From Asterias amurensis (Eukaryota; Echinodermata; Asteroidea; Forcipulatida; Asteriidae), in the NCBI RefSeq assembly GCF_032118995.1, contig NC_092651.1, forward strand, positions 15,439,349 through 15,503,348: DNA of 64,000 nt, in the 5' to 3' direction. A program made the translations under genes and the position numbers. Numbering within the stretch: the stretch's first letter is position 1; each line of letters starts with the position of its first letter. Under the pieces are notes generated by a model. It worked only from the letters and a program-made list of their open reading frames with translations. It did not search any database and was not told where the DNA came from. Positions 1 to 64,000 of this stretch are shown in pieces.

Positions 1-752
1 GCTGTTTGATGGCCCTGTGGACTTTGGTGTGAGCTGATGAGAGTTAAGATGTGATCGGGGCAAGGGATGGGTTGCACTTGTTGAGGGTTTAGATGGAAGT
101 CCTCCCTTCTGAAGTATGCCTGCAAAATTAAGAACGATTTTTTTTTGTGTGTCCATGAAGAAATTGTGCATCTCCAAAGACGACCTGTACAAGACAACAT
201 TCATAACCTCCATTGTTCCTTTTCTTTAGAAATTCCTGTGTAACAATACAATGAAATTCCTTTTTGGTATCATTTTTCCCCATTAATACTTCAGACATAT
301 TTCCCATGTAGGTTGGTCAGTTTAACACCAAAAAAACATGAAACTTTTTCGCATCCTTTCGTTGTCTGGGAGGCTGATCTTTTTTGATGACAGTTTTTTT
401 ACTTTTGCCCTTCCCTGGACGGCCTGTGCTTGTTTTATTGTTTGTCCGAAGAATTAAAATAAATAAATAAATAAATAAATTTCAACAGGTCATCATCTGT
501 CAAAAATGATTTTGAAATAAACATATATATTTTGGAAAAAATCAAATGTGATCAAAGTTCCTAAACATCTTGACAAAATGTTTTATTCTTTAATTAGTCA
601 GTGTTTCTCTAAAGAGATTTTTCTGTAAAAAGAATCATGTGACAAAACTCTTATTTTTGTTCACATGGATACACACTCTGTACACTTCGAAAATATTGAC
701 TGCCAGAATGAAATATAGAAGCAAATAAAACAAGCAAATTGGCAAAGTTTAC
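1..752. other. BRCA2 intron, AT-rich, no exon seen
   Basis: This is the intron after the BRC exon, running off the left edge. It holds homopolymer T runs and a short (AAAT)n microsatellite at about 462-481. No coding block with BRCA2 DNA-binding-domain character is visible on either strand. Confidence 0.6.
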
Positions 753-3700
753 CTTTAAGGGTCTTGTCTTTTGCTGCATTCTTCAACAATCTTGATGTTG
801 TATTTGCTCCACAGTGTGGGACCACAGCATCATTGCAGTCTCCTCCAGGGTGTCGATCATTCATCCGCAGTCCCTCTGCATTCTTTCTTGAGAAAGAGGG
901 TCTGGATTTAGTCTGAGCTTCAGTGGGATCAACAGTTGATGAGTCATACTCGGGAACCAGCGCAACAGAGGTTGTTCCTTCACCATGACTGGAACGCTGA
1001 CGTGAAACTCCTCCAGACTGCATTCCACTTACAGACACATCATCTCCAAGGAAGGCTTTGACTTGCTGTAAAGAAGTCCTAGACACGGACACTGAAGACC
1101 CTCTGGCAGTTTGGAAACCAAGAGGTATGGATGGTCTAGAGGCTTGATCAGAAGTGCTTTGATTCTTACCACTGGACGTGTTATGATGGAAGACTTGATT
1201 GGTGTTCCTATCGTCATCTTGGAAAAGACTTTGTGCTTTCCTTAAGGCAGCATCTGAGACTAAAACTTTGTTACCGTTGGCCGTTGAGAAACCTACGCAT
1301 GGCTGTGTGGTTCTAGGAGCAGTCACAGTGTCGTTACTATTGGCAAGGAATCTTTGAGCAGTTGCTAAAGCATCAGCTCTCACAGACACTTTGCTACCAC
1401 TGGCTGTTGAGAAACCTAGGCATGGCTGTGTGGTTCTAGGAGTTGGCACAGTGTCGTTACCATCATCAAGGAATCTTTGAGCAGTTGCTAAAGCATCAGC
1501 TCTCACAGACACTTTGCTACCACTGGCTGTGGAAAAACCTAAGCATGGCTCTATAGCTTTTGGGTGTGATAAAGTTCCGTCAGCATCTGCAAGGAATCTT
1601 TGAACATTAGCTAAAGATTCAGCCGATATTGTGACCTTGTCTCCACTTGCTGTTTGGAAACCATCAAAGAGTTTACGAGATTGGTTTGAAGTTTGTACAA
1701 GACCTGTGAGTGAACTCTCCCCTTTCTTTGATGCAGTAGCTTTTGATGGACTGGTTCTTTGATCTGTGTTAGGTTCACCATCAATATTTGCTAGGAATCG
1801 TTGAGCCTTTGTTAGAGAATCAGCTGATATGGTGACCTTCTTTCCACTTGCTGTTTGGAATCCAACAGAGGTTGGTGGAACATGTTGTGAAGAGTGTGAC
1901 TGACCCGAGTGTATATCTTCCTTATTATGTGAAGAAATCCCACTTGTTTTTTGAGCTATGTGCGAATCACCACCCTCTACCACCACTCTTCGGGTGTGTG
2001 TCAAGGATTCAGCAGATTTTCTGACCTTGTTTGTACCAGTAGTCTGGAAACCGACGTGTGGTGCTGGAGTTTTGTTAAAAGTGTTTACAGCTCCTTCTGG
2101 TACATCATTTTCCTCGTGAGAAGTAAACGTCTTTGAGGATCTGGTTTGTGACTTGGTCTTAGCATCATCCGTGTCTGCAAGAAGTCGCTGCATTTCAGCT
2201 CCGTCATCTCTCAGGAATTTGTGAGCTCTTGATAAAGCCTCTGCTGACACTGTTACTTTATTTCCACTGGCCGTCTGAAAACCACTACAAGCTCTTGGGG
2301 TTGAGCTTGCAATCTCCAAGGAGCCACCACACCTCTTATCATCTATCAGTACAGACCCTTGAGAATTTGTTTTTCTATCACAGCTGGCACTTTGTTTTCG
2401 AGATTCATCACTAGCTGTAGAAGCAATCTTTGAAAGTTTCTCCTCTTTCCTGAAGCCCACATCATCTCCTTCTAACACATGTCTCGCTCGTTTCAGCGAT
2501 TCTTCTGAGACGCTGACCTTACTCCCACTAGCTGTTTGAAATCCGACAGGAAATTTTGACAAAACGTTAATCATACCAAGACCCTCTGGAGCTCTTGAGT
2601 GGATTATTTCTTCTTCAGAAAATAAGTTCTTTGCTTTCTTTAGAGCCTCCTTAGATATCTCTACACGTCTCCCTCCTGCAGTCTGAAATCCAGAGAAATT
2701 TGAGCCGTTATGGAATGATTCCTTTTGATCTTGTGTTTGATCAGCAGGGTTGGTGTTAGCTTTTTGGCTTGCTTTCATTACACAAGAGTCTTCATACTTA
2801 GAGTCGGCATCAAGAAATGCTTTTGCCTTCCGCAAGGCGTCTTGTGCTATCTCTACCTTATTACCCCCGGCAGTTTTAAATCCTATGAATGTAGGTTTTT
2901 CTGTATTCAGAGAGGATGGAGTATTACTCCATGGAATTTCCATCTCACCAACTGATGAAGAAATGTTACTCTTGGGCAAGATCTTATTGATTTCTCTTTT
3001 GGAGTCTTCCTGCTGGCTGAAGGATATAGGAATAGTTACTTGGACTTCTGTTACATCTCCGGTAGAGAGTAGTTGGGATTGAACAAACGCTTGGTTTAAG
3101 GAATGATAAGTCTGGCTTGATAAGCCTTGCACCGCTGAAAGTAGCTCATGAAATGGCTCTTTGTCATCAGACACCTGATTGGCTGGTTGTTTAGAACTTT
3201 CCTGATTTTGAACATTTTGATTGGCCATCACTGCAGTCTCCAAGAGGGGACGAGCTGGGCCCATCCCTGGGATGAATTTTCCAACAGACAAATCCTCATA
3301 TTGTGAAAAGCTGTCCTCCTCTGCCTGCATGAAGGCATATGCAGACTCCATTTCTTCAGCAGCCTCTATCTCCCGTTGAGCTTGACTTGCAGTAAGAAAC
3401 TCCTCCTCAAATTCTATATCTGGAGTTCTTACCATTTCAACTGATGCAAAACCTTTTGAAGTGAACTCCATTTCCTGGGTTTCTGGTATACTTTCTAAGT
3501 TTAAGGATGGCACTGTTTTATCTTTTGTGGTCTCATATATTGTGGGCAGACAGTGTGACTGCTTGAGTAAAGTTTTTGATTTAGAAGGAGTCTTCATTTT
3601 GGCTGGAGCTTTGAATGGTCTAAATCCCTTGGGGAGGTTCCTGTAGTTGGTCTGAGGCTTTGAATCCCCCTGCCCACATCTACTCTGTTTGTGAGGTATT

Positions 3701-5741
3701 GGAAGCTCATTTGGTAAAGTGAGTGTTTCAGGACAACTCGTTTTGGAAGAAGCAGGCATGTCTCCTGAATCTTCAAACATGGCTCTTGCCTTCTTCAAGT
3801 CAACATCTGATATCTCAATGGATTTTCCTGAGGCTGAGGCAAATCCAGCGGTGGTTGGGATTTCATTTCCGTCCTTCTCAAAAAGTTGTTTAGCTCTTTG
3901 CAAAGCAGTTTCAGAAACACAGATTGGTTTTCCACTCGCAGAAGCAAATCCAACTTTAGAGGGTACCAGAGGGTCTCCAGCAAGAGCCGATGAGTTTAGC
4001 TCGGCAATTTCTAAATGTACGTCATGCTCTCTGATCACACTATTTTGAGTGATAGGTAACTCTTTGTCATTCTCTTTCTTCAGCAATGTAGATTTCATCA
4101 TTCCACTTTCTGATTGAGAAATGTTGTTTCCTCTTCTTGAGGCCAACTGCGCCGATGACTCTTGCTCATCATCCAGGAAAAGTCTGGCTTTCTGTAATGC
4201 TGATTCTGATATCTGAATAGCTTTACCGCTTGCTGAACTAAATCCAAGTATTTTAGGCTCTGCTCCTTTGCTCGCAGAGATGGATGGCATCGATGAGTTG
4301 GGATCTTTTGGGTCTTCCTCAGCAAAGAGTGTTTTGGCTTTGTTAAGAGCCGACTCTGAGATCTTTATAGCTTTATCGCTTGCTGAACTAAATCCAAGTG
4401 TCTTAGGCACTGCTCCTTTGCTGGTGGATGCAGAATCTGATGATGAGATCTGATCTTTTGGGTCTTCCTCAGCAAAAAGTGTCTTGGCTTTGTTAAGAGC
4501 CGACTCTGAGATCTTTATAGCTTTACCACTAGCTGAGCTAAATCCAAGTGTCTTAGGCATTGCTCCTCTGCTGGTGGAGGCGGTATCTGAAGATGAGATG
4601 GGATCTCTTGGGTCTTCCTCAGCAAATAATGTCTTGGCTTTGTTAAGAGCTGACTCTGAGATCTTTATAGCTTTACCACTAGCTGAGCTAAATCCAAGTG
4701 TCTTAGGCATTGCTCCTCTGCTGGTGGAGGCGGAATCTGAAGATGAGATGGGATCTTTTGGGTCTTCCTCAGCAAATAATGTCTTGGCTTTGTTAAGAGC
4801 TGACTCTGAGATCTGTATAGATTTGCTGCTGGCTGATGTAAATCCACCATCCACTGGTTTTTTGCTACTTCCAACATCATTATCCGACTCGGATTTTTTT
4901 TTCTGATTGTTTGGGTTTAGTTTGAGAGAATTTGTTGTGACTCCGATAGCTGATCTTTGTTTCTCACTGTCCTCATCGAATAAAGCTCTAGCTTTGTGAA
5001 GAGCAGATTCTGAGATATGAATTGCATTGCCGCTGGCTGAAGAGAAGCCAACAGTAGCAGGGATGGTCAGATTCTGAGTTTGAGAAACATCAGTCTCAAG
5101 ATTCCTTCGATGAACGGATCCATCCCATTCATCAGCAGCTAATTTGTTCGTCATTGAAGAAAAGTGCATATCGTCCTCCCCTGTTTGCCTTTGTATATCT
5201 TTTGATAGTGCAACATTGTTTGTTAGTTGTCGATGATCAGAGTCTCCTGTAGAAGTTGCTCCTTTGAGAATAAAACCACTTTCATCTGAGATTGACCCTC
5301 CATTAGATGTTTGAACGACAGATGTGCAAAGTTTGGTGCAAGGAGCCTTTTCGTTTTCAGAAATCTCTTCAGTCTTTGTTAGCACTCCCTTTCCATCGCT
5401 GCATCTAAAGCTTGACCCCTGGTGTTCATTCTCCAATGTGGTCTTCAATCTTTTTGGAGCAGGTAAAGCATGGGTATCTGTCCTTCTCCTGACCCTGCTG
5501 TAGCTTGAGTTGTGAGGACCCCTTCGACTCAGGGGTGTGGTTTGGCTCGTTGTGTTGGACGACCCAGACTGACCGTTAACATTGGATCCATCTGTTGCCT
5601 GATGCTTTGTCTGGCCATGCTGAATCGGTTTATCCTTGTATTGCACGTGTTTGTCGTGTAGCACTGTCACCTTGGTGGGATACATGAAACTTGGGGCTTG
5701 AGCTCTCTTGGAGTTGATGAAGTTGTTAAATGTCACAAAAC
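753..5741 (-). CDS. BRCA2: BRCA2 coding exon 7: giant BRC-repeat exon (human exon-11-like)
   Basis: A single 4989-base exon of about 1662 codons. It begins at acceptor TTTTCTACTCCAG with GFVTFNNF and ends at donor GTAAAC (752). The frame runs on to a stop near 661, but that tail (GKLCQFACFICF...) reads intron and is excluded. It carries 19 BRC repeats. In each, GFxxA supplies the Phe and Ala that fit RAD51's oligomerisation pocket, and a downstream LFxE/FLxD supplies the second RAD51 contact. An ~320-residue linker between repeats 8 and 9 holds a very acidic stretch (EFEEEFLTASQAQREIEAAE). Human exon 11 is similar in size but has 8 repeats. Confidence 0.97.
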
Positions 5742-8700
5742 CTGGAGTAGAAAAAAAGAAGAAAATTTTAATTAACTTTAATCATTTCAATGATAGGTAG
5801 TGTAAGAAGATATTCCTGAGGTTTTATTACAGGCCTGTATGCTTCGTTTTTGAGAGGGCAAGGGCACCAAGGCATTTTCTTCTTGGTAAAGGGCACCCTA
5901 TGAGGAAATTGCAAATTTGTACTGGAGCATTTCAAGGGTACCAAGGCAATGACCAGGGGACACGGAGGCAATCGCCTTCGTTGCCTCCGTGAAGTATCAG
6001 GCCTGGGTTTATCCAGCTTACTTTATAAATTTGTACTTAAAAATCAACCGCACAGGCTTTGCTCTTAAGTTTTTCAGTATTAGTCAGCAGGAACAGTTAG
6101 CTTGTCAATTCACTAGTCTGCCAGCTTTTCATGTTAAACAGGAATACTATTCCACTTGAAAGAGAATTTTGAGAAGTCTGGTATTTTTAACCGGCATTTG
6201 TCCAGCGACCACTGTTAAAGGGAAGGTACACAAGACCAGTGTTCTCACTTGGTGTATCTCAACATATGCATAAAATAATATGCATAAAATAACAAACCTG
6301 TGAAAAGTTGAGCTCAATTGGTCATCGAAGTTGGGAGAAAATGATGAAAGAAAAAACACCCTTGTTGGGCAAATTTGTGTGCTTTCAGATAGGAATAAAA
6401 TACTTCTAGCTAGAAGTCTTTTATTATTTTAGTGAGAAATTACCTCTACTTCAAAATCTATGCTACTTCAGAGGGAGCCGTTTCTCACAATGTTGTATAA
6501 TATCAACAGCTCTCCAATGCTCGTTACAAAGTCAGTTTTTAAGTTAATATTTGTTTTGAGTAATTACCAAACGTGTACATGTACCTTCCCTTTAAGGGAC
6601 AACGCTGCTACAATCTCAAATTGTGCTGCTGTGAACTTTGGTTTGTATAAATGAATATCATATGAAGAATATGTTTGAGGTCAGTTTTTTTATATCATTA
6701 CATTTAAATAAACACTGGACCGCAGAGTGGTCTTTTGTTTTTCAATTCAATAATAATAGGCTACCTCTTTGTGAAAAATCTGGTCTCTTTCCATTCTGTT
6801 GAATATCTAAGTACGCTTTACACATAAGACAAATGAGATCTACATGTATCTCATAGAGCTTTATACATTGACTAGAACACTAACTTACTATGCGTTTTGA
6901 AGCCACCCTGGGCGCAGACATGTTTGATGTGTTGCATGACTACAGAACGATTTTAATTCACATTAGTGCGTTTTTTGTACATTTGGCATGTGCGCTTACA
7001 TACGCGACTGCCTATTCGCGTCTGTCCGCACTACAAAAACCGTAAGTTCGACTTGAATGACGTACTTAAAAAAGTATTTTTTAAACATGACTCACATAGC
7101 GCTCGCAATTTGTACGCTCATCAGCAGATTGTGCGTTCACATTTGCTGCATTTTTTGGTTCGATGACACATAGAAAAGAACAAACGCACTATCGTGCAAA
7201 TAGCCGTACAATTGCCGTACAAAATTTCAAGATTTTGTATTGGTTTGTACATAGGGAACATGGATGCGCCCACACGGCATCAAAACTTTAGTGCGTGTAT
7301 AACAGGGTGTTAGCGCTCTAGTCAATATATATAGCTCTATGATGTATCTAGATCTTCTCTTAGAGCTAGTTCAACTCATTTTGATTCTGGTCTTGTAAAC
7401 TAAACTTTGAGCTACAAGCCCTGCAGTCTTGTGGTTTTTACCTCAAAATTTGAGCCCTGTAATACACACCAATGGTGAGCACCAATTTTGCACGGAGATT
7501 ATAGTTTGAATAATCATACAAATACAGTTGGTTCTTTGCAAAGAGATTGTGTCTCGTTTTACGTTAACGTCTTGGAACGATAAGGAGATTGCTGCTTGGT
7601 AAAAAGGGAAATGCTGAACAAAACTTGTGATTTCAAGTTTGCTGTGCCTTACAAAAAAATTGGAGGGAAAGAGGATATCAGCACAAAATTTTCTAGTACG
7701 GTTGTTATCTTAATGCTCCTTAGTATAAAAAAAAAATGTAAAAAAATGCAGTATTAGTTGATTTATATTTCAGTCAATGGTTACATTAGCGACAAATGCA
7801 AAACTAGACAGGTGGTAACTCAAAATTAGCCCCAAGGTTTTTCTGAGATTTTCCGAAGGTTAAAGAGCCCAAGTTCAATGTCGAGTTACCGCTTGTTTAA
7901 TTTTGCATTTTTCCCATACCTGAGTTTCTCTGAGCAGGGGTACTGCTGTATGAGCGGGAATTGTTTCTGTGTGTTGGTTCCACCGTTGCCTTCTCGTTGT
8001 CAGCGATTGGCCCAGGCTCTGAGATCTCCTGCTTATCTTCATCAGACTTGACCAGTACAGCCTCCGACATCCACTGCATTGCTTTGCGACCACCAGTTTG
8101 ACCTGGGTTACATGAGCCAGCAGGGTAGAAGAACCTCCTTGTGGTTGTTGCTCTGGGCTGCATCTTAAAAAGCTGGCTTTGCAAGTCCTTTTCTTTGATG
8201 TTTGAACAATTCTCAGAGTCCTTATCTTTGAAACTTAAATCATTCTCATTTGGTTTTGGTTTGAGATCCTGGACGGATGCTTGTTTATCAAGAGTTAAGA
8301 TTGGCACAGGTGGTTGAGGTATGTTTTCAATTGAGGAACTTTTCATGGATCCTGATGGTAGTATGCAAGTATCGGGCTTGGCGTTACAAGAGACGGAGTT
8401 ACCTTGGCTCATCTGAATCTGTTCTGGTGGGTTAAATGGAGGAGAAGCTTTCCTCAGCTGGTTGTTGGTCTCAGAGACTTGGTCCGTCATACTGCACAAT
8501 GCGTTAACAAATTCGGGCGAGATTTGTGAGAAGATATCTGGACTGTCTATATTGGGAGCAGTGTCTAGTTTTCTTGTTTGCTTCAGAGGCGTGAGGTTAG
8601 TAACGTCAATAGAGATGGTTGCTGGCTTACATGCATCAGTGAGTTGATGATCTTTAATCGAAGTTGGAATTACATTTGGCTGAGCTGAAATATTTGGCAA

Positions 8701-11700
8701 ATTGTTGATACTAGCTGAATGACTCAATACTTCAGGGGATGCATTTAAATTTTCAGTCAGTATTAGGTCACCTCTTAACACAATGACACTGTCATCTGCT
8801 GTCATTCTTGCATCCTCTTCTGACACTACATGGAAGAAGTTTCCCTCAGTATCAAAGTTTGTGCTTTTGCATGATGCCTGACTAACTTGGGTCTCAGACA
8901 TATTCTCAATAACTTCCTTCAAGGAGCCATCTTCTTCCTGAATCCTTACAACAGTTTTTCGACTGCGAGTTGTTCTCATTTCTTTCTCACTCATCTCCTG
9001 AGAGGATTCTCTAACGGCACTCTCTAAAGGCAAGTCTGGACAGCGAAAACTTTCCAGTTGCCTAGCTTCTTGGATTTCGTCTGCTGAGTCTCGGTGCTCA
9101 CTCAAACAGGCTTGATGTATTCTTTCCTCAATCTCCTTCATTTGCTTCTGCTTCTTCAAATTTGCAATCCTACTTCTTGTCTGCGGAGGTGTAAGAAAAA
9201 AGAAGGCAAGAGTGTCATCTAGGCGGCTCTTCTCGACACCTGAGAGCCCCGAGACATTGGGTGAAGAGCTGTCCAATAGGTCAGCAGTAGATTGCTGACT
9301 ACAAGTCTGTACCGTCTGTACACTGTGGCTGCTTTGCTTTGGTTTGTCAAATGGTTGGCCTGATGTTACCCTTGTTTGATTCTCAAGAAGGTTGTCTGTG
9401 TTATGTTGCTGGGTTGGAATCGCAGATGAGCATATCTTGACTGTCTCTGCATCATCACCATCATCTTCCGCAGTGGCTTGGATTAAGATTTCACATGTTT
9501 TCTTGATGTCTTGTTTCCCGTCCTCTGTCCTGCTTTGTATATCCGTTGAAATGCTTTCCTGCTCTTCTAGTCCTGACACGCAATTAGAGTGACTTGGACC
9601 CTTCTCCTCCTCGCCACCACATCCTGTTCTCCCTCCTTGAGCGTCGCCGTCCACCTTCTTGACTTTCCCTGCCTCTTCACCATCCACATGATCACTTTCT
9701 AGTGTATCTCCAAGAATGTCCTCATCAGCTGATGACATGTGAAGGCTCTGAAGGTGTACAGTGCTTGCCTGGCTGTCGTTGTCAATCCTTCCTCTGGACG
9801 GAGTGTGACAGTTTGGGGTCTCGATACAACTTGTGAAGAGGGCCTTTGCAACAACCTAAAAAACATTAAATCAAACAAAATTTATTATGGTTTTCATCAG
9901 TAATTATAACCGACTTTTTTGGACACACAAAGAGGGATTTTGAAAACCCGTTTTTGTACGTACCACCGATATCAGACATTCCATTGAGTAGCATGAACAA
10001 GCATGCACTCACCCAGCAATGCTTCATTTTCCCAATGAAGGAAGAAGTGTACAAGAATTTTGCAAAAAGACACTTTCAACTTTACAGTTTCCCTATAATT
10101 TCACGCTTTCCCTAAAAAGAGAATTTATGAATGGGAATAAAAGAGTAGTGACTCTGTCTCAATTGGTCGTTAGAATCTTTTTATATCGGCCGATTAAGCC
10201 ATCGTCGCAAATCTTTTATTCCCTTTACAATTTATCCATAACAATGATTCTGAATTATTCTTACCGTGGATTCCTCATTCCAGTCGTTGGGAAAGAGTGA
10301 CTTCTTAGTCGATGTTGTGTCTGTTGCTCCTTGTGGAGTAGCTAGCGAGCTTGTCCAAGACAGATTTGAATCATTAAGATCTGCCCCTAGACTAACGGAC
10401 ATCCGAACAGGAGTACTCTAAAAAATATAAAGAAACAAACAATACTTAAAGGCAATGGACACGTTTGGAAATTGTCAAAGAACACTATTCTCACTTGGTG
10501 TATCCCAACAAATGCATACAACAAATCTTTGAAAATTTTAGCTCAATTGGTCAGCGAAGTTGCAAGACGATATTGAAAAATAAAAAATAAAACCTTATGG
10601 CAAAAATTTGTTTGTTTTCAGATCCCTGAGAAAGGCTTCAGGCCTGAAGTCTTCCTCAGATTCAAATATTTGGGTGATAAATATTAAATCTGAGGGAGTC
10701 GTTCTTTTGTACAATGTTTTATACTTTATGTAATCAGCAGCCCTCCGTTGCTTGTTACCAAGTTAGTTTTTATGCTATACAATTTTAGTAATTACCAAAC
10801 ATGTCCAGTGCCTTTAAGGCTATTGCGTCAGGTGTGCTAGCAGAGTTCTCCTTAAAGGGTGTTGCCAAAACCAAATTGCAATTGGGAAAAAATTCACAAA
10901 GTTACACACAAAAGACAGGTAACTTTTTAGCGCGCTGTGACTGAACAGTTTAGTGCATTTCACTCATGTGCTGGTTGTGAGTCACCAAAGTGTGGGTTTG
11001 ATTTTGTGAAAACCTTGCATCAATTGGGGACCTTTTAGATGCTAGCTGGCAGCAGATTACCTAGTTAATCCATTATTTCATTGTAGATGCTCAGTTAAGT
11101 GCGCATGCTAAGAAAAACGTAAAAAACTGCTGCCACCAAGTGTTCAAAATGTTTGCATTGCACAACAGAGGCTCAGCAACTTGAAGCCATAAGGTTCACC
11201 CTGGTAATTCATGTAATTCATTTCAGATAAAATGTCAAACACATCAATTGCGTAAATGCTGTTTTTAATGCACAAAACCCCCCAAAATGTTACAACAGTA
11301 CTTTGAAGTTCAACTCACCAAACAAGGTCCTGGAGTTGTAAAACTGAAGTCGTCTAGTTTCATCAAGCTTGAAGGCGTTTTAAAAAGTTGCTTCATGAAG
11401 GTGGGTGTGGTCTGCTTATGGGTTGAATTCCAACACGGACTGGGATCTTGAAGAGCGCTCTGTTCAACTGAAAATGGACTGTCTCCTAACAGTGACGGTG
11501 TCTGTCTCAGTGTGTTGCCCTCTGCAACTGGCAAGTTTGGGGTGATAGGTACTAGACTTGGAGTTTCTGGACTGATACCTGTGTAGATAAAACATATTTT
11601 GTTATTCTAAATTCAAGTTTTTGGCCATGACATGAATCACTACTCACTGTGAATGAAGATGTATGTAATACAATTTAGCTTCATGAGGCCTAGTCCTCGA

Positions 11701-14700
11701 GTTTTTGAAAACAACAGTGAAAGTCACAGAGCAATGTTTTCAGGAAAGTTGCATAAATTTGTTGTCGTGCTAAAATAATTTTTGTCTTCTCATTGAGAGA
11801 AAAACTATTTTTGTGAAATTGTTTTACTCATTTCTCAATGACTGTGTAACATTACGTAAATCTGTGATCTTCACGATTTTTGTTTCTTACCAATTCTGTA
11901 ACGTTCCTTTAAATGAAGAGTTTCCTCAGAGTTTCATATGAAAAAGAGGTAAATCTAGTGCATGTATATAACAGGGTGAGGTTCATTCCATGTACAGCCA
12001 GGAGCTTCCTTTGATCGTGACGACCCAGCCCCTATAATTTCATTATGATGTGAATTGAATTGTGTGCCTCATTTTTGAAAGGGCAAAGGCACCAGGGCAT
12101 TTTCTCCTTTGGTAAAGGGCACCCTAAGAGGAAATTGTAAATTTCTACTGGAGCATTTCAAGGGCACCAAGCCAATGACATGGGCCCAATTTCATAACCT
12201 TGTAAGCATAAAAACCTGCTAATCACAGAAAAGTGTTGCTTAACAGAAACAGGTTACCAGCCAAAAGTACATTAAAGGAACACGTTGGGAGTCAAATTGT
12301 TGACTCCCATAAATGGCCGACCGTGTTAGTTCGCAAAGCAAAAGGAAAACCATGCAATTTTGAGGCAAATTTGTGTGGATCATTGTATTCTACTTTTAAA
12401 ACATCTTTCCAGCCATTATTATGCATTTTATAACAAATGGTTACAAATGCTTTTTATAGACCAACTCGTCCGATCCAAGGCAACGTGTTCCTTTAAGTTT
12501 AGACTGTTGTGACTGATGCCCCACTCAATTTTTGCTTAGCAATGATATTTTTCAAGCAGTATTTTCTGCTTTAAACCGCTTATAAAATTGAGCTCAGAGG
12601 GCATGGAGGCAATCGCCTTTGTTGCCTCCGTGAAGTAACAGGCCTGCTTACCATTTCTAATGGGATGGTTGGATGTCCTAGTGAAGTATTGCCTCCCATC
12701 ACACTGTCTCTGTACTCCATGATGTCGTTCATCGGGTGTGAACAGCGATGGAGGGGAATAGAAGGGGTGAGGCGTCCCAAGATCAACCTTGAATATCGGA
12801 ATTAAAACTTTGAAAATTACACCACAGCTCCAAACTCTTTCACTCGTAAAAGTTTACTATTTAATTTGATTATGTCTATTTCCAGAAGAGTTGTGGAGTA
12901 TCTTTGAAATTGAGTCCGAAAACACTGGTGACCAAGACCCAATTTCAAGCCTGTTAAAGACACTGGACACTATTGGTAATTGTCAAAGACCAGTCTTCTC
13001 ACTTGGTGTATCTCAACATATGCATAAAATAACAAACCTGTGAAAATTTGAGCTCAATTGGTTGTCGAAGTTGCAAGATAATAATGAAAGAAAGTTACCT
13101 TGTTACACAAAGTCGTGTGCTTTCGGATGCTTGATTTTGAGACCTCAAATTCTAGATCTGAGGTCTCGAAATCAAATTTGTGGAAAATTACTTCTTTCTT
13201 GAAAACTACGTTACTTCAGAGGGAGCCGTTTCTCACAATGTTTTATACTATCAACAGCTCTCCATTACTTGTAACCAAGTAAGTTTTCATGCTAATTATT
13301 ATTTTGAGTAATTACCAATAGTGTCCACTGCCTTTACAAACATTGCTTAGCACAACCAAAATTACATTAAGTTTGCAGTTTGTTTTCCGCTCAACTGTTG
13401 CTTAGCAAAGAAGTTTGTCGAGCAGCATTTTCTGCTTGACATTTTATACGACATTGGGCACAGTTAGTTTTTAAGTTAGACCCCCCTTGGCATGGAGTTT
13501 GGCAAGGCCAAAGAATTCAACAATGGCCCTTTCCAATCCTCGTCTTAGATTAGGTTTTATGTTGGAAACACTGTGAAAAATGTTAGCTGCCCAAAAAGTG
13601 TAAAAATTACCTCATCACTGGCTTTACGATGCCTGGAGGGCGTTTCACCAATATCAGAGAAATGTTTGAGGGATGCAACTCCTTCAAGACTTTCTACTTG
13701 GGGCTCCTTACATTCCAGGTCCTTGCCAGAGTCTCCTGAAAGTGAAAGTATGAAAGTTGTAAGAAATTATTTGCTCAGGGATTCATAGACCAGTCACACT
13801 ATGTACATGTACATGTGTAAAGCCCGGTTCATACTCCCTGCAAGTGCAAAAATGCAAAGCAAATTTTGACGCTACAAACAGTTGAGATGTGCTCAACTCC
13901 TGCGCAACTGTGCGTGATGAAGATAAACAAGCAACACCCTATACATGAAACATCCCTTTATGAAACAATCCACACAGCTAACAGCCTGCAACATGCAAGT
14001 CCAGCTTCCTTCTGGAGATAGTCTCAGCAAACCGGTTGAAATATCAAGTTGTTAAAGACACTGGACACTATTGGTAATTGTCACATTTGGTGTATCTCAA
14101 CATGCATAAAATAACAAACCTGTGAAAATTTGAGCTCAATCGGCCGTCGAAGTTGCAAGATATTAATGAAAGAAAAAAAAACTTGTCGCAACATGGTCAC
14201 ACGAAGTTGTGTACTTTCAGATGCTTGATTTCGAGACCTCAGATTCTAAATCTGAGGTCTCAAAATCAAATTCATGGAAAATTACTTCTTTCTCAAAAAC
14301 TAGGTCACTTCAGAGTGAGCTGTTTCTCACAATGTTTTAAATACTGTCAACCTCTCCCCATTACTCGTTACCAAGTAAGATTTTATGCTAATAATTATTT
14401 TGAGTAACTACTAATAGTGTCCACTGCCTTAAAACCACCTTAGCCCAATTTCATAGAGCTGCTTTTAAGCACAAGAAGCACAACAAAGGTACGCTTACAA
14501 GAACAAGCTTACCAAACAAAATTACCATCTCACATGTGCAGTGTTCTATCTGTGACTGGTGTCCTGCTTACTTATTGCTAAGCATGGTTTTTTAAGCAGT
14601 GTTGTCTGCCTCAGCAGCTCTATGAAATTTGGCCTACTTCTTTTCAGAACATCAACAACACATAGAGAGTTATTTCACAATGTGCAAAACCTTACTCAAC

Positions 14701-14962
14701 AGTCGACCATGTTTTTAGAATGTGACTTGGACCACTTACCACCATTACTTGCAGCTTTCTCAAACCAGTTGGGGTCCACCGGTCCCAAGTCATCTCTGTC
14801 GACTCCGTTAAGGAGTGAGGAGAAACCAGTGGATGAGGATTCACATCGTGAGCCACCTTTCCCTTTGAAGAGGAGGGGACGCTTGGTGCGTCCACTCAGT
14901 TGGCGTATGTTGGTGCTGCTGAGTTGCGAATGAAAGCTCCCTTTCACAGAGACAGACTTCAT
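753..14962 (-). CDS. BRCA2: BRCA2 homologue, 5' seven coding exons (3' part outside window)
   Basis: Homologous-recombination mediator that loads RAD51 on single-stranded DNA in the nucleus. Coding exons in transcript order: 14962-14740, 13735-13611, 12787-12652, 11578-11319, 10417-10265, 9855-7920 and 5741-753. All junctions are GT/AG and the phases agree throughout (1,0,1,0,0,1,1), giving about 2607 residues. Diagnostic parts are a PALB2-binding motif (LGPVDPNWFEKA, near residues 59-70), a LSWTSSLATP segment matching human BRCA2 residues 193-201, and 19 BRC repeats in the last exon. The helical/OB-fold DNA-binding domain and the C-terminal RAD51 site are not encoded here; the last donor (GTAAAC at 752) points to exons beyond the left edge. 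The start ATG at 14962 is the first in-frame ATG after a plausible 5'UTR acceptor. Identity is very secure; individual small-exon borders are good but untested by transcripts. Confidence 0.97.
1036..5049 (-). repeat. BRCA2: Array of 19 BRC (RAD51-binding) repeats inside BRCA2
   Basis: The GF codons of repeats 1-19 lie at 5044-5049, 4840-4845, 4690-4695, 4540-4545, 4390-4395, 4240-4245, 3946-3951, 3841-3846, 2878-2883, 2686-2691, 2539-2544, 2278-2283, 2047-2052, 1858-1863, 1657-1662, 1534-1539, 1411-1416, 1288-1293 and 1114-1119. Repeats 1-8 follow GF(S/A)SASGKxIxIS; repeats 9-19 follow GF(Q/S)TASGxKVxVS. Repeats 2-6 are spaced exactly 150 bp and repeats 16-18 exactly 123 bp. Repeat 13 is degenerate: FQTT in place of FxTA, and VVVE in place of LFxE. 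Confidence 0.95.
5830..6006. mobile_element. Short repeat with CAGGCCTG ends, copy 1
   Basis: Begins CAGGCCTGTATGCTTCGTTT and ends GTGAAGTATCAGGCCTG. The body contains GGGCACCAAGGCATTTTC-like and GGAGGCAATCGCCTTCGTTG segments, with a small hairpin around GAGGCAA/TTGCCTC. Related copies lie at 12056-12646 (interrupted), 31497-31679, 54645-54742 and 62683-62805. No coding capacity. Confidence 0.7.
6215..6595. mobile_element. MITE, family A, variant ends
   Basis: Member of the main MITE family in the window, with ends of the TTAAAGGGAAGGTACAC type rather than TTAAAGGCAGTGGACAC. It shares the internal blocks CTCACTTGGTGTATCTCAAC and AGAGGGAGCCGTTTCTCACA. The central hairpin is ACTTCTAGCTAGAAGTC. 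Lies in a BRCA2 intron. Confidence 0.8.
7920..9855 (-). CDS. BRCA2: BRCA2 coding exon 6 (large, human exon-10-like)
   Basis: A 1936-base exon encoding 645 residues, entered in phase 0 after acceptor AATGTTTTTTAG and left in phase 1 at donor GTATGG. The protein is mostly disordered, acidic and Ser/Thr-rich, with no BRC repeat. Recognisable patches are FFFLTPPQTRSRIANLKKQK followed by a basic, helical KEIEERIHQ stretch, and SPDIFSQISPEFVNAL. Its position directly before the BRC exon matches human exon 10. The frame is open about 39 codons upstream of the first internal ATG (9738), so that ATG is not the gene start. Confidence 0.92.
10265..10417 (-). CDS. BRCA2: BRCA2 coding exon 5: conserved SWxSSLATP segment
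   Basis: A 153-base, 51-codon exon in phase 0 at both ends (acceptor TATTTTTTAG, donor GTAAGA). It encodes STPVRMSVSLGADLND, then NLSWTSSLATPQG. The latter aligns with human DMSWSSSLATPPT, which contains Ser193, a PLK1 phosphorylation site linked to mitotic and midbody functions. The Ser-Trp pair and SSLATP are preserved. This strongly supports BRCA2 rather than another BRC-repeat protein. Confidence 0.92.
10446..10817. mobile_element. MITE, family A
   Basis: Ends TTAAAGGCAATGGACACGTT and, inverted, GTCCAGTGCCTTTAA. The central hairpin is CTTCAGGCCTGAAG. Sits in the BRCA2 intron just upstream of coding exon 5. Confidence 0.8.
11319..11578 (-). CDS. BRCA2: BRCA2 coding exon 4
   Basis: A 260-base exon with acceptor TATCTACACAG and donor GTGAGT, entered in phase 1 and left in phase 0. 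It encodes 86 residues rich in Ser/Thr-Pro (TPSLVPITP, QTPSLLGDSPF, FKTPSSLMKL, FTTPGPC), which are potential CDK/PLK1 docking sites. It corresponds to the human region between the PALB2 motif and the MSWSSSLATP segment. Confidence 0.82.
12056..12646. mobile_element. Three-level nested insertion (CAGGCCTG repeat / GGGCCC MITE / AACACGTTG MITE)
   Basis: The outer CAGGCCTG-type repeat is split: left part about 12056-12181, right part about 12596-12646. Inside is a palindromic MITE (12182-12595) starting GGGCCCAATTTCATAA and ending TTATAAAATTGAGCTC. That MITE is itself split by an inner element (12273-12498) with inverted ends TTAAAGGAACACGTTG and CAACGTGTTCCTTTAA. The order of insertion is readable from the interruption pattern. 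Confidence 0.75.
12273..12498. mobile_element. Innermost MITE with AACACGTTG terminal repeats
   Basis: Inverted ends ATTAAAGGAACACGTTGGG and CAACGTGTTCCTTTAA are separated by about 195 bases. An internal palindrome GGAGTCAAATTGTTGACTCC lies next to the left end. No coding capacity. Confidence 0.75.
12652..12787 (-). CDS. BRCA2: BRCA2 coding exon 3
   Basis: A 136-base exon starting in phase 0 (acceptor TTCAAG, a weak pyrimidine tract) and ending at GTAAGC in phase 1. It encodes 45 residues including SPPSLFTPDER, resembling the human NLFKTPQRKP segment that follows the PALB2 motif. The exon lies immediately beside a nested transposon cluster (12056-12646), whose right edge ends only a few bases from the splice donor. 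Confidence 0.78.
12953..13336. mobile_element. MITE, family A
   Basis: Near full-length copy with ends TTAAAGACACTGGACACTAT and ATAGTGTCCACTGCCTTTA. The central long hairpin is GAGACCTCAAATT...ATCTGAGGTCTCG. In a BRCA2 intron. Confidence 0.85.
13611..13735 (-). CDS. BRCA2: BRCA2 coding exon 2
   Basis: A 125-base exon with acceptor TTTCACTTTCAG and donor GTAATT. It takes one base from the previous exon and reads 41 open codons ending in phase 0. The sequence is acidic and low in recognisable motifs (GDSGKDLECKEPQV...SRHRKASDE). It is placed here by phase continuity and splice sites rather than strong homology. An opposite-strand open frame covers the same bases and is a shadow. Confidence 0.78.
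14052..14433. mobile_element. MITE, family A
   Basis: Near full-length copy in the first BRCA2 coding intron. It shares the TTTCGAGACCTCAGATTC hairpin centre with the copy at 12953-13336, and a short deletion removes part of the left subterminal block. Confidence 0.85.
14443..14634. mobile_element. Palindromic MITE, family B (GGGCCCAATTTCAT ends)
   Basis: Ends CCCAATTTCATAGAGCTGCT and, inverted, CAGCTCTATGAAATTTGGCC. It lies directly beside the family A MITE, so two unrelated elements abut within about 100 bases of the first BRCA2 coding exon. Confidence 0.75.
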
Positions 14963-14975
14963 GTTGACATATCAC
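14740..14975 (-). CDS. BRCA2: BRCA2 coding exon 1: start codon and PALB2-binding motif
   Basis: The acceptor CTATCAATCCTCAG precedes 13 bases of 5'UTR and the ATG at 14960-14962. The exon encodes 74 residues plus one base and ends at a GTAAGT donor (14739). Residues 58-72 read DLGPVDPNWFEKAAS, matching the human PALB2-binding helix (LGPISLNWFEELSS), including the Trp and Phe that insert into the PALB2 WD40 domain. The preceding ~55 residues are basic and Ser-rich and longer than the human leader, which reaches this motif by about residue 24. Human BRCA2 likewise begins translation in its second exon. Confidence 0.9.
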
Positions 14976-15736
14976 CTGAGGATTGATAGAAAGATCTAGA
15001 ACTTCAGCTGATTGTCCAGGAGGGTCCAAAATATATGACACGCTTGGCTCGGATTGTTTGCTTCCCATTAACTTTACTCAAAAATTGTTGAATTGAATTC
15101 CAGAGGATTTTAAAGCTGGAGTACACATAGCCCTGTTAGGACGTCAGTCAGTGCCACTGCACTGAAGTCCTGGGTATAAAGGTTCTTTACAATGCGAACA
15201 CAAATTTTACTACAATTTTCTTTATTTTTTACCTGATTTGAGAAGATGAAATTCCTTTCAAATATTCATAGTGTCCCTCACTTTATTTTCAACGAGTTCA
15301 CAGCTAATAAATATATCCATGGTAGAAACTATTTCCAAAAATATGTCAAAGTTCTGCACTGGCGATGTGATCATCATGTACCATGTATTGATAGTGTGAG
15401 CCCAAGTGCGCATGGCTTTGAGTGCAGTGCCGTAATTTGCATTATTTTGCCGTTATTTGCCGACAACTGGGTAGGTGCCGTCCGCGTCAACTCGCCTTCA
15501 ACTCCTCCAATATACATTTAAAATCCAGGAGGCTTATAACTGTAAAGTATAACAGCTCAAATAGAATTTTATAAGTTTCAGGTTGAATTTCGGTTACAAA
15601 ACTCTAGGCTTTTTTTCTTGTGAAAAAAAAATATATTTCTAAGCAGCAAAGCTGTCTGCCGCCATCTTGCTTTTTCACATGGCTTCTTGGAATTGTACAT
15701 ATGGGCGGACAACAGAGGGCGCTTTCCTGCATGCGT

Positions 15737-15819
15737 ATATTTTTTCCCAGGACAGATGAGGCCACTTAGCATGCGCTGATAATATGGTAAGTGACCACAT
15801 CTGTCCTGGGAAAAAATAT
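15737..15819. repeat. Inverted repeat (hairpin)
   Basis: ATATTTTTTCCCAGGACAGA on the left is matched by CATCTGTCCTGGGAAAAAAT on the right across about 35 bases. The arms are about 23 bases and nearly perfect. Probably the remnant of a small palindromic element in the first BRCA2 intron. Confidence 0.75.
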
Positions 15820-17339
15820 GCTTCCTAGTCCTACACATGGAATAGTCTTAGCACTAGACATCAATGCTCGGTACCGCATAGTACCGGTATACTATGTTCT
15901 GCGCTTTGTGTAAATTGCTCGCTGACTAATCCATCTGCTTAGTGTTTGGTTGATGCAAGTTGACGGCGATTTAGCTGCAAATAGTAGACCGACAGTGATC
16001 AAATTCAACAATTTTAAATAAAGCCTTCTTGGAGTTCTGACTACAAGGAATATGTGAGTAAAAGTTCAGATTCCTGAGTTAGGTAGAAATATTTTCGTTA
16101 AATGTTGTAAATTTGTTCGCAATGTTACGGAATCTTTATACCCTGGACTCCCTCGCGTTGCATGCAACCGAGGAGTCCAACCTGGGCTAGAGTACACAGT
16201 GCTTGTAACAAAGTGGGTGTACATACAGGATTTAAGAAATTAATGTAATTGTTAATGATGTCAGTAACGGAGATCAGTCATTCACTCATCAACTTCATCC
16301 ATTATTACCGGTATTATTAAATAATAATTATTATTTATTCCCCTCAACAATTACAAGAACACCGACTTGTCTTGGCACACTGTCACAAGTTGTTTCACTG
16401 ACGACTTGTCAAGGTGTTGAGTTGTCTGACCGGCTAAGTTGTATGGCCCATCAAGTCGTGAATGTCAGACTGTCGACAGACGAGACGAGTATAGTTGTCT
16501 GACATCAGAAAATGTGTCCCTCGCTCTTTTCTTTAATTGTGAGGAGGGTCATCATTCGTACACTCAATTTTACAAAAATGGAATATCTCATTTGAGTAAA
16601 TTTTTATTTCAACGAATGATAAAGTTGTGGCAGGATTTCGGAAACTTTTGCAAGATGGAAAATTTCCTTATCCTGCCACCACTTTTTCACAAATTTTTAC
16701 CCCAAAAAGTGAATTTTATTTAACAAGGACACAGGAGTATCTCTGTACTTTGTTAATAAATAAAACTAGATACTATTCCTAATTTAATTAAAATTGATTT
16801 AACAATTTAAGACGTTAAGTGACAAAATGATGGCAGGATACAGAAACTTTTCCCACCCAAGTCATAATAACAAAAATTAGCACAGGCCCAGCCAGTGCCA
16901 CTCCTTTTTCACTAACTTGTTTTTACCAAAAAATGTTAGTTTTATTTTAAGGGGTATCTTATTTATTCTATTTAAGTAAAATAGATACTATTTCTAATTA
17001 ATGACTCGACGAATAAACTATAAAAGTGGTGGTAGGATACGCATTTGACAACATGCGCATGCAAACTCATGCTTCACAGGTCTGCTGCACCACCGACCGA
17101 CTGCTGACTCAGCCTCAGCAGTGAATCTTCAACAAGTTGTCAACAACAGCTAGCTGAACTGAACTTAATTAACTAAGAATAAAATTAGCCGTTTTTAATT
17201 TGGCATTACCAAGAGTGCAAGACCAACCTTCCCTTTTCAGTGTACGCTATAATGACTGCCTCGTTGTTAAGATAAATTTATACGCAATGAACATTTCTAC
17301 TTACATCTTGAAAATGTTTTGTCGACAAACTTGTCTACC

Positions 17340-17372
17340 TCATTTCTGCGCAGACGTTCTCCTCGTCGCCAT
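17340..17372 (-). promoter_or_regulatory. Short upstream ORF in probable BRCA2 5'UTR
   Basis: ATG in good context (GAAAATGGCG) opens a 10-residue frame, MATRRTSAQK, ending in TGA at 17340-17342, upstream of the splice donor. If the exon is real, ribosomes would meet this start before the BRCA2 start. It could equally be the N-terminus of an alternative first exon, but the stop prevents fusion to BRCA2. Confidence 0.3.
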
Positions 17373-17394
17373 TTTCTTTGCAAATTCGCACGCC

Positions 17395-17402
17395 GCGCCA
17401 AA
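17395..17402 (-). promoter_or_regulatory. E2F-like site at the BRCA2 5' end
   Basis: The minus strand reads TTTGGCGC followed by GGCG, matching the E2F consensus TTTSSCGC, in the most CpG-rich patch for several kilobases. E2F control fits an S-phase recombination gene, but an 8-base match alone is weak evidence. Confidence 0.35.
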
Positions 17403-17927
17403 CGCAATGCATTATGGTAGATACTAAACTTGTACAAGTCTGTTTTGTTCACAAGTTTAAAACTTTTTTGGTGGATTTGGGGACAAGTCGTTAAATGTTT
17501 GTCGCTGTGATAGCGTAGCTCTCTCGCCAGTACTATAGGGAGAATGCTGTCACCTCCGCCATTATTCTGCTCCCAATTGCAAGAGCAGTATTGAATCGCG
17601 TGAGAACCATTACTGCGAAAAATATTTAACGACTTGTCCACAAGTCCAAGTTATAGAAAGGCTTATTTTTATCGTCTGCAAAAAAGTGCCTCAAAGACAG
17701 AATGGATACAATGATTTCATTGGATAAACATGCAGTGACGTCAGCTTTCCATAATATGTGTTTTGATTGGTCCGAGGTGATGCGGGTGGTTAGCTGACGC
17801 ACATCACCTTGGACCAATCAAAACAAAGACATGGACAGCTTATTTGTCTCAAGATGGTTGTCTGTACGCAATGTTATAACACTACTATTCACACTCACAA
17901 ACTGTTTACTAGCATGTAATGTATAAT

Positions 17928-18200
17928 TGGTTTGCGGTAACACCATGTGTGTATCTACTTGCCAGGTAGAGTTTGTTCTCAGAAAACTGTCTTGCTTAAT
18001 TCTACTACCGCGGAGTAGATTGTTCGGGTGTTCGGGAGACTTCTCAGTTCTTAACAGAACTGTCCTGCTATTACCCAGGCGAATGGTATAGAAATAGGCT
18101 GGGACTACTACTTATTATAGGATCGTAATTACCTGTACTACCGCGGAGTCAGTTCTTGGGTTGGTCTCAACGTTTCGACTAGCTTGCTCTTGTCATCGTG
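17928..18200. mobile_element. Penelope/hammerhead-like repeat fragment, copy 1
   Basis: Starts TTGGTTTGCGGTAACACCAT and contains ACTACCGCGGAGTAGATT twice in part. It ends CAACGTTTCGACTAGCTTGC; read on the minus strand this gives ...AGTCGAAACGTTG. Shared with 26045-26155, 45491-45952 and 63651-63850. The GATGA...GAAAC arrangement resembles the hammerhead core in terminal repeats of Penelope-like elements, but the stems are imperfect. Confidence 0.55.
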
Positions 18201-18840
18201 TAATGTTTATGTATTAAAATGTAGGTGAACTGTTGTGACTATGGACAGGGGATTAACTAGGCTTCGAAGTGTGAAGTGTGACGTCAGATGTTCAAGCTAA
18301 GTCCCCTCCCCTAATAAAACCTCGGTGGGGGAGTTCTTCCTGATTTGACTTCATGAATCAAACGAGGCCACATCGCACATCACGAGAAGGAGACGGGGTC
18401 TGGGGGGGTCACATGGTTCCTATGGGAAAATTGTCCACGTGGTTATGGCCGCACATTAGATACGATTAGGCCTAGCCATGGCGGCCCTACACTTTCGTTT
18501 TATACTACAGCACATCCAGAGGAAGAGTCATGGCTAGATTAGCCCGCAATGTGTGGGCTGGGGCAGGGGCAACTTGTGTTCATCCTATCTACTAAATTTG
18601 TTTCTTTGCGCGTGCCAAAGTGATTATTTCATGATGTTTCATGACTTCAATGCCACTCTTATGTGTACACACTTACATTCTTTACCCATTGACCTTTTCG
18701 CAAATACCCATTATGCAAGAAGCGCTAATTGTTGAATGGGGTGCTGCAGGTCTTGCGATCAAACATGCACCTCAACCACTGATATCTATATACTGACCTC
18801 AACCACGCCTAAACACGCGCGTACCAAGTGCTTGCGACAA

Positions 18841-19093
18841 GGGCCCAATTTCATAGAGCTGCTAAGCACAAAAATTTGCTTAGCATGAAATTTTTGCCTT
18901 AATGATAAAAACAGGATTACCAACCAAATTTACACGTCATTTTCAGGATAAGCAGAAAACAGCTGAATACCAGTAACAAGCAATATGCAATAAATGCAAA
19001 TTTGGTTGGTAATCCTGTTTTTATCAAGGATTAAATTTCATGCTAAGCAAATTGTTGTGCTTAGCAGCTTAGCAGCTCCATGAAATTGGGCCC
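18841..19093. mobile_element. Long palindromic MITE, family B, best-preserved copy
   Basis: The whole 253 bp folds back on itself: GGGCCCAATTTCATAGAGCT at the left is mirrored by the same sequence inverted at the right (CTCCATGAAATTGGGCCC). An inner pair AACAGGATTACCAACCAAAT / TTTGGTTGGTAATCCTGTTT adds a second matched block. Very long arms for its size; no coding capacity. Confidence 0.85.
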
Positions 19094-19962
19094 AGGTATA
19101 ATATGCACTCTGCTGCCAGAGCGTTCCAAAGTCCCCAATTGCGATATGCTACACCAAGAATTAAAACACTTTTAAAATGCTAACCCGTCAGCAAAGCATT
19201 TGATTTGAATGTTCTTTATGAAGAAACAAAATTGCCCAAGAAGATCACGTTTTAAAACTAAATGATTATTAATTAATTGGTTTATTGCCAAAATCACATG
19301 CAGCCAAAAATGCTAAATATTATTACATGACATTTATAACAATATCAATAAAGCACACAATCAAGTTGTGTTATTCAAATTCAGTTCAATCGGAGACCAC
19401 AAAATACAGAAATGGATATGCACAATCGAAAAGACAAACAGTCTGTAAGAGTAGATTATGAAAAATTATCAGTAATTGTTATTTAAAATAAAATCAGGGT
19501 CCGGGCACTGTACACTATGAAACGTATTTGATGTGGTTCTGGATTAAAGATCTAGTGTATAAAAATCCCTCCTTCCTATAAACTTCAATATTCGGTATAG
19601 TTGCTCGTCTTGGTTTACTTGAACTCAGCGACTAACTCAAGAAACGTCAAGGCCAAGAATGATATTCTAAAAGTCCTTCTCCAAAATCGTGCAGAAAATG
19701 GGTCAAAATGAGCAAGACGTGTTACAGAGTCAGCATTTCCGAGTAACACTGACCCAAAAAATCGGGGTTGGTGGCCATCTTTGACTCAGATTGGGTCAGC
19801 ATGAACCGAAAGTGGGTCGTTGCCAAATAATTCCTACACAATGACACACGAGTCAAATCTGACCTGAGAATGCGTAGCGTGTATATTATGGACTCTAAAC
19901 TGTTTTCTTTTTTTCTGGAAATTATTCTTGCCAATGACTGCAGCTTTGAGTTAATTCTAATC

Positions 19963-22900
19963 TTAACAGAAGGTAAACTCACTTTCCATAGAGCTCTCTT
20001 GCACGTAGCGGTCAAACCCTAGTCTAGAAAGGTCAATTGTACGATAACCCCCAAAGAGAATCAACTCGGAGAGCCCTCTAGCGGCAGCTGAGGAATGCAT
20101 TATACCGTGGCCGCTAAAGGCCGTTGCCATGTAGAGATTGGTGAAGGCTGGATGGCCGCCGATGATAGCGTTGCTGTCTACGGAGTTCATCTCGTAACCA
20201 GAACGGACAGCATTCGTAATCTGTGGTAAAAAAAATCAAGAGGCGTGTAAAACAATGTAAAACCAATACCATAACAAATAGCACCACGAGCAAGGACAGA
20301 ATAACAGGAGTCACTTTTTCCTAGGAGAAGCTGTCGCAAGAGACAAAGTATCCCTAAAACACGGACCAGGCAAATCTGTCGTGCGTATAGAATGCTCGGG
20401 GAGATATGGTTTCGGATTTCATGTCTGAATCTTGACAATGGCATACTAGACATACATGTACTAGCCCACTGTAAAAATGCTACTGTCTGATTACATGTGT
20501 ACCCGACGCAAAGCATCAATAACCCTGCCCCAAAAATGTGCATCCCTCCAGCTAGGCCACGCCCATGTTTCTCTCAGGTATATGGTCTCACAGATAACGG
20601 TTAAAGAAGACTCGATTTATAACACTGACAATGACAATAGTGGTGATCAAAATCCTACCTTCACTTCTTTAAATGACGGTACACGATGAGCTAGCTCAGG
20701 CAAGATGGTGTTATAGAAGAAATCATAATCAACCTCGTTGCTCCATGTTGGAATCGTCTAAAATACAAATAACCATGGGTTATAATATCAAGCCTTATTT
20801 TGAACCAAATCATTCAACATAACTTGACTATTTATCCTTCAGGAGTGAGAGTCAGTGTAGACAAAACAGTCTGAAAAGGGATCCAGATCTCAGGAGGTAC
20901 ATTGAAATAATTGCATTCCACCCTTAGGTCACTATAGAGTTATATACCGCAAGGGTCTTTTGGAAACAGTACCCTCAGCACTAGAGAAGTAGATTAAATA
21001 GCCCACAGCATTTAACTTGGAGAAAAACACCACATCTTCGTTCTTAAAGGGATCAAGATCTTCCTAACTTTATATCCACTTTTTTTGGTACTGGAGTTAG
21101 ATATTACAAAGAGCTTTTGTGAACGGTATCCTCGGCACTTTAGAGAAGTAGATTCAAGAGCCCAACGCCTTCAATTGGAGAATTCAAAAAGTTTGAAATT
21201 TCTCATAATTGTTGTTTGCTTAGTTAATATTTGATCATCAGTTTAAAGTGTTCCCCTCGGCTTGGGGCAGGGGCAAAAAGATCATTTCAGAATGTCCTAA
21301 GAGCGCTTACATTCTTTGAGTGCCGAAAAATGGCTCAAACACCCTCATTGAAACCAACATTTTAGACATTTCTCCCGTTATACATTGTGAATTGAGTTAC
21401 CTCAACCATACAACATTTAACCCTAAGGAGAACCCCTCGTCAACAGCAACATCAATTTTAATTCAGAACTAGAGTGCCATTTCAGTCAAACATCTTCTTC
21501 CTAATTCCTGCAACCTACCCCTTTCTTTGGGCCACGACAGACTTTGTAGTGACCAGGCTTCGAGTCCGGCCTGAAGTAGGTCCCGTGAGTGTCGATGACG
21601 AAGGGTACCGTGTCCATAGGGGCAGGGCCGCCCGGGGCATGGATGCTGAAGTGATGTCGAACTGCAGCTTCGGTAAATATTGGTGGGTGTAAGAGACTAC
21701 CTACTGGACCCTCCCCTACCCCGAGCAGCCTCGCCAAGCCCTTGGTAGCTAGTCCGGCAGTCAGCACGACGGCCGAGCTCTGTATCTCAACGGTATCACC
21801 CTTGGGGCGGTCTGCAAGCTGAACCTGCAAATTAAAAGAGTCAAGACAGTATAGGCCTATGCTATGCCAATATCGACACCCACCTGAATCAAAACAAGGG
21901 CCAAATTTCGATGAGCTGCTTACTCAGAAAATATTGCAGTAAAACCCCGGGGTACTCTTAAAACGGGCAACCGGAATTACCTCCATGGGATAGGGATATA
22001 GTGTGGAAGTGCGCCGTAGTAACCGTGGGGTAAAACAAGACACAGCCCCCCCCGGAAGGTATTCCACAGGGATAAGAGATTCAGTGTCAGTGTGAAAAGG
22101 GCTTTTGACGTTGGTGCACGGGGTCGCTGTCTGTCATTTATGAAGAAATATCAAACAAGAGATGGCAGTGACGTGATCTGTCGCAGAATGTGATGAAGCG
22201 TTGGTCCGTTGTGTCCCTCACCGTCCAAGACTCCTGGAAGATGGTGCTATTGCTGGCTGACAAAGCTGGCCCTGCTATTTCTTCCTGCTAAGAATAAAAC
22301 TTCACATTTAAAAACTTACTTCCTCTTTACCAGGGCACACTGGTAAAGCTCGGAAAACATGGAAAAATCCTGCCTGACAAATAGGAAGACTGCAAAATAT
22401 AAGTTTTGAGCAACTTAAAACTAACAAATCTTGCAGATTAAAGATAAACCATCGTTAGAAAAATTATTTTATGACCTGGAATGGGGCTTCAACCAACTTG
22501 AAGGAAAGCAAGTTCAATTTGAGCCGCCATTTATACTGAGTGGGTACAAACTTTGGAGTGCAAAACATGCATAACGATGTGTGCGCTTTATACTAAACCA
22601 TGCGATGCTGTAAAAACTTTGGTAACTGACTTAGTCACTGGACACTAATGGTTATTACTCAAAATAATTGTTAGCAAAAAATTTACTTGGTAATGAGCAA
22701 TGGAGAGCTGTTTATGGTATAAAACATTGTGAGAAACGGCTCCCTCTGAAGGGTGAAGTAACGTAGTTTTTGTTATGAAGGGGAATTTTCTCACTAAAAT
22801 GGTCAAAGACTTCAGGCCTGGAGCCTTTTGAGGTATCTGAGAGCACACAAATTTGTGCAACTTCGATGACCGATTGAGTTCAAGTTTTCACAGATGCATA

Positions 22901-25900
22901 TTGTAGGGATACACCAAGTGGGAACACTCTTTGAAAATATTACCAAATATGTCCAGTGCCTTTCCTATACGCTGTAAATACAAAATTGAAAAGGAAGGAG
23001 GAAGAAGAAGAAAAGCCACCACTGGTGTTGTTCTAACACCTCCCTTCACACCAGGCATCAGTTGACTCTGCACAGAACACCTGACGTCACACCTCGAGGC
23101 TCGTGAGAATCCCCGTCCATAATAACCGTTCACCTACATTCACATGCAGACAGCCGAAAGAGCAGCTGCCAAACGTCACCCCGGACCAATCAAAACACAT
23201 ATCCAATGGAATAATGAAATCACTGGTTCTGAAAAGCAAGTACCTGTCTGTATCTTTAAGGATAAAGACAGGGTACCGGACTAACTCTGTACCTGAACCG
23301 ACTGGACGCGTCTATCAGCAGTTACACTATCATAATCAATGTCAGATTCGCCATTGATACCCTGGACGCCAAAGCCGGTCACTTGGCCATTGATGAAGCT
23401 ACAGCCTTGGGTCTTGGCTTTGCGTTGGAGGGCCTGCATAAAACTCCACAAATTTATCCAACCCTCATTTTTCGAACCTTTTTTGGGGGCAAAGAAGAAG
23501 TTAAGATTTGTGTTAAGTATGGTTGTTTTCCATCATCATCATAAATAAACAGGGGGGAAAGGAGAAAAAATGGTAAACAGTCAATTAGAATATCGGCACT
23601 GAAAATAAGAATATGTGAGCAAGGCCTACATTTTAAACACTCGTACATTGAAATGACTGGTGAAAAAGAACTTCAAGAATGGTCTAAATAATTTCAAAGC
23701 AGTTAACAAAGTACTGGGTAACACCAGTCCGGCTATAACAAAGCCTGGTTCATACTTCCGGCGAATGCTAATGTCATACGAATTTGGACGTCACAAAACT
23801 AATTCACAACAAAATAATTGACATCAGTAGAGCTGCACTCCTGCGAAACATTCGCTGCGACAAACAACCATGTGAATTCAACATTCAATTCACACTCGAA
23901 AGAAGTATGATTTGAGCTTAAAGTCTGTGAATAGTATTAACTCACCAAAAGATCCCAGAATGATATCATCTGTTTTGATCCATGGGAACTTCGACTTGAT
24001 CATGGCCGGTGTAAGCAGATCAATTTGAGCTCCTAGCTCCCTGCAGGAGAAAACGTTTTTTTTTATTACCATGATTGCTTCGTAAAAGTTGGGGAGGTAG
24101 TGCTTTGTTCTCTCCAAGGCAGATGGATGATACTCAAGCCTACATCCGTATGGAATGTAACCCTGTTTCAGCCCAGGAGTAGGTGGTTGGCCTTCAGGTC
24201 TTGCGTGTCTGGACACTTGCACAAACAATTATTTTAATCTATACCAGCTTGTTCATACCTTTGTAGTTTGTTGGCATTGACCATCTTCTCGGCGGAAGTT
24301 GGGTCAGAGGTCACAAAGAGGTAGCCTTGCTCTCGCCACCCAGGATCTGGTGTATCTTCGCCTTCAACTTGTAGATGTTCCTGTTTACAGGGAACCATAG
24401 ATATAACAGAGTGATACACTATTACACTCTACAATCGTCCGGGTCATAATTGACCTGGATCTAGGTTCACTGGTGTCTGACAATAGGGCTATAAATATTG
24501 GGTCAATTAACTGGGTCAGTATGTCAATATATATAGCTCTATGTGTCTGACCCATTAATGGGTCAGTTAACTGGGTCAGTATGTCCCGGAATCTGTTTCA
24601 AATTTGCCACAAAACGGGCCAAAATGTTGCAAAATCCGAGTTAAAATAACCACTTACCGGGTCAGCCTGACCCAGAAATGGATCAGGACTTCTTGAACGC
24701 TAGATGGCAGCAGACTTACCAGGTAAATCCACTGGCTATGTGGTGTGTGCTTACATAGGCCCTTTTCGGCTTCAGGTCCGTCCAGATTCGGCGGGTACAG
24801 GCTAGCTTGGCCCCGCGGTTGTTTTGACAATTTGCGCGTGCTTTTCGTATACGCACTCAGGCCTTCAGACTATAGAGAACGGAGCCTGAACCGAATCCGA
24901 GGCCGTTGATTCTACAAGGGCCTCAGAAATACGCAAAGAATGGCAATTTACCTGGCAAGGCAAGTCTGTTGCTAACTATTGTTCCAAAGTCTTTCATCAT
25001 TGTCTTTAAAAATATTTGATATTATCGGTGTTGAAGCTGGACTGAACAATAATCTGTCGACATTATGTACCTGAGCGTTTTTGACGAATTGTGAAGTGAA
25101 CAATGACATCAGAATATTCTCTGGAATTGTAAACTGCTGACGAATCCCTCCAAACGAGTGCATTGAAGCCGTTTCTGCAAACTTCAGTACAAAAAAAGGC
25201 AAAAATAAATAGTCAACAACATACACAAATACGTTGCGACGCCCTGCCTGTAGACCGAAAGCACATAAGTTTATAGTTAATTTATCATTAATTCTTAGCA
25301 AAACAGGTAAAACCCTATAAAGGTAGTGGACACTATTGGTAATTACTCAAAATAATTATTAGCATAAAACCTTACGTGGTAACGAGTAATGGGGAGCTGT
25401 TGATAGTATCAAAGATTGTGAGGAACAGTTCCCTCTAAAGTAACGTAGTTTTCGAGATAGAAGTATTTTTCCTCGAATTTGATTTCGAGACCTCAGAAAT
25501 AGATTTTGAGGTCTCGAAATCAAGCATCTGAAAGCACACAACTTCGTGTGACATGGGTGTTTTATCTTTTATTGTTATCTCACAACTTTGAGCAAATTTA
25601 GCTCAAATTTTCACAATTTTATGCATAGTATTGAGATACACTAAGGGAGAAGGCTGGTCTTTGATAATTACCAATAGTGTCCAGTGTCTTTAAGTTCTGT
25701 CCTCAGACAGGCCCGATTAACATGACCTATGACCCGATAGGCAGTATATGACTCTTAACTCGGAATCTCCAGTTAGAAAACACTTTACATAGGCTTGTGC
25801 ACAACAACACTGCGGTTTTACAGTGTAAACACAATTATCATTACAAAGCAAATTAAATTAATATGTGTTAATTTCTTTTGTGTCAAACTGTCTCCACAAC

Positions 25901-28834
25901 ATCTGGAAAAATTTTTTTTTTTTTTTTTCCTTTGTGTCAAACTGTCTCTTCAACATCTGGAAAGGCTATTACTAATTACCTTAAAGGCAAGCACAATTTA
26001 TGGGACTTAGGGCATTGCATGATGAGGTATCAATATAAATTTCTGGCTTGCGGTAACACCATGTGTGTTTCTACTTGCCATGTATAGTTTGTTCTTTAGA
26101 GAACTGTCTTGCTTTATATTCTACTACCGCGGAGTAGATTTTTCGTGTTTTTCTACACAATTTTTAGTTATTTCATCCCCTAAAATGGCGAGACATTGGG
26201 TATAGAATTAAAATAATAATAATAACTCTTTACACAGCGCATTTCACAATAACCGTATCAATGCGCTTTACAGTGCCCTGGTCATAGGGCCAATAACATC
26301 CCTTTTAATGTTTCTCAGTATACATACAACCTGGGCAACCTCCAAAGGCTTTTTCATTCACAATATCAACCTCTACCCTCGCAGGTACCCATTTGTACAC
26401 CTGGGTGAAGAGAAGCATTTATAGTAAAGTATCACACATGTGTCACGACCAGGATTCGAACCCTCACTCTGGTGACTTGGCACCAGAACTTGAATTTGAT
26501 GCTGTTAACCACTCGGGCATACTACTGAACTACAATAATTAGTTTGCGCAAATACGGCAGACAGAAAAGGATTTGAGGGTGCGGGAAAACCGCATGTATG
26601 CATGAACAGACCTCGTATATACTGCCTTTGACCGTGTGCAACCATATGGTGCAGCACAGGTCATCGTAACCATGGAGGTAGAAATTGTATAACAAATCAC
26701 TGTCAGCAATATTGCAAATCATCAATGGGACCAATGAGCCAAAGCTATTGAACAAAAGAATAATATCTGCAATGTGAGACAAATTTCCCAAAGCCTGCAA
26801 TACAGATAATAAGCTTGTTATATTTGCTGTATATAATTTATTTTAGAGTTCATGAGAAAGTACACGCAGAGGGCATGCTACAGAGTTTTGAAGACACGTA
26901 GACATATAAAAACTGTTTTTAATTCATTGCCAAACTACGTTTCAATTTCGCGAATCTAAACCCGAATTCCTATTGGAGGCGCAATGGTATAAAAGACAAA
27001 CCAAATACCATATGAATCTGCTTGAAAGACAGTTTTTGGTAGCAGGGTTTTGGTGGTGGAAAAATCCCAAAAGCATGCATTTGTATTATCAAATCATTGT
27101 TTTGCCATGACATGAATCCCTACTCACTGTGATAAAAACACCCATTATAAAAACACCCTTGTTGCACAACAGTTCTGTGCGTCTTCAGATGCATAATAAA
27201 AGTATTTTATCATTTGAGTGAGAAATTACTGCAGTGGGAGCTGTTTCTCACAATGTTTCATACTACCAACATCTCTCCATTGCTCGTTACCAAGTAAGTT
27301 TGTATGCTAACAATTATTTTGAGTATTAATAACCAATATTCTCCAGTTCCTTTAGAGGATGTGTAGAGGTCACCATAATTATTGAGATAATGGTATGAGC
27401 TTCTGGCTACTTTCTCATGAGCAGTACCGTAGCTGAGACCATAAAGAAAGGACCCCTTTCTCTATGCTGAGACCTTGACACGTAGAACCTTGAGGTCATA
27501 CCTAAGAATGTGTGGTGGCTTCACTTCACTGTCATAGTTTGCTGTTTGCCTGAGGCCTTGGGTTAAGGTTGCTCAATAGCAGGCAAAACAAGTTGTCTGA
27601 TCGCTTATGAAAAGTATTCCGAGGTGATGTGAAAAGAAGGTGCAGAAAGGCTGTATGCCACTATGGGTCTTTCTAGCTTGCAACTTCGGTTCAATATAGG
27701 CCTACTTAGACACAAATATCGGACATAAAAAAAAATTAATGTTCCATATCAAAAAATCTTAAATCCTAAACAATTTGCTGGCAGCCACCGGTTTCCAGAG
27801 TGTTGTGCTCATTGAGCTTAATTCTGGTTGGGAAATTTTTTAATTGCCCCAAAAAATTATGGGGAACAAGTTACACGTCCTACAAAATAACAGCTAAAGT
27901 GAATCAATATTAAATGGTAGTTCCAACTGGTGGCTGAGTCTACAGGCGGGCCCTACCCGATTGGTGTAACAAATTATTGTGTAACTCTTTGGGCGAGTTC
28001 GGGGGAAAATGTTGTAAAATTAGACTAAGTGTCAGTGAGCCTTGAATCATTGAGCTATACAAAGCAAATTGAAGAAAAGTATCCTATACCAACCACTTTT
28101 TCATTCGTTATGAAATAAAATAGTATCTATAATTTATACTCAAAAAGAGATTTTGGGGGGCAAAAATACATGAAAAGGGGTGGCAGGATGCGGACAGTTC
28201 TGTCCGTATCCTGCCACCACCTTTTCACATATTTTTACGAAAAAGGAATAGTCTCTTTTAGGTAAATTAAATCACATTTCATTTCATAGCGATTGAGAAA
28301 ACGTGGTGGCAGAATACGGACACTTTTCCCATTATAAGACCATGGAGGAAGAATAAGACTAAACTCACATTCTGGGAGAAAAAAACCTACTTGAAATGGG
28401 CGTTGTCGACAAACATTTCTCAGTCTTGCTTTAAAAAAAACTTACAATACAAAGTGTGAAATAAGACTCTATGGCAAACTCACCGTGGTATCTCCTTCAA
28501 CAAGAACGATCCTCAGTGGAGGTTGTCCGGGAAGCCGTCTTTCCGCGTCCAACCTCCCCAGGAAATAAGCCACATTGGCCCCGATGATTCCGCTCCCAAC
28601 TACCACAATGTCTGCCTCTGTCGGTACCTGTTGTTTCGGGTAGCTTTGCCCTTCATTCCCCGGTGCTGACGATGTCATCCATAAGGGTCTCTCCGTATGG
28701 ACCGGTCTAGATCCACCATCCGTACACCACAACCATCCATACCCAACTCTACGTTTTGTGAGATTGTAAGAACTTGACAGAATTCTACGGATGTTCCGGG
28801 AAACTACTTGTGAGGCCATCAGCAATTCATGCAA
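19963..28834 (-). CDS. FOXRED1-like mitochondrial FAD-dependent oxidoreductase, 8 exons
   Basis: Exons in transcript order: 28834-28484, 25181-25071, 24380-24259, 24040-23946, 23477-23293, 21824-21519, 20757-20659 and 20220-19963 (TAA). They splice in matching phases to 508 residues; human FOXRED1 has 486. A basic, Ser/Arg-rich leader (MASQVVSRNIRRILSSSYNL) suggests mitochondrial import. The FAD-binding Rossmann motif ADIVVVGSGIIGANVAYFLG is near residue 74. Other family blocks are SFGGIRQQFTIPEN, FPWIKTDDIILGSFGSKNEGW and NLYMATAFSGHG. FOXRED1 assists assembly of respiratory complex I; related enzymes oxidise N-methyl amino acids. Two family blocks are eroded: the PRKR segment reads TEAAVRHH, and SGHGxQQAP reads SGHGIMHSS. 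It may therefore be a diverged paralogue. Two in-frame ATGs (residues 1 and 7) compete as start. Confidence 0.88.
22631..22964. mobile_element. MITE, family A (opposite orientation)
   Basis: Starts TTAGTCACTGGACACTAATG and ends TGTCCAGTGCCTTTCC. The central hairpin is GACTTCAGGCCTGGAGCC. Lies in the FOXRED1-like intron 21825-23292. Confidence 0.75.
24068..24200. mobile_element. SINE body fragment (80-bp-array relative)
   Basis: Contains GATGGATGATACTCAAGCCTACATCC and CCCTGTTTCAGCCCAGGAG, the same unit found tandemly amplified at 39771-40168. It lies in the short FOXRED1-like intron between 24041 and 24258, so nearly the whole intron is this insertion. Confidence 0.65.
25318..25693. mobile_element. 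MITE, family A
   Basis: Full-length copy, ends AAGGTAGTGGACACTATTGG and ACCAATAGTGTCCAGTGTCT, with the TTTCGAGACCTCAGAAATAG hairpin centre. In the 3.3-kb FOXRED1-like intron 25182-28483. Confidence 0.85.
26205..26520 (-). mobile_element. tRNA-derived SINE with class II (Leu/Ser-type) tRNA head
   Basis: On the minus strand the head (26520-26441) reads ATGCCCGAGTGGTTAACAGC, then a long variable-arm region, then GGGTTCGAATCCTGGTCGTG, i.e. A and B boxes of a class II tRNA. A body of about 200 bases with GCGCTTTACAG-like text follows. The element ends in a (TTATTATTATT) tail. This is the most complete copy of the family; diverged fragments lie near 49770-49900, 51030-51090 and 39598-39725. Confidence 0.7.
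27135..27357. mobile_element. MITE, family A, truncated
   Basis: Only the right two-thirds are present: AACACCCTTGTTGCACAAC through CACAATGTTTCATACTACC to CTCCAGTTCCTTTAG. Left end missing. Confidence 0.65.
28060..28330. repeat. Palindromic repeat with TGGCAGGATRCGGA motif
   Basis: GGTGGCAGGATGCGGACAG is followed by its inverse CTGTCCGTATCCTGCCACC, with a third copy near 28300. The same motif and flanks appear at about 16620-17045 in the BRCA2 spacer. A non-coding dispersed palindromic element in the FOXRED1-like first intron. Confidence 0.55.
28484..28834 (-). CDS. FOXRED1-like exon 1: transit peptide and FAD-binding Rossmann motif
   Basis: 117 codons from the first ATG to donor GTGAGT (28483) in phase 0. 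About 70 residues of positively charged, Ser-rich leader precede the beta-alpha-beta dinucleotide fold with GSGIIG (GxGxxG). The exon closes with IVLVEGDTT, where the acidic residue at the end of beta-2 binds the FAD ribose. The next exon resumes FAETASMHSFGGIRQQF, aligning directly with human YTQASTVLSVGGVRQQF, so no exon is missing across the 3.3-kb intron. Confidence 0.9.
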
Positions 28835-29021
28835 TTAGACTACCGTTTTTCTGGGTGTGAGTATTCAAAATGGGTGAAGAAAAATAAATGCACGTGCGCC
28901 TGCAAATGAACAAGGAACGAAACTACTACGAGGTCATGCTACCTTGCTCAGCTAGCCGGAAAACCATAATTATACGGTTACGTCATGCCACGTGTGCGCA
29001 CGCGCAGCAAGCGAAAGTATG

Positions 29022-30010
29022 TCGGTTCTAGCCATTGATCTCCATTATACTGACTGGATAGGACATTGCGCTATGTTGCGTGCATAAACACGCGGCCGAA
29101 CAATGGCGGCGCAATTCCTTCAAACGGGTAAATTAATGTGCACTTGGTCGGGTTTGAGTCTGTCAGTTGAAGTTGTAAATTAAGAATAGAAAAGAGGGGA
29201 AAACATGACGATCGATAGTTTGATGAGTTTGAAAAAGTTTCTGATTGAAATGCGAATAAAGCAAACTAATAATACTTTACAGTATAATGGAGATTAGCCT
29301 TGCTCAAGGCAGTCGCATTCGCTCCGAAAAGACGCAGCTGTAAACCCACCCGCCGTATACCCTGTGCATGGTGTGTGCGATCACACCGAATGACCCACCC
29401 GTATACACACTGTCACATCGCACGAATACTGTTCACACAAGTCATCGCACTCGTACACCACTAACCGCATGCGGAGGCCGTCAGGCCGACAGCCTTGTCG
29501 GGTCTGTATCTTCCCGTTTTAATATGTTGTATTGAAAAAATTCCAATAGTGGACGAAATTGGGGGGGCTCTAGGATATGCTAGTATGCAGCTCATGAATA
29601 TGTATATCGTTCGTCAGACCTATCAGACAACACAGAATGTGAGGCAAATGAATTATTCATTTTGACGTCCAATCACGCACTTATCACGACCTTTGGACCC
29701 TATCATGCGTCCGTGGTGGTGGTGTGTGAGGTAAACATGTCTCGTCTTTCGCGGGCATTATGGTAAATGAGCTGACCGTGGGAACTCTTCGCTTATTATA
29801 GTAATGAGGTCAGTGGCTTGAACACAGATCCTACAAGGCTGTCGGCCTGACGGCCTCCGCATGGGATGCGGATAGTGTACGGGGGCATCGTGTCGTGTGA
29901 TGTTACGCACAGTGAATACGGGTGGGTTTTTATACAGCGGCGGTCTTTTTTCGGAGTGAATAATTCGACTGCCTTGAGCAAGGCTAAATGGAGATCAATG
30001 GTTCTAGCAC
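29022..30010. repeat. Large inverted repeat (~1 kb) upstream of the FOXRED1-like gene
   Basis: Left-arm blocks GTTCTAGCCATTGATCTCCA (29024), GCCTTGCTCAAGGCAGTCG (29297) and GCATGCGGAGGCCGTCAGGC (29468) recur inverted on the right as GCCTGACGGCCTCCGCATG (about 29842), CGACTGCCTTGAGCAAGGC (about 29968) and TGGAGATCAATGGTTCTAGC (about 29990). The arms are about 200 bases of matched blocks around a 300-base centre. It is consistent with a non-autonomous DNA transposon with long terminal inverted repeats. Confidence 0.7.
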
Positions 30011-31097
30011 TGCTGGGTCGACTGGACACTTTTGCTTATAATTGTCAAAGACAAGCATTCACGCTCGCGTATATCCCAACATATGCGTAAAATAACAAAC
30101 CTGTGCAATTTTAAATTCCGTTGGTCATCAAAGATGCAAGACAATAATGAAAAAAGAAACACCCTTGTTGGAGGAATGTTGTGTGCTCATGCCTAATAAA
30201 AGGCCTCAGGTCTGAAAAAAAGATGTCCTGCCGCAATGCTGTCCTGCCTGACTGGACTACGCCCTAAAACCTAAATACCTCTTCCTTGCTATTTGCATAA
30301 AACACTGCATCTCTATCAAAACCTAAACCCATTAGAATAAACTTACGCAAGTAACACAGCCTTGCTAACTAGAACTCATTAAACTTCGACTGAAAGAAGC
30401 TATGGCCCCTATTGTACTTCACATTCCAAATGTCTATTATGTGTTTCAGCTGAACGAACAAAACCAAAACTATGTTGCTAAACAGTATTCCAAATTACTT
30501 CTGGTACTGATGGAATTCAAGCTATTTACAGTAAATTACAATTAACACGAATACATCATGACATCACAATTCATTATCGAACAAGCTAATAGGAATGGAA
30601 GCCTGTGAGGAAAGTGGTAAATTAAATTATGCGAATTGACATGGATAAATATGGTGGTAATAAGATTATGTGATTGTATATAAACATAGAGGAAGGGCTC
30701 TGTCCTTCCTCTATGATATAAAGAAGTAAATTAATTTGGTACCTTCTTGGCAACTCACTGGAAGTGGGAACCTCATTGACCCGGAGTTTTCTCCAGTCAA
30801 AGAGTGCATTTATAATTATAATAATTGTAAATGGTCTGGTACCTTCTTTGCGAATTGGCCGCAAAGTGTATTTATAATTGGAACTGGTATACTTCTTTAT
30901 GAGTGGATATCACTGGATGGAATTAAATAAAGGAAAATCCCTTATTAATAATTGGCGTTTTACCACTGAATTCAGAGTACGGAAGAAATTAACTCTTGGC
31001 AGAGTTCACTACAACAACAAATCCTTGTGTCTGTGTATATTTATCAGGGGGTAATGACATTACAATACATTATCAAAAACAAACCTGTAAATACATT

Positions 31098-31482
31098 TTA
31101 AAGGCAGTGGACATTATTGGTAATTACTCAAAATAATTATTAGCATAAAACCTTACTTGGTAACAAGTAATGGGAAGAGGTTGATAGTAAAAAAAAACAT
31201 TGTGAGAAACGGCTCCCTCTGAAGTGACGTAGTTTTCGAGAAAGAAGTGAATTTCCACGAATTTGATTTCGAGACCTCAGATTTAGAATTTGAGGTCTCG
31301 AAATCGAGCATCTGAAAGCACACAACTTCGTGTGACTAGTGTTTTTTCTTTCATTATCTCGCAACTTCGACGACAGATTGAGCTCAAATTTTCTCAGGCT
31401 TGTTATTTTATGCATATGTTGAGATACACCAAGTGAGAAGACTGATCTATGACAATTACCAATTGTGTCCACTGTCTTTAAA
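31098..31482. mobile_element. MITE, family A
   Basis: Full-length copy; ends TTAAAGGCAGTGGACATTAT and AATTGTGTCCACTGTCTTTA. The hairpin centre GAGACCTCAGATTTAGAATT...GAGGTCTCGAAATC is nearly perfect. Confidence 0.88.
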
Positions 31483-31496
31483 AACAGCTATTAAAA

Positions 31497-31679
31497 AACT
31501 GTATGCTTCTTTTTTTTAAAGGGCTGGGGCACCAATGCATTTTGTCCTTTGTAAAGGGCATCCTATGAGGAAATAAATTTAGTACATTTCTACTAAGAGC
31601 ATTTCAAGGGCACCAAGGCAAAAACCAGAGGGGCAATGAAGGCAATCGCCTTCGTTGCCTCCGTGAAGCATCAGGCCTG
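31497..31679. mobile_element. Short repeat with CAGGCCTG end, copy 3
   Basis: Contains GGGGCACCAATGCATTTTGT and GAGGCAATCGCC-like blocks and ends CATCAGGCCTG. The left end is degraded; it directly follows the family A MITE. Confidence 0.65.
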
Positions 31680-31990
31680 AGCTAAAAATACTCAAACTAT
31701 TGACACACATAACTAAATATTATTACAAACACATCAACATAATAACATTCTCCCTTGAGAAACATGTTTTTTATTCATACCCAAGGCAATCATTAGTAAT
31801 CATTTTTAGTAAATTTATTTTTTACAAAATATAAATATTTGATAGTGGATATTGTGTGTATTGTATTTGATATGAAACGGGCAACACCAAGACAGAATTA
31901 TTAATCAACTAAACGCAATATTCAATATGAATTTTCACTGTCTCTGACTAAACCTCCAGAGAAATATGTCTGTCTGGGTTGAGGAAATAA

Positions 31991-32119
31991 GGCCGTGTCC
32001 GAAACGACGACTTCGGCTACAGCTACGTCTAGATCAGCGCGTCTACCAGTGTTGAAGAATAGTCAGACGCGCGCGATCTAGCCGTAGCTGTAGCCGAAGT
32101 CGCCATTTCGGACACGGCC
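31991..32119. mobile_element. Palindromic MITE with 3-bp TAA flanks (Harbinger-like)
   Basis: Arms GGCCGTGTCCGAAACGACGA and, inverted, CGCCATTTCGGACACGGCC run for about 45 bases each. TAA lies directly on both sides, the size and type of target duplication used by PIF/Harbinger elements. A diverged relative lies at about 48459-48599. Confidence 0.75.
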
Positions 32120-32329
32120 TAACTCTTGGCAAACTAATCTGATGCTTCAATTTGATTGGCGCAATCAAAATAAGCTCCATATATTAAGCATGCATGAAAT
32201 ACTTCTGAATTAGCCGGCAAAGCATTCAAATGGAAACATCATACCAACGAACTTTTTGTAGAGAAGACAATGAAGAAGTTTCAGTTTTAGACGTGGGAAA
32301 AAAACAAATAAGGAAAACCCTTTCAGCTA

Positions 32330-32501
32330 GGGCCCAATTTCATAGAGCTGCTTAAGCACACAAAAAAGTAGCTAAGCACAACAAAGTTAAGCTTACCAGA
32401 ATAAGGTTACCAGCCAAACCACCATGTCACATGTACAATTTGTCACTGGTACCCTGCTCATGCTCTATTTTTTGTTTAAGCAGCTCTATGAAATTTGGAC
32501 C
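32330..32501. mobile_element. Palindromic MITE, family B
   Basis: Ends GGGCCCAATTTCATAGAGCT and CAGCTCTATGAAATTTGGAC, with internal GCTTACCAGAATAAGGTTAC. Immediately followed by a poly-C tract. Confidence 0.75.
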
Positions 32502-32519
32502 AGGTATAGGGACTTGACC

Positions 32520-32541
32520 ACCCCCCCCCCCCCCCCCCCCC
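32520..32541. repeat. Poly-C homopolymer tract
   Basis: An essentially uninterrupted run of about 21 C on the plus strand. Length in the assembly may be unreliable. Confidence 0.85.
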
Positions 32542-32639
32542 GCCCCCACACTATCCCCAAAATTTAAATTAAGTAGGGTTTGAAACTTTGCATGGTAGGA
32601 GTATAATCAGGGGAGGATGTGTAAATCTCTTTTGAGAAG

Positions 32640-32830
32640 TGTTGGTTCTAAGAAGAACCGTTGGTTGACAACTCAACGTTTCGATCAGTATGCTCTGATC
32701 ATCTTCGCGAGAATGCTGGACTCTGTTGCTGGATGCTGCTTGAACACTGCCCAGGAGCAGCATCTAGCAACATAGTCCAGCAGAGCATACTGATCGAAAC
32801 GTTGAGTTGTCAAAAACCTTCTTCAAAGAG
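32640..32830. repeat. Inverted pair of hammerhead-like GAAACGTTG repeats
   Basis: Left copy GACAACTCAACGTTTCGATC, then AGTATGCTCTGATCATC. The right copy is its inverse, CAGAGCATACTGATCGAAAC then GTTGAGTTGTC. Read in the GAAACGTTG direction, GATCAG and CTGATC can pair as a 6-bp stem directly before GAAAC, as stem II does in a hammerhead. A third, diverged copy lies at 40915-41075. Confidence 0.55.
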
Positions 32831-33185
32831 ATTTGCACATGGTGCTACTGCAAACCTCACCTGAAATCAAAAATAAAATATCTTTATCTTTAAGTGACTC
32901 ACATTTGACATTCTGAATGAGTTCCCCTCCCCCCCCCCCTTGACAGAAAACCATAAAAGCCTACATGGAAAAGTTGTACCCTCAATCATTCAGAACAAAC
33001 GTCACCTAAAGAAGTTCTTAGCAAGGAACTATGATGCAAACCAAAGTGCTAATTTAGACAAAGTAAACCCAAAAGCACCGGAGATTCAAGAAAACCCTTA
33101 ACAGTAAATATTGCAACATGTCCAGAGCCTTTAAGAAAGAGGCCAGGAATTAAGTTGGATTTGACAAGTTGCCAGGAATTGTTCA

Positions 33186-33365
33186 TGTCTAAAGACCCTG
33201 GACACCTTTGGTAATTGTCAAAGAACACTATTCTCACTTGGTGTATACCCAAATATGCAAAAAATTAACAAATCTGTGAAATTTTGAACTCAATTGGTCG
33301 TCGAAGTTGCAAGAGAATAGTACAAGAAAAAATTACCCTTGTTGCCTTCTTTCTTCAGAAGGTAA
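33186..33365. mobile_element. MITE, family A, left half only
   Basis: Starts TAAAGACCCTGGACACCTTT and follows the family consensus through AATTGGTCGTCGAAGTTGCA, then diverges. Right half absent. Confidence 0.65.
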
Positions 33366-34198
33366 TATCACATTTGGTACATTTTCAATTTTACCAAAAT
33401 AGTTCATTTGTTTCTCTGATTGTTTCCAAACACGTCTCAACCAATCTAGAAGTGCAGAATGTAGTCTAGTAACTGCAGGAGTCCTGGCATTGTTTATACA
33501 GAATGCAATCTGTTGAATATTTCACAATCTTTAAAGCTAGGAGCAATTCAATTTCATTAGCATTCACCCGTCAAATAAGACCGTTCAATTTCAAGACTAA
33601 TTCAATTTCGAAAAAGCCAGCAGCAAGAGCTGGTAAACCATTCAAATTAACCAAGATAGGTAGTAGAAATCCAACAATAAAAGACCTCTCTTCTTTTTAT
33701 CTAAACACCCTAGGATACTCCAATTTGCGGAGGTTTTTACCTCACGGTTACCCCGGCGCACTTTCACACTGTCCCCGCCCTTTCACCGTCGCACTTTCAC
33801 CGCTGACCCAACTCCCCCGGGGTATGCCCATTTGCCAGGGTAGATCAGGGGTTAAGTGATTGCAGTGTGAAAGGGCCAGCCCTTGATCCCCGGGGTTCCT
33901 CCCTGGGAATAAAGTAGTGTGAAAAGGCCTTTATTTGTGCTCGCTGGAAAACTCAACAGGTCCAATTTGAACATTCCTCTTTGAGTCACAAAGCTGAAAA
34001 AACTGTTCCAGCTGAAAGTTGGGGTCAAATTGTCTTCCTTTTTATGGCATGAAATCACATTTCTCCAAGTTCTGGAATTTGTCCAGTTCCATCCAGAACA
34101 ACGGTAGGTAGTTTCCATACTGTGGGTGACGCTTCCCTGGTTCCAAACACCTCTAATACTCTTGACATTAATCCACGGCTCTCCCTCTTTATTGACGC

Positions 34199-37100
34199 TC
34201 ATAAAATCTCCAGCATCCTCTTAAGTTCTATCATTGTTTGCCAGTCACTTTTTTGGAGGTCATCGCGGAAGTATTTCTTGACAGCGTTGATGGATTCCCG
34301 AGATATCTGCAGATAGCAACAAAGACCGCAAAAAACACATTATATATACATACATACAACAGAGCATTTATAAAGCGCCTTTTCGTACAAGATCAAAGCG
34401 CAATGAAGTGAGCAAACCAACGGAACTATACTACAACATATTACATTTGAAACTGATAAGTTTTTAGAGATTTCTTTAAAACTGGCAAAGAGTTTCAATT
34501 TCTAATGGATTCTGGAAGGTGGTTCCACATTTGGGGAGCAACATAGGTGAAAGTACCGTTGTGAGCAGATGAGAGTGTGCCGATGGTTGAGTGTTCAGAA
34601 AGGCGTGTGGTGTCGAAAGTTGATTGCAAGCTTGAGCGTGGCGGTTAGTAGAGAGCAAGGTAAGATAATAAAAAGCCTGGTGCTATTTCTAGGAGACACT
34701 ACACTCTCTGACAGCAACTGTATTTAATCTTAAAAACAAAGTCTTGTGTGACTTACTCTGCTGATGAGGATGTCTTGGCTGTCAAAGTGTCTGCCGTACA
34801 TCTTAGGTGCATCCCCGCCGGTATTCTCAATCTTAATACAGACCTCCTGGCCTTTACGAGCCGTCTCTACGTTCTTGTGGTTGACCTCGATACTTGAGAC
34901 AGCACCTAGTACAATACACTGTGCAATAGAAGGAAAATATAAAAAGAGTGAAATTAACATACGGTATTTGGCAGCACAGGCTGTATAAACCCTTTGCATA
35001 TGACGCCACTCTCTAAAAGCACCACCCTTGGGCCAAAAGGAAGCAAATCATTGGACGATAGCTATTCTTTGAGTGTAAAAACATGCGCGCAACCTCACTG
35101 ATAGTGTTTCGCAATATGCATGGGATCTATTAATTTCCACAGACACCTTACACAATGCGAACACACCTCTGAGCCATACGCTTCTGCCATTTTAGGAGTT
35201 GAATCTTTCAGCATGTTTGTGCAAGATTTTGACTCCCAAAATGGTGGACAGCATGGGCGCGTGTGAGAACACTGTGCATTGTACAATGGGAGCTGAGAGG
35301 ATTTAAGGGATGAAACAAATGGCCAAGTGACCAGGGTAAATAATGTTGAAGTGCCACAAGCGTCACTGAATGACAGATTTGAGCGCTTTATACAAAGCCA
35401 CCGTTATTATTATTCATACTCGGCTCAAAAGGACTGTGGTCCAGTGGTTAGGCTTGCAACCACAAGATTCGGGGTTCGAATCCTACCAAGCAAACCACTG
35501 ATTTCACAATGACTAGAAAATGAATTGCCATCTAGATACTGATTCACAACGTCTTGATTTGTGCACTTCTTAATGATAGAAGTTAAACAAATTTTTGTAT
35601 GAGAGAGATTGGCTGTTGCCAGCATGGCATTTATACCCCTTATGGGTGTTTGCCGAGTTCCCTTGATAGGATGACAGGAGAGCATCTAGACAGGAACTAT
35701 GTTTCTTTCAGACAATCCTTCGGGCTCCAGCTGTTTCTTTCTTTCTGTTCCTCTTTATTTAAATTGCTCATTGCTGTATCTTTTAATGTTTTTACCTTAT
35801 AAATGTGCATTGTACTTTTTATCTACCCAAGAAATGAAATAAATATAAATATAAGAATATAAGCAAACAAACAAACAAACAAACTAACAGACCTCCTTGG
35901 ACGGAACACAGATCGGCGTCCCAACTTTAACGATCCCAGCCTCCACCATGACCCCAACGACGATGGGGTTCCGGGCGTTGAAGATAAACTGTGGCATCAC
36001 CTTGAGCTTGCACGGGAAGATTGCAATGTTTTTATGCTCCTCCCTCTGTTTCTGCTTGATCTCTTCTCTGTACGCCATGAACCGATCGAAGAGATGGTAG
36101 ATGATGTCTGCCTGGAAGATCTTGATGCCCTCCCGGTCGGCCATGTCTTGGGCGTCACGTTCAATCTTCACATCGAAAGCCAGGATGACGGCATATCTGT
36201 GGAGATCGTGAACATAGTAGAGAAGTTTCAAAAAGGGTTACGAATACATTAGGCCTGGGCGAATTATTCGAATATCCGGTTAATGGCGAATAGGTTTTCC
36301 TATCCGTAACCGCGAATGCCTTTTTTTTCTTAACCGGATATCCGCATAGGGCGCGAATAGCTATTTATAAACCGGATAGTTCTGTAATTACAACCAAGTA
36401 ACCGGATATTCTTTAATATCCGAATATCCGCGGACGTCGGGCGACAACTGACATGAATGTTTTGTCTGAATCCTAATGAAACTTCTATTAAGACAGCATA
36501 AAACAGCATAAATTAAGTATTTAACTATGCTCACCTCCGTGAAGAGTCAAAACAATGACATTTCTGACGTAATTTGTTCAAAGATTACAAAAGTTTTCCT
36601 TCACGTAGAGTCATCCACGATCAAAAGAAAAAGCAAATCGCCATCTTTAAATTAGATCCGGTCATTTTTATGAATGAACCGAGTGACACTGTCTAAAACT
36701 AATATCAATCCGCCCAGAAGATCTCATTCACAAACGAACAGCGCCCTCTAGCGACAAAAAAAAATATTTTTCTAAATATTTTTTTATTTTTATTTTTTTT
36801 ATAGCGCCCTCTAGCGGCGAAAAAAACTATTCAAATATCCGGTTAATTTCGGATAGTTGGCCAGCGGTATCCGAATAACAAAATTTCACTATTCGCCCAG
36901 CACTAGAATACATACACAGGTACAGATATGTCAACACTTTTGCCCACAGCAGCATTTGATGGAAAGCAATTTCAGAAACATTTCACTTTGAAGTAATCTT
37001 GTTATGTAAAAAAGATATCAGTTTTTTTATGCACATAAAGTTTAATCTGTGAAGCCTTACTGCAAGAACGTGTATTCCTTATAGGATTCCTAATAGGGAT

Positions 37101-40100
37101 TATTTTCCTGCGTGGACATATTCACTCCGGATTTTCAGCGATATATCTCAAAAATGCAACCAGTTTTATTGTATGCATCTATATAGGATTAAAGCAATTG
37201 AACCAAAGGTAAACCTTGGCCTTTAAAGACAAATCTTAAACAAACCCAAAAGCAATACTCACTGGCCGTCTCGTTCCAGCATAACGGATGCTTTCACAAC
37301 ATCCTTCTTGTGCACAGGACCAATAGAGATGCCAGCATACTGGGAGTAGAAATCAAAAGATCAACTAATTACTAACAAATCTACAAAGTACTTTTCTGGT
37401 CTTGACTGTGCAGGTCTTGCATGTATTCAAACTTGCAGGACCAAGTTGCTCTCTACCAATTCAGTTTCTTTAAAATTGCAACCCCTTAAAGGGAAGGTAC
37501 ACGTTTGGTAGTTACTAAAAATAAATATTAACTTAAAAACTGACTTGGTAACGAGCATTGGAGAGCTGTTGATAGTATAAAACATTGTGGGAACTGACTC
37601 CCTCTGAAGTAGTGTAGTTTTTGAGAAAAAGGTAACTTCTCACTAAAATAATAAAAGACTTCTGGCTAGAAGTCTTTTATTCTTATCTGAAAGCACACAA
37701 ATTCGTCCAACAAGGGTGTTTTTTTCTCTCATCATTTTCTCGCAACTTTGATGATTGATTGAGCCCAAATTTTCACAGGCTTGTTTTTTTATGGTTATGA
37801 TGGGATACACTAAGTGAGGAGACTGGTCTTTGACATTTACCAAATGTTGTACCTTCCCTTTAAGATGATCACCTGGCTGCCACTTCCTATGTATCTTAAT
37901 TTTGGTGTGATCCCTGGCTAAACGGCAGTTAACGGTTATGTGGCTCTTGACAGGCACCACCTGAGCAAAGATATTGACAAAATAGGGAGACCACCAACAT
38001 TTGGCTGGATAGCTCAGTTGTCTTTGTTAAACCCAAATATAAAGTTATACTTACCGGAATCTCAGATGTCTTGAGGAATTCTAGCAGCGCTTCAAGAGAT
38101 CCTAGTGTGGAAGCTTGGACGTAGACCCCAAGGTCCGCTAACTTGATGGATTTAAGGGCGTCTTTTAATAGTTGAGATACCTCATCCTATTAAAAAAAAA
38201 AATTAATTAATTGTTTGTTAACCCTCCTATTGTTTGACCAATCATTATCATACTCATATTCACCTTAATAGTTTTCTGCATAAATACTTCTTAAAATACC
38301 TGGGCACTTTTACATAAAGCCTGTTAGCACAAAAAACTTGCTAAGCACAGAAAAGTATTGCTTAACGGAAACAGGTTACCAGCCAAAATTACATGAAGTT
38401 AGCATTTTTTTGACTGGTGCCCCGCTCAATTTTTACTTATTAAAGGATTCTGTCCAGCAGTATTTTCTGCTTTATGAACTTCAGCCCTGTTGCCAGAATT
38501 TGCGTTTTCAAAGTTAAGGAACTCCCTCTATGCAGCGCTCCACTACACTTTATGGTTTAATCACTCTCGAAAATAATTGCAATCAAAAACTTGTTGTTAA
38601 AAGCCTACAGCAGCTTTCAATGTAAAGCATTTTGAGAATCATTTCACCTCGATGTAATGTGCTTATGTGAAAAGATATCAGTTTTTAATGAAACAAAATG
38701 TGAATCTGAGAAACGAGCATATTGTGTATTCCAATTACGGATTATTTTTCCTGCGTAGACTTAACCACTCCAGATTTTCAGCGATATCTCAAGAAAGTGA
38801 CCACCTTTTGGAAGTAAGAGTTTCACAGGTTATTTTTTATTGTATTTGTATACATAGAATTACAACAATTGAAAGGTTACAAAAACCAAAGATATACTGC
38901 CTTTCTGGCAATCTGTCAAAGACCACGAAAGTTATTCTGAATGAAGAAAGATTGTTCAATTGCTCACCTTGAGAAAGTCAACTTCATCGGGGTGTTGAGC
39001 TACAAGTAACGGCATTCCTGCTAGAGCTTTCTCAAGATCCTTAGCCAGGATCTTGACTCCCTGAGCACCAGTGATCTCTTTGAACTTCTCATATTGATTC
39101 TTGAGGACAGAGTAAAACGGAAACAATGATTGGTTTGATTTGATTTGAAATGGTTTCATGAAAACAAACACCTTCGCAGCCAAAGGCCGAGTTGCAGTCA
39201 AAATTATGTACAAAAAGATAAAATATACAAATTTCAAAGAGTTAAAAATTACAAGAAAACAATCAAATATTAAAAACAAGACTACAAAAATGATGAAGAA
39301 AACAAAGACAAAAAAACTGTAGTGGTCCAAGAAGTTCCAGACCGAAACCACCTCCAAATTGGGGCTACCAAAATATACATAATTGATAGCACCATCAGAC
39401 CAATCCACTAACCTACGCCCCATTGCGTATTGACCAATCACAACGCAACGAAGGTCCGACAAATAAGGTCCGACATGCGTACGCATATGCTTGGCGCGCA
39501 CGGCAGAGTTGTGCAGAAAGGCATTGGAGAGGCCCACGTGTTCTTGCTCACACGTGCGTCGTGGGCGGAGCCTACTGGATCGGTCTATTGACAAGCAGAA
39601 GAAGCATCTCGTGGTCAAGCAGCCTAGTTCACCGTACCAAAGCTCTGGTGTTGTCAGCAGCAAAGTTTGGTTTTGAATCCTGGTCAAGACACTTGTGCCA
39701 TTGAGCAAGGCACTTAATCATAATTGCCTTGTTAAAAGTTGGGTAGGTAGCTAATTCTGCTCTACCAGCCAGGCTCCTAGTGGATGATACCCATGCCATA
39801 TCCTTACGGACTATGAAGGGGATAACCCTGTTTCAGCCCCAGGAGTAGGCGGCTCCTAGTGGATGATACCCATGCCTACATCCTTACAGACTGTGAAGGG
39901 GATAACCCTGCTTCAGCCCCAGGAGTAGGCGGCTCCTAGTGGATGATACCCTTGCCTACATCCTTACAGACTGTGAAGGGGATAACCCTGCTTCAGCCCC
40001 AGGAGTAGGCGGCTCCTAGTGGATGATACCCATGCCAACATCCTTACAGACTGTGAAGGGGTAGCCCTGCTTCAGCCCCAGGAGTAGGTGGCTCCTAGTG

Positions 40101-40465
40101 GATGATACCCATGCCTACATCCTGACGGACTGTGTAGGGGATAACCCTGCTTCAGCCCCATGATTTGGTGGCAAAATACTCCAGGCGATAGTTGATTTTG
40201 GTTGACAGCCCAGTAAGTGTAGCCCTCACCTTGAAGTGGCCGTCCATGGTCTTGTAATGTTAGGCGATCTCTTTTACAAAATTATAAACAAATTCAAAAT
40301 TACCTTTACTCTGAGTTCCTTCAATGGTTGTGGCATCAGTAAACCTCTAACTGGTGTGATTATGGGTCCTTCCTGGCCAGCTAAGATAATCGTATCTCCT
40401 TCTCTTAATCGTCCATTCACCAAAACGACGTCTACTGTCGTGCCAAGACCAGGAAGAGATTTCAC
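34199..40465 (-). CDS. EIF5B: eIF5B domains II-IV exons (18-24)
   Basis: Exon 18 starts beta-barrel domain II ([20 protein letters not shown]). Exons 19-21 form domain III ([54 protein letters not shown]). Exon 22 continues [20 protein letters not shown]. Exons 23-24 form domain IV, which contacts the initiator tRNA and eIF1A ([55 protein letters not shown]). The stop is TGA at 34199-34201. An AATAAA motif follows within about 15 bases, probably too close to be the main poly(A) signal. Confidence 0.95.
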
Positions 40466-43400
40466 CTTTGGTAGAAACAAATGATTCCTTTAAAGTCAGA
40501 AATAGCCCTAAAAACCTTCTATTGGTTTTTATCTTTGTCAAACTAAAAAACATCAATAATAATGCATCAATAGTGTAAAAAACAGTTGTCAACTGAAATT
40601 CTGGTAATCAGTAAGCGTCCAAATTAAGACTTACTACCAACAGTCAAGAACTGGGAAAGAAACGTCATTAAATAGAAGAGAAAATTGAAGAAAACGAATT
40701 CATGTGTGTTTCATTACCTTATTTCAGAATTTTATAGAAGATAAAAGTATGCCAAATACTCATCACATGATGACAGATATTATGAGCTGGCAGTCATGGA
40801 GTTTTTTTTTGGGGGGGGGCCTTCATAGTTAAACCACATGGTGTCTTCTTTTGTGGTGTAAGTAGGAGTTGAAACATTGCATGATTGCAGTATAATCAGT
40901 TTAGGTTTAGGGTAACACCATGTGTACATCTCTGTGAGTAGTGTTGGTTCAACTGATGGTTGACAACTCAATGTTCTGATCAGTATGCTCCGATATGCTC
41001 CTGAAGTCAATTAGTGCCTACTGATCTAACTGTTGACTCGTCAACCAACGGTTCTTTCAGAACCAATACTACCTGTAAGCACAAAAATGCTAAGGTCACT
41101 TGGTCATGAAGTTCAAAAGTTTCCTATAGACTTAATGGACCCTTCCCATGAAATATGCTAATTACATTCACGCATGCGTACAGACCCTGCTGGTTGGCAA
41201 ACAACATAGAGTTGTGCACTAAGCAGACGCGCAATCGCGTCTGCGTCACGCACCCATTAGCCGTGTACAAAACAGCGCGATGTTCCCTCATTTTGCCAAC
41301 CAAATCGTTAGTGCGCACGCGCTATGTGCAATTTACATATTTCATGGGAAGGGTCTATTACTTTTCCCAATGGAAGTTCCTTTGCAAAACTGACCTTGCC
41401 CTCTAAAAGATGACCATCCAGGCCCAACTTCAGACAATGCTGTTTCACTCACCTCTAGCGTAGTACACTGTAGTTCATCGGAGAAAGCTAGCCTCTTAGC
41501 TAGTCTGGTCTGACTATATTCAATAAGTAGAGCTATCAGGTTCCCCATCCCGTCCCCAGAGTGGGCAGACGTTGGCACCAAGGAAACGTACGATTTAGGA
41601 TCGGGATTCTCAAAGAATAGAGCGGCGTTCAAACCCTGATGAAAATAACAATTTCAAATGAGTGGAAATTAACGATAATCTGTACAGAAATGCTTCAATG
41701 TTTATTATCAGAAACAAATTCTTCATTCTGCCCTTACGATCACCATTTCCTGCTTACGTACAAGCGCCAAATCTCTGCGCTAGTTGTGTAAGCTAAGAAT
41801 GCCTATTTACGCTAACCTGTGAAATAAAACTTGATGTTAGCATGGAATTCCCTGCTTCCATAAGTGCCAAATCATTGCTTATGGTCAGTGGCGTAACTAG
41901 ACATTTTCATTTGGTGGGGCAAGTGGGGGCAAAGATTAAATTTGGGGGGGCCAAAGAAGTGCAAGATTATTGTTAAATATGTTAACTGATATATAGTTGA
42001 TACACACCAATGCAGTTCTAAAACAGTCTATAGTCAGCATGTAACAAAAGATTGAGAAAACAACAAAATCTTAGAGAACATGTCATTTTGTATAAGATAA
42101 AACTTTTTGACTGTATAAAAGGATTAAATTACCAACTGTGGTCAACAAGTACCAATTTAGAGTTGTACACGGTATTCTCAACTAGGCTTTGTGGGTGTGT
42201 AAATACCCAAAACATAATATTAGGCCAAGTAAAAATAGAAAAATAGAAATGTTTAGCGCCCCGCCCACTTCCTTTTTACAGGACACCTCTTTTTTTTTCT
42301 TAAGTTTTTTTATGCACATTTTTTTTTTATTTTTATTTTTGAAAAAGGGTTATTTTAAATGATCTCAGCAAAAAAAAAAAAAAATCTGAATGTCTTGTCT
42401 AAATGCCTTGACCAAACTGTTTCATTAATGTTTTGTGTGTTTCAGCAGCAGAAAAAAACCAGTTGATATTTGACATTCATGGCGACCATCTTGAAATAAA
42501 AAATAAAAAGCCCCTCCTCCTTCCTTATTTTTGAGAAACCCAGACACTAAACATGTTTCTTTTTTTACTCGGCCTTATTGTAACAAGTGTAAGCCAAAAA
42601 TACAGGATCGAAATTGTGGGTGTTTAATAATCACAATTTAGTTACGAAACGGATATTTAAAATAATAGGCCTACCTCTCAATTGCACCGCTTGCTTCAAA
42701 GGAGAAGAAATGGTCTAAGCAACCTTTTTCACTGGCCATTTTTGTGCTGTAATAAATTTCTCTGTAGTGCATCTGACCATGGAGGTAGAAATTTCTACCT
42801 CCATGATCTGACTTTGTGTTTACGGAGCTATTGGTGTGCGTTCAGACCAACGCATATTTAACAGAACTTTGTCACATCCTGCACTCTCTGTAACCGCAAA
42901 ACCACAACAAACATTTACCGCCAATACGATCGCATTTTTCATGTTATAGTCCACATAGGGCCTACTGATAATGAATAAAAGTTTTCCTTTTTACGGCAGC
43001 ATTTTATGCAGCCTTAAACGATTTATATATAAGGCCTATAAGAATATACTTATCTCTGATTTCATATGGGGGGGGGGGCCAAGAGGGGGGGCAAGGGTTC
43101 TGAGCGAGGGGGCGCCGGCCCCCCCTGCCCCCCCTCTGGTTACGCCACTGCTTATGGTAGCAGAGCCGTAGAATCGGAACTGATCTTAGGAGGTACTTTG
43201 AATTAAAATATATACAAATATACATATAGTATTTAGTCAATCTTTTTTACCTGTTCAGCAAATGCTGTGACTGTTGCCTTCACCCTCTCCTCAAACTCGT
43301 CTCTGGTGTGGCGCTTCTGCTTTTTGATGGTACCGGTGATGTCCGTGTGTGGACTGGTCTTCCATTCATACAAAACATCAATCTTTGCCGAAAAAGGGTA

Positions 43401-46400
43401 ACAATTAGAAGTTGAACAAACTGAATATTAAAGGCAGTGTGTATTTTTTGGAATTAATCCACGAGATAATGACTATAAAAACTTAATTGGTAAACTGGAG
43501 AACTGTTGATATTATAAAACATTGTTAGAAACAACCATTTTGAAGTAATGGAGTAATTTTTAAAATAATTTTGGGGGTTGAACAAACAATTGACTAGAGT
43601 GGGATTCAAACCAACGACCTCAGGATTAACAGAAAATTTTAATCTGAGAAAAAGCTTTAGGCATGAAAGTATACAAATTTTGGGGCAAGCTTTTGCGTAG
43701 TTACATTTTTTTTTACACACATTAATTGCTGTCCTATATTTAGAAATGTTAAAATAAATTGTCAATTATATTCAACAAAGGTGTATACAAAAAATGCAGG
43801 AATATTAATTATATGAGACACAATGAACTAGCTCTAATCCTGCCAATACGTTACGACTTTTGACGCCGCAAGAATGAAGTTGTGCTCGACTCCTGCAGAC
43901 ATTCCAGTAAAAACAGTGCTGTGAGGCCAACATTTTTATCACATTCACAGGAAGTATGAACCGGGCTTAAGGGGGATAAATAAAATACAGGAATGATAAG
44001 TATATGAGACACAATGAACTAGCTTTATGAGTAAATTTTGAGTTTACCTTATTCAGTGCTACAATGAACGGTGTTTTGCGTGACCTGAGGAGGTTGAGTG
44101 ACTCAATGGTCTGTGGTTCTAATCCATGCATAATGTCCACCACTAGGATGGCGATATCACATAGGGAGGAGCCACGAGAGCGTAGATTACTGAAGGACTC
44201 GTGGCCTGGGGTGTCGATGATCAACAGGCCAGGAATCTTAAGCTCTTCTTTGGCGAACTGGAAGCAGAAACAAATATTTTTGAGTTTTTATTCTGAGCGC
44301 ATGTTTTTTTTGGGGGGTAACCCTAACATGGGCCATTTGTGCTCGTGTCTGCCACTGTTCATTTGTCTAGGTAATTACTTTCATTGTCAGCAGCTAGTGC
44401 ATGGAGTCTTCTTGGTTACACCTTTCCTCTCGGGAACATTTTTCTGACCTGGAGTAGCATCTTCCACAAAATATACAAATAATGTTTGGCTCAAGGCACA
44501 CGCTTGCTAAGGAACCCATAACCTTACAAGCTTTGCTTCTATATGGTTCCCTTCACAGTTTCAAGAACTTCAATGCTTGTTCTTTATTTAATAAAGTTTT
44601 ATCATACAACTTTGTAGCTCGAGGAAAGACTCTGCTTGGCTCAAAACGTCAGGCCATCACCTTTTTTTTTTGCATTTACACCATAGGTCCTTTTGGTTGG
44701 TAAGTTGTTTGCAACAGCTAATTCTATTTTCTCAACTATGTAACTCTTAACCTCAAACTTAAATTGTCTTTTTGATACTGTGGAAATAAACTGATTGATT
44801 GATTGACTGATTGATCGATTGATTGATTGATTGAATCATTTTGAAACTCACCAGTCTACACATTTTGGTTTGTTCCTTGATAGCGTCAGGGGGGACCATG
44901 GTAGCACCAATCTGTTGAGTTATACCACCTGCTTCTCCATCTTGGACGTGAGAGTGTCGGATCTTCAAAATGAAAAAAAAAAAAAAAAACGATGATTAAA
45001 GGTAACAGCATTTTATAATCTTACATTTTACAGTTGGCAGCCAAACCAAATCAGTGAGAAGTAAGGGAATCCCTGGGGTGGATTTCACAAAGAGTAAAGA
45101 CTAGTCTTATCTGGATTTATAGTTTCTTCTTATGATAATACTGGTCGGAGTTCCAGGCTTATTAGTAAAGACAGCAGGGTTCTGCAACCCACCTGGCGCT
45201 AAAAACCATACCTTGTCCAGAATCTTTGTTTTTCCGGTGTCCACGTGACCAAGAACGACAACTACAGGTGACCTGAGTTTGTCTATTGACTTCTTAGCTT
45301 CAGCGTCTTCTCTTCGTTTCTGAAAGAGAAGAAAACAAAAAACAAATACAATACAAAATATGACATTATCAAATATAATTGGCATACCAAAAGTATGGAG
45401 CCACATCGCTAAGACCTGTCCGAGGAAACTAAGTTGCTAAGCACAGAGAAATCTTGCTTAGCAAGAGCTTGGTTGACAGAGACAAATCTATATTTGGTTT
45501 GCGGTAACACCATGTGTGTATCTACTTGCCAGGTAGAGTTTGTTCTTAGAGAACTGTCTTTCTTTTATCTACTACCGCAGAGTAGATTTATCGGGTGTTA
45601 ATAATAATAACAATACCAAAACTTATATAGCGCCCTAATCATGTAAACATGCTCTAGGGCACTGAACATGGAAACATAGACAAACTAAAAAATAAGAAAA
45701 CACAGAATTATAACAACGGGAGTAAAAATTCTTTAAAACATTCAACCAGGTCGGGAGACTTCTCAGTTCTCAGCTCTAAAAAGAACTGTCCTGCTTTTTA
45801 ACTATTACCCGGGCGGATGGTGTAGAAAATAGGCTGGGACTACTACTTTAGTGTATAGGATCGTAATTAACTGCACTACTGCGGAGTTTGTTCTTAAATT
45901 GGTCGCAACGTTTCGACTAGCTTACTGTAAACATCGTCATCATCAGGAAACCAAATATATATTGATACCTCACCATGCAATGCCTCAAAATCCTATATAG
46001 AGACAAAGCTGTCGCCTTTTATTTTCTGTTCAAAAGCGCAAAGGCCATTTCAAAATCTTTGCGTCTGTTTGCTTGAAGAAAGCACTTTGAAATTCACGGA
46101 TGTAGCCCTAACTGAAGGAGTGGTTAGGCGATATCTCATGAAAAACAAAGATATTGACAAAATAGGGACACCGCCAATATAGGGCTAGATAGCTCAGTTG
46201 GTAGAGCGCAGCACATTAATCCGGAGGTCGTTGGTTCGAATCCCACTCTAGTCAATTCTTTGTTCAACCCCAAAAATCATTTCAAAAAATTTACCCAGTC
46301 AGTTTCCCTTGTGGTTTATATTGATATCTGAAACAAAAAGTCGCATCCCCTTATGGTGATCCTCTGGCTGCCGCTTCCCAGGTTGTATCGTAATTTGGGT

Positions 46401-49400
46401 GTGATCCCTGGCTACACGGTAGTTAACAGTTGTATGGCTTCTGACTGGCACCCCCGAACAAAGATATTGACAAAATAGGGACACTGCCAATATAGGGCTA
46501 GATAGCTCAGTTGGTAGAGCGCCGGCACGTTAATCCGGAGGTCGTTGGTTCGAATCCCACTCTAGTCAATTCTTTGTTCAACCCCAAAAATCATTTCAAA
46601 AAATTTACCCAGTCAGTTTCCCTTGTGGTTTATATTGAAAAAAAATAAACCAACAAAAAATGATCTCTTGTACTGACCTGAATCCTGAGTTTGACTTTCT
46701 CTCTAATTTTCTCTGCTGGCGTTCGTTCCTCATCGGACTCGGACTCGGACTCGGACTCCGACTCACTGTCCTCCTCCTCCTCCTCGCTACTACTCGCCTC
46801 TTCACTATCTTCATCTTCATCATCCTCATCATCGTCGACATTTTCTTGAGGCTTGGGTTTCTCAGAGACCGTAGATGCCGGCGGACTCTCAGCGGATGGT
46901 TTCTCTTCTTTGCCTTTATAAAGGAAAACCAATGAGGAAGGTAATTCCATGCTATATCACCTAAAATTCTGAAAAGTTTGGCAGGAATTTGTTGCTTTTG
47001 AGGCACCATTAATTCTAAGGGATCAATGCTTTTGAGGCATTATTGCTTTTCGAGCACACTTGCTTTTGAGCCATCACTGCTTTTGAGGCATTATATGCCT
47101 CTCTTAATATTTATGCATGAGTACGTCACAATTTTAACCCAAAATGAGGTGGACGCAGACGTGCGCCTATAGCCTCATTTTGGGTACGAATTATGACGTC
47201 ATGCATGAATATTAAGAGAGGCGCATTGCTTTTAAAGTACCCCATACTTTTGAGGCATCATTACCAGGTATCTTAAAATCATCAAGATGTCTAAGTTTCT
47301 TACGCAAGTCACCAGACACACAAGGCCCTGAAGGCCAATTCAAGGTGTGGGCTACAATCAACTATTTTTCCCGGGGCCGTTGCCACCTACTCCTGGGGCT
47401 GAATTAGGGTCACCCCCATTACAGTCCATACAGATGTAGGCTTGGGTATCTTCCATCAGAAGCCTGGCTGGTAGATCAAAAAGCACTGCCTCCCCAACTT
47501 TGTAAAGCAATCACAGTTAGGTGCCTTACTTGGTTCCTCCTCGTCCTCTGTTCCTCCAGCATCCCAAGAGTCAGTTACTTCCTCCCAGCTCTCTTGAATC
47601 TCTTCCTCCTTCGGTGTCTCTGCCTCCACCTCAACAGTGGCTGCTGCCGAGGCTCCCTCCTGTGTCTCGCTGCTTAGCTCCTCAGATTTCTCCTCGGAAT
47701 CTACCCGTTGCAATTCGACGCCTTCCGCTTTCTTTCCTGAAACCCAGAATAAATTTAAAGTAATAACATTGAATTTGTCTGACCGACCATCCCATAAGGT
47801 GGTCCGTACAGTAGTACTCATCTGGCTCATTTTCATGGCCCTGCTTACCGCCGAATTCCGCACTTCAATCACCATTCTCCACTGCCTGTACAAGCACTGA
47901 ATTTCTGAGCTAGCTGTGTCGGCGAAGAATGCCTTGTAACATGGAGTATGCACGCCCACAAGAGCCCTGAAGGATCCCAAAAGCTTACCGTTTGTCGGAT
48001 CTTTCTTTTTCCTCTCCCGGACTCCATACTTGACTTTGCCTTTGTTGGATTCAGACAGTGCCTCCTTGCTTGGTACCTCAATACCTAGTTGTTTCATCGA
48101 GGCTAACATAGCCTCTGCTCTGGCTTTAGCCTCCTTCTGACTCTTGTTGAGGTACTTGCCCTCCTTCTTCAGTCTTTCAATCCGTTCCTGAACAAGTACA
48201 TCAATTGATCATTCAATTCAATTTTTTAAAATACACCGGAATTAAAATATTCATCCAGACAGAAAATGGAACTTGGAAAGGAAAGGAAGGGGATGGGATA
48301 AGGACAGAAGGAAGGGTGGGGTGGGGGGGAGGTGAGAAGACAATACATGGGAACAAGGGAGTGGCCATAGGTGACATGTATTGGGAAGTACGAAGCAAGC
48401 CATCTAATAAAATTGTTGTTAATTATTTCTCTAAGGGTGCTTGCTTTCCAGTATGCAAGGCCATGTCCGGATTGGCGGCTACAGCTAGGGCAACGGCTAG
48501 ATTTCCTTGTCATTATGCGTTGTGGTATAGGACGGTCTAAGCAACACGCTTAGCAACAGCTGTAGCCATAGCTTTAGCCACCAATTATGTTGTGGCCTTA
48601 GTATCTAAGTTTTTACATTGCTGTGACTGGTGCCCCACTAAATAATCTGCTTAGCAAAGAAATTTGTCAAGCAGAATTTTCTGTTAAAAAACAAGCTTTA
48701 TGAAATTTGGCCCTGATATGTCTGAAGTTTGCAAGCCTTGATCCTCCAGAGTAACCAACCTTCTTCTTCTGTTTCTCTCGATCTTTCTTTTCTTTCTCCA
48801 GTTTGAGTTTCTCAAGACGTTTTTCTTCGGCCAGTAGAGCAGCTTTCTCTTTAGCCTCCTCCTCAGCCTTCAGTCTTTCTTCTTCTTCCTTCATCTTCTT
48901 TAAGGCTTCTTGCATTGCACGCACACGAGCTAATCGGACAGGAGAAGGAAAGCAAAATTATTTTTGGGGTTTAACCTTGCAACAAATTGTGTGTTAGCAG
49001 TGTATAATCAGCGCTTTCCCTGAGTTCTGTAAAAAAAAGCATATTACTCGGGTTGGATTCGAACCCCTGACCTTTGCATCTAGAGCAGTGTCTCACAAAA
49101 AATAAATAAACAAAAACAAAAAGTTTTTATTGCAATTCATTTTAAGAGTGATTACCAAGCGTATATCTTCCCCTTCTGTAATGATCTATTCTAAAATATT
49201 TAGTAGCTTTGATGATTTTATTTTTAAATTTAAGCCAGCCTGGTATTCATTAAAAACAACCCACAAAAACTAAATCCCTACCATTGACAGGTTTCTTCTT
49301 TTTGTCTTTCTCCTCCTCTTCATCTTTGCCTTTCTTCTTTTTCTTCCTCTTTTTCTTCTTGTCTCCCTCATCCTCCTCCTCCTCCCCATCTTCAGCAGCA

Positions 49401-52400
49401 TCTTTTTCATCAACTAGAGAAGAAAGGAAGAAAAAAGAAAACAAGAAATTAAAAAGTTGCAGCAGAGGTCGCCCTAAGCTGCGTTGGGTATTAAAAAGAC
49501 AAAGTTTGTGCGGTGCACTCATGTGATGAGCCAGGGGAGTCTACCCAAAGCAGCTATGAGAAAAAGTTGTGGAAGAGGTCACCAGAAGCTGCGTTGGATA
49601 GACAATGTAACAAAGTGGAGTGGTAGAAGTGTGCGAGAGCTGAGAAGAGCGGCGACTGAAAGAGAACAGGTGATATGGCGGCGACTCCAGGAATGCTCCC
49701 CTATTACAACTTGAGGATGAGGCGGCATAGACTTGTTGATCCTAAAGTTAGCTAGCAAGTTGTGTGGCGGCCGCGCCGATAAGTAAAGAGCACCGGATTC
49801 AAGCTCTGGTATTTCTGATCAGCAGAACATGGGTTCGAGTCTAGGTCATGACACTTGTGTCCTGATGTACAACACTTAAACATAATACATGTACACCTGC
49901 ATGCTTGAAATGGGATGTAAAGCTGTCTGGTTGTGTGTGTTGTGTAAAAGAACCCAGTGCACTTATCGGTGTTTCTGGTCTGATTGGCAGCATAATGCGC
50001 CACAGCACCTACTAAGCCATTACATAGTGTTATACAGGAATAGCTCCACATACATGTAACTTGCAGAAAATAATACTACGCACTAATACTGAAACGCCCC
50101 CTAGAGGTGTGATGATACAAGCACTAAATAAGAACCCATTATTACCTCAATACTAAATTCAATAATGTATGCACATATAATAATAATAATGAACATTTCT
50201 AATGCACCATGTCTGTCAATGATGACACTCCTGGCGCAAAAAAACGAGAACTCTGCTAGTACACAATGACACAAGACAACTAAAAGTTTGGAGGCTTCCA
50301 AAATAGATATGTTTTGAGGTGAGTTTGAATTTGGAACAAGTATCTGCTTTTCTGAGTTGAAGTGGGGTGCTATTCCAAAGATATGGTCCGGCATGTGAAA
50401 AACAGCGATCACCCCAGGAGTGCAGGCAACGTGGAACGTTCAGGAGCAGGTTGTTTGAGGAGCGGAGCTTTCTTGGAGGTTTGTACACAAGGATTAAGTC
50501 ATTGATGTAGTCAGGTGACGTGTCATTCAGTGAGTGGAAGATCATAAGGAGAACCAGATATTTCCACAAACAAATGATGGGTTATTTATGTAAGAAAACA
50601 ACTTTACCTTCTCCTGGAGCTGTGACCTTAGATGACCCCTCGACCTCTGTGACCTCGACATCCTCCTCCTTTCCTTTCTTTTTCTTTCGTCTACTCTTTT
50701 TCTGTTCGCCGGAGTCTTCGACATCGTCTGCCTCTATGACCTTAGATGACCCCTCGACCTCTATGACATCGACATCCTCCTTTCCTTTCTTTTTCTTTCT
50801 TTTACTCTTTTTCTGTTCACCTGCGTCTTCGACATCATCTGCATCTTTGACTTCACGAACACACCAAGAGAAAAGGAAAACGAATGTGAAATTAAAATCA
50901 TAATGTGACATGGAAGTGTCAAGAGACTTAAAACTTACCCCCCTTTAAATAGATAATTACTTCACTGGTGTGTTGCGTTTAAGAGAGACAAATGGATATT
51001 AAATGGAGCATCAGATTCAAGTTCTGGAGGTTAAGTCATTGGATTGTAGGTTCAAATCCTGGTCATGACAGTTGTGTCCTTGAATTTTATTGTACTAGCA
51101 TTTTCCACCCATGAGTATAAATGGGTACCTGAAAGAGTAGAGGATACAACTGTATTTGAAAAGCCTCAGAAAGCCATGCCAGCCCGAAGCAAAAAAATCC
51201 ATACATTTGTTACTAGGGTGGTGCAGTAGGCAATCCATCAATAATGAAACTTAGAATATAGGGCCCAATTTCATGGCTCTGCTTACCGTAAGCAAAGACT
51301 GCGCTTACGTCCAGTGTATTTTACGGGTTAGCAGGAAATTTTGGCTTGTACACGTGCATACTCCACGTTACTATGCATTCTTGGCTTAAACGGCTAGCAC
51401 AGAAATTCGAGCAGAGCCATGAAATTGGGCCAAGATGGATTTTGAACCTTTACCTTCAGCTGCATCTGCTGTTGATGTTACGTCTTGCTCATCGTCTGCC
51501 GTCGCAGCCTCCTTACTCCCACCATCCTTGGGCTTCTCCTTCATTCGACGATTTCTGGCTTCGGCTTTTTGTAGTTCTTTCTTCTTCTTGTCTCGTTCCT
51601 TCTTCTCGGCTCGCTTCTGGGCGGCTGTCTTCATGACCGGGCCCGACCCGTCTAAATCATCACCGTCATCTTCGTAGTCAATGGAAGCAGATCTTTCTGT
51701 GGCTTGCTGTTTCATGCAAAGATCAAAGTAATTTTGTTAAGCAAAAAAATTATAAGATAGTGTTGGCTGTTGGAGGTGAGGGCAACCCCTTTCACACTTG
51801 GATGGCTCTACCCCTGATCCACCCTGGCTAATGGGCGGAATAATAATAAAAATAATTTGGGAGGCTAATCATCCTTACTAACAGCTAACAGCTGAACGTG
51901 GCTACAGTGCATTCAAGAAGCAGGCATGCAAGGGCACTTTTGGCAGCCAGCCACATCAACCAATTATGACCACTGCGCACAGCCAGAGATCAAAAGTGTT
52001 TAATTTTTCCCGAGGGAGGAAAACCGGATGGTCTGGAAAACTCTTGTGGCACTTTAGAGAACCAACGCACAACTCATTTCACATATGGCCCTGGCCGGGT
52101 GTCGAACCAGGGTCACCTTGGTGAGAGGCGAGCGCTTTACGTACAAGCCAACCGTGTCCCCAAATACCCTGGGAATAGCCACCCCTGCTCTGGTGTAGGG
52201 GTAAGCGGTAAAACCCTGGGGTATTCTTGAAATGTGCAGCTGGAGCCTTGTGAAATAGGGACCAAGGCGGGGACAATGTAATAGGGCTTATCATGAATTA
52301 TTCAGCGTTTTCTTCACTGTCGATTGAAACCATTGGCACTGTTTACAAAGTCTTTTACCTCATCTTCTAGTGTGTCTTCTTTCTCGTTGCTTTCCTCCGG

Positions 52401-55400
52401 AGCTGCGGCGGCATTCTGTGCCGTTTTGTTTCCTTGAGTTGCTTTATCAGGTTTCTTCTCCATGCTAAGTGCTTCAATCTCCTGAGCAATATCATCCATG
52501 TCCCTGTAAGACAGACAGGTTTTTAATCTTTTTAGTCGTGGGGGATTCTTATTTATTGTTTTTCCTTGCATTTTAAACCACCCCATTGGTTCAGCCTTTT
52601 CGCCATGATGTGGCCATAAGCCAATCGGGAGCGTTTAATTTTTCCAGCTGCTAGACAACCGCACCCTCTAGTATTTTCCATTTTGTTTTTGTAACTGAGG
52701 ACGCACTTTCTGTTGGCATTACGTGATTGGCCATGGTTATTGTCCCAACATAGTACTGTTATTGTCATCACTACTCTTCTTCTTTCGAGTCCATCATCTT
52801 CTCAAACTCAATTCACTGCTCTTATCCTAATAGATGATATTATCAAAGGTGCATGGTGACAACATCCCCTTTTTCAAAAACTAAACCTAAGCTCTTACCA
52901 ATCATCCTTTTTCCTCCTTCCCTTCTTTCCCTGAAAACGAAAAATCAAGTAAAAATGTATCAATAAAAAAAAAGTTATAAAAAAAAAAAAAAAAATTACA
53001 TGTTCATTGCTGAAAGTGAAAGATAGACACATGATCACTTTGTATAGTGGTAATACATAGGTTAGTTTATGGCAAAGTCTGGTTGGGATAAAATACGAAA
53101 GATATTTTGTTGAACTAAAAAATGACGCGAGGTGTTTTTATTCAAAAACACAAGACCACACAGGACCTGTGCAATCGTTACTTTACTGCCAGATGCAGTC
53201 CATTGTTAAATTTGAGACCAGCCATAATGGTGTTCTCCATCGTCTTTGATAACGCTAATGGCATCAATTCTCTTTGCCATCTTCAGAAGAACAAAACTCA
53301 GATTTAAAAAAGTGTTTGATACTTAATAAAATCATTATTATAAACCCAAAGGAAACTTACTGGGTAATTTTTTAATGATTTGGTGGTTGAACAAAGACAA
53401 ATAGAGTGGGTCTCGAACCAATGACCTCCGGCATGTTGCTCCAGAGGTCGTTAATTCATGTTCAACTCTAGTCAATTTTGCTCAACCCCAAAATCAGATA
53501 CTTAATAATAATACTTTTAGTAACAAGGAGCACTGACCTTTTTGCCTTTAGCCGCACTGACTTCCTCTTCAGGTTCCTTCACACCTTCTGGTTCATCATT
53601 CTCACCGTCCATGACTGCTAACTCATCAAACAGTTCATCCACATTCCTGTTTAAATTAATCACCAATAAAAGTAATAATAGTAAGGGAGCGTCTCAAAAG
53701 TCGGGCACGTTCCTAGCGCAAAAGAACGTTCCTGCGGGCATATGCCCGCAGGATCGCAACATCATGACATTAGGAACGTTCTAACATGAGATTGGACGCG
53801 GTCACGCATTTGGAACGATCCAAAAGATCGCTCTGGCGGTCCAAAGGACCGGTCCAAGTAAAGCGGCGGGGATACTCTTGCGATCCAAAAAGAACGTTCC
53901 TACCGTTCCGACTTTTGAGACGCTCCCTAATAATAATAAGTTTTATATCACGCTTTACTCACCCAAAGGGTGTCTCAAAGCTGTGAAGAGGGTCACCCTG
54001 TTTCAGCCCCAGAGATTAGGTGACAGCAGTAGGACCATAATCTACTACACCATATAACGTACCCCTGGTGGCAGTTGATTGGGGTCGTTGCTATTTTTGG
54101 ATTTCATGCACTGCATGGTGAGGTATCAATGTATGTAATTTGAGAAATTGTCTAGCTATTATTACATTCCACCCGAGTAATATGCCTGTGATTTTTTTTT
54201 CACAGAACTCAGGCAAGTACTGAGTATACAGTGCTAACACACATTGGTGTAAGGGGAAGAAAGTACTGAGTATACAGGGCTAACACACATCGGTGTGTAT
54301 ATGGGTAAAAACCAAAAATAATATTACATTCTACTTGGTAGATTTTTTTTTCTTTTCAGAATTCAGGAGACCTCTTTACAAAGTATACATGTAGATTTAA
54401 GAAATTGGAGACTTCTCAGCTCCGAAAAGAACTGTCCTGCTTTCTAATTGTCTGGACAACTGTGTTGCACGGCAAAATCATCTAGATACTTACTTCTTCT
54501 TCTTCTTCCCTTTCTTTCCGCCTGCTTTGGTGGCAGTGTCCCCTTCGTTGATCTCCTTCAGAGCCTTAGCGATGGGGTCCAAATCAGCCTCACCATCTCT
54601 GTATAGGATTCACAATATTGAAAAGTTATAAAGGGCACTTCTACTGGAAAATATTAGAGTCTATAAGAAATTTTTGAAGGGGCACCAAGGCCAAGACAAG
54701 GGGCAACTGATGCCATGGCCTCCACGTAATTACAGGCCTGATATTTTTTATGATTATATGTTGTGACCAGTCTTCCTTTTACAGACCATCCCTTGACATG
54801 CAAAATAAATTTTCAAAACGAATTTCGAGATGTAACTTCAATTCAAGTTATAAAACTGATTTGGATTTCGGGTTTGAACAAAAATAATTGGCTCCAGCAG
54901 AATTTAAACCTTTTCTTCGACCTCCGGTTTAACATGCCTGTGTTCTACCAACTGAACCATCTACATGTAGTCCATAAAAATAGAACCCGGAGAACGCTGA
55001 GTGTCTCATTGTGCGTGCGACTTTGTTGTGAGACCATTTTTATGGACGTGCATACGCCATTTTTTTACGCGTGTATGGCAAATTATTTTGCCAGATAGTA
55101 GACGTCACATTGACCAATGAAAACACGTAGAACAGTCTATGTGCGCTGACATCTTACCATTTTGCCATACATGCGTGTCACGTATGCTCATTTTGCCATA
55201 CACGCGTGTCACGCGATGATAATTTTGCCATACAGTATGCAGTATTGGTACGCCGCGTCCACAGACGACACAGAGAGCGTCGGCCGAGCTCAGCATTCTC
55301 CGGGTTCTATTTTATGATGTAGTCCTAAAGTTGGCAGTTTCCATATTTTGTAAATTGTTAGTTATTTTTTTATATATTTTTGATTTGTTTAGTTATTTAT

Positions 55401-57138
55401 ATAAAAAGGTCCGGTTTGGATCAAAAGCTTAGGCCATCTACCCTACTCATTATGTATATATTTTTTGGGGGAGGGGGGTGCCAGTTAAAATCCATGGATG
55501 CATCCGATAAGTACTGCGGTATTGCCAGGGATCTCATCCAACTTGACAATACAACCTGGGAAGCGGCAGGAAAGGGACCACCATAAATATAAAGGGATGC
55601 AACTTTTCTTTTTTAAAGGGTGGCTGCAGTGTTTTTTTTTTTATTCATTTTAATGATTAAACATGACTTTTTAAACCTGAAATATTTTTTTTAAATTTTT
55701 TATTAATTGCGCAAGTATTTTTAAAATGGTTTTCAAGAGATTAGGGGAACCCACCCCGCCCCTAAAAGGGAGCCTTCATTTGCATAAATGTGACGTCGTG
55801 TCGGTTACCCGAGCCGCCGGACCCCCCTGGCTGTGTGCATATAAAGACGTGTGCACTGTGTGGCCTGGTACCTAGGCGCGTGTAATTAGGGACCAGACTC
55901 TTTTTGCCAACGATTTGTTTGAATTCCCGACGTGACGTCGATGGTAGGGGGCGGTAACAATCCACAAAAGGGGGGGGCATGACTTATTCGCTAATTACGC
56001 AAGTCAGGTATGTCGGGAATAAACAAAACGCATTTTATTTTATGTTCAATACATATATCAGAAATAAACGAGACAGCAAAATTAAAATGTTTTATTTGAA
56101 TTCACTGCAGCATCCCTTTAAAGTATCATAAGAATCTACAGGGAAAATGGCTGCACCAATTTTAAATTATTGGATATTTTGTTTAAATACCAGCACGGTA
56201 AAATCAGTGTGCGATCATCCTGAAAGACACATCTCTTTCATGTTTTGGTGTAGTTGTGGATAGCAAGTACAAGATTAAACAAATGCCATACGAATTTTGA
56301 CGTCACAAATTCGCAACGAATACTTTGCAACAGTTAAACTGTGGGGAGGGAGTCCAAGCAATCGCATTTGGAGATATTCTGATGAGACCACTCCCTCCAT
56401 CCTAGAAGTTGGACTCCGATAGGAGTACATTTGTTTGTTTGTTTATTGGCTTGTTTGTTTGTTTGCTGTTTTGTTTGTTTATAAATCTTCCTGTCAAGGG
56501 AACTCGGCAAACTCCCACCAAAAACCAGGGAATATTGAAACACCAAGCTGGTTCATCCATTACATTATTACAAACATCCATACAAACATCAATCGGTTTC
56601 TATGATTAGAATTGCTGCACAAGGAAGTCAAGAAGCTGTGATTCATTCAGTAACTTGAGGACAACAGAGGTTAGCTTGGTAAGATTTGAACCTACAAGTT
56701 ACAACCTTGCGATTGCAAGTAGATGTTAAGTAATTATCAAAAATATTTGTTAATATTCATTGACTTATTTGAACAACAAAGTAAGGCAGGAAATACAACA
56801 AAAGAGACACAAGACAAGGAAAAATGTTTTTAAAAATACATTTTCATCAAATGATCATGGTGGTGAAGCATCATATTCTCTGAATTACATAAGAAAGAAT
56901 GTAAGAAAAGTGAGAAGTGAGATCTGACCACGACATTGACCAAACAAATGGGGGTCTTTGAGTTTGACATAACTGTGATGCAATTTCTTGCAACCCATAA
57001 ATAAATGTATGGCGCGCGCGCGCCCGAAAGTAGAAGTAAAAAGTAACGTAATAAGACAGCAGGAAATTCTGTTAACAATCACACTTACGAATCAACGTCG
57101 ACATTCCTGGCTCCTTTGCCCTTCTTGGACTTCCCCAT
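34199..57138 (-). CDS. EIF5B: eIF5B, translation initiation GTPase, complete, 24 coding exons
   Basis: Cytosolic IF2-family GTPase that joins the 60S subunit to the 48S complex. Exons in order: 57138-57089, 54598-54494, 53646-53538, 52930-52899, 52503-52359, 51706-51454, 50850-50608, 49413-49282, 48929-48760, 48187-47989, 47736-47530, 46913-46678, 45319-45212, 44962-44852, 44257-44048, 43382-43251, 41635-41453, 40465-40304, 39099-38968, 38186-38055, 37339-37263, 36196-35893, 34918-34757 and 34306-34199 (TGA). Phases agree throughout and give 1233 residues (human 1220). The N-terminal half is a charged Lys/Glu tail; the C-terminal half is the GTPase ([20 protein letters not shown]), domain II, domain III and the helix-linked domain IV ending [14 protein letters not shown]. 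Introns are full of mobile elements. It has no close neighbour sharing its promoter. Confidence 0.97.
36250..36905. mobile_element. hAT-type non-autonomous DNA transposon with intact 8-bp target duplication
   Basis: A 656-bp element with inverted ends TAGGCCTGGGCGAAT and ATTCGCCCAGCACTA, flanked on both sides by GAATACAT (36242-36249 and 36906-36913). The 8-bp duplication is typical of hAT elements. The interior repeats CGGATATTCG-like motifs and carries no transposase frame. It sits in the eIF5B intron between exons 21 and 22. Confidence 0.85.
37486..37862. mobile_element. MITE, family A, variant ends
   Basis: Same terminal variant as the copy at 6215 (TTAAAGGGAAGGTACACGTT / GTACCTTCCCTTTAAG), with the same central ACTTCTGGCTAGAAGTC hairpin. 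So end type and hairpin type travel together. In an eIF5B intron. Confidence 0.82.
37862..38040 (+). mobile_element. tRNA-Lys-like SINE, degraded copy
   Basis: Shares GTGATCCCTGGCTAAACGGC and GCAAAGATATTGACAAAATA with the copies at 46146-46640. The tRNA-like head is reduced to GGCTGGATAGCTCAGTTG with the rest deleted. It abuts the right end of a family A MITE. Confidence 0.6.
39598..40230 (+). mobile_element. SINE with tandemly expanded body
   Basis: A degraded tRNA-like head (GGTTTTGAATCCTGGTCAAG near 39670) is followed by CACTTGTGCCATTGAGCAAG and AATTGCCTTGTTAAAAGTTG. The body then contains five units of an 80-bp module. Single copies of the same module lie at about 24110-24190, 47372-47460 (inverted) and 53975-54025, so the array is a local amplification within one SINE copy. 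In the eIF5B intron between exons 18 and 19. Confidence 0.6.
39771..40168. repeat. 80-bp tandem repeat, about 5 units
   Basis: GGCTCCTAGTGGATGATACC recurs at 39774, 39851, 39931, 40011 and 40090, i.e. 77-80-bp spacing, with CTTCAGCCCCAGGAGTAGGC closing each unit. Units differ by only a few bases, indicating recent amplification. No interspersed unique spacers, so not a CRISPR. Confidence 0.85.
41453..45319 (-). CDS. EIF5B: eIF5B GTPase domain exons (13-17)
   Basis: Five exons carry the G domain. Exon 13 (45319-45212) has the P-loop [13 protein letters not shown] (G1). Exon 14 has [19 protein letters not shown], the switch 1/G2 region. Exon 15 has [17 protein letters not shown] (G3, with the catalytic His after PG) and ends VALNK. 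Exon 16 begins ID, completing NKID (G4) across the splice junction. Exon 17 has [12 protein letters not shown] (G5). All catalytic residues are intact, so the gene should be active. A 1265-bp hAT element occupies the intron between exons 16 and 17. Confidence 0.96.
41886..43150. mobile_element. hAT-like DNA transposon (1265 bp) with 8-bp target duplication
   Basis: Inverted ends CAGTGGCGTAACTAGA and TCTGGTTACGCCACTG are flanked by CTTATGGT on both sides (41878-41885 and 43151-43158). Subterminal G-rich runs lie near both ends. No transposase frame is visible, so non-autonomous. In the eIF5B intron between exons 16 and 17. P-type elements also make 8-bp duplications, so the superfamily is likely rather than certain. 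Confidence 0.8.
43428..43530. mobile_element. MITE, family A, fragment
   Basis: Starts TAAAGGCAGTGTGTATTTTT and contains AGAACTGTTGATATTATAAA, a badly decayed version of the family end. A reversed SINE remnant (GACTAGAGTGGGATTCAAAC) lies next to it at about 43560-43625. Confidence 0.5.
44790..44836. repeat. (GATT)n microsatellite
   Basis: About eleven GATT units with a few substitutions, 16 bases from the splice donor of eIF5B exon 14. It translates to repeated NQSI on the minus strand, an artefact. Confidence 0.85.
45491..45952. mobile_element. Penelope/hammerhead-like repeat, copy 2, interrupted
   Basis: Starts TTTGGTTTGCGGTAACACCA and ends CATCGTCATCATCAGGAAA. The minus strand of the right end reads CCTGATGATGAC...AGTCGAAACGTTG, holding CTGATGA and GAAAC in hammerhead order. 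About 140 bases (45600-45745) with a TATATAGCGCCC motif, typical of SINE/LINE 3' tails, are inserted in the middle. Confidence 0.55.
46146..46459 (+). mobile_element. tRNA-Lys-like SINE, copy 1 of a tandem pair
   Basis: The tRNA-like head (46183-46254) reads GGCTAGATAGCTCAGTTGGT, then AATCCGGAGGTCGTTGG and TTCGAATCCCACTCTAGTCA, giving A box, B box and a 7-bp acceptor stem. The anticodon stem lacks a base. It is followed by TTGTTCAACCCCAAAAATCA and a ~190-base body. Identical text restarts 313 bp further on. Confidence 0.7.
46460..46640 (+). mobile_element. tRNA-Lys-like SINE, copy 2
   Basis: The head at 46496-46568 keeps a complete 73-base cloverleaf-like order with 4 of 5 anticodon-stem pairs. 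The base before the presumed anticodon (GTT) is C instead of the universal U, so it is not a functional tRNA gene. The copy ends 38 bases before eIF5B exon 12. Confidence 0.7.
46678..57138 (-). CDS. EIF5B: eIF5B charged N-terminal region (exons 1-12)
   Basis: The region starts [16 protein letters not shown]. Alternating Lys-rich (KKGKKKK) and Asp/Glu-rich blocks follow, then the conserved [15 protein letters not shown] and [22 protein letters not shown] coiled-coil segment (exon 9), and [21 protein letters not shown] (exon 10). It ends in an acidic run with (DSES)n in exon 12. Exon 4 is a 32-base micro-exon. Exon 7 contains an internal duplication of about 36 residues. In the family this region is dispensable for catalysis, poorly conserved and contacts the ribosome or other factors; here only the alternation of charge and the AQKKAEKKER-type blocks match human well. 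Confidence 0.93.
47095..47226. mobile_element. Palindromic MITE
   Basis: ATGCCTCTCTTAATATTTAT at the left is mirrored by ATGAATATTAAGAGAGGCGC at the right, with inner pair ACCCAAAATGAGG / CCTCATTTTGGGT. Perfectly foldable, in an eIF5B intron. Confidence 0.75.
48459..48599. mobile_element. Palindromic MITE related to 31991-32119
   Basis: Ends AAGGCCATGTCCGGATTG and TTATGTTGTGGCCTTA; both arms contain GGCTACAGCTA-like sequence. A diverged copy of the Harbinger-like element. Confidence 0.5.
49484..49720 (+). mobile_element. LINE remnant: C-terminal end of a non-LTR retrotransposon reverse transcriptase
   Basis: The plus strand encodes [20 protein letters not shown] and [20 protein letters not shown] before a stop. 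This is the (G)RxxxRWxDxI...R.A.DRxxWR ending found at the C-terminus of many non-LTR reverse transcriptases. Only the last ~75 codons remain. In the eIF5B intron between exons 7 and 8. Confidence 0.65.
50160..50569 (-). mobile_element. LINE remnant (CR1/L2-like): reverse transcriptase C-terminus and 3' tail
   Basis: The minus strand encodes [40 protein letters not shown] and [10 protein letters not shown]. This is the P.Y..DL...Y.P.R.LRS...VPR...GDR.FS..GP.LWN.LP..LR signature that ends CR1/L2-type polymerases. A short tail with a CATTATTATTATTAT microsatellite follows on the same strand (lower coordinates). A similar tail occurs at about 61085-61150. 5'-truncated, as usual for LINE copies. 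Confidence 0.8.
50608..50850 (-). CDS. EIF5B: eIF5B exon 7 with internal duplication
   Basis: A 243-base exon of two similar halves: [20 protein letters not shown]...[10 protein letters not shown] and [20 protein letters not shown]...[10 protein letters not shown], about 36 residues each. The DNA copies are about 108 bp apart and nearly identical, so the exon grew by in-frame tandem duplication in the charged, unstructured part of eIF5B. Borders: acceptor CGTGAAG, donor GTAAAG. Confidence 0.88.
51261..51431. mobile_element. Palindromic MITE, family B variant
   Basis: Ends GGGCCCAATTTCATGGCTCT and AGAGCCATGAAATTGGGCC. The interior (GTACACGTGCATACTCCACG) matches the copy at 60100-60319, defining a subfamily. 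It ends about 20 bases from eIF5B exon 6. Confidence 0.78.
52899..52930 (-). CDS. EIF5B: eIF5B exon 4, 32-base micro-exon
   Basis: Encodes [10 protein letters not shown] and the first two bases of a Trp codon completed by exon 5 ([14 protein letters not shown]). Acceptor GTTTTCAG, donor GTAAGA. Skipping it would shift the frame, so it must be constitutive. Supported by exact phase continuity with both neighbours. Confidence 0.82.
53684..53928. mobile_element. MITE with AGGGAGCGTCTCAAAAGTCGG ends
   Basis: Left end AGGGAGCGTCTCAAAAGTCG, right end CCGACTTTTGAGACGCTCCC (inverted). Several internal short palindromes such as CCTGCGGGCATATGCCCGCA and GGTCCAAAGGACC occur. GC-richer than its surroundings. 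In an eIF5B intron, about 37 bases from exon 3. Confidence 0.8.
54645..54742. mobile_element. CAGGCCTG repeat fragment
   Basis: GGGGCACCAAGGCCAAGACA to GTAATTACAGGCCTG; only the right half of the repeat defined at 5830-6006. Confidence 0.55.
56428..56482. repeat. (GTTT)n-like microsatellite
   Basis: Repeated TTTGTTTG with interruptions over about 55 bases, flanked on the right by TCCTGTCAAGGGAACTCGGC, which recurs inverted near 35640-35670. It is therefore part of a dispersed repeat. Confidence 0.75.
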
Positions 57139-59243
57139 TGCTCCTTCGTTGACAAGATGAAATATGTATTGTCTAAAAACAGTTATATTTCTCTGCTCCG
57201 TTTGTTCCGTATGCTCCCTGTGTGATGTGTTTCGCGCATTGCAAAATCACACATGTCTACGGAGAGGTCAACTTAAAAGGTCAAATATGACAATCTTGTT
57301 CCCTGGAAAGTTTCATCACATCGTACCCAATTTTTTGGCATGCCTTTCGACCCCGTCAAAACTACTTTATAAGAGCGCGGTCATTATTAATTTTCAAAGC
57401 TCGCATGGTCTGAAAAGAAATGCAAAAAAGGTTAATTGTGTGTGTGAATTTTAGGTGCCAAACAAAAGTTGACTGCCTGAGGAATGTTACGGAGTGAACA
57501 GCATGAGTAGAACATTTCTTAAGCTGCCAAAAATTGTTGTAGATTTTTACTTTTTTCCTTTCATTAAAAAAAGTATTGGTCTGGCCGCTTCAACAGCAGC
57601 CAGCCACAAATTCGATCATATACCACACAGTTGACCAGTGCATTGTGAATATTTGAGTCTGTCCCATCCATCTATCTTTAGAAAACTGACATGAAGGAGG
57701 TTGATCCGAATAAATGTGTACACAGTTTGCTGTATCTGGGTGGGGGGGGGGGGGGCCACGACAAGAAGACAATATTGTTCAAAAAAATATTATGACAGTA
57801 ATAACATTTCACACATTCATTTTTTTTTATATCTTTATGACCCGATGATTTATTTGAACAATTTCTCATTGACAAATATATATAGATTTAAAATTTGAAA
57901 GACTATGTAGGAAAAATTCAATATAAAACTTTTATATTAAAAATACAATTTATAGCTCAAAATTAAAACATGAGGCAGTTTGGCACATCCTTATTCGAGT
58001 ATTGTTGTTGTTGAGTATATAATTCTCTTCATCACTTTTACTTAATAATTACCATATACCTTCTTAAATTTATAATACTGTTTAACAATAATAGAAACAT
58101 TTGCACCAATAAAAAACATATTAAATCTGAAACCAGAAATGATACTGATATAAGCCCTACACACAGCTGTCATTACCAGTTCTTTTTTTTTTATTACTTA
58201 AGAGTTCCCATGAACACCGCCTCCTTCCAAACTTTAAAGGCACTGGACACTAATTACTCAAAATATTTGTTAGCATAAAAACCTACTTGGTAATAGGCAG
58301 TGGGAAGCTGTTGGTAGTATAAAAACATTGTGACAAACGGTTCCCTTTGAAGTAACTTAGTTTTTGAGAAAGAGGTAATTTCTCACTCAAATAATTAAAA
58401 GACTTCAGGACTGAAGTCTTTTTCAGGCATCTGAAAGCACACAAATTTGTGCAAGGTGTTTTTTCTTTTTTATTGCAACTTCGATGATTACTCCAGTCCA
58501 AATTTTCACAGATTTGTTATTTAATATATGTTGGGATACACCAAGTAATACTGGTCTTTGACAATTACCAACAGTGTCCGATGCCTTTAAACCCCATTAA
58601 CCCAATTATCCTCCAATTATTAACCCTCAATCCCACACCTTTTTCCATGCACCCAGACTCATACGTCACCTCAGGTTATAGACGACATCAACGCCATCGG
58701 CCTACAACACGATCAAGCTGTTCGTGCTGCCCAGAATAGCCCTGGATGGCACAATCAAATTTCTAGCTTTGCAAAAACCTGTGTTCACACCGTCTGGAGC
58801 CGAGTCGGCCCCAGTAGTGTCATCACCTCAGTGGTAAGCACACCTAATACACCCATGGAACATGATCGGACCACCACCATTATCCGGAAAGTTTTCAATC
58901 CCCTAAAGTACTTTTTATTGTTGGTTAACAAACCGCGCTGGTTAGCATGGACAGTCGGATGTTAGCAATACAGCCAATCGGGTTGACGAATGCTCATCCT
59001 TTTAAAAATCGTGTGAGGGCGCTCTCAATCGCTTCCGGGTTATATACGTTTATACCCCAAACAGGAGCCGTAACGGCGCAACAAAAGTGACAAACGATAA
59101 TTAACTGTGCAGGATAGTGATTGAAAAAAAACTATTGAGAGCGCCCTCATGCGCTCAAAAATATGGCGCACTAGAGGACCGGCTTTCTTCGCGAGTCTCT
59201 ACATTTATACAGGGAATCACACAATTATAAAAGGCAGTAGTTG
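57139..59243. other. Spacer between eIF5B start and TMEM144-like stop
   Basis: Holds the eIF5B promoter side (57139-57260, no TATA box; CT-rich CTCTGCTCCGTTTGTTCCG near 57193), a poly-G tract (57740-57754), AT-rich DNA, a family A MITE (58233-58591) and inverted GAGAGCGCCCTCA blocks (59028-59150). A weak plus-strand frame near 58680-58830 is discussed under rejected items. Confidence 0.55.
58233..58591. mobile_element. MITE, family A
   Basis: Ends TTTAAAGGCACTGGACACTA and ACAGTGTCCGATGCCTTTAA, central hairpin GACTTCAGGACTGAAGTC. The left end has lost part of the subterminal sequence. Confidence 0.8.
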
Positions 59244-62200
59244 TTACTTTGAAAACGCTGTGAAGACTGCACCGGTAATAGTGATGGCAAAAGCGAGGAA
59301 TAGCACCAGAAGATTTCTCACGCCTTGTATTTCACGGAAGTAAATAACACCCCAAAGTGAAGCAATGATGCCTGGACCCTGGAACAGGACACACAACAAA
59401 ATGGAGAAATTAATACCTTACATAAATTGATTTGATTTGGTTATTGGGATACATTTCATCGCAGCCAATTGCGAAATCTATTAAAATTATTATGAAAAAC
59501 AGATCATTATAACAAAACAGCAAATACAAAATCGAATACAAGAAAGCAAATCAATATGTATATGAAGTATCGACAACATGCTTAAACAAAAAGATTGAAA
59601 AGACGATGGGATACGTTTTCAACAGATGCTGTTAATGTCTTATGCAAGGGCAAAGACAATGAAGTGTAGTTTTCTCTTCATCGTTCATGTCCTTTTCATA
59701 CCCTCAATCTTGTTTCAGAACCCCTTTCTGTAGTTTTGGGAACCAAATCCTGCCTTATTGTTTAGCCTAATACAAAAACACCCTGTGCCAACTGAACCTT
59801 CGCAGATGGCTCATGGGCAATGGTCTCACCACTTTTATCCATTTCCTACGTTCACTGATTTTCCAAGATCTTTCTAACAAATAAGTTGAACCACAATTTA
59901 GTTTCCCACAATGACCAAAACAACTGTTTCACTCATTGGCCAGTGATTAGCCAATGACCAATTCAACCGAAACCGTTATTGGTTCAGCCGCCTAAACACA
60001 CCCCAGGGGTAAAGCGATCTAAAGGTAAAAGGGCTGGCTGATATTCCAGGGAATAGCCCTTTTGTTTCAACGTTAAACAGAATGAAACAAAACACAACAG
60101 GGCCCAATTTCATGGCTCTTCTTACCGTACAATGTAAGCGAAGAATGGGTGTTTAAGGAAGCGAGGAATTCCACACTTGTGCACGTGTGTATTCCACGTT
60201 ACTAGATATTTTAATCTTAGACAGCTAGTGCAGAAATTCTGCGCTTGCACGTATAAAGCGGAGAATGGAGATCGTAAGCGCAGAAGTCGACGGTAAGTGG
60301 AGCCATAAAAATTAGGCTCATAAATGTAACAGCAATGGTTTCAAGCTTACCGTGGTTATAATTGGAAAACTGACGCTCTCTGAAAGGTTGAAGTTAGCGA
60401 GAAACCAACCGGACTGCGCAACGCCCCACATCACCCCTGAGACGATACTAGGAATAACTAGCCCTACACCAATCTGGGGACGGTTACGCTTGAAGATGCA
60501 GTAAAGCAAGAAATACACGTTGGATGTCAGGATGATGCCACAGAAATGAGAGAAGACGTAGTCCAAACCTAACAAACAGAAAAAAAAATAATACACACAT
60601 CTTTAAAGGCACTGGACGCGTTTGGTAATTGTCAAAGACCAGCGTTCTGACTTAGAGGATCCAAACTTATGCATCAAATAACAAACCTTTGAAAATTTTG
60701 ACTCAATTGGGCATCAAAATTGCAAGAGAAAAATGAGGCAAAAAAGCAATGAAAGGATTCAGGCCTGAAATGTTTTAATATTTTAGTGAGAAATACGGGA
60801 GCCGTTTCTCACAATTTTTTATACTATCAACAGCTCTCCATTGCTTGATACAAAATACATTTTCATGCTAATAATTAATTTTGAGTAATTACCAATAGTG
60901 TCAGTTGCCTGGGAAGGCATACGATAATAAAAGGCAATCAAAAATTTGTACAGCAGTATTTGATAGTACAAAGTAAGAGAACTAGTCCCCCGATTTCACT
61001 TGGTATGTCAAAATATCAGTTTTAATCTCCAAAGTTTGAATCTGAGAAGCATTACTGTCAGGGATTATTTTCCTGCGTGGACATTATTTGTTCTGGGACT
61101 TGACAGACATGGCGCACAAGAAATGTTCAATATTATTATTATTAGAAATAATTTTTGCATCAGGAATAAAGAATTAATTTGTTTTTACCCAAACACTGAT
61201 GTGTATGAAGCACTGTATACTCAGTACTTTCCCGCAATGCAAGGGTCGTGGGTTTGAATCCAACCCGAGTGATTTGCCTGTGGATTCTTATTAACAGCAC
61301 TTGGGAAAGTACTGAGTATACATCGCTTAGTAAACATTGGTGTAAGGGTACAAATAAATGATACTATTATCATTATTAATAATTTGACGAGGGAAACACA
61401 GAATAAATACGTACCGTTTTGGCTGGCGTTGGCTACATTATCCTGGATCCAAATACATGGTACAAAGTTAAACCCATAAAAACTTCCAGCAACTATTGCT
61501 AAAGATATACCACTGCAAAAAAAGACGCACACAAAATGTACAAATTAATATAACATTACCAGAGATATCAAAGAGTTAACAAATACTCAAACCTCTAAGT
61601 CTCAAACTTATGGTTCTCAAACATTACGGTTTAGAACTTCTTGATCCCCAAACTTGTGGTGTCCCACTCATAGGTCTCAAACCTCTAGGTCTCAAACCTC
61701 TTAGTCTCAAACCTTGGCTACATTATCCTGGATCCAAATACACGCTACAAAGTCCCAAACCTCTTGGTCTCAAACATTTAGGTCTCAAACCTCTTGGTCC
61801 CAAACCTCTGGTTCTAAAATTTCTAGATCTTAAACCTCTAGATCTCAAACCACTTGGTCTCAGACCTCTAGATTTCAAACATTTTGGTCTAAAACCTCTA
61901 GGTCTAACATTTTTAGGTATCAAACCTTTAGATTGGTATCAAACCTTTAGACCTCAAACCTGAAGTTCTCAAACCTTTAGGTCTCAAATCTCTAAATCTA
62001 AAACCTCTTGGACTTAAATCTCTTGGTACCAAACCTCCAGGTCTCATACATTTAGTCCTCAACCCTCAAGAGCTCAAACACCTAGGTCTCAAACCTCTAG
62101 ATCTCAAACCTCTAGATCTCAAACCTCTAGGTCTCAAACCTCTTGGTCTCAACCTCTGAATCTCTTTGTCCCAACCTTAACCCTATCTAGAGATGAAAGG

Positions 62201-62307
62201 CTCCCCACAACTTACACTATTCTTTTCTGAGTAGGTGAAAGACGATCAACCCAGGAGGCATCTTCCGATGGTATCACTTTTATATCTGGTTCACTATTGG
62301 TGCTCCC
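59244..62307 (-). CDS. TMEM144: TMEM144-like multi-pass membrane protein, C-terminal half
   Basis: Exons in order: 62307-62216, 61512-61415, 60568-60351 and 59378-59244 (TAA). They splice in phase to 180 residues, about half of the ~345-residue family length. The sequence follows human TMEM144: ASWVDRLSPTQKRIVG, then SLAIVAGSFYGFNFVPCIWI, LDYVFSHFCGIILTSNVYFL, SGVMWGVAQSGWFLANFNLS, VSFPIIT, and PGIIASLWGVIYFREIQG...LTGA-like end FTAFSK. At least five hydrophobic membrane segments are visible. The family resembles EamA/nucleotide-sugar-transporter proteins and its substrate is unknown. The first exons must lie beyond the right edge. The long intron 61513-62215 holds a minisatellite. Confidence 0.9.
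60100..60319. mobile_element. Palindromic MITE, family B variant
   Basis: Starts GGGCCCAATTTCATGGCTCT and ends GGAGCCATAAAAATTAGGCTC. Interior similar to 51261-51431 (GTGCACGTGTGTATTCCACG). It ends about 30 bases from the donor side of TMEM144-like exon 60351-60568. Confidence 0.75.
60602..60910. mobile_element. MITE, family A
   Basis: Ends TTTAAAGGCACTGGACGCGT and ACCAATAGTGTCAGTTGCCT, centre GGATTCAGGCCTGAAATG. About 33 bases upstream (gene sense) of the 60351-60568 exon acceptor. Confidence 0.8.
61586..62160. repeat. 15-bp minisatellite (CTCAAACCTCTAGGT)n in TMEM144-like intron
   Basis: About 35 diverged units of a 15-bp motif CTCAAACCTCTAGGT fill most of the intron between the 62216-62307 and 61415-61512 exons. 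Because 15 is a multiple of three, frames stay open for long stretches (LKPLG repeats on plus, LRPRG on minus), but there is no start context or homology. A 41-base copy of the neighbouring exon is embedded at 61714-61754. Confidence 0.88.
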
Positions 62308-63650
62308 CTGCCGCCAAAAGTAAACAAAATTAGCGACGGTTACACAATGTACATGTTTTACAATTATATTGACAAGGAAATAGAATAAGCTGTTGTAAAC
62401 TGTTAAAGCAACCAAAAGAACCAACGGTGTAAATGCAAAAAATAGTTAGTGGTCTGGCGTTACGACCCAGTTGGGTTATGAAGATGAATGTATTGTGATA
62501 TTACCTATCATTTAGAATGTATTAAAGTAACTCTTTTAGGGAAGAAGTAATATTTTAGTGTCAAACAAATGAAACATGCTTTTCCCCAGAATTTAGTTGT
62601 ACATTTATTTAACACAATTTGTGCATTTGTTTTTACACAAATAATATCTTCTGTCAATGAAATATAAGTCCAGGAGGTCATGTGTTGCCCTTGTCTGGGC
62701 CTTGATGCCCTTTCAAAAGATTCCACTAGACGTAAAGATTTACCAATGTAAGTGCCCTTTGCAAAATGAAAATGGCTTTGCCCTCTAAAAAAAAAATTCA
62801 GGCTTAAAATAGGCTGGGGAAAAAAACAAATTGCAGAACCTTTTCTTACAAGGTGCATTTATAGGGTTGGTTTTCATCGGCCAAGTCCTATGCATTGGGG
62901 GCTGCCATTGCTGAAGTCACTCATTAATCCATTTGTGAGTTAGATTTGAATAAAGTCTGGTACAACGACTTGCTTGATCACAAGTTACCACTTATTAAAT
63001 TAAATTCCTCAGACTATAGGGACAGTTGCTACATGTATGTAACAGATTTGGGGCACGCTTTTTATAAAGTAACGTAAGAGATGGTGAACACCCATACACA
63101 ATTCTGAACATGAATGTGTATGGAGCAATAGTACCAGGGTTTGCTCATCTAGAGGTTGCTATGCAAAGGCCTGCCCCAATAGTCTGAGGAGCTCAAATTT
63201 AAGCATTTGGTTGTGACTAAGCAAGTCAGTGTACCAGACTTTAATCAAATTATAGCTCGCAAATATGCATGCATGGATGACAATATCCATGATGGAGGAA
63301 GCAATTTGGGGGGAAAGTCTCTGGTGTACAGACTTAGACATCAGAACCATGGCAACACAAGACAAAAGCCTCTGTAATCAAGCTCAACTTCCTGGTACAA
63401 TTAACCCTGTATCCTTTGTTACCAAGAACCTTCATTGATTCTATACTAAGGATAAAGGCTGGTATGTGTAGTGTAGTAATATTAATATTATAAGACCTGG
63501 TTTTAATTACATGTATATGGACTGATATGCAGTGTATAGGGTAAACACTATTAACTTCAAAACTCATTCAGCAGGTAGTTGACAATATCAAAAGAACGCC
63601 CAATAAAATTAAGTACTTTCAAAATTAGATAACGAAAAAAGAAGATTAGT

Positions 63651-63850
63651 TATATTTGGTTTGTGGTAACACCATGTGTGTATCTACTTGCCAGGTAGAT
63701 TTTGTTCTTTAGAGAACTGTCTTGCTTTAAACTCGCGGAATAGATTTTCCGAATTCGGAAGATTTCTCGGCTCTGAAAAGACCTGTCCTGCTTTTTAACT
63801 ACTACCTAGGCGGAAGGTTACAAATCGACTCGGACTACTACTCTTGGAAA
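63651..63850. mobile_element. Penelope/hammerhead-like repeat fragment, copy 4
   Basis: Starts TATATTTGGTTTGTGGTAAC and includes ACCATGTGTGTATCTACTTG and AAAAGACCTGTCCTGCTTTT. The right end with the GAAACGTTG motif is missing. Confidence 0.55.
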
Positions 63851-63878
63851 AAGAAGATGCCACACATCTATACTAACA

Positions 63879-64000
63879 ATGGTTAAGCTTCAGAACATCT
63901 TGATACGTGCTTTACTTATCTACATGTACTTAATGACTGCATGCTGTAATGCTAGTGATGAGGTATGCATGGCGTCTATTGGAGTAGGAGTAGGAACATG
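63879..64000 (+). CDS. Possible signal-peptide-bearing first exon (open at window edge)
   Basis: The plus strand reads ATG then VKLQNILIRALLIYMYLMTA, followed by CCNASDE: a basic start, a hydrophobic core and a small-residue cleavage region, as in a secretory signal peptide. A GTATGC donor-like site follows at GAG|GTATGC (63962), and the frame is also open to the edge. No homology is recognised and it sits just after a repeat, so it may be chance. Confidence 0.2.
   Translation, partial: MVKLQNILIRALLIYMYLMTACCNASDEVCMASIGVGVGT

Follow-up and report, generated by a model that had tools for sequence, protein, structure and literature searches.

Published accounts give 15 repeats for the BRCA2 of Trypanosoma brucei TREU927, 14 for T. 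vaginalis and 10 for Anopheles (PMC2408642), and up to 11 for D. pseudoobscura (PMC2882388), with turnover of repeat number reported in both Drosophila (PMC2882388) and T. brucei (PMC2408642). The repeats of the human protein are described as forming two classes (PMC9545528, PMC10083600), BRC1-4 being associated with free RAD51 and BRC5-8 with RAD51 on DNA, and the number of BRC repeats has been termed 'clearly overspecified' (PMC10083600). Here we describe the BRC exon of a sea star BRCA2 gene in a window of 64,000 nucleotides from Asterias amurensis (contig NC_092651.1, positions 15,439,349 to 15,503,348).

Gene structure and BRCA2 identity

The minus-strand frame is open from 5781 to 661, which corresponds to 1706 codons with no stop throughout. 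Within it lies the BRC exon (753-5741, minus strand; 4989 bp, 1663 codons, phase 1 at both ends), as defined by its GT/AG borders and by an exact match to P0001, a public 4035-aa gene model (not a cDNA) that contains the entire exon. Upstream, all on the minus strand, are the neighbouring coding exon of 1936 bp (7920-9855), coding exons of 153 bp (10265-10417), 260 bp (11319-11578), 136 bp (12652-12787) and 125 bp (13611-13735), and the first coding exon (14740-14962) with its ATG at 14962. Judged by eye, the first coding exon encodes a stretch, DLGPVDPNWFE (14759-14791; residues 58-68 of P0001), resembling the PALB2-binding motif of human BRCA2. The coding exon that follows the BRC exon (1-119, minus strand) is truncated by the window end, and the BRCA2 DNA-binding domain lies beyond it, outside the window, so that its domains were read from P0001.

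In P0001, the helical, OB1, Tower, OB2 and OB3 domains each scored above the Pfam cut-offs, and the C-terminal TR2, the RAD51-filament site, scored 20.2 bits (cut-off 27). Because P0001 joins the whole BRC exon to the five domains above the cut-offs, the gene is a true BRCA2 ortholog. In a tree of 20 BRCA2 proteins, which included no brittle star, it was sister to Patiria and Acanthaster (support 100/99), and the closest solved structure was that of human BRC4 with RAD51 (1n0w_B, E 7.7e-4). The initial annotation of an echinoderm BRCA2 with its repeats in one exon is borne out.

Module number and module quality

Nineteen GFxx(A/T) modules lie in one open frame at 1036-5049, exactly where the initial annotation had placed them. 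The Pfam BRCA2-repeat model (PF00634), which had been suggested as a check, matched 18 stretches (E 1.1e-144), and an HMM of our own, started from the 19 modules and then refined iteratively with 86 homologs, recovered all 19; the same HMM gave zero matches at a domain E of 0.1 in shuffled versions of 197 proteins (one shuffle each). FxxA was retained in 18 of the 19 modules, the exception being the degenerate module 13 (FQTT; 1969-2052, minus strand). At the LF position a hydrophobic pair was present in all 19, and an acidic residue followed within four residues in 18, with module 17 (ANSN) as the exception. The claim that 18 modules keep both contacts therefore stands for FxxA taken alone and falls to 17/19 for FxxA and acid together, since module 13 lacks the former and module 17 the latter.

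The modules fall into two blocks on the minus strand. Block I (modules 1-8; 3763-5049) consists of modules of 28 codons each, all with FxSA and with Ile in strand 2, whose GF codons end, in plus-strand coordinates, at 5049, 4845, 4695, 4545, 4395, 4245, 3951 and 3846. Block II (modules 9-19; 1036-2883) has FxT(A/T) and Val in strand 2 throughout, with GF codons ending at 2883, 2691, 2544, 2283, 2052, 1863, 1662, 1539, 1416, 1293 and 1119, again on the plus strand. Between the blocks is a linker with a KGFRPFKxP motif.

Tandem arrays within the BRC exon

Two short tandem arrays were found by TRF on the minus strand: a 150-bp unit covering modules 2-5 (4205-4846; 4.3 copies, 89% matches) and a 123-bp duplication covering modules 16-17 (1265-1550; 2.3 copies, 90% matches). 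In the module tree, the modules of the 150-bp array grouped together at 97/90 and modules 16 and 17 at 98/88. Such arrays could raise the suspicion that the count of 19 is an assembly artefact, through over-expansion or collapse. Yet the copies are not identical, with 80-93% DNA identity between modules 2-5 over 50 codons and 92% between modules 16 and 17 over 41 codons, which argues against an assembler having duplicated one copy, though not against a collapse of further copies. As the reading frame is also uninterrupted across the exon, and other sea stars and further relatives likewise carry large BRC arrays, we regard an artefact as very improbable. The cores of modules 3-5 showed few replacement changes (for module 3 versus 5, 2.0 at 65.8 replacement sites and 6.0 at 18.2 silent sites), and this contrast was weaker for modules 2 versus 3 and 16 versus 17. 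Module-by-module orthology with the other sea stars was also tried and rejected: with 42 modules over 36 columns, just 5 of 39 inner branches were firmly resolved.

Taken together, we consider the gene to be an echinoderm BRCA2 ortholog whose BRC exon expanded, partly by local tandem duplication, to two blocks with 19 modules in all, with a probability of about 0.88. What is demonstrated for this reading is the presence of the modules, of the BRCA2 domains in the full protein, of the two tandem arrays and of the block split.

Module numbers across animals

The first homolog search was biased to BRC-rich proteins, and its named tables include only proteins with an organism name. A second search, with the DNA-binding domain, gave the best 120 of 452 proteins, chosen without regard to BRC content and including several proteins per species or isoform. 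By our HMM, at least 19 modules were present in 12 of these 120, namely in 2/10 echinoderm, 0/1 hemichordate, 7/7 amphioxus, 1/2 lophotrochozoan and 2/100 vertebrate proteins; for the full set of 197 proteins the figure was 29. The nearest kin had fewer, with 12 modules in Patiria and 11 in Acanthaster, and other echinoderms had 13 and 17 (crinoids) and 15 (sea cucumber), while bivalves and a psyllid equalled or exceeded 19. Counts by our HMM and by Pfam were, respectively, 40 and 32 for Owenia, 32 and 20 for Mya, 17 and 14 for Antedon, 27 and 25 for S. purpuratus, 12 and 12 for Patiria, and 19 and 18 for Asterias amurensis. For the mammals included, in which 8 are known, our HMM detects 6-8, so it misses some diverged modules. 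Although 19 is higher than the published numbers cited above, the idea that it might be a record was refuted by database proteins such as those of Owenia (40) and S. purpuratus (27). Large BRC numbers turn out, as judged from these sequence matches, to be common in invertebrates, and with 12 of the best 120 proteins reaching 19 and the nearest sea stars at 12 and 11, the suggestion that the repeat number is special is not supported.

RAD51 binding and the meaning of repeat number

By extension from human work, each FxxA hairpin would dock in the self-association pocket of RAD51 and the hydrophobic-acidic patch that follows would dock on a second RAD51 site, so that at breaks the array would deliver multiple RAD51 molecules to single-stranded DNA. 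The high number could then, in line with the initial annotation, be an adaptation, in which double the modules load or hold about double the RAD51 and are favoured by regeneration or a large germ-line output. The literature disagrees on whether BRC number sets capacity (PMC10083600 and PMC12803100 versus PMC2408642). Human BRCA2, with eight repeats, is reported to bind six or more RAD51 molecules, and likely as many as eight (PMC10083600), and efficient recombination in T. brucei to require the BRCA2 repeats and to be impaired when they are fewer (PMC2408642); the intact FxxA in 18 of the 19 Asterias amurensis modules also fits such a role. However, one repeat is reported to suffice for the viability of mouse ES cells (PMC12803100), and a single repeat is stated to suffice in Ustilago (PMC10083600). 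The counts, moreover, lend no support to the proposed tie with regeneration: the other sea stars have only 12 and 11 modules, the crinoids 13 and 17 and the sea cucumber 15, whereas amphioxus, bivalves and a psyllid have at least 19. We therefore think an adaptive explanation improbable. Rather than being tuned to regeneration, module number probably drifts through slippage or unequal crossing over, with the modules staying usable and largely redundant.

The alanine of FxxA is replaced by glycine in 60/101 sea urchin and 24/30 feather star modules. Glycine at this position reportedly weakens binding in published peptide assays. The capacity to bind RAD51 therefore need not follow from a count of modules by itself. 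In a search for changes in urchin or crinoid RAD51 that would match FxTG, the named echinoderms listed were Amphiura, Holothuria, Apostichopus and Acanthaster, whose RAD51 proteins all have an FTTA self-association motif; no named urchin or crinoid RAD51 was among the 120 matches listed.

The Ser/Thr split and the conserved linker

The split between the blocks is strict in the Asterias amurensis exon (8/8 versus 11/11 modules). It recurs in other ambulacrarians, with Ser in 33/36 modules upstream and Thr in 133/136 downstream of the linker over ten ambulacrarian proteins, and in Owenia (6/6 and 34/34). This recurrence, and the existence of two classes among the human repeats, would fit two blocks that are functional classes like human BRC1-4 and BRC5-8, between which the linker would act as a hinge or as a docking site. 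The likeness to the human classes is, however, so far an analogy. The split was not found in amphioxus or scallops: in B. lanceolatum the modules on either side of the linker have Thr, and two scallops have the reverse order, mainly Thr upstream and mainly Ser downstream. Downstream of the linker, sea urchins show a less distinct Ile/Val contrast, and tandem duplication within each block would yield a split by shared descent, with no functional difference. Two functional classes are thus possible, but we doubt it.

The linker motif, KGFRPFKAPAK (3598-3630, minus strand), follows a conserved pattern, KGFRPFKxP, that was present in 43/197 proteins and in 0/104 vertebrate proteins (human not included; other primates were). 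A second conserved stretch (3301-3396, minus strand), comprising SQAQREIEAAEEMESAYAFMQAEEDSFSQ and its neighbours, is common to other echinoderms and partly shared by 7/7 amphioxus proteins (E ~0.001). Also in the linker, LESIPE (3481-3498, minus strand) fits the PP2A-B56 docking pattern LxxIxE and is a candidate site; of 15 proteins examined, only the three that are sea-star-like have L..IPE. We considered whether the linker could be the echinoderm counterpart of the 'highly conserved region' that binds PP2A-B56 in vertebrates. A T-x-S-Q stretch and SQ sites are common to the two, but profile tests failed in both directions: profile comparison gave E 0.068 and a probability of 0.8 on a scale of 100, and an HMM of the vertebrate region, which recovers two sharks with E values of at most 4e-6, found no site at E <4 in 26 invertebrate proteins.

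A tentative history, which we would not favour over its negation, is that early bilaterian BRCA2 had two BRC sequence classes separated by a KGFRPFKxP linker. The Asterias line would have multiplied both, nearly all as FxxA, while urchins and feather stars multiplied FxTG, a likely weaker RAD51 binder; number and strength would have been tuned separately, and the linker would be a previously undescribed docking or control site lost in vertebrates or altered beyond recognition.

Comparison with known systems

The Asterias amurensis gene is an ordinary echinoderm BRCA2, and its two-block layout is more interesting than its repeat number. The comparison corrects the impression of about eight BRC repeats as an animal norm, as many invertebrate BRCA2 proteins examined carry 13-40. 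These large arrays, together with those of urchins and feather stars that carry the Gly variant, offer natural contrasts for asking why a BRCA2 protein needs multiple BRC repeats, and the conserved linker that separates the blocks is a well-defined region in which to seek a partner or switch of BRCA2.

Patiria miniata (P0003) and Acanthaster planci (P0004) have the same domains, linker motif and two-block split, with FxxA in all modules, but fewer modules, 12 (4+8) and 11 (4+7) compared with 8+11. Owenia fusiformis (P0096) and Strongylocentrotus purpuratus (P0088) likewise have big arrays parted at the same linker motif; they differ in having 40 and 27 modules by our HMM, and 17 of the 27 urchin modules are FxxG. 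Human BRCA2 shares the order of FxxA/LFDE-type BRC modules followed by helical-OB-Tower domains, whereas it is reported to have eight repeats (PMC2408642, PMC12803100, PMC2882388). Trypanosoma brucei BRCA2 resembles the sea star gene in that its BRC number was enlarged by recent tandem growth; its 15 putative repeats (TREU927) are described as near-identical and strain-variable (PMC2408642), whereas the Asterias amurensis modules are mostly diverged.

A BRCA2 ortholog with 19 BRC modules in one exon

The 5' part of a BRCA2 gene lies on the minus strand of the window, in eight coding exons that run from an ATG at 14962 to an exon cut at base 1. Within a 1706-codon open frame (5781 to 661, minus strand), splice borders delimit a BRC exon of 4989 bp at 753-5741 (minus strand, phase 1 at both ends). 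The initial annotation had read 19 BRC repeats in this single exon, and the reading held. The exon contains 19 GFxxA...LFDE modules at 1036-5049 (minus strand), the same coordinates as in that annotation. Our own HMM, seeded with these 19 modules and iterated over 86 homologs, recovered 19, and the Pfam repeat-model search that had been proposed as a check returned 18 BRCA2-repeat stretches (E 1.1e-144). When run on shuffled sequences, one copy each of 197 proteins, our HMM gave no matches at a domain E of 0.1. The closest solved structure by sequence was human BRC4 with RAD51 (1n0w_B, E 7.7e-4). The further claim that 18 modules retain both RAD51 contacts was correct for FxxA, which is kept in 18/19, but FxxA and the acid occur together in 17/19. 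Module 13 reads FQTT and scored 12.9 bits versus 22.4-42.0 for the others. The LF position holds a hydrophobic pair in all 19 modules, followed by an acid within four residues in every module except module 17 (18/19).

The public gene-model protein P0001 (4035 residues) matches the window's frame at 100% and contains the BRC exon whole. Its helical, OB1, OB2, OB3 and Tower domains all exceed the Pfam cut-offs, and its TR2 match lies below the cut-off. The gene is a real, well-formed BRCA2 ortholog whose BRC array is large but not unusual.

Because the BRC exon comprises 1663 whole codons with equal phases at its ends, its skipping would keep the transcript in frame; loss of 753-5741 would remove the BRC repeats and leave BRCA2 in frame. 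Human exon 11 likewise has whole codons and equal phases. Upstream of BRCA2 and on the same (minus) strand lie ORFs at 28469-28834 and 35884-36237, which by eye we take to be exons of a FAD-dependent oxidoreductase (FOXRED1-like) and an EIF5B-like translation factor, respectively.

Repeat number across BRCA2 homologs

Repeat numbers were compared with one HMM in the best 120 of 452 proteins ranked by DNA-binding-domain similarity, with no selection for BRC number. At least 19 modules were found in 12/120 of these: 2/10 echinoderms (range 11-27), 0/1 hemichordates (14 modules), 7/7 amphioxus proteins (19-30, some from the same species or hybrids), one of two lophotrochozoans (Owenia 40, Lingula 15) and 2/100 vertebrates (median 10, range 4-20). 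The comparison across echinoderms and hemichordates suggested by the initial annotation is part of this count, and the BRC counts lend no support to its proposed link with regeneration. A table of 35 non-vertebrate proteins including the window, part of which came from a search favouring BRC-rich proteins, contained 18 with at least 19 modules; counts by our HMM included Mya 32, Lytechinus pictus 24, Ruditapes 23 and the psyllid Diaphorina 19. Counted independently with Pfam, the numbers were 18 for the window, 12 for Patiria, 25 for S. purpuratus, 32 for Owenia, 20 for Mya and 14 for Antedon. The largest array among the proteins examined was that of Owenia fusiformis P0096, with 40 modules by our HMM and 32 by Pfam.

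High published numbers include 15 in T. brucei TREU927 (strain-variable), 14 in T. vaginalis and 10 in Anopheles (PMC2408642), and 7-11 repeats are reported for D. pseudoobscura (PMC2882388). Our literature search, whose coverage excluded most subscription journals, found no survey of BRC repeats, FxxG included, in echinoderms, sea urchins, molluscs, Branchiostoma or invertebrates.

Growth of the array in the window's line

In a DNA-binding-domain tree of 20 proteins and 540 columns, the window BRCA2 groups with Patiria and Acanthaster at 100/99, and urchins, sea cucumber and crinoids are more distant. This placement points to another sea star, or possibly to a brittle star, a class that the tree lacks. 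With 8 + 11 modules before and after the linker, the segment between modules 8 and 9, both window blocks are enlarged relative to Patiria (4 + 8) and Acanthaster (4 + 7). A 150-bp tandem array comprises modules 2-5 (copies 80-93% identical, grouping at 97/90), and a 123-bp duplication comprises modules 16-17 (92% identical, 98/88). Among the three proteins, only the window's line has these two arrays. The module-core pairs 3-4, 3-5 and 4-5 differ by 1-2 replacement changes per ~66 sites versus 2-6 silent changes per ~18; the contrast is less clear for pairs 2-3 (4.5 replacement versus 3.5 silent) and 16-17 (3 versus 3).

Gly variants and RAD51 capacity

The Ala of FxxA is replaced by Gly in 60/101 modules of five sea-urchin proteins (P0088, P0007, P0017, P0015, P0090) and in 24/30 of two crinoid proteins (P0099, P0110). 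The corresponding counts are 0/42 in the window, Patiria and Acanthaster combined, 1/15 in one sea cucumber, 2/14 in one hemichordate, 8/170 in amphioxus, 0/220 in ten lophotrochozoans and 7/1012 in vertebrates. These urchin and crinoid modules otherwise score well. The urchin Gly modules are all downstream in the array; those of Antedon occur from the first module onward. Since a Gly module stands at the array end in sea cucumber, hemichordate and B. floridae, the distribution suggests one old Gly module that was multiplied later.

In a tetrapeptide assay, FHTG was reported to bind ~6-fold more weakly than FHTA (PMC4855620). In one Leishmania BRC, mutation to Gly reportedly causes an approximately threefold loss, and the reverse change (Gly to Ala) in a second Leishmania repeat gains little (PMC9162458). 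Taken with the Gly arrays, these values indicate that large arrays of weaker modules may occur and that number alone need not measure capacity. Through its eight repeats, human BRCA2 is reported to bind six or more RAD51 molecules, likely as many as eight (PMC10083600). The same source nevertheless calls BRC number overspecified, because a single repeat is enough in Ustilago and in fusions. One repeat is likewise reported to support mouse ES cells, several conferring resilience under stress (PMC12803100). By contrast, a reduced repeat number in T. brucei is reported to impair recombination and RAD51 localization (PMC2408642). The doubled RAD51 capacity put forward in the initial annotation is possible. 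The parts worth following are the Gly arrays of the relatives, the two-block layout and the linker.

Two blocks and a conserved linker

In the window, the third FxxA residue is Ser in 8/8 modules that precede the linker (upstream) and Thr in 11/11 that follow it (downstream), and a strand-2 residue is Ile in 8/8 and Val in 11/11, respectively. Across ten ambulacrarian proteins with the linker motif, Ser was found in 33/36 upstream and Thr in 133/136 downstream modules; the Ile/Val contrast is blurred in urchins. The split in Owenia is Ser 6/6 and Thr 34/34 modules. In B. lanceolatum the residue is Thr both upstream and downstream; in two scallops Thr predominates upstream and Ser downstream.

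The starts of modules 8 and 9 are 321 residues apart. The linker motif KGFRPFKAPAK (3598-3630, minus strand) matches the pattern (K/Q/R)G(F/Q)(R/K)PFKxP, present in 43/197 proteins, in 0/104 vertebrate proteins checked and, as the KGFRPFKxP-type motif, in neither of the two crinoids checked. Owenia P0096 carries this motif in two copies. PFKxP-like letters also occur in RAD54 and Sfr1. Sequence comparison revealed a second conserved stretch, acidic and SQ-rich, around SQAQREIEAAEEMESAYAFMQ (3301-3396, minus strand), which is common to echinoderms and found in part in 7/7 amphioxus proteins (E about 0.001).

A candidate LxxIxE-type motif, LESIPE (3481-3498, minus strand), fits the PP2A-B56 docking pattern. 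Vertebrate BRCA2 has, between BRC1 and BRC2, a highly conserved region that is reported to bind PP2A-B56 (PMC8484605) and to dampen RAD51 binding (PMC9959916). Equating the linker with that region was rejected, as homology tests failed in both directions. L..IPE occurs in only 3/15 proteins checked (LESIPE in the window and Acanthaster, LQSIPE in Patiria), the other 12 being without it. Although its place is similar to that of the vertebrate PP2A-B56 region and it contains the LxxIxE-type candidate, we take the linker to be either a separate element or one that has diverged beyond recognition, on which a regulator might dock.
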